Of a DNA stretch of 38,593 nucleotides, positions 1 to 38,593 are shown piece by piece (position 1 is the first letter of the stretch; every line of letters starts with the position of its first letter). Location of the stretch: NCBI GenBank assembly GCA_016935125.1, contig JAFGRM010000043.1:1-38593 (forward strand). Reading direction: 5' to 3'. The notes below the pieces were generated by a model. The model had not been told where the DNA came from, did not search any database, and saw only the letters and a list, made by a program, of their open reading frames with translations. Source of the stretch: Candidatus Woesearchaeota archaeon (GTDB taxonomy: Archaea; Nanobdellota; Nanobdellia; Woesearchaeales; DSVV01). Both the position numbers and the translations under genes were made by a program.

Positions 1-55
1 AAACTTGATATAAATACAAGAAAATTAATTTAACTAACTAAAGATTAACTACTTA

Positions 56-406
56 ATGTTAGTTTATTTTACAACAAAAGATTTATATACTAAATATGTT
101 AAAAGATTTTGCATGCATGATTATGAAGGCTTTATCAAACATGGCAACAGGATGCTGATCTACACGTATTCTACCAAGCACCTGCTGAAAAAAGATAAAG
201 TAAGGTTCTATTATGCCCTAAAAGGCAGGGATGGCAAATCTGGAGTCGTAAAGAGCATGAAGATTGTCCACCTTGGAAGGACTGTCCTCATGATCCACGA
301 ACGTTATGATGAAGATATCCAGCAGTTCATGAAAGTATGGAACCTGCCTTACACAAGAAGAAAAGCGGTTGTAGACGAAGAGTTAATGAGAGGTGGTCCT
401 CCATGA
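56..406 (+). CDS. hypothetical protein, 116 aa
   Basis: Open frame whose stop overlaps the next gene start in an ATGA arrangement at 403-406, consistent with translational coupling. Confidence 0.6.
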   Translation: MLVYFTTKDLYTKYVKRFCMHDYEGFIKHGNRMLIYTYSTKHLLKKDKVRFYYALKGRDGKSGVVKSMKIVHLGRTVLMIHERYDEDIQQFMKVWNLPYTRRKAVVDEELMRGGPP

Positions 407-3400
407 AGCCCTCTTACTCCTCCATGAGAGATCATTCCATAACAACTGCAGGAATCATTGTGTTTATCTCAGTTACCCTCATGTTGGTTATCCTTGCATC
501 AGCTTCTGCAATCGCCATACAATACACAGTCTGCAGCACAGGATGCAACTTCACCACCATAACAGAAGGCCTTGATAACATCTCTGGCTCTGCAAACACG
601 CTCCTCATAAACGGGTCTGGATCCTATCAAATGGCAGGCACAACAACATCCCCTGTCAATGCCTCATCCAGCTCAGGCGCTATCGAGATCAGCGCCCATG
701 ATGTTGTCCTCGACTGCAACAACACAAACATCACAGGCAACAGCTCAGGATACGGCATCTATGCCTACGCAAGCAACATAACGATAAGGAACTGCAGGAT
801 CGACAGCTACGCATCAGGCATATTCCTAAATGATGTCAGCGGCAGCTCAAGCATCATCAATGACACCATATCCAGCTGCTCATACGGGATAAGGCTGACG
901 AACACAAACAGCTCAGCCATAGTTAGAAACACAATAAGCTCTGCACTGACAAGGGCGATCCTGTTCAACTCAGCAGTAAACAACAGTGTCATCAGCTCAG
1001 CCATAACATCATCTGCTGGCGATGTTGAATCTGCTGGCAGCGGGACTACAAACAGGCTAATCAACACGACATTCGACTCGACCAAGCTAACATTTTCTGA
1101 GAATGCCAATTTGTATGTAAACTGGTTCGTGACTGCATATATCAATGATTCATATGGCAACCCGGTAAACAACACGACAGTGAACATAACTGACACATAC
1201 TCTTCGGCAGTAAGCCTGCTCACTACAGACGCAGACGGATATACAGAGCAGGTAAACATAAGCCAGTACATGATAAACAATACAGGCAGGCTTTATTTTT
1301 CAAACCATACGTTCCATGCAGACAACGGGACAAGCTCGGCAACAGCAGCAGTGAACATAACAGGATCAATGACAGTGGGGCTGACATTTGATGTGATGGC
1401 AGCTTCTCTGAGCATAAATTACCCGCAGAACAACTCAAACCTCGGAAACGACACAGAATGGGTGATGCTGAACATAACGACAGATGAAGATGCATACTGC
1501 AGGTACAGCAACAGCAGCGAAAGCTTTAACTTCAGCTCAGAAGGACTTTTGTTCACGACAACCGGCGGGCCTGTGCACGGGATAAACTATTCAGGCCTTG
1601 CGCCGAACACCAACTATACTATATATTACAAGTGCAACGACAGCGCAGGAAATATCAACAGCCCGGGCATCATGCACAGGTTCAGCGTCAATATGACACC
1701 TGACACGAGCCTGCCTATAATAAGCAACATCTCGGCCGACAGGACAAACACCACTGCAACAATAATATGGGATACTGACGACATGAGCAACTCGACAGTC
1801 TATTATGGCACAAGCGCATCAGCACTGTCATCCAGCGCATCGAACTCGACCATCACAAGCGCACATTCAGTTACCTTAAGCGGGCTCTCATCAAACACTA
1901 CCTATTACTACAATGTAAGCTCATGCAACGCATTTGGCTACTGCAACACCTCAACCACAGGCAGTTTTACAACGCTTGACCTTACACCGCCAGTAATATC
2001 TGCTGTTAGCACTGCCGCAACATCTATCTATTCCGCAAGGATAACCTGGACCACTGAAGAGGGCGCGACAAGCACTGTCAGGTATGGGACAGCTTCAGGG
2101 ATCTATACTGCAACAGCAAGCAACTCAAGCATGCTTACAAGCCATTCTATGAACATCAGCGGCCTTGCAGCATCAACAACATATTATTACAGGGTGAACA
2201 GCACAGACGCAGACGGCAACAGCATAGAGAGCGGCGAATACAGCTTCTCGACACTTGCCGAGCCAGACTTGACAGCGCCGACAATAACATTTTCCATAAC
2301 AAATATGTCCACAGTCGCAGAGTGGAGAAACATCCTGTTGCAGGTCACGACAAACGAGGCGGCAACATGCATAGTTGACGCACAGAAGCTCGGGATTACT
2401 ACATCAACAGCTGACCTTGCCATGGCTTCATCATCATCGACAGGCTACCTTGTGCATACAAGGTATTTCAATGCAAGCGCTGACTCAGTAGGGATTGACA
2501 ATTATTTCACAGTCAAATGCACAGACTCAAACATGAACTCTGGGACAAACGTAATCTTCTTCAGGCTCTATGACACGACCCTGCCCACTCTTGCATTCAG
2601 TGCTCCCACTCCTCAAGACTCTGGGCACACAAGCAACCAGACACTTGCAGTAAGCGTCACTGCAGGCGAACCCCCTTATACAGGCTACCCAAAGATTAAG
2701 GTGGACAGCGCGGCTGCTGCATCCATGACAGCCGGCAGCGGGCTTGGCTACACATATACATCAGGGACCCAGGCAGAGGGGGACCATACGTTCATAGTCT
2801 CGATGCGCGACGCAAAGGGAAATGAGATAAACTATACAAGGACATATACCATAGATATCACAGAGCCGGAGATCACTGTATACTTTCCAGATGGAAAAAA
2901 GATAAAGAACTGCAACGAAGTCACGCTGAATGTCAGTCTTGATGAAGAGGGAAGCTGCGAATACGAGCTGTTCGAAGACCTTGAGGATGATTATGACGAC
3001 TGCGTAACAGATTGCGACGATGACTATGACGACTGCGTCGAAGATGCCAATGAAGAGGATACGACTGCTGAAAAGACAGCGGCAAAAGCCATATGCACAG
3101 ATGATAAGGAATCATGCGAAGAGACATGTGAAGATGACAGGTATGACAGCAAGAAAACAGGCTCATTGAAGCTTGAATACGGCATCTCTGACTGCTATGA
3201 CAACTGCGACGACCTTGAGGACGACTGCAAGGACGCATGCAGCGACACAAGGTCATTATGCTATGCTTCTGCATCTACAAGCGAGGCAAGGGAAGACTGC
3301 GAGGATGATTATGACGACTGCAAGGATGACTGCAGCGACGACCTGGATGACTGCATAGATGAATGCGACGACGAGGAGGAGTTCAATCTCTTCAAGAGCC

Positions 3401-5082
3401 TTGACACTACCTGCTTCTCAGACGGAAGCTACATGATAACATACTCCTGCCTGGACCTTGCCTTTAACCTGGTAGAGGAGAATGTCTCATTCGAGATCGA
3501 GGACACTACACCGCCTGTCATCCTATCTCAGGAGCCGAACGGCACGACGATTTACAGCTCATCTGCAACCCTCAGGGCATACACAAGCGAGGACTCATTA
3601 TGCAAGTTCTCAGAATCTGACAAGAGCTACGCTTCTATGGAATACTACTTCATCCAGACAGGCACTGCCCACAGCTTTACAATGAATAACCTAAATGACG
3701 GGGATTATACATATTACGTCAGGTGCAATGACACCAGAGGCAACGTGATGGCCTCTTCAGGCGTGATCAGGTTCACAATTGACTCAACTAGCATCTCGAG
3801 CAACCTCGCTGTCAAGTCATTCGCGACAATCGAGGCGAACACCTCTGCCACATTTAAGCCTGACAAGCCAGAGATCGCAATAACTGAGCTTGATATTATT
3901 CTAAACGAGAACGTCAACAACGCAAAGTTCAGCATAAGCAAGGCTGCTGACAGGGGATCTGTCCCTGCACCTGCTGACACGCCCTACCAATACATAAACA
4001 TCGAAAAAGAGGGTGTGATGAACAGCCAGATAAAAAGCATAATAATACAGTTCAAGGTCGACAAGGCCTGGCTCAGCTCAAACAGCCTCAATTCAGAGCA
4101 TATATACCTAAGCAAATACACCACGCAATGGAACGATATACCTACAACACAAGTAAGCGAAGACAGCGCATACTACTATTATGAGGCTGAGGTAAGCGAC
4201 CTGAGCTTCTTTGGCATAATGGCCAAAAAGCCTGTAGAGCAGGCCGCAGATCAGCAGGCAGCTGACAGCACACCTGGGCAGGCAGAAAAGATACCTGTAG
4301 ATGGAGACTCCTCTAATGCAGCAGCTGGAACAGGAGAAGAGAGCAAGGCTCCAGATGTCGAAGAGCCTGTCGAGATCAGCGACAAAGGAGGCTCATCGCT
4401 CCTTATATGGATACTCCTTTTGTGTGTTGTGGTTGTGGGAGGCGGTCTTGCCTTCTATTTTGTCTACATGCATAGACACCCCCAACAAGACTCCTCGGCA
4501 AGTCCGCAGATACAACCAACACGGGATTCTATGGCTGCAGCAGGCACAAGCCCTGTTGCAGCTGTTTCCTCCTCTTCTGAGGACACAGGTGCTTATGGAG
4601 GTTCCCTTTCTTCTGAGGGGCCTGATGAGGTTGCAGCATATATACATGAATCACTAAAGTCTGGCGCAGCCCCTGAGGATGTAAGAAGGATCCTTGTCGA
4701 AGCTGGCCATGATGAGAACAGGATTGACATGCTCTTGGACCAGGTCTCAGCCGACAATGCAGACAATGAGCTGGTGAACTACATCAGCGCATCTCTTGCA
4801 AGAGGACAAAAGCCTGATGATGTAATGAGCACGCTTGTTGATGCAGGCCATGACCCTGCAAACATCAAAGCATTGATGAATCCGCTAACAGAACATTATG
4901 AAAGGCTCTTTTCTGACAAGGAACTTGTAGACTATGTCTATAAGTGCCTGAGTGAAGGGCTTTCTGGCAAAGAGATAGAAAAGCTTCTTGTTGATGCAGG
5001 CCATCCTGCTGAAGACATGAAGATGCTCATAGATAAGGTAAAGAACGAAAGATGGTTTATCCAATCAGGCAGATCAGAATAA
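403..5082 (+). CDS. Giant surface protein: signal/TM N-terminus, beta-helix-like Asn/Ser-rich region, Fn3/Ig-like domains, Asp/Cys-rich insertion, C-terminal TM and cytosolic helical repeats
   Basis: Probable start is MKPSYSSMRDHSITTAG at 403 rather than 337. Shows a hydrophobic N-terminus, many N-x-S/T sequons, repeated ISNISADRT..STVYYGTS..TYYYNVSS Fn3-like units, the TM SSLLIWILLLCVVVVGGGLAFYFVYMHRH, and three C-terminal repeats. Confidence 0.85.
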   Translation: MKPSYSSMRDHSITTAGIIVFISVTLMLVILASASAIAIQYTVCSTGCNFTTITEGLDNISGSANTLLINGSGSYQMAGTTTSPVNASSSSGAIEISAHDVVLDCNNTNITGNSSGYGIYAYASNITIRNCRIDSYASGIFLNDVSGSSSIINDTISSCSYGIRLTNTNSSAIVRNTISSALTRAILFNSAVNNSVISSAITSSAGDVESAGSGTTNRLINTTFDSTKLTFSENANLYVNWFVTAYINDSYGNPVNNTTVNITDTYSSAVSLLTTDADGYTEQVNISQYMINNTGRLYFSNHTFHADNGTSSATAAVNITGSMTVGLTFDVMAASLSINYPQNNSNLGNDTEWVMLNITTDEDAYCRYSNSSESFNFSSEGLLFTTTGGPVHGINYSGLAPNTNYTIYYKCNDSAGNINSPGIMHRFSVNMTPDTSLPIISNISADRTNTTATIIWDTDDMSNSTVYYGTSASALSSSASNSTITSAHSVTLSGLSSNTTYYYNVSSCNAFGYCNTSTTGSFTTLDLTPPVISAVSTAATSIYSARITWTTEEGATSTVRYGTASGIYTATASNSSMLTSHSMNISGLAASTTYYYRVNSTDADGNSIESGEYSFSTLAEPDLTAPTITFSITNMSTVAEWRNILLQVTTNEAATCIVDAQKLGITTSTADLAMASSSSTGYLVHTRYFNASADSVGIDNYFTVKCTDSNMNSGTNVIFFRLYDTTLPTLAFSAPTPQDSGHTSNQTLAVSVTAGEPPYTGYPKIKVDSAAAASMTAGSGLGYTYTSGTQAEGDHTFIVSMRDAKGNEINYTRTYTIDITEPEITVYFPDGKKIKNCNEVTLNVSLDEEGSCEYELFEDLEDDYDDCVTDCDDDYDDCVEDANEEDTTAEKTAAKAICTDDKESCEETCEDDRYDSKKTGSLKLEYGISDCYDNCDDLEDDCKDACSDTRSLCYASASTSEAREDCEDDYDDCKDDCSDDLDDCIDECDDEEEFNLFKSLDTTCFSDGSYMITYSCLDLAFNLVEENVSFEIEDTTPPVILSQEPNGTTIYSSSATLRAYTSEDSLCKFSESDKSYASMEYYFIQTGTAHSFTMNNLNDGDYTYYVRCNDTRGNVMASSGVIRFTIDSTSISSNLAVKSFATIEANTSATFKPDKPEIAITELDIILNENVNNAKFSISKAADRGSVPAPADTPYQYINIEKEGVMNSQIKSIIIQFKVDKAWLSSNSLNSEHIYLSKYTTQWNDIPTTQVSEDSAYYYYEAEVSDLSFFGIMAKKPVEQAADQQAADSTPGQAEKIPVDGDSSNAAAGTGEESKAPDVEEPVEISDKGGSSLLIWILLLCVVVVGGGLAFYFVYMHRHPQQDSSASPQIQPTRDSMAAAGTSPVAAVSSSSEDTGAYGGSLSSEGPDEVAAYIHESLKSGAAPEDVRRILVEAGHDENRIDMLLDQVSADNADNELVNYISASLARGQKPDDVMSTLVDAGHDPANIKALMNPLTEHYERLFSDKELVDYVYKCLSEGLSGKEIEKLLVDAGHPAEDMKMLIDKVKNERWFIQSGRSE

Positions 5083-5381
5083 GAAAACCAGAATGGAAAA
5101 ACAAGAATAAGAAAACCAAACTGGAAGAACCAGACCAAGAGAGGAAAATAACCTAAGAATCCTCTTAAAATCTTCTTAACCCGCACCTTTGCATCTCTAT
5201 CTATTCTATTATTCTGCCAAACCTTGATTAGGTTAGTGAGGATTAGTGTAGATATTATGTTAGAGAGGACAATAATGATACAGACTGCAACAGACATACA
5301 CTGTTACCTCTAAAGAATGCTACATAAAGTTTTAATAATAATGCAGTTATAATGATTTAAAGTTTTTGTAGTGGTGGTAAT

Positions 5382-6245
5382 ATGGGGCTTTTTGGATTTG
5401 GAAAGAAAAAGAATGAAGAGCAAGCATCTCAGCCAGACAGCAATGTGAATATGCTTGACCCACCTCCAGCGCCTGCAGAGATGGGTACGTTTGGAAAGAT
5501 AGAAGATACAAGATCAGGCATGGATCCTATATTTTCTGAGGTGGAGCAGACAGCAGTAGACAAGCAGTTCCAGACCCCTGAAGAGTTGCCGACAGACTTC
5601 CTGCCAGATGAGATCAGTGTAGAAAATCCAGAGCCTATGCCTGAATCGGATGAGATAAGTAGCAATCAAGCAGCACCACAAGAGCCAGGTCCAGAGCTAG
5701 CTGCACTCCAGAAGGAACCTGCTGCCACACAGCTTGGAGAGCTTAATCAAGAACCATCATCAGCAGGAGCAATTGAAATTGAAGGCAAAGAAGGTACAGC
5801 TGGCGTAGCACAGGCACCAAGAGACATAGAAGCAGTCCAGCTATTCAAAGGGAAAGACCATGGTTACGATGAGCCGGCCATGCCCGGCGAGCTGCCAAAA
5901 TATGAGCCTACCACATCAAACTTTGACATCAAGAACGAGATTATGTCTGAGATCAGGTCAGCAAAAGACTTTGAGAACCATATCCAGAACATCAAGGCAA
6001 CAGTTGACCAGGACAGCTTCAACAGATTCAAAAGAACACCTTATCTAAACTATAACCAGTTCAAGGAGATGGTCAATGTAATCAACTCCATCAGTTCAGA
6101 ATCACAGGTCGGACAGGACGCAATTCTCAGGATCATCGAGATAAATAAGGACATGGATTCCTATTACAGGTCATGGCGTGAAGACCTTGATTATTTTGAG
6201 AAAAAGATAATTAAGCTGGATGGAGTAATATACAAAGGTGATTAG
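5382..6245 (+). CDS. hypothetical protein, acidic/Pro-rich N-terminus with helical C-terminal domain
   Basis: 287-aa ORF preceded by GGTGGT; next gene starts 2 nt after its stop. Confidence 0.7.
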   Translation: MGLFGFGKKKNEEQASQPDSNVNMLDPPPAPAEMGTFGKIEDTRSGMDPIFSEVEQTAVDKQFQTPEELPTDFLPDEISVENPEPMPESDEISSNQAAPQEPGPELAALQKEPAATQLGELNQEPSSAGAIEIEGKEGTAGVAQAPRDIEAVQLFKGKDHGYDEPAMPGELPKYEPTTSNFDIKNEIMSEIRSAKDFENHIQNIKATVDQDSFNRFKRTPYLNYNQFKEMVNVINSISSESQVGQDAILRIIEINKDMDSYYRSWREDLDYFEKKIIKLDGVIYKGD

Positions 6246-6247
6246 AA

Positions 6248-6487
6248 ATGGTCGATTCAGATGTTCATGAACAAGCGGTTTTTGTCAAGATAGATGAATA
6301 CAAAGAAGTTATTGATTTGTTTGAGAAGCTAAGGACTAAACTTGCCCAGGCAAAAGACACACTCAATAAGATTGTTGAACTCAAAAAAGAGGAGCAGACC
6401 GAGATTGACCTATGGAACAACAGCATAAAAGAGATAGAGAAGAAGCTGCATTTCATAGACCAAACACTAGGCGAAACAGAGAATTAA
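6248..6487 (+). CDS. small coiled-coil hypothetical protein, 79 aa
   Basis: Tight operonic spacing; strongly helical, charged sequence. Confidence 0.7.
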   Translation: MVDSDVHEQAVFVKIDEYKEVIDLFEKLRTKLAQAKDTLNKIVELKKEEQTEIDLWNNSIKEIEKKLHFIDQTLGETEN

Positions 6488-6501
6488 TGAGGTTTTAGTA
6501 T

Positions 6502-6903
6502 ATGACAAGCCAAAATGAGATCTTTTACGTGCGAATAAGCGACAGCAAAAAAGTCAGGAAGACTCTGCTTGAGGCATCAAGAGAAATTATACTTATCCTG
6601 CAGAGATATGAGATGTTCAAGCGGCTGCGAGAAGCAAAACTAGAACTCATGGAAGACCTGTCAAACCAGTTCAAGGAAATCCATGAGATCACATCAAAGA
6701 TGAAGATAGAGATGCCTAAAGTCAAGTTTGCACATCAGGCTAAAACAAAGAATATCAAACCTGCTCAGGAAAAAGAGGTAATTCCTAAGGCAAAAGCTCC
6801 CAGGGCAAAGAAGCATAATCTTGAGAAGGAAGAGGAAGCTGAACTAAAAAGGCTTGAAGTTGCAATAAATGAAATAGAGAAAAGGCTTGAGAAGATGAAC
6901 TGA
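6502..6903 (+). CDS. hypothetical helical protein, 133 aa
   Basis: Tight operonic spacing; helical Lys/Glu-rich protein. Confidence 0.7.
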   Translation: MTSQNEIFYVRISDSKKVRKTLLEASREIILILQRYEMFKRLREAKLELMEDLSNQFKEIHEITSKMKIEMPKVKFAHQAKTKNIKPAQEKEVIPKAKAPRAKKHNLEKEEEAELKRLEVAINEIEKRLEKMN

Positions 6904-7033
6904 TTGCTATTTCTTATTTTCTGTTTCTCAATATAATTTTATATATTTATCGATTAGACAGGATTAAAGGTTAACACTTTTCAATAATTTTATAAACTAT
7001 TTGCGGGTTCTGGACTTAACCAAACCTTATCTT

Positions 7034-7174
7034 GCGGGGGTGCCGGAGTGGCCAAACGGGACAGACTCAAGGCATTTGAGTGCAGAGTGCTGCAGGATGC
7101 AGTTCGATGAAGATATCATTTGTGGGCCATCTGTTGGCTTAGTGCCTACGAGGGTTCGAACCCCTTCCCCCGCA
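7034..7174 (+). tRNA. tRNA-Leu (anticodon CAA at 7068-7070) with intron about 7072-7128
   Basis: Acceptor GCGGGGG/CCCCCGC plus A73, T-arm gaggg-TTCGAAC-ccctt, anticodon stem ACAGA/TCTGT with loop CTCAAG|intron|A, and a long variable arm GGC-TTAGT-GCC. Confidence 0.92.
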
Positions 7175-7388
7175 CCTTAACCTTTTATTCTAACAGTGCT
7201 CTACACAATATTTGTGTAGTATTCAGTACTCTATACATAATATTCTTGTGGTTCTCTGATAGGCTAAAACAGAAGCAGACTACCTGTCCGAAAAAGGGAA
7301 ACTGAAAACAATGGCAAAAATTGCCGACAGCCAAAAAAAACAGGCATATCCAATACATTTTAATATCAGAATGCTGGATTTTATTATC

Positions 7389-8084
7389 ATGACAATAAAA
7401 GAGAACCTCGATAAGGTATATGACAAGATCAGGGCAGCAGCTGAAAGGTCAGGAAGAAAGGCAGAAGATATAATGCTTGTTGTCGTAACAAAAAGCGCGA
7501 CAGCAGAGCAGGTTGATGAAGCGATTGGCTGCGGAGCAGCTGTTATAGCAGAAAACAGGATTCAGGCAGCAGAAGATAAGTTCAGGTCGCTTGACAGCCT
7601 GACTAAAAAAGGAAAAGCGCCTGCCCCGGAAAAGCACATGATCGGTCACCTGCAGACAAACAAGGTCAAGGCTGCAGTCAGGCTTTTTGACCTTATCCAG
7701 TCTGTAGACAGCATAAGGCTTGCAGAAGAAATCGACAGGAGAGCCAGTGACATAGGCAGGGAGATGCCTGTATTTATCGAGATAAACCTATCAGGCGAAG
7801 AACAGAGGTATGGCATCCGACCAGAGGATCTAGATGCGTTCTACAAGAGCCTATCAAGGCTGAAAAATCTCAAGGTCACTGGCCTTATGGGCATTGCACC
7901 GCACATCCTTCCTGAAAAGACCAGACCGTATTTCAGAAGGATCAAGAAGCTTTTTGACAGGCTCGGGCTAAGATGGCTCTCTATAGGGATGAGCAATGAT
8001 TATGAGATAGCAATAGAAGAAGGCTCTAACATGGTCAGGATAGGGACTGCAATATTTGCTGAACAAGAGAGACAAGCCATGTAA
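7389..8084 (+). CDS. YggS/PROSC-family pyridoxal-phosphate homeostasis protein
   Basis: Motifs VVVTKSA, AENRIQAAEDKF, HMIGHLQTNKVK, LMGIAP, LSIGMSNDYEIAIEEGSNMVRIGTAIF. The ORF opens at 7311; start MTIKEN at 7389 is likely. Confidence 0.9.
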   Translation: MTIKENLDKVYDKIRAAAERSGRKAEDIMLVVVTKSATAEQVDEAIGCGAAVIAENRIQAAEDKFRSLDSLTKKGKAPAPEKHMIGHLQTNKVKAAVRLFDLIQSVDSIRLAEEIDRRASDIGREMPVFIEINLSGEEQRYGIRPEDLDAFYKSLSRLKNLKVTGLMGIAPHILPEKTRPYFRRIKKLFDRLGLRWLSIGMSNDYEIAIEEGSNMVRIGTAIFAEQERQAM

Positions 8085-8157
8085 AAACTATCTGGCAGCC
8101 ATCTCCAACATCTAATCTTATACACACAAATTCTTGCATACATATAGAAGAATAACC

Positions 8158-8244
8158 TAAATACTACTAAACATACACATAAATATTACTAAACATACAC
8201 ATAAATATTACTAAACATACACATAAATACTACTACACATACAA
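8158..8244. repeat. about 4 copies of a 22-nt tandem repeat (ataaatattactaaacatacac)
   Basis: Units at about 8158-8178, 8179-8200, 8201-8222 and 8223-8244; the middle two are identical. Confidence 0.9.
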
Positions 8245-8318
8245 TAGAAATGAGTATTCCAATATAGACTTTGGACTTCCAATATACTTTTAAAAGCATA
8301 TCAAAAAGATAGTTGCCT

Positions 8319-8480
8319 ATGAAAGACGAAAATGAAAAATTTGTAAATTTTATGCTTGACAGCGCAAAAAAGAAATTTGATCCTATGCCTCCTGAGAAAA
8401 GACGCGAGCTCACTGATGAAGAGCAGGAAAACGTCGACAATTTCCTAAAGGACCTCAAGCGTGGAATAATAAACAGGTGA
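8319..8480 (+). CDS. hypothetical 53-aa acidic protein (MKDENEKFVNFMLDSAKKKFDPMPPEKRRELTDEEQENVDNFLKDLKRGIINR)
   Basis: Clean ATG-TGA frame with a natural charged composition and an upstream TTTTAAAA element. It is below the length cutoff of the supplied ORF track. Confidence 0.65.
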   Translation: MKDENEKFVNFMLDSAKKKFDPMPPEKRRELTDEEQENVDNFLKDLKRGIINR

Positions 8481-8510
8481 TTCATGAGCAAATGCTCACA
8501 TATGGTCTTC

Positions 8511-9623
8511 TTATTTGCGGAACAGTTCCTGGATATCTTTCTTGAACCGAAGAAAGCTGTCCTCTTCGATCGCCTGCCTCATCCTCTCAATAAACCTCTG
8601 CATGAAGTATATGTTATGGTATGTCGCAAGCCTTTTTCCTACACCTTCCTTGTTCTTCAGAAGATGCCTTATGTATGCCCTGCTGAAGTTCTGGCAAGCA
8701 AAACAGCGGCATCCCTCTTCTATCGGGCCAGTGTCTTCTGAATACCTCTTCTGGCCCAGCCTCAACCTGCCTTTGAATGTAAAGAGCGTGCCGTGCCTTG
8801 CATTCCGTGTCGGAAAAGTGCTGTCAAAGCAATCATAGCCCATGGCAACTGTCTCCAACATATCAGCAGGGTTTCCTACGCCCATAACATAATGCGGCTT
8901 CTCTTTTGGAAGAAGAGCAGAAGTCTTCTGTAAAACATCATACATCGACTCGATCGGCTCGCCTATCGCAAGCCCTCCCTGCGCGATCCCGTCAAACCCA
9001 AGCCTTACCATGAACTCTATGCTCTTTTTTCTCATGTCATAGTCAAGCCCTCCCTGTGCAATGCCAAACAGGAGCTGCTTATCTTTCTGGTCGATCTCAT
9101 CATGATGCACCTTGCATCTCCTTGCCCACGAGTGAGTCCTAAGCGTCTTTGAACGCACTTCTCTTATGCTGTCTCCTGCATGAGGTACATCATCAAGGCA
9201 CATCGCAATATCTGACCCGATTGTGTGCTGAACATCCATTGCTTTTTCTGGTGTTATCTCATATGTGATACCATTGAAAGGTGACCTGAAAAATGCAGCT
9301 TGATGCGTGCTTTTCATTATCATATCGTCATCAAGGGACTGGAACCCGCCGCTGTCAGTGAACACCACTTTATCCCAGTTCATGAGCTTATGGATACCTC
9401 CTGCCCTTGATATCAGGTCAAGACCTGGCTGCCATGAGAGGATAAGTGAGTTTGATATGACAGCTTCTGTGCCAATCTTGCCTAAGTCTTCTGAATCAAG
9501 ACACTTTACGCTGCCTTTTGTAGCAACAGGCATATAGAAAGGGGTCTTTATCCTGCCATGCGATGTCTGAAGCTCGCCTACGCGCGCCCCTGTCCTGCTG
9601 TCCTCAGCTAAAATCTTATACAT
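8511..9623 (-). CDS. tgt: queuine/preQ1-type tRNA-guanine transglycosylase (bacterial/eukaryotic-like)
   Basis: FTDSGGFQSL, QGGLDYDMR, GGLAIGE, HYVMGVGNPADM, DSTFPTRNARHGTLFT, and the zinc motif CRCFACQNFSRAYIRHLL. Length 370 aa. Confidence 0.92.
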   Translation of the reverse strand: MYKILAEDSRTGARVGELQTSHGRIKTPFYMPVATKGSVKCLDSEDLGKIGTEAVISNSLILSWQPGLDLISRAGGIHKLMNWDKVVFTDSGGFQSLDDDMIMKSTHQAAFFRSPFNGITYEITPEKAMDVQHTIGSDIAMCLDDVPHAGDSIREVRSKTLRTHSWARRCKVHHDEIDQKDKQLLFGIAQGGLDYDMRKKSIEFMVRLGFDGIAQGGLAIGEPIESMYDVLQKTSALLPKEKPHYVMGVGNPADMLETVAMGYDCFDSTFPTRNARHGTLFTFKGRLRLGQKRYSEDTGPIEEGCRCFACQNFSRAYIRHLLKNKEGVGKRLATYHNIYFMQRFIERMRQAIEEDSFLRFKKDIQELFRK

Positions 9624-9728
9624 AAGAAAGCGGATAAGCGCACCTGATTTATATTTTTCTATTCAGATGCGTTTCTAAAGCTCTTTGCCAATCAACTATA
9701 AGATTTTAAATCTACAATAATTAATCTT

Positions 9729-10571
9729 TCACTTCAATAAGGCCATGCACATTTTCTTATGCCTGCATCCTTTACATTGCATCTTATCATGAGGCCAGAT
9801 CAGGATATTTCCCTGATGCTGCTTTTCAAACAAGAACCTATCATGATATGATCCTACAGCACAGAAGGGAAGCTTTTCAAACAGGATGTCTGGTTTTTTT
9901 GTCCTGCTGTTTAAGATTTCCATTGCCTTTTTTATGTTTTCAACAACAGAACCAAATGGGGGTATGAGTTCATGCCTGTTTTTCATCCTCCCCTGGTCAA
10001 CCAGCCCTGATATCTTGATGCAGCTTGCACCTAAATCGCATAACAATCCAGCAGTCTCTGGCAGATCAACAGTGTTCATGCTTGTAAGGACAATAGTCAC
10101 TGTAAGAGGTATCTCTCTTGCGACCAGGTTCTTGAAGCCTGATATTGTCTGATCAAAACTGCCAGGTGTTTCTGTTATCCTGTCATGGATCTCTTTTCTG
10201 TTGCTGAAAAGAGTGCTCACGACTTCTGCGTTTATTTTCAAGAGCGAATCAGCTATGCATTCTTTTGCATACACCCTTGCATTCGTGTGAATCATACATG
10301 ATATATGCTCTTTTGACAGGTATTCAAGAACTGAAAGCATATTGCTGTTAAGATAAGGCTCTCCGCCATAGATAACTATTCTTTTCCTGCCATCCCTTGT
10401 AAGGTTGCAGATCTCAGCTTTTATCTCAGCCATGCTCTTTGAGATGTCAAGACCTGGCACTTTGTCCTGACAAATTATACAATTATTGTTACATCTGTTT
10501 GTAAGCCAGAGAATGTCATTTGATCTGAAAAAATCATCCTTCATATCCTGTTTATCATGCATATCCTGCAC
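9729..10571 (-). CDS. radical SAM protein
   Basis: CNNNCIIC (CxxxCxxC) motif, GGEPYLN, and a C-terminal Cys cluster CKGCRHKKMC. Confidence 0.85.
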   Translation of the reverse strand: MQDMHDKQDMKDDFFRSNDILWLTNRCNNNCIICQDKVPGLDISKSMAEIKAEICNLTRDGRKRIVIYGGEPYLNSNMLSVLEYLSKEHISCMIHTNARVYAKECIADSLLKINAEVVSTLFSNRKEIHDRITETPGSFDQTISGFKNLVAREIPLTVTIVLTSMNTVDLPETAGLLCDLGASCIKISGLVDQGRMKNRHELIPPFGSVVENIKKAMEILNSRTKKPDILFEKLPFCAVGSYHDRFLFEKQHQGNILIWPHDKMQCKGCRHKKMCMALLK

Positions 10572-10768
10572 ATAATTGTTCAGATATATAAAACATACTT
10601 ATGATTTATATGAAACAAATTGATGATTAACATAAAACATACTGACTATCCCCCAGCCGACTGATCATGGTAAATCAATCATGGACAATCAATCCTACAG
10701 AAATACAAAATAGCCATTACACAATTTTCCAAAACCTATTTAAATAATACAATAAATCCAGATCTTGC

Positions 10769-12070
10769 ATGGCTGAACAATATCTCTCAATAAAAAAAGC
10801 GACTGAAAGGGAAGGAAGCATTGTATCTGTCCGCGGCTGGATACACAGGGAGCGCGGCTCAAAAAAGCTGAGGTTCATAGTCTTAAGGGACGTTACTGGG
10901 ATAATCCAGTGCGTAATCGAAAAGAGCATTGTCGGAGAAGATAAATTTGCTGCGATAGAAAAGCTTCAGGTCGAGGCATCGGTCTCTGTTACAGGAAAGA
11001 TAAAAAAGGACGAGAGGGCGCCTGGCGGATATGAGATATCTGTAACATGCTTTGAGATCATAGGGAACTCTGACACATTTCCAATAACAAAAGACCAGTC
11101 TGCTGAGTTCCTTTCTGACATGAGGCACCTGTGGATAAGGTCAAGAAGGATGCAGGCAATACTCAAGATAAGGTCGACAGTATTCGGAGCCATACATGAT
11201 TATTACAGGAAGCTCGGGTTCTATGAGTTCCAGTCGCCGATATTCCAGGCCACGCAATGTGAAGGCGGATCAGACCTGTTCGAGGTCAAATACTTTGACA
11301 GGATAACATACCTTGCGCAGACCTGGCAGCTCTATGCAGAAGCAGGGATATTCTCTCTTGAGAAGATATACTGCATAGCACCGTCGTTTAGGGCAGAGAG
11401 ATCCAGGACAACAAGGCACCTTACTGAATACTGGCATGCTGAGATGGAGGCTGCCTGGTTCAGTTTTGAGGATATGATCGATAACGGTGAAGGCCTGATC
11501 AAACATATTGTAAAGGCTGTGCTCGACAATAACAGCGAAGAGCTTGATCTCCTTGAGAGGGACACAGGCAAGCTTACGCCCACGATCGAAAAGCCATTTG
11601 TCAGGATGAGATATGACGATGCAATAAATATTCTCAATGAGAGATGCGATATGAAGATAAAATGGGGCAAGGACCTGAGGACAATAGAAGAGGACAAGCT
11701 CACAAGGCTCTATGACGTGCCGATCATAGTCACGCATTACCCTAAATCTGTCAAGGCGTTCTATATGCAGGAGGATTCCAAAAACCCGGATGTTGTACTT
11801 GGCTGCGATTTTCTCGCTCCAGAAGGATACGGCGAGATCATAGGCGGCTCGCAGAGGGAAGCTGACAACTCAAGCATCATCCGAAGGCTAAAAGAGCAGG
11901 GAGAAGACCCAAAAAACTATGAGTATTACCTTGACACAAGGCGATACGGCTCAGTCCCTCATTCTGGATTCGGCTGCGGTGTTGAGCGAGTCATAACCTG
12001 GATATGCGGAATCGACAATATCCGTGATTCAATACCTTTCCCAAGGACAATGCTTAGGACCAGGCCATAA
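10769..12070 (+). CDS. asnS: asparaginyl-tRNA synthetase (class II, archaeal type)
   Basis: OB-fold N-terminus, LWIRSRRMQAILKIRS, CEGGSDLFEVKYF, QTWQLYAEA, FRAERSRTTRHLTEYWHAEME, C-terminal GFGCGVERVITWICG. AspRS is less likely. Confidence 0.88.
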   Translation: MAEQYLSIKKATEREGSIVSVRGWIHRERGSKKLRFIVLRDVTGIIQCVIEKSIVGEDKFAAIEKLQVEASVSVTGKIKKDERAPGGYEISVTCFEIIGNSDTFPITKDQSAEFLSDMRHLWIRSRRMQAILKIRSTVFGAIHDYYRKLGFYEFQSPIFQATQCEGGSDLFEVKYFDRITYLAQTWQLYAEAGIFSLEKIYCIAPSFRAERSRTTRHLTEYWHAEMEAAWFSFEDMIDNGEGLIKHIVKAVLDNNSEELDLLERDTGKLTPTIEKPFVRMRYDDAINILNERCDMKIKWGKDLRTIEEDKLTRLYDVPIIVTHYPKSVKAFYMQEDSKNPDVVLGCDFLAPEGYGEIIGGSQREADNSSIIRRLKEQGEDPKNYEYYLDTRRYGSVPHSGFGCGVERVITWICGIDNIRDSIPFPRTMLRTRP

Positions 12071-12223
12071 ACCACAAAACCGGCCAGATGCAGTAAAAAA
12101 GAGAATAAGAACATATCTTTTTCCATGCACCTGTAACATCACTAGACTTCTATTGGCATACAGGCAATAAATGCCCTATAACATATACTGCAACAGTTGC
12201 CGCTGTATACATGTCCTGTCCAC

Positions 12224-14824
12224 CTATATCGTAAGGACAAAGTTTGTATTGGTATTGTTGCTCTTGTCCTTGCACGCAAAATAGAGCTCGCTTGGCCCTG
12301 AACTAACATTTACTTCAGCAGAGCATGGGTAAGAGCCAAGCGGGTAGCCGACATTATAGATCACGTCTGACTCAGCTGCTGAACAGTTGATCTCAAGCAT
12401 GTCATCGTATACAACATTAGAAAATGCATATCTGCATGAGCTGAATGGCTCATTAACAAGTATCCCGAACGTGTTTAGATTATCCCTAAGGATCATAGGA
12501 GGCTTTATGATATCAAGGATCTCTGGTGGGATATTGTCAGATGCTGGCGCATCCATATTGAATATGAGGATAGACTCCTCATCATTAGAGAAGCCTGAAC
12601 TGTCATAACACTTGACAAAGACCAGGAGATAGTCCATGGCAGTAAAGTTTACCGAAGGAAGCCTCATCGTCACATCGTATTCTGTCTTATAGCTGTAATC
12701 ATTCAACATTATCTCAGGCAGGGATATTGGCAGTGATGTCCCGCCTGTGCCATATCCAGGAGGATACATGCTGAGCTTGCATCTTGTCGGCTTGCTTGTC
12801 TCGATGACAAAACTTATCGGCTGATATGGATGGAGCCTGGGCGTGATGTTGTATTCTGTCCCTCCGTAATAATCATTGTAGCCTTCTATATAATCATAAC
12901 CGCTCTGGATCTCTTTGAGGTATACCTCTGGCAGGTCAAAAGCGCTGATGCTATCCAGAGTGCATTCCCCATCTGAATAGACGCAATTCCTCCCAAGGCT
13001 CCTGCATTTGTATTCTGTACATGGATGGACAAGCGATGCACTGCAAAGACTGCACATGTTCACTGTCGGTGCAAGCCATTGGTCGCATATCGCATCGCCT
13101 GAGCCTGCGCCATGAGGGATATTTGCTGAGCTCTCTATGTTGGTATTTGTGATGTCAGCATGCAGGACAAACTCATCTCCTCTTTTTACATAACCATCAT
13201 CCCAGTATGCCCAAAACTCTGGAGTGATGTCCTGGTTATAATAGCCTAGTGTTGTCAGCTCATCAGCTATATTCCTATAATTGCCGCAATCACCGCTTCT
13301 CTGGCAATAGAGCAACGCAGAATGCCCCCAACTTACCGGGAAATTATTGCCATAAAAGTCCTTGGTCATGCTTGCGACATTGCATATATCTTTAGCATCA
13401 TCCTCCCAGAACTTGAATCCAGGAGAGACTGTAGGATGGCATTTCATCTCTGTCCAGATATAGTCTGCCCATGAGCAGTCGCGGACAAGGGTATCCTCGC
13501 AGTCACTCTGTGTGGTCTGTTCATTGCAGTCATACCACCGGTTCAGCCTGCAGCCTGACACCCTGTAGTATTTCCCGAACTCTTCAGCTGAATCCTCTGC
13601 ACACAGCTCTTCACGATAATCACGGCACTCTTCAACGTATTCTACCCCATTTATGCAAGAATGGAGATAATGCCTTGAGCCCACATAATCCTTGCCGTTG
13701 CCGACCATGCTCTCATAACTGCACCACGAATCTCCGTGCTTTCTCGAGCCGCCTGTGTAATTGTTGTCTACATAATCATAGACATTGCTGCAGTCCAGGT
13801 TTATGCAATGCGCATTCAGGCATCTCAGGTCATCCTTATGGAACACACCGCCCATTGCCAGGCAATCGTTTTCAGTTGTCAGCTGGCAGTTATAGTTGTT
13901 CTCACAGCAGCCTTCAACAGTCGGCTCGATGTATTTTTCGCATGTGCAGGCTGCAGAATCAACGTATCTGTTCGGGCTTTTGCACAAGGACTTCTCAACA
14001 TTCTTGAAGCACAGCCCGTCTTCTCTGATACAGCAGCCGCCCTGCTTGTACCTGATAACCTCTTTTCCGACTGTATCTACACCCTTGATCGCAAAATTGA
14101 AAACAAGCATCCTCCTGAAATCAGGAAGGTAGTGCTTCAGCTCGTAGATCGTGTCAGGGTAGGGCTTATGCTTCTCGACCATTATGCAGCCGCCCTGCTC
14201 AAGCATGAAATCCTCCTTGTTGAAGTAGCCATCTGAGGCTTCAGCATTGACAATGTCAATGGACGCGGCATAGAGCCTTCCGAGAGGGATTGCGATGCTC
14301 GCTGAAAAATCCTTGACATTCTTGACAGATTCTCCGCGTTCAAGCCCTATAGGGTAACTTAGCCTTATAAACACAGAATTGTTGCCAACTGTAAAATCCG
14401 CCTCTGGCTCGCCCTTTGTCACCTTAAAGCCCTGCTCCTGGTATGGGTCCAGGTTGGTACACAGCTTTATCCTCTCTTCAAATTCCTCTTCTAGCTCAGC
14501 CTCGATCTCATCCCTTGACAGCATGTTGTTGCGGTAACCAAAACCACTCTCATAATAGGCTAATATGTTCAGCCGGGTATTATCATAAGAAACATTTGAG
14601 TCTGGCTTAAGGCTTCCGCCTTTCTCTGCTATCTCAAAGATAAGCGGCTCTGCAACCTGGGTTATGCATGTCTGCACAAAATCTGTTATTGTGTCCGCAC
14701 CTTCAACATCAGAAGGGATATCAGTGTCCTGCGTGCTTGTGAACAGGTAATAGCCAAATGCAACTGCAGCAATAAGGGCTATCCCTAATACGATAAACAA
14801 AGTAATCTGACCCCTTTTTGACAT
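12224..14824 (-). CDS. large Cys-rich secreted/membrane-anchored protein with class III-like N-terminus
   Basis: 866 aa; N-terminus MSKRGQITLFIVLGIALIAAVAFGYYLF followed by Cys-rich modules and C-terminal Ig-like segments. Confidence 0.85.
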   Translation of the reverse strand: MSKRGQITLFIVLGIALIAAVAFGYYLFTSTQDTDIPSDVEGADTITDFVQTCITQVAEPLIFEIAEKGGSLKPDSNVSYDNTRLNILAYYESGFGYRNNMLSRDEIEAELEEEFEERIKLCTNLDPYQEQGFKVTKGEPEADFTVGNNSVFIRLSYPIGLERGESVKNVKDFSASIAIPLGRLYAASIDIVNAEASDGYFNKEDFMLEQGGCIMVEKHKPYPDTIYELKHYLPDFRRMLVFNFAIKGVDTVGKEVIRYKQGGCCIREDGLCFKNVEKSLCKSPNRYVDSAACTCEKYIEPTVEGCCENNYNCQLTTENDCLAMGGVFHKDDLRCLNAHCINLDCSNVYDYVDNNYTGGSRKHGDSWCSYESMVGNGKDYVGSRHYLHSCINGVEYVEECRDYREELCAEDSAEEFGKYYRVSGCRLNRWYDCNEQTTQSDCEDTLVRDCSWADYIWTEMKCHPTVSPGFKFWEDDAKDICNVASMTKDFYGNNFPVSWGHSALLYCQRSGDCGNYRNIADELTTLGYYNQDITPEFWAYWDDGYVKRGDEFVLHADITNTNIESSANIPHGAGSGDAICDQWLAPTVNMCSLCSASLVHPCTEYKCRSLGRNCVYSDGECTLDSISAFDLPEVYLKEIQSGYDYIEGYNDYYGGTEYNITPRLHPYQPISFVIETSKPTRCKLSMYPPGYGTGGTSLPISLPEIMLNDYSYKTEYDVTMRLPSVNFTAMDYLLVFVKCYDSSGFSNDEESILIFNMDAPASDNIPPEILDIIKPPMILRDNLNTFGILVNEPFSSCRYAFSNVVYDDMLEINCSAAESDVIYNVGYPLGSYPCSAEVNVSSGPSELYFACKDKSNNTNTNFVLTI

Positions 14825-14961
14825 TCTGCAGATAATTTTAGCTATTATCCTATTTAAAGCTATCTAAAAGAGGATGATGCCCTCTTAAAAGAATATGAAG
14901 CTCCCTTAAAAGAGGATGAAGCAAGCTGGCATATGATAAAGCCACAACCTGCAGCAGAAAA

Positions 14962-14999
14962 AGCATGACCGATAATTTTAAGCATGACCGATAATTTTA
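14962..14999. repeat. 19-nt tandem duplication (agcatgaccgataatttta x2)
   Basis: 14962-14980 and 14981-14999 are identical. Confidence 0.9.
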
Positions 15000-15016
15000 A
15001 ATATCTGTTGTCACAA
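14984..15016 (+). promoter_or_regulatory. promoter/leader copy A: atgaccgataattttaaatatctgttgtcacaa with TATA-like TTTTAAATA
   Basis: 33-nt perfect duplicate of 15529-15561, located upstream of paralogous lipoprotein genes. Confidence 0.55.
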
Positions 15017-15112
15017 GAAGATAGATATGAAGATAGGTATAAAAAAGAAAATGACAGATATGAGTATGAAAAAAATATGATGGATATGGATATGAAAAAG
15101 AAAATGGTGGAT

Positions 15113-15418
15113 ATGAAAAATACAAAGAGAACATATGTTCTGGCAACGCTTGCCATTCTTACTGCTGTTCTTATCATCTCTACTGCATGTGATGACGAAA
15201 AACAAAGGATAGACCAAAATAATAACGATCAGCTCGAGACAAGTGCCAGGATAGAGATGGAAGAAAGCCTCAGGAAGGATAATTACACATACCAATCATG
15301 CATCGACTATGGTGGTGTGTGGGATGAAGCCACATTACGTTGCGAATTTGAGACAAATACAACCACTGCAAGTAATGAAATGTTTTATGGCGGCGGTGAT
15401 GGATATGGTGACAATTAG
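15113..15418 (+). CDS. small putative lipoprotein
   Basis: MKNTKRTYVLATLAILTAVLIISTAC: signal peptide with lipobox-like C. The ORF opens at 14984, but that part overlaps a promoter-like element. Confidence 0.7.
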   Translation: MKNTKRTYVLATLAILTAVLIISTACDDEKQRIDQNNNDQLETSARIEMEESLRKDNYTYQSCIDYGGVWDEATLRCEFETNTTTASNEMFYGGGDGYGDN

Positions 15419-15528
15419 TGATTCCTCTTGAGAAGAAGGAGAAGGTAGTTCAGGTGAAGGTGGTGTCAGCTGTTAGGCTCTCAGCCAAATTACTCTTGCC
15501 CGAACTCAAGATTTCAAAAGTTTCCTAA

Positions 15529-15561
15529 ATGACCGATAATTTTAAATATCTGTTGTCACAA
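15529..15561 (+). promoter_or_regulatory. promoter/leader copy B identical to 14984-15016
   Basis: Perfect 33-nt repeat with TTTTAAATA. Confidence 0.55.
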
Positions 15562-15639
15562 AAGATAGATATCAAAACAGATATAAAAGGTATGAAAAAA
15601 AATAAGGTGGATATGAATATGAAAAAGAACATGGCAGAT

Positions 15640-16506
15640 ATGAAAAATACAAAGAGAACATATGTTCTGGCAATGGCTGTTATGGTTGCCGCCCTTCTAA
15701 TAATAACTACAGGATGCGATGAAGAGAAGGAAAAGATAGATGCAGACAACAACAAGCAGCTGAATACAGATTCTCAAAACGAACTATTCAGTGCCCTTAG
15801 GGAGGCTGAAACTACTGCATTATCACAGGAATCATGCCTTGATATGGGGGGGGTATGGAATCCAAACGCTACCCCTCACTGCGATGTCCAGTCAAATATA
15901 GAAACTGGCTTGAGCTGCTCTTATGTGGAATCTCCACAGCCAGAATACTGCTACAGGGCATACTCTGGCGAAGCTATCCAGTGCTTTTACAAGGGAAAAA
16001 CTGATTCAGACAACCTCTGCAGAAATGGTTACATATGCGGCCCAGGCAAGATGATGAGCATGAAGATCGCAAAAACAGAGGATGAAGAAGAATACACTTA
16101 CCCTGGCGGATCTCAATCCAACACATTTGACCCGGAGTATTATCAGGTCTGCCAGGCACAGATGGGCGGCTGCCAGGGGCTCTCACATGCTGAATGCGAA
16201 GAGTCGATAGAATGCTTCCTAGAGATCATACAAGAAGGCGACCAGAAGTATTATACATGCAAGCCTGAGACAATAAACGACGGCTGCCACCACATAAGCA
16301 AGGCAGCATGCGAAGAGTCGACAGAATGCTTCCTGGAGATGATAGAGCTAGATGGAAAAGCCTCTTTCACATGCAAGCCTGAGACAATAAACGACGGCTG
16401 CCACCATATGGGCAAGGCAGCATGCGAAGCCTCAGAAAACTGCTCTATCGAAAGGACAGTTAACACAGAAAAAGGCGAAATCAAGGAAAAGTGCGTGCCT
16501 AACTAA
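15640..16506 (+). CDS. putative lipoprotein with three C-terminal Cys-containing repeats
   Basis: MKNTKRTYVLAMAVMVAALLIITTGC lipobox; 38-aa repeats GCxxxSxAxCEESxECFLExI...TCKPETIND. Confidence 0.8.
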   Translation: MKNTKRTYVLAMAVMVAALLIITTGCDEEKEKIDADNNKQLNTDSQNELFSALREAETTALSQESCLDMGGVWNPNATPHCDVQSNIETGLSCSYVESPQPEYCYRAYSGEAIQCFYKGKTDSDNLCRNGYICGPGKMMSMKIAKTEDEEEYTYPGGSQSNTFDPEYYQVCQAQMGGCQGLSHAECEESIECFLEIIQEGDQKYYTCKPETINDGCHHISKAACEESTECFLEMIELDGKASFTCKPETINDGCHHMGKAACEASENCSIERTVNTEKGEIKEKCVPN

Positions 16507-16549
16507 GAACTACTAAGAACTGTAACTGTTGATAGTCTCAGCATCACAG

Positions 16550-17779
16550 TCAACTAAGACCATAGTAATCGTCAAGCACTAGAACATCTATATCTTCTGT
16601 TTCCTTTGCTATATACAGCTTTCCTTCGCCTATCTCAGTTATCTTCTCAGCAAGCTCTGCGCCCTTGTTGTCCAGGTTTATACCTATGAGCGATATTGTT
16701 ATCCCTGCTGCCTTTGCGACTGATGCTGCCTTAAGGGTGTCCTCCTGTGGATTCTCACCGACTGTTGGCAGCGCATCTGTAAGAAGTATCAGGTGTTTTG
16801 CTGAATCATCATCTGGGAATAGCTCGATGGAGCTCTTGATCGTCGCTGCGATATCTGTCTCGTTTGATGCACGTATCCTGGATATCTCAGAGAGAAGCAT
16901 CGGAAAATCAGCTGACGGCATGATCCTTGTCCTGACATCCTTGCCGAACACGATAAGCCCTACCTTGTCCTTTTCCTCTATCGCCTTAAACGCAAGAGCG
17001 ACACCTGCTCTCTTGCAGTTCTCGATCTTTTTCCCTTTCATAGAGCCAGATGAATCAACTGCATATATAACATTGACCCTGCCTTTTGACATATGGGTAT
17101 AAGACCTAAAGTCTATCGCTGATGCCTTGCCGTGCCCCCTGCGAAGCGCTGTCTTAATAGTCATCCTCACTGCAAAATCCCTGTATGAATCATCTTTCTT
17201 GTATGGCCTTATCTCCTGCTTTTCTCCATACGAGTTCTTCTTCTTATGCAACTTCTCTCCAATAAGGCCTTTTGGGGCAAGCCTGTTAAGCTCTTCAGAA
17301 TAAAGCACGATCGATGCCAGCTCATAGCCCTTCTCTGTCAAAGACATGCTCTTGTCGATGAGCTTCCTCTCTTTCATGCCCTCTATGCGCTCTGCAATCC
17401 TCTTCTTCAGCTCGCGCTGGAACTCAGGGATGCTAACATTCTTTTCAATATAATCAGGGTCATAACCAAAAAGCGCCCGGATGATCTTTTCGCCGTATAT
17501 ATGCTTTGCCATAGAATAATCCTTGACAAGCTTTTCAAACATCATGTCTGGCGTAAAAGAGCTGAACCCTGAATTGATCGCATCGTTTAATAGCTTTCCG
17601 TCATCTATAGTCTGCTTGTCGTTTTCCAGAACTGAATTCATAAGCTTGTCCTGCTCAGATTGCTTGTCAAGCTTGCCTGTAAGCTCTTCAGCTGAAGAGA
17701 GCTTCTCCTTTTTTAGGTCTAGCTTTTCTTGGGATAGATCCCTGCTACCGGCAACCACCCTGCTCCTCATCATTGACAA
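16550..17779 (-). CDS. VWA-domain protein (MoxR-associated / ChlD-like)
   Basis: MIDAS motif DSSGSMKGKK; LILLTDALPTVG; adjacent to an AAA+ MoxR-like gene with a 35-nt overlap (true start is probably slightly internal). Confidence 0.88.
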   Translation of the reverse strand: MSMMRSRVVAGSRDLSQEKLDLKKEKLSSAEELTGKLDKQSEQDKLMNSVLENDKQTIDDGKLLNDAINSGFSSFTPDMMFEKLVKDYSMAKHIYGEKIIRALFGYDPDYIEKNVSIPEFQRELKKRIAERIEGMKERKLIDKSMSLTEKGYELASIVLYSEELNRLAPKGLIGEKLHKKKNSYGEKQEIRPYKKDDSYRDFAVRMTIKTALRRGHGKASAIDFRSYTHMSKGRVNVIYAVDSSGSMKGKKIENCKRAGVALAFKAIEEKDKVGLIVFGKDVRTRIMPSADFPMLLSEISRIRASNETDIAATIKSSIELFPDDDSAKHLILLTDALPTVGENPQEDTLKAASVAKAAGITISLIGINLDNKGAELAEKITEIGEGKLYIAKETEDIDVLVLDDYYGLS

Positions 17780-18845
17780 TATCAGGATACTTGTCCTGGA
17801 TGAATCTGTCGAATTCCTGCTCGATCAGCTCTCTTGGCTCCTTTAGGTACTTTACTGATGGCTTGAGCTTGATCCTGTGGGCAAGGACTGAGACAACGAC
17901 ATCTTTTAGGTCAGGATAGCTGACAACATCGTTTCCGTTGAGATATGCGTTTGCCTGGGCACGCTCATAAAGCCCGATTGTCGCCCTGACAGAAGGTACC
18001 TTCTCAAGGCTCTCCTCTTCCCGAAGCTCGCGGATGAACCCTACAATTATCTCTTTTATCAGCTCAGGCGTCTCGACCATGTTGCATCCCTTGCTGACCA
18101 TGACATCCTTTTCGATCTGGTTTGTCTCAGGGTAGGTCATATAGACCACATCAAACCTGTCAAGGAGCACGTCTGACAGCCTCTCTGTATTTATGTCGAC
18201 AGGGTTCATAGTGCCGACAAAGATGAAATTTGTCTCGATATCTACATCATAGCTGCCAATGGTCGCCCTGCCCTCTTCAAGCACCTGCAGGAGCGCGTTC
18301 TGAAGCTTTTCAGGGCAGCGGTTCAGCTCGTCGAAAAAGAGCACAGAGTTATTGGCCTTGAATATCTTACCTGGGGTAAATGCCTCTATGCTGAGCGGCC
18401 CGTATTCCATCGCCTTTATAGGGTCTATGTCACCTATCAGGTCTTCTGCAGATAGGTCAGGACTTCCCTGTATCCTTACAAAACGCTGCTCGCCCTTTAT
18501 TATTAGCTGTGATTTTGTCTTCCCTGACCTGCATGCAGGACAGACAGGGTTGGCAGGGTCGCATTTGAACTCGCAGTCGTTAACTGTTATCTCAGGAAGA
18601 AGCTTTGCAATGTTTTTTGCAATGGTCGTCTTGCCGATTCCTGGCTGGCCGAATATGACAATATGCCTGTTCATAAGAAGCGCGGACTTGATCTGCTTTT
18701 TTGCAGTCTCCTGGCCCAGGATGTCAGTGAATATGTCATCCCTGCTCCTGAATATCTCTGCCAATGAATTCCTTATTTTCGGTTTGATGTTTTTGTTGTC
18801 CATTTTCATATACCTTTTATCAAAAATATCAGAGGAGTTTTTCAA
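17745..18845 (-). CDS. MoxR/ChlI-like AAA+ ATPase
   Basis: Walker A FGQPGIGKTTIAKN, Walker B SVLFFDELNR, sensor 1 FIFVGTMNPVD, DRFD motif; CEFKCDPANPVCPAC insertion. Confidence 0.92.
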   Translation of the reverse strand: MKNSSDIFDKRYMKMDNKNIKPKIRNSLAEIFRSRDDIFTDILGQETAKKQIKSALLMNRHIVIFGQPGIGKTTIAKNIAKLLPEITVNDCEFKCDPANPVCPACRSGKTKSQLIIKGEQRFVRIQGSPDLSAEDLIGDIDPIKAMEYGPLSIEAFTPGKIFKANNSVLFFDELNRCPEKLQNALLQVLEEGRATIGSYDVDIETNFIFVGTMNPVDINTERLSDVLLDRFDVVYMTYPETNQIEKDVMVSKGCNMVETPELIKEIIVGFIRELREEESLEKVPSVRATIGLYERAQANAYLNGNDVVSYPDLKDVVVSVLAHRIKLKPSVKYLKEPRELIEQEFDRFIQDKYPDIVNDEEQGGCR

Positions 18846-19003
18846 GGTTTTAAAAGTTTACTGAAAAGGATGCAGTTCTTTTGAATGTTGCCAGAATATG
18901 CCAGATGATTGACAGAAGCTGCGAAACACTGATTTAAAAAACATGATGCAAAAAAAGCATGAGGGTTCTTCATGACCGTTGTATGAACATGCATAGTCGT
19001 GCA

Positions 19004-19103
19004 GTCATGCATGGTTAGGCATATTCGTGCGTAGTATTACATGGTCATACATAGTCATGCATGGTTAGGCATATTCGTGCATGGTATTGCATGGTCATGC
19101 ACA
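19004..19103. repeat. two imperfect copies of a 50-nt tandem repeat (gtcatgcatggttaggcatattcgtgc...)
   Basis: Copies start at 19004 and 19054; the first 27 nt are identical. Confidence 0.85.
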
Positions 19104-19105
19104 GC

Positions 19106-20233
19106 TCAGAAAAGGACCTGCAAAAGAGAGCCTATGCTTCCAAGCACAAAGCCTGTTGCAAGCCCTGATATCAGAAGCATGATGACAAAAAAAGAGCACC
19201 CTCCTGCCTGTATCATTATCTCCCTGAATATTATGCTCTCAAGCGCCTTTGTTTTCTGCATATTGGCCTTGTCATAATTGAGCGCATTAAAAGAGATTAT
19301 AGATGTTGTGTTTGTCATGCCATAGACAGAATCTATCACAAAGACATGCAGAGGTGTGGAAACAAACAGCCTGATAAACCACACAAAAGAATCTGCAACT
19401 GAGCTAAGCCTAAGAACAAGCCTTCTTCTCATGTCACTTACCTTACCTGAAAGATATGGTATTATCAGGGAAAAACAAAGTGAGATCGAAGTAACCAGCC
19501 CTACACCTGTAAAATTCCCAAAGACATTCATAAATATGAAAATGGGCCATATGATCTTATGCGCCCTTGACTGCAGGCCCTTGCCCATCAATGCAAGATA
19601 GTCCCTGAAGCTGCGGCCCTTGAATATCTCATAGAATCTCAAGGGCATCTTCTGGTGGTTATCATCAGAAAAGAATAGTGGGATGGTTGATATGAAAAGA
19701 AGTATCGAGACAACAGCAAACATGAACTTGAACCCGAAGATCGCAAGCATTATGCCGCCTATAAAAGGTCCTGCAACATTTGACAATGACACCAATGTCT
19801 GTAGTATGCCAAGCTCCCTGCCTCTTACCCTCTTTGTGCTGAAAATCGAAAAATCAGTATGATATCCTACCCAAAAGAGCCCGTCATTGACTCCTGCCAG
19901 AATCGCCACTACGTAAAGCGGCCAACCGAAGCCTTCCAGTGAATAGAGCATGAGATAAAACACGATGACTACAGGGGTGCTTGCAGCAATCGAATGCTTG
20001 AACCCATATCTTGACGATATGAACCCTGCAGGAATCGTTGCCAGTGCATGAGAGATGTTCAGGATGATATAAAATATAAATATCTCTTTTAATGCACAGC
20101 CAACGCTCAAGAGATAGATAGGGATAAAGATAGTTATCATCGACAGGGCAAATGATCTGATTGCCATGCTGGAATACAGCTCATTCAGCTTCTCGTTCCT
20201 GAAGAACTGCATGAAATTGTGGTGCTCAAGCAT
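19106..20233 (-). CDS. MFS transporter
   Basis: About 10-12 hydrophobic helices; the segment PAGFISSRYGFKHSI matches the MFS loop 2-3 motif. Confidence 0.8.
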   Translation of the reverse strand: MLEHHNFMQFFRNEKLNELYSSMAIRSFALSMITIFIPIYLLSVGCALKEIFIFYIILNISHALATIPAGFISSRYGFKHSIAASTPVVIVFYLMLYSLEGFGWPLYVVAILAGVNDGLFWVGYHTDFSIFSTKRVRGRELGILQTLVSLSNVAGPFIGGIMLAIFGFKFMFAVVSILLFISTIPLFFSDDNHQKMPLRFYEIFKGRSFRDYLALMGKGLQSRAHKIIWPIFIFMNVFGNFTGVGLVTSISLCFSLIIPYLSGKVSDMRRRLVLRLSSVADSFVWFIRLFVSTPLHVFVIDSVYGMTNTTSIISFNALNYDKANMQKTKALESIIFREIMIQAGGCSFFVIMLLISGLATGFVLGSIGSLLQVLF

Positions 20234-20404
20234 GACTAAAACCTGACCCCAAATTTATATAAATGTTTCTAAACCCAGCATTTCCATTTAGAGATACTTG
20301 GTTATGGCAAAAACCTTTATATATCCCCTGTTTTTCTCAAGAACCAGATAGGCCATGCACGTAAGACAAGCCATGCACAAGCCATGCAAAATAAGCCATA
20401 TTAC

Positions 20405-20559
20405 GGGGCTGTAGTATAACCTGGCTAGAATAGCTGGCTCCAGTTTTGGAGCGATGAGCTGCAGGAACCCTGCGGCGATGAATAAAGCTGCGGTCTGTTG
20501 AAGCCTTACCGCTTCAAGGAAGAGACCAGCGGATCTGGGTTCGAATCCCAGCAGCCCCA
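20405..20559 (+). tRNA. tRNA-Trp (anticodon CCA at 20440-20442) with 81-nt intron about 20444-20524
   Basis: Acceptor GGGGCTG/CAGCCCC plus A, T-arm CTGGG-TTCGAAT-CCCAG, anticodon stem GCTGG/CCAGC, loop CTCCAG|intron|A. The D-stem is weak by eye. Confidence 0.88.
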
Positions 20560-20705
20560 TTTTTTTTATATTGAGTTCTGGGTTCTGTTTGGAATGGTTT
20601 TGAGTTTTGTGTTAGATTGTTTTGGGTTTAGGGTTTTTCTTATCGTACTGGAGCTTTATGCTCTAGTAGCTGCATCTCCGTGGCTGCGGCGGAAAACGCA
20701 GGTGA

Positions 20706-20727
20706 GAATCCCAGCAGCCCCATTTTT
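20706..20727 (+). repeat. duplicated 3' end of tRNA-Trp plus T-tract (gaatcccagcagccccattttt), matching 20543-20564
   Basis: 22-nt perfect match, continuing with one difference into tttata. Confidence 0.88.
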
Positions 20728-20769
20728 CTTTATAGTCTTGATAATTTATAAAAATCTGAGGCATTTCGT

Positions 20770-21726
20770 TCAAACCCCACAGGGAAAGGTATTCACGACA
20801 ATGTCCTTAAACACAGGGATAAGCTTGTAATCAGATATTATCCTGTTCTTGTCCCTAAGCTTTGTGAATGTGTCCTGAAACTGCTCATAATCATCGCATC
20901 TGGCGTGCAGCAATAGGTTGAATTCACCAAAAAGCTTCCAATACTGGGTAAAATCATTTATCTGATAGACTTGGGAGAGAAGCCTTCTTTCCTGCTCTTT
21001 TGAAAAGTTCCTGTACCTGATCAGGGCTAAAAATGCCTTCTTAATCCTGATATTGTGAAACATCCTGTAGCCTACAACTATCTTTCTCTCCTCAAGCTTT
21101 CTTATCCGCTCTTTTACTGTCTGACAGCTGCATCCAAGAGCCCTGGACATCTCTGCAACAGGCATCCTGCAGTTATCCTTTATTATCCCAAGCAGCCTGA
21201 AATCAAGATTATCGATATCTATGTTCTCTTTTGAAAGCTCGTATGAGACCTTTCTTTTTAGCACGAGCTTGTCAGTCTTAAGAAAAGGGTGGTTGAAAAG
21301 CTCATGCCTTATTACCTGAAGTGTTATATGGTCGCCGAAGACGTTTGGAAACATCCTGTTCAGCTCCTCGAGAAAATCCTCAATCTCCTCTATATTCCTA
21401 ACGACTAACTGGACCATTATGTCATAGAACGACCCAATCTTAGCAGCCCACCACATCTTCTTATGCTTGCTAAAATATTCCATGACCGCAGTCTCGTTTT
21501 CAGGCATGTTCTCTATCCTAAAAAAGACATGATATTCGTAATAGCCGAGCTTCATGTAATTTATCAGTGCAGCGAACTTTTTGATCTGGTTTTCATTCTT
21601 TAGCTTCCTTATCCTGTAATTAATCGTCTGTTGTGGGATATCAAGCTTTTTTGACATCTCACTCTGGCTGATCCTGGGGTTGTCATCTATCAGGTTCAGT
21701 ATCTTTTTATCAATTTTATATAACAT
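20770..21726 (-). CDS. tandem (double) Lrp/AsnC-like transcriptional regulator, 318 aa
   Basis: Two HTH units: ISQSEMSKKLDIPQQTINYRIRKL and MPVAEMSRALGCSCQTVKERIRKLEE, each followed by a RAM-like region. Confidence 0.88.
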   Translation of the reverse strand: MLYKIDKKILNLIDDNPRISQSEMSKKLDIPQQTINYRIRKLKNENQIKKFAALINYMKLGYYEYHVFFRIENMPENETAVMEYFSKHKKMWWAAKIGSFYDIMVQLVVRNIEEIEDFLEELNRMFPNVFGDHITLQVIRHELFNHPFLKTDKLVLKRKVSYELSKENIDIDNLDFRLLGIIKDNCRMPVAEMSRALGCSCQTVKERIRKLEERKIVVGYRMFHNIRIKKAFLALIRYRNFSKEQERRLLSQVYQINDFTQYWKLFGEFNLLLHARCDDYEQFQDTFTKLRDKNRIISDYKLIPVFKDIVVNTFPCGV

Positions 21727-21778
21727 TTTTGGTAGATAAGCAACAAAAATATATAAAATTTTTTATTATTACCAAAAA
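21726..21778. promoter_or_regulatory. 9-bp inverted repeat TTTTTGGTA / TACCAAAAA flanking a TATA-like tract
   Basis: Perfect half-sites at 21726-21734 and 21770-21778, with aaaatatataaaatt between. Confidence 0.6.
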
Positions 21779-21922
21779 GAGATTGAATAGATTTATATAG
21801 TTCTCTAATATATATCTTTGACATAGTTATCTTTGGCAGTGTTATCTTTTAAGTGTCTTTTGTAGTGGTACCATTTGCAGCGTGTTTTTGCATCTGAAAA
21901 ATAAAGGGGTTCTAAGAGGTGG

Positions 21923-22390
21923 TTGGATATGATTGACCGTAAGGGATTTATCATATTGTCCCAACTGAGGAAAAATGCGCGGGAAAGCCTTACGAAAATG
22001 AGCAGGAAAACAAATATTCCGGTTTCGACAATATTTGAAAGATTGAATAGCGACGACAATGCCATCAAGAAGCACACCACCATAATAGACTTCAATAAGC
22101 TGGGCTACCTTACCATAGTAAATGTGCTCCTAAGCGTCAAGAGGAGCAATAAAGAAGAGCTGCAGTACTACCTTATGAAAAACAGGAATGTCAATTCTCT
22201 GTACAAGATCGCTAATGGCTATGATTTTCTTTTTGAGGGCATATTCAAGGACATGTACGAGCTTGAGTCATTCATGGATGACATAGATGAAAACTTCCAG
22301 ATAAAGTCAAAGCAGGTTCTCTACCTGTTAAAAGAGATAAAAAGGGAAGATTTCCTCTCAAGCCCGGAATTCGTCGAATGTGTTGGATAA
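21923..22390 (+). CDS. Lrp-like regulator, single unit, 155 aa
   Basis: HTH RKNARESLTKMSRKTNIPVSTIFERL; RAM-like C-terminus; GAGGTGGT SD just upstream. Confidence 0.8.
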   Translation: MDMIDRKGFIILSQLRKNARESLTKMSRKTNIPVSTIFERLNSDDNAIKKHTTIIDFNKLGYLTIVNVLLSVKRSNKEELQYYLMKNRNVNSLYKIANGYDFLFEGIFKDMYELESFMDDIDENFQIKSKQVLYLLKEIKREDFLSSPEFVECVG

Positions 22391-22432
22391 TATTTTTAAA
22401 TACTGCTGCATTATCGCACTATAGGTGGAATT

Positions 22433-23362
22433 ATGGCTGAAGATGAAAAAAAGAGCACTCTTTTGGGGCTGTCGATAAATGATATTGCAGATGATATGCT
22501 GATAGTATTTGGAGAAGACGCAACCAAGGTGCAGAACCGCCTGATCAGGCTAGGCTATGACATAGAGAATATAAACTCCTCGCGTGAGTTCCATACATTC
22601 AACGCTTCAAACAAGGACTATAGCTTCCCGCTGATCGTTGCAGGCCTGGGCTCTGCATCTGTTGAATGCGTCCTTAGTGAGATAGGCATGAAAAGACAGG
22701 AAAGGGTCGACCAGCTGACTGCAGGTATGAAAGAGGCTGAAGCTGAAAAAATCGATAACGACTATAAGATAAACCTTTATCTGGCCGGCACATGCGGCGC
22801 ATCAAAAGATTATACATTAGGCGAGACAGTCATCCTTACCATGGGCAGGATCAACAATAACGGCTCGTCGTGGTTCTACCAAAGCGGAAGGAAAAGGTTG
22901 TTCGGGCCATCTGCTGGCCTGCTCAAAAAAGCGAATGAAGACCTTGGCATGAAGGTGGGTAATATCTTCTCATCAGACGCATTCTATGGGTTTGGGTGCA
23001 TATTAAAGGACAATCAATTGGAATACTCTGGAGCACCCCTAAATGCCGAAGACACAAAGCACAAGGGATTTGAAAAATTCAAAGAGCTCTACAACAGCAA
23101 AGAACCTTATCTCATCGATATGGAAACAGCTGTATTCTACATGTTATGCCAGAGATTGAAAGGGCTGGAAGGCATAGCGATCAAAGGCGTATCAAATTTT
23201 GTGCCGTTTGATGTAGACAATGCAATAACACATAGCAATGAGAGGCTCGCGCTTGAATCATCAATCGACAGCTGCGTAAAGCTGATCGAAAGCTCTTTTA
23301 TGGGCAGGGAAGGTGCAAGGGATTATGATTCGGCAGATCGGTCCAGAAATAGAATATATTGA
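22433..23362 (+). CDS. nucleoside phosphorylase-superfamily protein (PNP/UDP-like)
   Basis: PLIVAGLGSAS, AGTCGASKDYTLGETVI, YLIDMETAVFYMLC, IKGVSNFV. Confidence 0.8.
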   Translation: MAEDEKKSTLLGLSINDIADDMLIVFGEDATKVQNRLIRLGYDIENINSSREFHTFNASNKDYSFPLIVAGLGSASVECVLSEIGMKRQERVDQLTAGMKEAEAEKIDNDYKINLYLAGTCGASKDYTLGETVILTMGRINNNGSSWFYQSGRKRLFGPSAGLLKKANEDLGMKVGNIFSSDAFYGFGCILKDNQLEYSGAPLNAEDTKHKGFEKFKELYNSKEPYLIDMETAVFYMLCQRLKGLEGIAIKGVSNFVPFDVDNAITHSNERLALESSIDSCVKLIESSFMGREGARDYDSADRSRNRIY

Positions 23363-23413
23363 AGATCATAAAGATAAAAAGGGATCATAAAGACAAAAAA
23401 GATATGGGGAAGA

Positions 23414-24013
23414 TCACAAAACAGAAAAAATCTTTCTTTCCTCTCTTAATACAGCCTCAAGATTTGCCCGTGTTGCAGGGTTTTGGGGCACAAACCTGCA
23501 CGCGGATCCCTTTGTATCTGCAACAGAGATATCATACGTCCCAATCCTTCTTGCAATATCTATCGCCTCTTTCTTGTCAAAGCACAGCAAAGGCCTGAGC
23601 ACAGGGATCCCTACTGCGTTGTCAAGCACAGATAGGTTCTCGAGCGTCTGGCTTGCGACCTGGCCAAGGTTTTCGCCAGTGACTATGTAGCCTGCCCTTA
23701 TCCTTTTTGCAAGGGCCTCAGCTTCCCTGTACATCGCCCTTTTGCACAATACGCATGTCAGCCTGCGGTTGGCATTTTCAGCTATCCTCTTTAGATCTGG
23801 CATAAAATCCTTTATCACCAGCTCTGAACTGCTGTTGCCATCTATCTTGACCTTGATCTGCCTGACCTTCTTAAGATCAGTTGGGTTTGTGTTGAGGTGC
23901 AGGTATGTCAGTTCGACACCCTGATTTTTCATGAGCCAGCTTGCAACAGGGCTGTCAATGCCTGTGCTCAAAAGAGATACTGCCTTATTCATCTTATTAT
24001 TTATAGTAATCAC
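23414..24013 (-). CDS. stand-alone ThiI-type PP-loop sulfurtransferase domain
   Basis: STGIDSPVASW PP-loop, TCVLCKRAMYREAEALAKR, VTGENLGQVASQTLENL; no THUMP domain within the ORF. Start is probably MNKAVSLL. Confidence 0.85.
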   Translation of the reverse strand: MITINNKMNKAVSLLSTGIDSPVASWLMKNQGVELTYLHLNTNPTDLKKVRQIKVKIDGNSSSELVIKDFMPDLKRIAENANRRLTCVLCKRAMYREAEALAKRIRAGYIVTGENLGQVASQTLENLSVLDNAVGIPVLRPLLCFDKKEAIDIARRIGTYDISVADTKGSACRFVPQNPATRANLEAVLREERKIFSVL

Positions 24014-24031
24014 CTTTTATTAAAATACATC

Positions 24032-24490
24032 TCACAATAGTTCTATGGGATCACCCTGCCTGATAATACCCCCTTTTAACACCCTTGCAAAGATCCCTTC
24101 TCTTGGCATGATGCATGAGCCTACCTTTTTTGATATCTCACAGCCTGCATGGCATTCCTTGCCAATCTTTGAGACCTCAAGCATAGCATCCCTTATCCTA
24201 AGTCTTGTTCCGATCGGCAATGTGTGTAGGACAATGCCTGATGTTGTGATATTCTCTGCAAAAGCACCAAAGCTAAGGCTGTCTGGACCGAGTTTCCTGC
24301 AGATCTTTTCAAGGTTCTCTTCCTTGAATCTTTCATAAGATTCGCAGGCAATAAGAGATAGCTGCCTGTCTCCATCGCCTGCATGCGCATCATGCTCAAT
24401 TCCCTGCTCTTCAAGAAGCCTTGCCTCAGTGACAGGCTGTTTTGCTGTCCCTCTCATACTGCTTACATTTATCGAGACTATTTCTGCCAT
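24032..24490 (-). CDS. MOSC-domain protein
   Basis: EHDAHAGDGDRQLSLIA, FGAFAENITTSGI, GTRLRIRDAMLEVSKIGKECH. Confidence 0.85.
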   Translation of the reverse strand: MAEIVSINVSSMRGTAKQPVTEARLLEEQGIEHDAHAGDGDRQLSLIACESYERFKEENLEKICRKLGPDSLSFGAFAENITTSGIVLHTLPIGTRLRIRDAMLEVSKIGKECHAGCEISKKVGSCIMPREGIFARVLKGGIIRQGDPIELL

Positions 24491-24677
24491 CTTATCTTCT
24501 CCCTGTTGATTGCTTCAATCTTTCAACAGTAATCCTTAACTATCAACTTCCAACAGTAACCCTGAACCATAGATCTAAAAAAGTAATCCTGAACATCAAC
24601 TTCCCACAGCAATCATTGACTATCAATCTTCAAAAAAATAATCTAGGCCATAAATCCCCAACAAACTTTCTTGATCA

Positions 24678-25934
24678 TCAAAAAAGGCTTACCTCTACAA
24701 CATCGCCTTTCCTTACCACTTCAGTATTCTCATCGATGCATATGAAGCCGTCTGCATCAGAGAGTGTCGTTATCGCGCTTGACCCTTTCATTACTGGGGA
24801 GGCTGTAAAGAAAGGGCTGCTCGTGTCAAGCCCATTTTTCTTTGCCTCTGAAACCTTAAGCCTTACAGGCAGGAACTCAAACCTCCCTATTGTCGATGCG
24901 ACCTTCCTTTCCAGCACGGCATAAGCCTTCTTTAGCCTGAATTCTGATCCCATCATCCTGTAGATTGCAGGAAGCACCAATGAGTATACATTTGAAAGCG
25001 CCGACGTGGGATAGCCTGGCAGCCCTATGACAGGCGAAGACCTGACCTTTCCCACAAGAACAGGCTTACCTGGCTTTGATGCGATACCATGCACAAGGAC
25101 ATCTCCTATCTGCCCGACAGCATCCAACATGAAATCCTCGCCGCCCAAAGAGGAGCCTCCTGAAAAGATGAGCAGGTCTACATCATCTATCCCTGAAAGG
25201 ATCGCCTTTTTTATATCGCTGACATTATCACTGACCAGCCCAAGGCAATGGACATTGCAGCCATGCTCTTTTAACGTATCAACTACAGTCCTTGTATTGA
25301 TATCATATACCTTGCCTGGCAAGAGCGCCTGTCCCGGGCTTAAGACCTCGTTTCCTGTTGAAAAATAAGCGACTGAAGGTGCCTTGCTTACCTTGACGCA
25401 CCTTATGCCAACAGAAGAGAGCACACCGAGGTACCTGGGGTTAAGCCTTGTGCCCTTGCTAAAGATAAGCTGGCCTGACCTGACATCACTCCCTGCCGAA
25501 ATTGTGTTCTCACCTGGCGCACATGCCTTATAGAACACTATGCTGCCATCCTCCTTTTCTGCATACTCTATCATCAAGACTGCATCAGCACCCTTTGGCA
25601 GGGGAGCGCCGGTCGTAAGCTCGATGCATTCACCTTTCCTTACCTCTTTTCTCGGGATAACCCCTGCTGTAACAGACTCTATGACCTTAAGATGCTTTGG
25701 GCTGGTGTTCGACGCGCCGAAAGTATCTTCTGCAATGACAGCAAACCCATCCATCGCGCTCTTCTGGAAATGAGGCACATCTATCGATGACTTTATGTCC
25801 TCGGCAAGAACCCTTCCATCCGCATCTTCAAGACTGACAGTCTCTCTTCCTGTCTTTCCAGCCACATCCTCGATTATCCTTGATGCTTCAGCAAGCGATG
25901 CTAGCTTTCCAAAACCATGTTTTGTCATCTTCAA
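24678..25934 (-). CDS. moeA: molybdopterin molybdenumtransferase MoeA
   Basis: DVPHFQKSAMDGFAV, TGAPLPKGADAVLMIE, YDINTRTVVDTLKEHGC, SGGSSLGGEDFM, GLPGYPTSALSN. Confidence 0.95.
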   Translation of the reverse strand: MKMTKHGFGKLASLAEASRIIEDVAGKTGRETVSLEDADGRVLAEDIKSSIDVPHFQKSAMDGFAVIAEDTFGASNTSPKHLKVIESVTAGVIPRKEVRKGECIELTTGAPLPKGADAVLMIEYAEKEDGSIVFYKACAPGENTISAGSDVRSGQLIFSKGTRLNPRYLGVLSSVGIRCVKVSKAPSVAYFSTGNEVLSPGQALLPGKVYDINTRTVVDTLKEHGCNVHCLGLVSDNVSDIKKAILSGIDDVDLLIFSGGSSLGGEDFMLDAVGQIGDVLVHGIASKPGKPVLVGKVRSSPVIGLPGYPTSALSNVYSLVLPAIYRMMGSEFRLKKAYAVLERKVASTIGRFEFLPVRLKVSEAKKNGLDTSSPFFTASPVMKGSSAITTLSDADGFICIDENTEVVRKGDVVEVSLF

Positions 25935-26082
25935 CCTTTCTTATTCAACCCTTTATAATCCAACTCGTTTTCATCTGATACATCATCAGACCTGCCATTA
26001 TATTTTCCTGTATATTTCCCAGCAGATTCTGCATCCAGTCTTTCATGTTGCCTTTCATATTGTCCATATTGTTCTTCAACCA

Positions 26083-26649
26083 TCATCTCTCCCCCAGATG
26101 CGTTATTATGTGCCCTGCTTCAGGCATGATAAGGTTTTCCATCGCAAGCCTGCATGCGCGTGGGCTGCCAGGAAGGCAGAAAACCGCCTTTTTGCCGACT
26201 ATACCTGCAGTCGCCCTGGAAAGATACGCTGCAGGGCCTATCGATGAGAAACTAAGCTGCATAAACAGCGGATTGAAGCCAGCAAGCTCTTTTTCAAACA
26301 ACGGCCTGACTGCCTCTATCGTCACGTCTGAGCCAGATATTCCTGTTCCGCCGTTTGTTATGACAACATCAATGTTTGGGTCCCTGCAAAATTTCTTGAC
26401 AATGCTCAGTATCATCCGCCTGTCGTCATGGACCACAACATGGAACAGTACGCTGTGCGCATCTGAACCTATCAACTCTTTTATGGCCTTTCCGCTCATG
26501 TCATCATCGATGGCCTTGCTGCTGGAAACAGTGACGACTGCAAAATTCAGCCTCATCTGCACTGCCCCCTTGTGTTCTCCTGTCGTATCAATATCTGCTT
26601 CTGGCTTTTTTTCTGGTGTAGTGTTTTTTTCCTGCGTTGCATTTATCAT
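26083..26649 (-). CDS. moaB: MoaB/MogA-type molybdopterin biosynthesis protein
   Basis: [55 protein letters not shown]. Confidence 0.93.
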   Translation of the reverse strand: [188 protein letters not shown]

Positions 26650-26701
26650 GATTCTTACCTCACTGCATCTCTCATTATATTAACTTGCTATGTTAGCCAA
26701 C

Positions 26702-27136
26702 TCACAGTCTCTTTGCCTTTTCCTTTACTCTTATCCCTGAAATCATAGTGTTCGGATACTGGCCGTCTGCGTCTTTTTCAAGATACTTTACCATGTCCCA
26801 TACTGTAGCAAGGGCAGCAGCAACACCCACCAGCGCCTCCATCTCAACACCTGTCTTTGCTGTCGCAGCAACCCTGAGCTTTGCATAAACCTCATCTGAG
26901 CCCACCTTGAACTCACAAGAAACATCCTCAACAGCTATCTGGTGGCAGTGCGGGATAAGCTCAGGTGTCTTTTTTACTGCAAGGATCGCCGCAATCTCTG
27001 CTGCAGCCAGCGGATCGCCTTTCTTAACATCGCCTGACAAGATAAGGTCTACAGTATCCCTGCCAAGTGTGATCTTCCCTTCTGCAACAGCTGTCCTCAG
27101 GACAGGCTTTTTCCCTGATACATCAGCCATACCCAT
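26702..27136 (-). CDS. moaC: cyclic pyranopterin monophosphate synthase MoaC
   Basis: ELIPHCHQIAVEDVSCEF, AKTGVEMEALVGVAAALATVWDMVKYLEKD. Start MGMADVSGKK at 27136; the ORF opens at 27199. Confidence 0.93.
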   Translation of the reverse strand: MGMADVSGKKPVLRTAVAEGKITLGRDTVDLILSGDVKKGDPLAAAEIAAILAVKKTPELIPHCHQIAVEDVSCEFKVGSDEVYAKLRVAATAKTGVEMEALVGVAAALATVWDMVKYLEKDADGQYPNTMISGIRVKEKAKRL

Positions 27137-28175
27137 ATTTATCCCTCGCCTTGACCGCTTTTGCCAGCGCACAAGCTCCCTTAAACTCAAATACCTCATC
27201 CTTTCTCATAAGGCATGGCATAATCCTGCCATGGCAGTCTATCCTGACCTTATTGCATCTGCTGCAGAAATCTGGACTCGGCCTCACCACCTCTACAAAT
27301 ATGCCGTCCATGTAATATCTCATCCTTCCCTGCATAGCCCTTTTTCTAACAGACTCTGATCTCTGCCTAAGCTCATCCTCAATATCCATTAGAGGATAAA
27401 AATAGCTCTCAAAGATACCCATGTCACCTAACCTCACAAGCTCTATCAGCTGGAGGTTGATGCCTTTAGCTGCGCAAAAATCTATCATCGGCCAGATCTC
27501 GCCATCATTTATGCCTCTTAACACGACCATGTTGAGCTTTACCTGAAGTCCTGCACGGACTGATTCAAGCATGCCTTTTTCAAGGCGTACTGCATTTTTC
27601 GGAAGCTGGCTGCTAAGCGTAAGCGTATCACAGCCTATGTTGACGTGATTTAGCCCTGCATCTGCAAGCTCGCATGCGCAGGAATGAAGCAATGTGCCGT
27701 TTGTAGTCAGGCCTATGTCTTCATAACCGAGCATGTCCGCATACCTGACTATCTCTGCAATATCTTTCCTTAGAAGGGGCTCGCCGCCAGTAAGCTTAAG
27801 CGAGCTGATGCCTGCCTTTTTTGATTCTGAAAGGATCTCAAACACCTTTTCTGTGCTGACCTCATGCATGTTTCCGGCATCTCCTGTAGTATCCTGTGTA
27901 TTCCCTTCCTTATGGCAATAGAAGCAGTCAAGGTTGCACCTTTTAGTCAGGGAAAGCCTTAGATGGTCCACATGCCTTCCTACTGCATCGATCATCTTTG
28001 CATCTGTCATCGTTGCATCTGTCATCGTTGCATCTGTTATCGTTGCATCTGTTATCGTTGCATCTGTCATCGTTGCATCTGTCATCGTTGCATCTGTTAT
28101 CGTTGCATCTGTTATCGTTGCATCTGTTATCGTTGCATCTGTTATCGTTGCATCTGTCATCGTTGCATTGATCAT
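27123..28175 (-). CDS. moaA: GTP 3',8-cyclase MoaA with N-terminal (M/I)TDAT repeat
   Basis: LSLTKRCNLDCFYC, LTGGEPLLRKDI, C-terminal FCSRCNKVRIDCHGRIMPC. ATGA start/stop overlap with the upstream gene at 28172-28175. Confidence 0.93.
   Translation of the reverse strand: MINATMTDATITDATITDATITDATITDATMTDATMTDATITDATITDATMTDATMTDAKMIDAVGRHVDHLRLSLTKRCNLDCFYCHKEGNTQDTTGDAGNMHEVSTEKVFEILSESKKAGISSLKLTGGEPLLRKDIAEIVRYADMLGYEDIGLTTNGTLLHSCACELADAGLNHVNIGCDTLTLSSQLPKNAVRLEKGMLESVRAGLQVKLNMVVLRGINDGEIWPMIDFCAAKGINLQLIELVRLGDMGIFESYFYPLMDIEDELRQRSESVRKRAMQGRMRYYMDGIFVEVVRPSPDFCSRCNKVRIDCHGRIMPCLMRKDEVFEFKGACALAKAVKARDKYGYG
28000..28164. repeat. 11 x 15-bp tandem repeat (gcatctgtYatcgtt on +), flanked by degenerate units
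   Basis: Units differ only at one Y position, in the order C C T T C C T T T T C. Confidence 0.95.
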
Positions 28176-28534
28176 TTTATGCTCACAACCGCATCTTCAT
28201 ATTTTTTTAACAGCTCTTTTCCAAATGGGTTAAGCGTTGTACTGCCGCCTGCGTCTTTCCCGCCTTTTGAGGTCACTATTATCTTTTGCTTCAGCCTGGA
28301 CTCGATCCTCTTTATGTAGTTATATGCTGTCTTGTATGAAAGCCCGCACGCTTCTGCGCTCTTCTTAAGCGAGCCAGTCTGATCTATGCATCTTAAAAGC
28401 ATGTATCTGCCCTTGCCTAGAAGTGGTCTCCCCATATAATCCAGCCATATCTTATATTTATAGCCAACATTCTTCAGTTTGGCTGGTTTCAGTTCAAGGC
28501 TGTCCTGTCCTTTATAATCAATCCTTATTCCCAT
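28172..28534 (-). CDS. ModE-like LysR-type winged-HTH regulator
   Basis: GRYMLLRCIDQTGSLKKSAEACGLSYKTAYNYIKRIESRL...TSKGGKDAGGSTTLNPFGKELLKKY. Confidence 0.88.
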   Translation of the reverse strand: MGIRIDYKGQDSLELKPAKLKNVGYKYKIWLDYMGRPLLGKGRYMLLRCIDQTGSLKKSAEACGLSYKTAYNYIKRIESRLKQKIIVTSKGGKDAGGSTTLNPFGKELLKKYEDAVVSIK

Positions 28535-28547
28535 CCCTAAAAGATGC

Positions 28548-28577
28548 TACCGATATGTATTTAAATTCTTTTCGGTA
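28548..28577. promoter_or_regulatory. inverted repeat TACCGA-N18-TCGGTA around a TATA-like element of the ModE-like gene
   Basis: TACCGA at 28548-28553 and TCGGTA at 28572-28577, with TTTAAAT between. Confidence 0.6.
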
Positions 28578-28579
28578 AT

Positions 28580-28630
28580 AACAAAGAACAAACAAGAACA
28601 AAGAATAAACAAGAACAAAGAACAAATAAG
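28580..28630. repeat. 3 x 17-nt tandem repeat (aacaaagaacaaacaag)
   Basis: 28580-28596, 28597-28613, 28614-28630. Confidence 0.85.
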
Positions 28631-28716
28631 AAGTAAATTTATATAGAAGTTAGATTATAATTATACAAGAGATAGGCAAATAGCAGTAAAATTATAGGGA
28701 AAAAAGGGGTTTAACA

Positions 28717-29238
28717 ATGGTCAAGTACGCTGAAAACTGGTTTGAAAGCCTTATAAACAAGCTTGTCCTGATCTCGCTTCTCGTGATAATCGCACAGCTT
28801 GTGCTTGAACTGGGATTCAAGATAGAATTCACAAAGAGCTATACCCTGATCAGCGATTCTATAATAAACAGCATCTTTATAATAGATCTTGTGCACATAT
28901 ACCGAAAAAAGGATTCTGTAAAGACATTTTTAACCCAAAACTGGCTTGATATAATAGCATGTATCCCGCTAAATTCCCTGTTTAGGGCTGTAAAACTTGT
29001 CAGGATCGCCAGAGTTGCGAAGATAGTCGCAAGACAGGGAAAAGCAACAAAGCTTCTCCCTACAGCAACAAAACTCAAAAGATTCTCTCTAGTGCATACG
29101 ACAAAGCTGTTCTCAAAGGAGACCGAGGTTGACATGCATATTGACTTTACAAAGGACAAGATCATTGACCTTAAGCTCTCAAAGCTTGATCATGAGATGA
29201 ACAAGATATACAACATAATCAACAATTACAGGTATTAA
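28717..29238 (+). CDS. stand-alone voltage-sensor-like (ion_trans S1-S4) membrane protein without a pore
   Basis: S2/S3-like FIIDLVHIYRKKDSVKTFLTQNWLDIIACIP; S4-like RAVKLVRIARVAKIVAR with a basic residue about every third position; no pore/selectivity-filter region. Confidence 0.8.
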   Translation: MVKYAENWFESLINKLVLISLLVIIAQLVLELGFKIEFTKSYTLISDSIINSIFIIDLVHIYRKKDSVKTFLTQNWLDIIACIPLNSLFRAVKLVRIARVAKIVARQGKATKLLPTATKLKRFSLVHTTKLFSKETEVDMHIDFTKDKIIDLKLSKLDHEMNKIYNIINNYRY

Positions 29239-29244
29239 GGCAAT

Positions 29245-30357
29245 ATGACCCAAGAGATAATTACAGGCGTCGACAAGCTGGTCCAGATAATCGATACTGC
29301 AGGAGGCAGGATCAGCCTAAAGGATGCTATGAAGCAGATGAACGTCTCAAAGCAGCTCATAGAAGAATGGGCAAATACCCTTGAGGAATCAAAGAGCATC
29401 TGCATCGAGTACAAGCTCTTCAACACATACCTAGTTAGGGGTGTGAGCAAAACCGAGCTGTTGAAGAAAGCAAAGGACCTTACATTAAAAGAAGAGGCGT
29501 TTGAACAGAACCTACAGGTAAACATCAGGGATTTTGAGTCAGAATCAGAAGGCCTCAAGGACATAGAAAAAGAGTTCGATGTCCTGGGCGATGAGCTGAA
29601 GAAAAAGCGCAGCGCAATAGAGCAGGAGCTCAAGCACCTCTATGAGTTCGACAAGCTCAACAAGACATTTGAAGAGGAGCTTGCGAATGTTGACAAGAGG
29701 TCAAAAGTCTATATAAAAGATATAGAAAAAGAGATCAACGACAAGAAGAACGAGTACAGCAGGCTCCTGTCTTTGATCGACAAGGAAGCCCACGAAGTCG
29801 ATGAGAAAAGCAAGAGGCTCAACGAGTTCTTGACAAAAGCCGAGCTGCTGAACAAGGAGATAAACGACTCAAAGAAAAGGATCTCAGAACTCCAGGCTGC
29901 AACAAAGAACATAAAGCCGATAATAAAGAACCTTGAGTCCAGCACGGTAAAGACGCTCTTAAAGGCACAGGAAGATGCTGTGAAGAGGATCTCTGACAAA
30001 CAGAAGGCCTTTTTGAACGAGATAATGATCAAGAGAAGGTTCATGAAGATAGGGCTAAAAGAGAACCAGATGATAAAGCAGAAGATAGATCATTTCTTCG
30101 CAAAACAAAAGCAGCTTGAGAACAGGTTCAACAGGCTAAAGGACGAGAAGGCAGCAATCTCTAAAGAGCTTAACGATATCATGAAGCTTGCAGACGAGTA
30201 CAAGGTCATTGCAAAGAGAAAGGACGTCACAAAAGAATTCAGCAATCTCCAGGAACGCTCCCAGCAGCTCAACGCAAGAAGAGCAAGATTCAGGCACGAT
30301 ATGAGTGAGATGAGAACATCAGTCAAGGGAAAGAAGGCAAAAAACAAGAAAAGGTAA
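29245..30357 (+). CDS. winged-helix-like N-terminus plus long coiled coil, 370 aa
   Basis: ISLKDAMKQMNVSKQLIEEWANTLEES N-terminal HTH-like segment, then an extended coiled-coil composition; 6-nt gap from the upstream gene. Confidence 0.75.
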   Translation: MTQEIITGVDKLVQIIDTAGGRISLKDAMKQMNVSKQLIEEWANTLEESKSICIEYKLFNTYLVRGVSKTELLKKAKDLTLKEEAFEQNLQVNIRDFESESEGLKDIEKEFDVLGDELKKKRSAIEQELKHLYEFDKLNKTFEEELANVDKRSKVYIKDIEKEINDKKNEYSRLLSLIDKEAHEVDEKSKRLNEFLTKAELLNKEINDSKKRISELQAATKNIKPIIKNLESSTVKTLLKAQEDAVKRISDKQKAFLNEIMIKRRFMKIGLKENQMIKQKIDHFFAKQKQLENRFNRLKDEKAAISKELNDIMKLADEYKVIAKRKDVTKEFSNLQERSQQLNARRARFRHDMSEMRTSVKGKKAKNKKR

Positions 30358-30499
30358 AGGCAACATAACTGCCACATTCTCTTATCACTATCCATTCCTT
30401 GACCCCTTAAAATTTCTAATGTTGGACATCATATAAAACCAAAAGAATTATAACCATTAATGCCAATTCCCATATGGAAAAGAGGAACAGGCATACAAC

Positions 30500-31171
30500 A
30501 TGGGCCCAAAAACCAAAAAACAGAAAGAAAAAGAGGTCATCCTTGTGATCTGTGCGCATAATGACGACCATATACTTGGCGCTGGCGGCACTATTGCAAA
30601 ATACATAAAGGAAGGCAAGGATGTCATAGTGGTTATATTCTCGTACGGCGAGACATCTCATATGTGGCTCAAGAGAAAAGAAGCAGTCAAGATGAGGGTC
30701 AAGGAATCACACAGGGCTGACAAGATATTCGGCGTCAACAAGACCTATTATTACGGGCTTGCAGAAGGGAAGTTTGAAGAAGAGTTCGAAAAGAGGGACC
30801 TGAATAAGAGGCTGAACGCGCTAATAAAGATTCTGCGGCCAATAAAGATATTCACGCATTCGCTCGATGACCCCCACCCAGACCACAGAGCGGTCTACAA
30901 CATCCTCAACAGGACAATGGATAGGACCAACTACAGGTGCGATGTCTATTCATTTGACATATGGAACCCATTCAACATAAGGAAAAGGAACAGCCCGAAA
31001 CTTGTTGTTGACATAACTGATACCTATAAGCTGAAGATCAGGGCATTCAGCCTGCACAAGAGCCAGTGGATGACCAAGATCATCATGATGCCGCTCACTT
31101 ACATCAGGGCTTTTGCAAACGGGCTAAACAGCGAGGTAAAATACGCAGAGGTGTTCTACAAGCTAAGATGA
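30500..31171 (+). CDS. PIG-L/LmbE-family deacetylase
   Basis: VICAHNDDHILGAGGTIAKY and HSLDDPHPDHRAVYNIL. Confidence 0.88.
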   Translation: MGPKTKKQKEKEVILVICAHNDDHILGAGGTIAKYIKEGKDVIVVIFSYGETSHMWLKRKEAVKMRVKESHRADKIFGVNKTYYYGLAEGKFEEEFEKRDLNKRLNALIKILRPIKIFTHSLDDPHPDHRAVYNILNRTMDRTNYRCDVYSFDIWNPFNIRKRNSPKLVVDITDTYKLKIRAFSLHKSQWMTKIIMMPLTYIRAFANGLNSEVKYAEVFYKLR

Positions 31172-32334
31172 AAAGAGAGAGGGATGAAAAAGGAAGTATG
31201 GAAAACAAGGAAGACAGGAAAAAAAGGATCCTCATCGCGACTGACGGCTTTCTTCCGAGATGGGATGGGATAGTCAGGTTCCTGCTTGAGATAGTCCCAA
31301 GGCTAAAGGAAAGATATGATATCAAGATAGCTGCACCGACATTTGAAGGGGAATACAGAAACCCACTCGACGTCGATGTGTTAAGGTTCAGGCAGCTTAG
31401 GCTCAGGTTCGGTGACATCTATTTCAGCTTTGTCCGTGCAAAGGACCTTGAAGAAAGTGTCTTGTGGGCAGACATTGTCTTTGTCCAGTCGCTAGGCACG
31501 ATAGGCATGGCGGCGATCAATGCAGCACACAAAAAAAAGCCTATCATCGCATTCACGCACCTGATCGAATGGGACATATCGACAAAAAGCCTCAAGAGGT
31601 TCAAAAGGATAGTCAATGCCCTGACAAAAGCTATCGCAAAGAGGTACTACAACAGATGCGACCTGCTCATCCATCCAACAGAAGAGGTAAAGGAGATATT
31701 CTGGAAGAACAGGATACATAAGAAGAGTGAGGTCGTTGTCCTTGGCACAGACACTAAAAAGTTCAGGCCTGCTGCTGACAAGGATGCTGCAAAAGAAAGG
31801 CTGAACTTAAACCCAAAGCATCTGGTAATAGGCTATCACGGCAGGATAGGTAGGGAAAAGGACCTCCTTACATTATACCGCGCGTTCAGGAAGCTTGAGA
31901 AGAGCAATGAGAACATCCGCCTCCTTATCGTCGGAAAAGGCGTAAAGGAGCAGGAGAGGATGTTCAGCTCAGACAGGAACATAATCCTACCAGGATCAAA
32001 GCTTGATGTTGTGCCATACCTACAGGCGATGGACATCTATGTCCTGCCGTCCCTTACAGAGACTACATCCCTTGGCACGATGGAAGCGATGTCGTGTGAG
32101 CTTGCAGTCATAACGACAAAAGTAGGATATATAAAAGAGTATATAGAAGAAAGGGAAAACGGGATGCTATTCCCGTTCGGAAACTCTATGAGGCTCGCAA
32201 TGAAGATCCAGCTTCTTATCGACAACCCAGAGCTCAGGCAAAGGCTTGGCAAGAACGCACGCATAACAATCCAGAACAGGTTTAACTGGGAAAAGACTGC
32301 TGAAGAGCTGACAGAGATCATAGGAAGATACTAA
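31168..32334 (+). CDS. GT4-family glycosyltransferase
   Basis: RILIATDGFLPRWDGIVRFLLEIV, GYHGRIGREKDLLTLYRAF, LPSLTETTSLGTMEAMSCELAVITT. ATGA overlap with the PIG-L gene at 31168-31171. Confidence 0.9.
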   Translation: MKRERDEKGSMENKEDRKKRILIATDGFLPRWDGIVRFLLEIVPRLKERYDIKIAAPTFEGEYRNPLDVDVLRFRQLRLRFGDIYFSFVRAKDLEESVLWADIVFVQSLGTIGMAAINAAHKKKPIIAFTHLIEWDISTKSLKRFKRIVNALTKAIAKRYYNRCDLLIHPTEEVKEIFWKNRIHKKSEVVVLGTDTKKFRPAADKDAAKERLNLNPKHLVIGYHGRIGREKDLLTLYRAFRKLEKSNENIRLLIVGKGVKEQERMFSSDRNIILPGSKLDVVPYLQAMDIYVLPSLTETTSLGTMEAMSCELAVITTKVGYIKEYIEERENGMLFPFGNSMRLAMKIQLLIDNPELRQRLGKNARITIQNRFNWEKTAEELTEIIGRY

Positions 32335-32449
32335 GGCAGAACAGACACAGATATAAAAAACATCCAACCATAAAAACAGAAGGCCAATGGGTGATTTAAG
32401 AGATTAAAGAAATATCTGCATCAACGATCATAACCATGAAGGCCTCAGG

Positions 32450-33103
32450 TCATTTTTTCTTAAAAGACACCCTGCTGTCAAGCGACTTGCTTATCACAAT
32501 ATCCTCAACACTGCTGCTGAATACAAGAGGCATGTCACACCCCTCTGGATTCATAAAGGACATCTGCTTGTCTTCAGTGTAATGCTTGCATACTGCATTC
32601 TCGCAGTTGATATACTCAAACGGTTTTGCAACCCTGTATATCCAGCTTATCTTCTGGGCACTGCAAAGGCAGATGCAGGGCTCATCCATGGGGCAATGGA
32701 TGACATCGCGCGTTATCTGAAGCTTGATAGTCCTTGGAAACATGGGTTCTCTGCATTCGCCTTCAAGGGTGCGGACGCCGGGGTTAAAGCCTACAACCAC
32801 ATAATCGCTGCTCAGCTGAAGATTTAGTTCTGTAGACTCACCTGTCTTCAGGCTTTCAACAGAAGAGTAAAATTCCATGAAGCCTTTCATCACACCACCC
32901 TCTTTTTCTCGGTCTATGAAGACATCAAAAAGCCCGCTTATAAAGGCGCTTATCGCAAGCAGGGCCATGACCGCAAGAACAAGCCCTATTACAGTATTAA
33001 GGCTAAGGCTCATGTCCCCTCTTTTCTCTCTGCTGCTTTTCTCTATGCTACACATCATAAAATACCTTGCTATACCTTTGTACCTTGCTTCACCTTGCTT
33101 CAA
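32450..33103 (-). CDS. pilin-like single-TM protein with Cys-rich ectodomain
   Basis: KRGDMSLSLNTVIGLVLAVMALLAISAFISGLF; later CPMDEPCICLC. True start is probably internal. Confidence 0.75.
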   Translation of the reverse strand: MKQGEARYKGIARYFMMCSIEKSSREKRGDMSLSLNTVIGLVLAVMALLAISAFISGLFDVFIDREKEGGVMKGFMEFYSSVESLKTGESTELNLQLSSDYVVVGFNPGVRTLEGECREPMFPRTIKLQITRDVIHCPMDEPCICLCSAQKISWIYRVAKPFEYINCENAVCKHYTEDKQMSFMNPEGCDMPLVFSSSVEDIVISKSLDSRVSFKKK

Positions 33104-33200
33104 ATCATAGGCAATTACAAATTACAGGTTATATAGTTGGCAATAACATTTAACCAGTTGTATCATTGGCAATAGCAGTTTATATTACAGGCAACAACAG

Positions 33201-33500
33201 TCAATCCTCGCTGTCATCACCCTTGCCATAATATTTTTCAGGATCGTTGTCGTCGCTGTCACATACGATCGTCTTTCCATCTACTGTTATTGTAGCCTTT
33301 TTGTAGCCGTCATTGTCAACATCTGTGTCATCAGCTGTTGCCATGCACTTGTTCTTGATAGTAATGTCATTGTTTATCAGCCCTATGCTTCCCATGAACT
33401 TTGAAAAGACCCCACCTGATATGAACATCAATATCAGGAGTGTTGCTAAGGCAAGGACAGCCATGATTATAAACCAGTTTACCTCAGCTTTTTTCCCCAT
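33201..33500 (-). CDS. pilin-like single-TM protein with MopE/TSP3-like Asp-rich motif
   Basis: MGKKAEVNWFIIMAVLALATLLILMF; DDTDVDNDGY and CDSDDNDPEKYY. Confidence 0.75.
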   Translation of the reverse strand: MGKKAEVNWFIIMAVLALATLLILMFISGGVFSKFMGSIGLINNDITIKNKCMATADDTDVDNDGYKKATITVDGKTIVCDSDDNDPEKYYGKGDDSED

Positions 33501-33530
33501 CTTTTACCTCTGTTGATCTTACTCCAACCA

Positions 33531-33590
33531 ATCTTAGTGTAATTTATCTTAGTGTAATTTATCTTGCTGTGATTGATCTTATCGTAACTA
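33531..33590. repeat. 4 x 15-nt tandem repeat (atcttagtgtaattt)
   Basis: 33531-33545, 33546-33560 (identical), then two diverged units reaching into the end of the neighbouring gene. Confidence 0.8.
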
Positions 33591-34158
33591 CTTTGCTTTT
33601 TCCCTTTTTGCAGCAGACAACCCCTTCATTATCACCGCAGTCAGCAAAAAGCTGGTATTGCGCATCACATCTCTTTGTTGTGCATTCCCCTCCTGCAAGT
33701 GAGCATGCAGTGACACAGCATACAGTACTACTGCTTGTGCTTCCTGTACTCTCATCATTGCTGCATCTGTAGTCCATAATACGGCCGTCGTAGTTTTCAC
33801 ATGCAGTCTTATCGATGCAGTCTCCACGGCCTGTTGTCTCACAGTTGTTCAGCTCGCCTGAGAACAACCCGAACCTGCCTGAAAAGACTATAAGAAGCAC
33901 GATCAGGACTGCAAGCGCAATAACAGCCATGACAATAGTATTCATGCCCATCTCTATGCCTCTCTTATCATTGAACAACCTCTTATCACTCAACCCATCA
34001 AATAAGTTAGTGAACAAGCCATTGGACAACCTGCGATTGTTATTCTTCTTCATGGTTCTCATGGTTTCTATGGTTTTCATGGTTTTCATTGTTCTAGTGG
34101 TTCTTATGGTCTCTATGGTTCTCATCTTTTTCATATCCATCCTTGATGACACATCCAT
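33559..34158 (-). CDS. pilin-like single-TM protein with two Cys...CC modules
   Basis: KRGIEMGMNTIVMAVIALAVLIVLLIVFSGRFGLF followed by two C-x6/7-C-x4/5-C-x9/11-C-x7/14-CC units. The N-terminal 75 aa may be untranslated or an extension. Confidence 0.75.
   Translation of the reverse strand: MDVSSRMDMKKMRTIETIRTTRTMKTMKTIETMRTMKKNNNRRLSNGLFTNLFDGLSDKRLFNDKRGIEMGMNTIVMAVIALAVLIVLLIVFSGRFGLFSGELNNCETTGRGDCIDKTACENYDGRIMDYRCSNDESTGSTSSSTVCCVTACSLAGGECTTKRCDAQYQLFADCGDNEGVVCCKKGKSKVVTIRSITAR
34052..34123. repeat. 8 x 9-nt tandem repeat (atggttctc-like)
   Basis: Units atggttctc/atggtttct/atggttttc/atggttttc/attgttcta/gtggttctt/atggtctct/atggttctc. Confidence 0.85.
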
Positions 34159-34178
34159 CCTGATGACACCTCACTCTC

Positions 34179-35012
34179 TTATGGGACATCTGCCTTAGCA
34201 GCATCAGTGCTGCAAGGCCTATTAAGGAATACCTTCCTAAGATTGAAGCTCACTGGCTCCTTGCAATCACCCCATATCCATCTATGGCTAGGATTAAACC
34301 AGCCAACCTGCTCTTTACAGTATTCCTCATTTAAAACCTTTACCCTGTTATCAGAAGTTATGCCTTCAACCCGCAGCAGCTGTTTTGTCTCAACCCCTGA
34401 ATTATCCTCGTTTGGAAGGTTCTCGAGAGAATACTCAGTCATGTCGTCTTTTGGCACTGTCAGCTTGAGCACGTTTATGCCCATCGGCGGCTTGTCGCTG
34501 ATCAACAGATATATAGGTGTGCCTGAACTGACAATGCTCTTGAAGATATATGACTTCCCTTCAGAGGTTGTCATCTCCTGTATGCATTCTGCATGGTTTA
34601 TATCTGCTATTATATGCATCTGCTCTATAGTCACGCTCGCTTTTGTATATTTGGCATCATCCCTCAACGCCTTGTTGAAACCATCAAAGCCCTCAATATA
34701 TTCATCAATCCTCTGCTGCTCTGCTCTTGAAAGGTCCCCACCTGGCGATGCCTCTCTTACCTTATCACATGCCTTGTCAAAAGCCTGTATCTTAGAAAGC
34801 GGCTTGCAGGCAGCCTCTGCAACCTGAAGCCCGAGCCTCCCAAGCATGCCTCCTACTCCAAGCGACCACATTATAACCAGGATCAACGCGAGTGCAAGGC
34901 TTACAAGTACCCAGTTCGGGCCATCTGCCCTCTTGTTCCACCTCAAGCCACACCTACTATTCAGGGCCTTGTTCTTGTTTTGGCCAGGCCAAATCAGGGA
35001 TATCATGACCAC
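34179..35012 (-). CDS. pilin-like single-TM protein, 277 aa
   Basis: NKRADGPNWVLVSLALALILVIMWSLGVGG N-terminus; start overlaps the stop of the 48-aa ORF. Confidence 0.75.
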   Translation of the reverse strand: MVMISLIWPGQNKNKALNSRCGLRWNKRADGPNWVLVSLALALILVIMWSLGVGGMLGRLGLQVAEAACKPLSKIQAFDKACDKVREASPGGDLSRAEQQRIDEYIEGFDGFNKALRDDAKYTKASVTIEQMHIIADINHAECIQEMTTSEGKSYIFKSIVSSGTPIYLLISDKPPMGINVLKLTVPKDDMTEYSLENLPNEDNSGVETKQLLRVEGITSDNRVKVLNEEYCKEQVGWFNPSHRWIWGDCKEPVSFNLRKVFLNRPCSTDAAKADVP

Positions 35013-35149
35013 CCCCTGAGAAAATCAAGGAACCCATTCTGGAATTTTCCAGTATTTGCTATTATGACCATAATTATCAAGAGTATGAGAAGCGTTATTA
35101 TAAGCCCGACAAGCCACATAGGCATATCCCCTTTCTTGTTTTTTATCAT
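35003..35149 (-). CDS. 48-aa pilin-like peptide MIKNKKGDMPMWLVGLIITLLILLIIMVIIANTGKFQNGFLDFLRGWS
   Basis: Hand-translated; not in the ORF track. KKGD plus a hydrophobic helix; stop overlaps the next gene start (TCATGATA). Confidence 0.7.
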   Translation of the reverse strand: MIKNKKGDMPMWLVGLIITLLILLIIMVIIANTGKFQNGFLDFLRGWS

Positions 35150-35231
35150 TCTACATCATTCTTTTTTCATTGGTTTATATTATTTGCTCTTTGCATAGCT
35201 GCAGTACTATATATCATCTATATCATCTATA

Positions 35232-36188
35232 TCATCTGTTTCCCTGCACTCCTGGCATATATGTACAGTTAAGGTTTTTCAGGCTGTGTTCGTTGTATGG
35301 GAAAAGCAGTATGCATGCCTGCCAGTCAGCAGCCTTTTCGCTTCCTGACAGATAACCTCCAACAGATCCTGTTGTTGCACCTGCAATCGCCTGCCCTATT
35401 ATTATTAATGCTGTTGCCTTTGAAAAGAATGGCTCAGGCATAAGTATTGCAGTGATAACACCAGAGGCAGTCCCTGCAACAGTGCCCCATTTCCCGCCTG
35501 CAAATGATGCCCATACCTTCTGCATATAACCTTTTTTTGTGTAGAGGAACATGATGCCGTAATCCTGGCTCGTATCGATCGCATCCTCTGCAGAGAGCTG
35601 CGGACCTAAAAACAGCTCAGGGGTTGGGTTAAAACACTTAAGGTATTCTGAATATTTCCTGTTATCATCCGGCTTTGGAATCTCATTCTGCTCAAGATAA
35701 CTGTAGAACCCTTCCAGCTTTGGAACACCCTTGAAGCTGATGTGATGAGTTAGTATACAATAGCGCTCCTCGCCTGACTCTCCTGAGAAGAGATTCAGCT
35801 TTCCCTCATGCATCATGTCCCATGAGGTATACATCAGGTTTGCAAGCTCACGCTTGACTGATTCAGGATTGCCGCTAAGCTCCCTGTAGGATACAGGGCA
35901 TGGCACATCTGAGGTCTGCCTGTCGCTTCCTGTATCAAGAAGCGAGCCAGGATTCATAAAGAGCCTGAGAAAAGAGTCATCTCCCTTGACCTTTACTGCA
36001 GAACTGATCCTTATCGCTTCCTTACACATCTTTGCCTGCTTTGTATCATCATGCACCTTCATAAGCTTGTATGAAAATCCCATGATGCTAAGCAGTACTG
36101 CAAGGCCTATTATAAGCGCGATTATGGTCTGGTTTGTCATCGCCCTTTTCTTCTGTAATATCTTCCTATTTATTCCTTTTTTGGACAT
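35232..36188 (-). CDS. pilin-like membrane protein, 318 aa, with additional Gly-rich hydrophobic C-terminal segment
   Basis: KKRAMTNQTIIALIIGLAVLLSIMGF; homologous by eye to 36248-37099. Confidence 0.78.
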   Translation of the reverse strand: MSKKGINRKILQKKRAMTNQTIIALIIGLAVLLSIMGFSYKLMKVHDDTKQAKMCKEAIRISSAVKVKGDDSFLRLFMNPGSLLDTGSDRQTSDVPCPVSYRELSGNPESVKRELANLMYTSWDMMHEGKLNLFSGESGEERYCILTHHISFKGVPKLEGFYSYLEQNEIPKPDDNRKYSEYLKCFNPTPELFLGPQLSAEDAIDTSQDYGIMFLYTKKGYMQKVWASFAGGKWGTVAGTASGVITAILMPEPFFSKATALIIIGQAIAGATTGSVGGYLSGSEKAADWQACILLFPYNEHSLKNLNCTYMPGVQGNR

Positions 36189-36247
36189 TTTTGGATATTT
36201 TATATACTTTAATTAATCTAATTATATAATCTAATATTAAGCTTGCT

Positions 36248-37099
36248 TTAGTTTACAAGCACTGAGCATACCTCTGGTACGTTTTCAGGCCGCGCAAAAA
36301 AGATGAAATAGGTATCTTCCATGCGCATAAAATTATCATCATTGTTTATTATTGCCTTAAACATATTCCCGAACTGCTCGTTTGCTTTTGAGTATTTCAT
36401 GGCCTTGAAAAACACCACATACTCATCATTGGTCGAAAGCTGAGTGTTATTATCAAACCCATGTATATAGATGCTCTTGTCTGCTGAATAATACAATTGG
36501 GTCAGGGCACCTGCAAACTGTGCTGGATAATCCATAAGCATATACTTTGAATAGTTGACATCATAGCTGTTTTTAGTGTAGTTGTGCGTGTTTAGGTATT
36601 CTAAAAACCCGTCTGAACTGCCCAGATCTATGCCCTTTGCACCTGCATCCACATCAAAAGATATATGGCTGCAGATCAGGCATGTAGCCCTGTTTTTCAT
36701 GAGCACATCCTGATCAAATACATCGACCATCCCTTCACCCATCTTAAACCAGCAGTCAGCCATCTCATTAGCTACAAGCTTGTAGAACTGCTCTGGCTCT
36801 TTTGTTAGCAGGGTATTGAAACTAATGTATGTGTCATAGTTGCCCTTGGCATTCCTGATCTTGGCATCTTTCTCAGTCACCTTGATATTATGTCTTGGAC
36901 AATTAAGCGTCACAATCTTAAGCCCAAACACATCCTTGCTCTGCGCAAGAACAGACAGCCTGCATTGCTCATCAGAAACTGTTTTTTCAAATATCTTAAG
37001 CGCACCTGAAAAAAAGCTAACAAGCACCAACAAGACAATCACTGTCAGGATTACCTTATTCAGCGTGCTTGTTCCTGCCTGACCTCTTTTTGCCCTCAT
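36248..37099 (-). CDS. pilin-like single-TM protein, 283 aa
   Basis: MRAKRGQAGTSTLNKVILTVIVLLVLVSFFSG; LVANEMADCWFKMGEGMVDVF...CLICSHISFD. Confidence 0.78.
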   Translation of the reverse strand: MRAKRGQAGTSTLNKVILTVIVLLVLVSFFSGALKIFEKTVSDEQCRLSVLAQSKDVFGLKIVTLNCPRHNIKVTEKDAKIRNAKGNYDTYISFNTLLTKEPEQFYKLVANEMADCWFKMGEGMVDVFDQDVLMKNRATCLICSHISFDVDAGAKGIDLGSSDGFLEYLNTHNYTKNSYDVNYSKYMLMDYPAQFAGALTQLYYSADKSIYIHGFDNNTQLSTNDEYVVFFKAMKYSKANEQFGNMFKAIINNDDNFMRMEDTYFIFFARPENVPEVCSVLVN

Positions 37100-37279
37100 T
37101 TACGCACCAAAACCATATACCTAATTTTTGATAATCAAATAATGTCTTCAGCAATCCTTATGCCCTGAGCCATGCTATGCCAACCATGATATCCTAGCAT
37201 CATATCCTAACTGTGTTATTTCATCATCATGCCTTAACTATACCATTCAACCATACCATTCAACAATGTTAGCTCATCA

Positions 37280-37423
37280 TCATATCCTAAGCAGTTTTGT
37301 CATCCCATCAGATACTGTTGCAAAAAAGAATATGCAAAATATGATGATTATCACAATTATTATTATCTGCCTCAATGTCAGGCCTGCTTTCCTTGAGCAT
37401 CTCAACATCCTCATAGATATCAT
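37280..37423 (-). CDS. 47-aa pilin-like peptide MISMRMLRCSRKAGLTLRQIIIIVIIIIFCIFFFATVSDGMTKLLRI
   Basis: Hand-translated; not in the ORF track. RKAG plus a hydrophobic helix, on the same strand as its neighbours. Confidence 0.6.
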   Translation of the reverse strand: MISMRMLRCSRKAGLTLRQIIIIVIIIIFCIFFFATVSDGMTKLLRI

Positions 37424-37553
37424 GCAATAAGACTCTGTTTGTTTCTGTATTTAAAGTTTTAGGTAAGGATCATTAATGGCCAAACATGGATTAGATAAGG
37501 GTCAGATAAGGATTGACTAAAGATTAACTAAGGATTAACTAAAGCTCAAGCGA

Positions 37554-37648
37554 CAAGCAGCCAATATGCAGCCAAGGATCAGATAGAAATCAAACAGCAA
37601 GCAGCCAATATGCAGCCAAGGATCAGATAGAAATCAAGCGACAAGCAG
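37554..37648. repeat. 44-nt tandem repeat, about 2.2 copies (caagcagccaatatgcagccaaggatcagatagaaatcaa...)
   Basis: Repeat starts at 37554, 37598 and 37642. Confidence 0.9.
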
Positions 37649-37677
37649 CCAAAAATCAAACAGGAATCAGGCAATCA

Positions 37678-37956
37678 TCAATCCTTGATACAGCATATTG
37701 TGTCCAGCTTTTCCCCGGTTTTTGGATCAAAGCATGGCCCTATAGGGGTTCCACCCATCTGTATACACTCAGGATTTGATTCCACACAGTCACCGCCTTT
37801 ATCTATACAGTCATTTATCCCCTTATTGAATATGCCCATCCTGCTTGAGAAGATGACTATCAGAACAACAAGAACTATGAGTGCAATGGCTGCAACAACT
37901 ATTGTTGACATCGACAGCCCTTCTGCCTTCCGGGTTTTGTCAAACAATCCTAACAT
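37678..37956 (-). CDS. small pilin-like protein with one Cys...CC module
   Basis: RKAEGLSMSTIVVAAIALIVLVVLIVIFSSRMGIFNKGINDC...ICCIKD. Confidence 0.8.
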   Translation of the reverse strand: MLGLFDKTRKAEGLSMSTIVVAAIALIVLVVLIVIFSSRMGIFNKGINDCIDKGGDCVESNPECIQMGGTPIGPCFDPKTGEKLDTICCIKD

Positions 37957-38070
37957 CTTCTTAATACCTTTTTTATCTTATTTTTTTATCTTTTTTATCT
38001 TATAGATCAACAAACATATCAACATATAAAAAATAAAAATATACTAATTCGTAGACCAATACAACAAGTG

Positions 38071-38337
38071 TTATATGTTCAGCTCGACACAACATACCAT
38101 GTATGGATCCTGCTTGTTGTCGCTTCCATAGCATACTGCTGAAGGATGCATAGTGTATCCATCATCGCACACCCTGTCCATGCACACTCCGTTCTGCTTT
38201 GTGCAGTCGTTTGAGCTCTTTGTGAATATGCCCATCCTTGCCATAAATATAACTGAAACAATAACAAGAACAAGAAGTGCGATGGCTGCAACAATAATTA
38301 CGTTAAGTGAAAGGTTCTGCGCTCTTTTTCTAAACAT
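38071..38337 (-). CDS. small pilin-like protein with one Cys...CC module
   Basis: MFRKRAQNLSLNVIIVAAIALLVLVIVSVIFMARMGIFTKSSNDC...VCCVELNI. Confidence 0.8.
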   Translation of the reverse strand: MFRKRAQNLSLNVIIVAAIALLVLVIVSVIFMARMGIFTKSSNDCTKQNGVCMDRVCDDGYTMHPSAVCYGSDNKQDPYMVCCVELNI

Positions 38338-38540
38338 TTGACCACCTCATGTGAAGCTTGTTGAAGCTTTTAGATCGTTTGTACAGATCTGTGCATTGAA
38401 CATCTATTGTGCATCATCCACACAATCATACATCATGTATCAATAACACATAGTGTATCAATCATAAAAATTGACACTATTGGCAGTACATCAATCATTG
38501 GTTATCGTATGCTGACTATTACTGAGATTGCTTATATATA

Positions 38541-38593
38541 AATATTATGATAATTAGAATAGATATTATGATAATTAGAATAGATATTATGAT
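38541..38593. repeat. 21-nt tandem repeat running off the window end (atattatgataattagaatag)
   Basis: Starts about 38542, 38563, 38584. Confidence 0.85.

Follow-up and report, generated by a model that had tools for sequence, protein, structure and literature searches.

The window, that is, the whole stretch of DNA analyzed (38,593 nucleotides from a Candidatus Woesearchaeota archaeon), contained at 32450-38337 an array of ten consecutive minus-strand open reading frames, all of which were recovered with the N-termini quoted in the preliminary description. An 866-aa protein at 12224-14824 was previously reported to share their signature. The features are as follows:

P1, 38071..38337, minus strand: family F, 88 aa, RKRA-QNLSLNVIIVAAIALL, 6 Cys (F profile, E=9.7e-29)
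P2, 37678..37956, minus strand: family F, 92 aa, TRKA-EGLSMSTIVVAAIALI, 6 Cys (E=2.6e-26)
P3, 37280..37423, minus strand: single-helix protein, 47 aa, SRKA-GLTLRQIIIIVIIII, weak motif with R before the core
P4, 36248..37099, minus strand: family H, first of the usual pair, 283 aa, AKRG-QAGTSTLNKVILTVIVLL, 6 Cys (E=7.2e-56)
P5, 35232..36188, minus strand: family H, second of the pair, 318 aa, KKRA-MTNQTIIALIIGLAVLL, with invariant cysteines C55, C97, C144 and C308
P6, 35003..35149, minus strand: single-helix protein, F/I-like, 48 aa, NKKG-DMPMWLVGLIITLL
P7, 34179..35012, minus strand: 277 aa, WNKRA-DGPNWVLVSLALALIL, 7 Cys; translation may in fact begin within the ORF
P8, 33559..34158, minus strand: family F, 199 aa, DKRG-IEMGMNTIVMAVIAL, 12 Cys (E=1.7e-25); translation probably begins within the ORF
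P9, 33201..33500, minus strand: family F-like, 99 aa, GKKA-EVNWFIIMAVLALATLL (E=8.5e-16)
P10, 32450..33103, minus strand: family K, 217 aa, EKRG-DMSLSLNTVIGLVLAV, 9 Cys (E=7.1e-48)
A-like protein, 12224..14824, minus strand: 866 aa, SKRG-QITLFIVLGIAL

Each of the ten array proteins showed a single hydrophobic segment, located at the N-terminus after a K/R-K/R-G/A-type step, which was clean ([KR][KR][GA]) in eight of them; P3 (47 aa) and P4 (283 aa) were the weakest cases of the motif, since a further basic residue separates the step from the hydrophobic core. Cysteines ranged from 2 to 12 per protein, with the exception of the 48-aa P6. No significant matches to Pfam or NCBIfam were obtained for the ten proteins, sub-threshold matches such as PrgI or DUF948 being dismissed as TM-helix matches, and the 866-aa A-like protein had no match in Pfam. 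In relatives, a small prepilin-like gene was common at the place of P3, and that of P7 was usually occupied by a prepilin-like gene; family K proteins reached 570-850 aa in some relatives, with a VanY domain in one.

The previously described array of about ten genes is real and conserved as a block, but it constitutes only the middle part of a module of approximately 17-20 genes. This module follows the order [A]-giant-B-C-D-E-F(F)-H-H-F-K-L-M-N-O, with which the order in the window (FFcHHFcFFK) agrees, and was detected in 81 distinct loci, almost all of which belong to Woesearchaeota records. Among these, CDE was present in 73, BCDE in 55 and LM(N) in 27, and H occurred as a pair in 34 of the 56 loci containing it. 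In the genome under study the block was split over three contigs, with giant-B-C-D-E on C58, the window array on C73 and L-M-N-O on C56. Protein C, usually in single copy, was found in 52 of 61 relatives and, in a phylum-wide sample of 284 genomes, in 223; about one fifth of the sampled genomes yielded no protein C. The giant proteins (approximately 1000-2300 aa) contained Ig-like domains, and in several relatives proteins with the N-terminus of the 866-aa A-like protein were encoded directly upstream of the giant gene.

Chance or artefact as the source of the array was rejected based on the conserved order, the enriched step and the fixed offsets described below, as was a viral origin, with no relative of C among viral contigs. 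A first single-linkage clustering that merged C, H and the giants was also discarded because it had joined them through over-extended ORFs and low-complexity repeats. Apparent giant-C (L108) and A-giant (L058 and L098) fusions proved to be runs of N translated through. Since such masking may also affect the giants in genome_contigs loci, the adjacency of giants was assessed chiefly from unmasked loci (L030, L035, L040, L041, L139, L141-L143, L145 and L146).

Archaeal class III (PibD/FlaK-type) prepilins carry K/R-G/A preceding a hydrophobic helix. A KK[GAS] step directly before the N-terminal hydrophobic core was found in 530 of 790 members of the array families across all loci (67%), versus 12 of 98 non-array N-anchored proteins (12%) in 403 kb of the own genome (Fisher p = 3e-26), so that the class III-like signature noted earlier stands far above background. 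Over 1.12 Mb of this genome, the step was present in 32 of 300 N-anchored proteins outside the array, several of them pilin-like and situated beside the genome's T4P ATPases or an archaellin. The signature was maintained at a family-specific fixed offset among members sharing 20-40% identity (80 of 88 in E, 77 of 89 in D and 65 of 93 in C), and a class III signal was predicted from sequence in more than 90% of members in families B, C, D, E, F, H and N. Families L and M did not show the signature (31-34%), indicating that not every subunit of the block is prepilin-like. As to the concern that the core often starts some residues beyond the step, the archaellin encoded in the same genome (VNKKA-EMGVGTLIVFIAM; PF01917, E=1.8e-11) resolves it, its step-to-core spacing being identical to that of KKG-QGLSLNVIIIAA.

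Two array families were modelled with AlphaFold2. The models of C (pLDDT 92.6, helix 13-57) and of P5 from family H (pLDDT 73.6, of moderate confidence only; helix 9-67) both consisted of a long N-terminal helix (45-59 residues) and a globular domain. No fold match, pilins included, was found for either in the PDB at E<=0.001, a fold search in BFVD gave no match, and the H and C profiles matched no PDB sequences.

The preliminary description had named, as evidence against its proposal, a lack of conservation as a block and a genome lacking prepilin peptidase or ATPase; the block is conserved, and both peptidase and ATPase are present here. The own genome encodes an A24 prepilin peptidase (G000:C78:2494-2877, E=3.9e-14), as do 274 of 284 genomes of the phylum, as well as three T4P-type ATPases accompanied by T2SSF-like platform proteins. 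In agreement with the same description, no T4P motor genes were found within the window, and neither an ATPase nor a platform gene adjoined the array in any of the loci examined. A phylum-wide ATPase scan, with six candidates scored per genome, recognised no T4P-type ATPase in 47 C-positive genomes of the same order, 24 of which are at least 95% complete and 45 of which keep A24. In the scan of the platform family (61 genomes), ten of the 13 ATPase-less C-positive relatives had no T2SSF match and three had a marginal one.

In common with archaeal type IV pili and archaella (PilB/FlaI, PilC/FlaJ/TadC, PibD/FlaK and pilins), the block combines the K/R-G/A step with a single N-terminal helix, pilin-like genes in a row, a genomic A24 peptidase and the spacing of the own archaellin. 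It differs from them in carrying hydrolase domains and in arranging roughly a dozen large, mutually unrelated families of ectodomains in a fixed order. The array might nonetheless represent minor and major pilins of a type IV pilus or pseudopilus, extruded by a T4P motor encoded elsewhere in the genome, as suggested by the signature and A24 peptidase, the three ATPases with their platforms in the own genome, the long N-terminal helices of the models and the frequent separation of archaeal pilin genes from their motor (PMC4858521; a 2016 census of archaeal type IV pili in which DPANN and Woesearchaeota are not mentioned). However, the 47 array-bearing genomes without a T4P-type ATPase, the missing or marginal T2SSF in the 13 relatives, the absence of motor genes beside every array examined and the lack of any match to a solved pilin render this explanation unlikely, and the type-IV-pilus-related filament proposed earlier is not supported in that form. 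The block resembles a pilus system, yet often occurs without a recognisable T4P ATPase, and is not a canonical type IV pilus.

Alternatively, the N-termini might be ordinary uncleaved anchors with merely positively charged starts, holding surface enzymes or binding proteins for nutrient capture or envelope upkeep. The lack of the step in L and M, the basic residue between step and core in P3 and P4, and the fact that cleavage of the array proteins is predicted rather than observed are compatible with such anchors. Their probability is nevertheless low, given the excess of the step over the genome's other N-anchored proteins, its fixed family-specific distance with archaellin-like spacing, and the retention of A24 in all but two of the 47 motor-less genomes.

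The terminal protein O carried interchangeable peptidoglycan hydrolase domains (M23, SLT, Amidase_2, M15/VanY and NlpC/P60). Among 19 O proteins of other genomes, 14 had such a domain, and in the other five no hydrolase domain was found. The O protein of the own genome, encoded on a different contig from the window array, had an NlpC/P60 domain, and its paralogue an SLT domain. The catalytic motifs (HxxxD/HLH, DCSGF/CHIGIY and ES...GLLQIMP) were present in the O domains where inspected. M23 and SLT matches were situated near the array in 8 of 45 and 8 of 60 cases, versus approximately 1.2 and 1.6 expected, respectively, and many M23 and SLT genes were situated away from it. These several unrelated folds are all known from peptidoglycan turnover and, to our knowledge, archaea make no peptidoglycan. 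Envelope biogenesis or S-layer assembly without a partner cell, with the hydrolase folds turned to polymers of the archaeon's own surface, would suit the near phylum-wide single-copy core, suggestive of a basic function, and the Ig-like domains of the giants, but is quite improbable in view of these diverse folds with intact motifs and of the genomes in which C was not found.

Module 98 of Castelle et al. (2021) comprises 51 protein families that Woesearchaeota and Pacearchaeota have in common, most of them without known function, and some array families may be among them; one of the 51, fam00969, has a murein transglycosylase domain in proteins of up to 3,000 aa, for which bacterial-wall binding was suggested (PMC8204110). 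In the part of that text available, the module is defined by co-occurrence only, and the gene block, prepilin-like signals and hydrolase swapping are not described. Antagonism toward bacteria has been proposed for archaeal peptidoglycan hydrolases (PMC12352652) and for ‘vampiristic’ Woesearchaeota (PMC9723730); these hydrolases belong to the same enzyme classes and lineages as O, but were treated as separate enzymes, whereas here they share a single position within a conserved gene block of membrane-anchored proteins. The reduced, episymbiotic Saccharibacteria likewise contact their host by means of pilin-class proteins (PMC12206443), although that system is bacterial and, unlike the array, formed by true type 4 pili.

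We favor, with a probability of roughly 0.5, a motor-independent, prepilin-like contact apparatus that adheres to bacterial partners and locally opens their wall; the host attachment considered previously is plausible as host or partner contact. The ten array genes would encode subunits of this extracellular apparatus, reaching the membrane through their class III N-termini and probably being trimmed by the A24 peptidase. The long N-terminal helices would subsequently associate with one another within the membrane and immediately above it, with the giant Ig-like protein providing reach and adhesion, the Cys-rich ectodomains of F, H, C, D and E forming the body, and the peptidoglycan-cutting domain of O opening the partner's wall locally. 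Such an assembly might work somewhat in the manner of a pseudopilus with a phage-tail-like lysin, for which the canonical T4P ATPase and platform would not be required. Hosts of the DPANN archaea cultivated to date are archaeal rather than bacterial, which counts against a bacterial target (PMC11291902). The L and M families without the signature, the hydrolase-less O proteins, the off-contig location of the own O and the stray M23 and SLT genes are also points against this explanation, as are the moderate H model, the lack of likeness to solved structures and the limited ATPase and platform scans.

Nanoarchaeota such as Woesearchaeota are tiny, abundant and almost entirely uncultured, and we know of no established partners for them. 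As a surface module present in single copy almost throughout the phylum, the block is a strong candidate for being their contact machinery. It is conceivable, though doubtful, that the block encodes an undescribed phylum-wide organelle of Nanoarchaeota, prepilin-like, motor-less and equipped with swappable peptidoglycan hydrolases, which docks on and perforates bacteria. If so, most Woesearchaeota would live on bacteria, as episymbionts or predators, and not on archaea. The hydrolase class of the last gene (M23, SLT, amidase, D-Ala-D-Ala peptidase or NlpC/P60) would predict the type of wall that each species meets. Moreover, the occurrence of class III signals where a pilus motor is missing would broaden the range of structures built from prepilin-like subunits.

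The right end of the window carries ten consecutive minus-strand ORFs (32450-38337), each with a single N-terminal hydrophobic segment, as the preliminary description had reported; a search of the ten proteins against Pfam and NCBIfam gave no significant match. Homologues of the fifth, P5 (35232-36188; family H), were found in 35 of 61 related genomes. From their neighbourhoods and protein clustering, the following recurrent gene order was derived, given here with the distance from a [KR][KR][GAS] step to the hydrophobic core and the members showing it.

Giant gene: first in the order, 5' of B
B: ~175 aa, after the giant; 3 residues (48/75)
C: ~360 aa, xQFNWIFxxxxG, after B; 5 residues (65/93)
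D: ~170 aa, after C; 4 residues (77/89)
E: ~175 aa, after D; 1 residue (80/88)
F: ~90 aa, Cys-rich, one to several copies, after E; 4 residues (113/197)
Small single-helix genes: between F and the H pair
H: ~300 aa, a pair, after the small single-helix genes
Further F-like copies: after the H pair
K: 200-850 aa, after the second F-like set
L, M, N, O: closing genes, after K

The gene order in the window (F F c H H F c F F K) is exactly the middle of this block. The window is the whole of one contig (C73) in a 1.26 Mb genome assembled in 102 contigs (93% complete); a second contig (C58) holds B, C, D and E, with a 2120-aa giant ahead of them and unrelated genes after them, and a third (C56) L, M, N and O, so that the block is split in this genome; some other family members likewise have it split. 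Across relatives the array was indeed conserved as a block: C, D and E were contiguous in 73 of 81 distinct loci and B to E in 55, and as many as 20 array genes could follow one another on one strand. Family C, usually in single copy, was present in 52/61 relatives and in 223/284 genomes across the phylum, and nearly all named records with its relatives were titled Candidatus Woesearchaeota or Nanoarchaeota. The block is almost certainly a conserved module.

Other genes of the window were as follows.

337-5082, plus strand: surface protein of 1581 aa; purple acid phosphatase N-terminal/fn3 and Ig-like domains, with a TM segment at the C-terminus
5382-6903, plus strand: three small genes of 287 aa (starting MGLFGFGKKK), 79 aa and 133 aa
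12224-14824, minus strand: 866-aa KRGQITLF protein
14984-16506, plus strand: a pair of adjacent lipoprotein-like paralogues (144 and 325 aa), similar over the first 60 residues, the second with Cys-rich repeats
16550-18845, minus strand: MoxR-type AAA ATPase adjoining a VWA-domain protein
27123-28175, minus strand: MoaA-like radical SAM protein with tandem TDATI/TDATM units as predicted N-terminus

The 1581-aa protein clustered separately from the array giants. The three small proteins, possible cytoplasmic partners of the array, had no Pfam match above cut-off; in several loci of the same family (L029, L030, L036, L039) their homologues are encoded together, close to the H pair or giant. The KRGQITLF protein is one of a group of proteins 300-870 aa long (also L143:9677-11278 and L075:2702-3895), with several paralogues in the same genome, often encoded immediately upstream of the giant gene, some of these neighbouring giants being N-masked in the records. 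The MoxR-VWA pair may act as chaperones in assembling a complex, and the TDATI/TDATM repeat may be due to an erroneous start call or to expansion of a repeat within the coding sequence.

The step stood directly before the hydrophobic core in 530 of 790 array-family members; a 403-kb sample of this genome had it in 12 of 98 non-array proteins with an N-terminal anchor (p = 3e-26). Over 1.12 Mb it was found outside the array in 32/300 proteins, several of them pilin-like and encoded next to type IV pilus (T4P) ATPases or to a fragment of an archaellin (PF01917). Step-to-core distance was fixed within each family, though families are only 20-40% identical; L and M, also inspected, did not show the step. 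The late start of the core had raised doubts about processing, yet the genome's own archaellin has the same spacing, and the gap is therefore normal. Class III-type signals are likely present on most subunits, and we infer that they are cleaved.

AlphaFold2 modelling of C (45 sequences; pLDDT 92.6, pTM 0.85) gave an N-terminal helix 45 residues long, a domain rich in beta structure and, at the C-terminus, helices with conserved cysteines; P5 (38 H sequences; pLDDT 73.6) gave a 59-residue N-terminal helix, the invariant cysteines of H lying at P5 positions 55, 97, 144 and 308. Foldseek retrieved no match at E<=0.001 for either model in PDB, nor for C in BFVD. Pilins, too, join membrane and ectodomain by a long helix, a likeness that falls short of establishing a pilin fold.

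The proposal of a type-IV-pilus-related structure was supported in the N-terminal signature of the anchors but not as a filament; the genome itself encodes T4P-type ATPases (C30, C78, C2) with T2SSF-like platform partners and a prepilin peptidase (C78). ATPase matches among the 61 relatives formed two classes, T4P-type (mostly E<1e-28, ~480-600 aa) vs. a near-ubiquitous 755-807-aa ATPase. Thirteen C-positive relatives had only the latter or weaker matches and no T4P-type; a T2SSF search, confined to the 61 genomes, gave no match in 10 of these and marginal ones in three (G008, G030, G035). In the phylum sample, where six candidates were scored per genome and for most genomes C stands in for the entire block, 50 same-order genomes lacked a T4P-type ATPase (best E>1e-22; G001 excluded because platform genes are present). 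C was present in 47 of them, 24 of these being at least 95% complete, and 45 of the 47 encoded the A24 prepilin peptidase. The motor is thus not required for keeping the block, whereas the peptidase is almost always kept alongside it. The array resembles type IV pili in its anchors but departs from them in one defining feature, the dedicated ATPase with platform, and a canonical T4P motor is probably not needed. Some genomes across the phylum also have a second A24-like family, weaker and of ~355-390 aa.

O proteins have in common an N-terminal anchor and the conserved stretch GExQ...AE...Y.D.SA...GG....CG.Y, while their C-terminal enzyme domains vary (M23, SLT, Amidase_2, M15/VanY, NlpC/P60). 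Among 19 O proteins of other genomes, tested one by one, 14 had a hydrolase domain at E<=0.001, counting a VanY match in L096 just under the Pfam cut-off; catalytic motifs were present where inspected. The genome's own O carries NlpC/P60 (E=3.4e-12) and a 1048-aa paralogue on C53 (L197:1629-4775) an SLT domain (E=3.1e-21). A further SLT transglycosylase domain lies at G000:C48:1700-2017. Among the relatives, one K protein carries a VanY domain. Of 45 genome-wide M23 matches, 8 lay no more than 15 kb from an array anchor (~1.2 expected), as did 8 of 60 SLT matches (~1.6 expected), both underestimates because the assemblies are fragmented. Archaea do not synthesize peptidoglycan, and that unrelated folds cutting this polymer replace one another in a single slot points to action on the walls of other cells; action on bacterial walls is about as likely as not.

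Castelle et al. 2021 (PMC8204110) described module 98, 51 families common to Woesearchaeota and Pacearchaeota; most have no known function, one includes a murein transglycosylase domain, and the authors suggested attachment to bacterial walls. Murein transglycosylases and pore-forming toxins led Vigneron et al. 2022 (PMC9723730) to propose predatory Woesearchaeota, and archaeal peptidoglycan hydrolases, with homologues prominent in Nanoarchaeota, can kill bacteria (PMC12352652). Makarova et al. 2016 (PMC4858521) mention neither DPANN nor Woesearchaeota. Individual parts are already on record: hydrolases, and a module of families that co-occur. No account of this gene block was found in the open-access journal literature searched, and none of the sequence libraries used contained a known relative of the window array proteins or of B to E. 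Taken as a whole, and allowing for partial correctness, the best explanation (probability roughly 0.52) is a conserved module, with class III-type signals on most subunits and independent of a canonical T4P motor, that would act on bacterial walls, resembling a pilus-class assembly in its anchors and a wall-piercing device in its enzymes.
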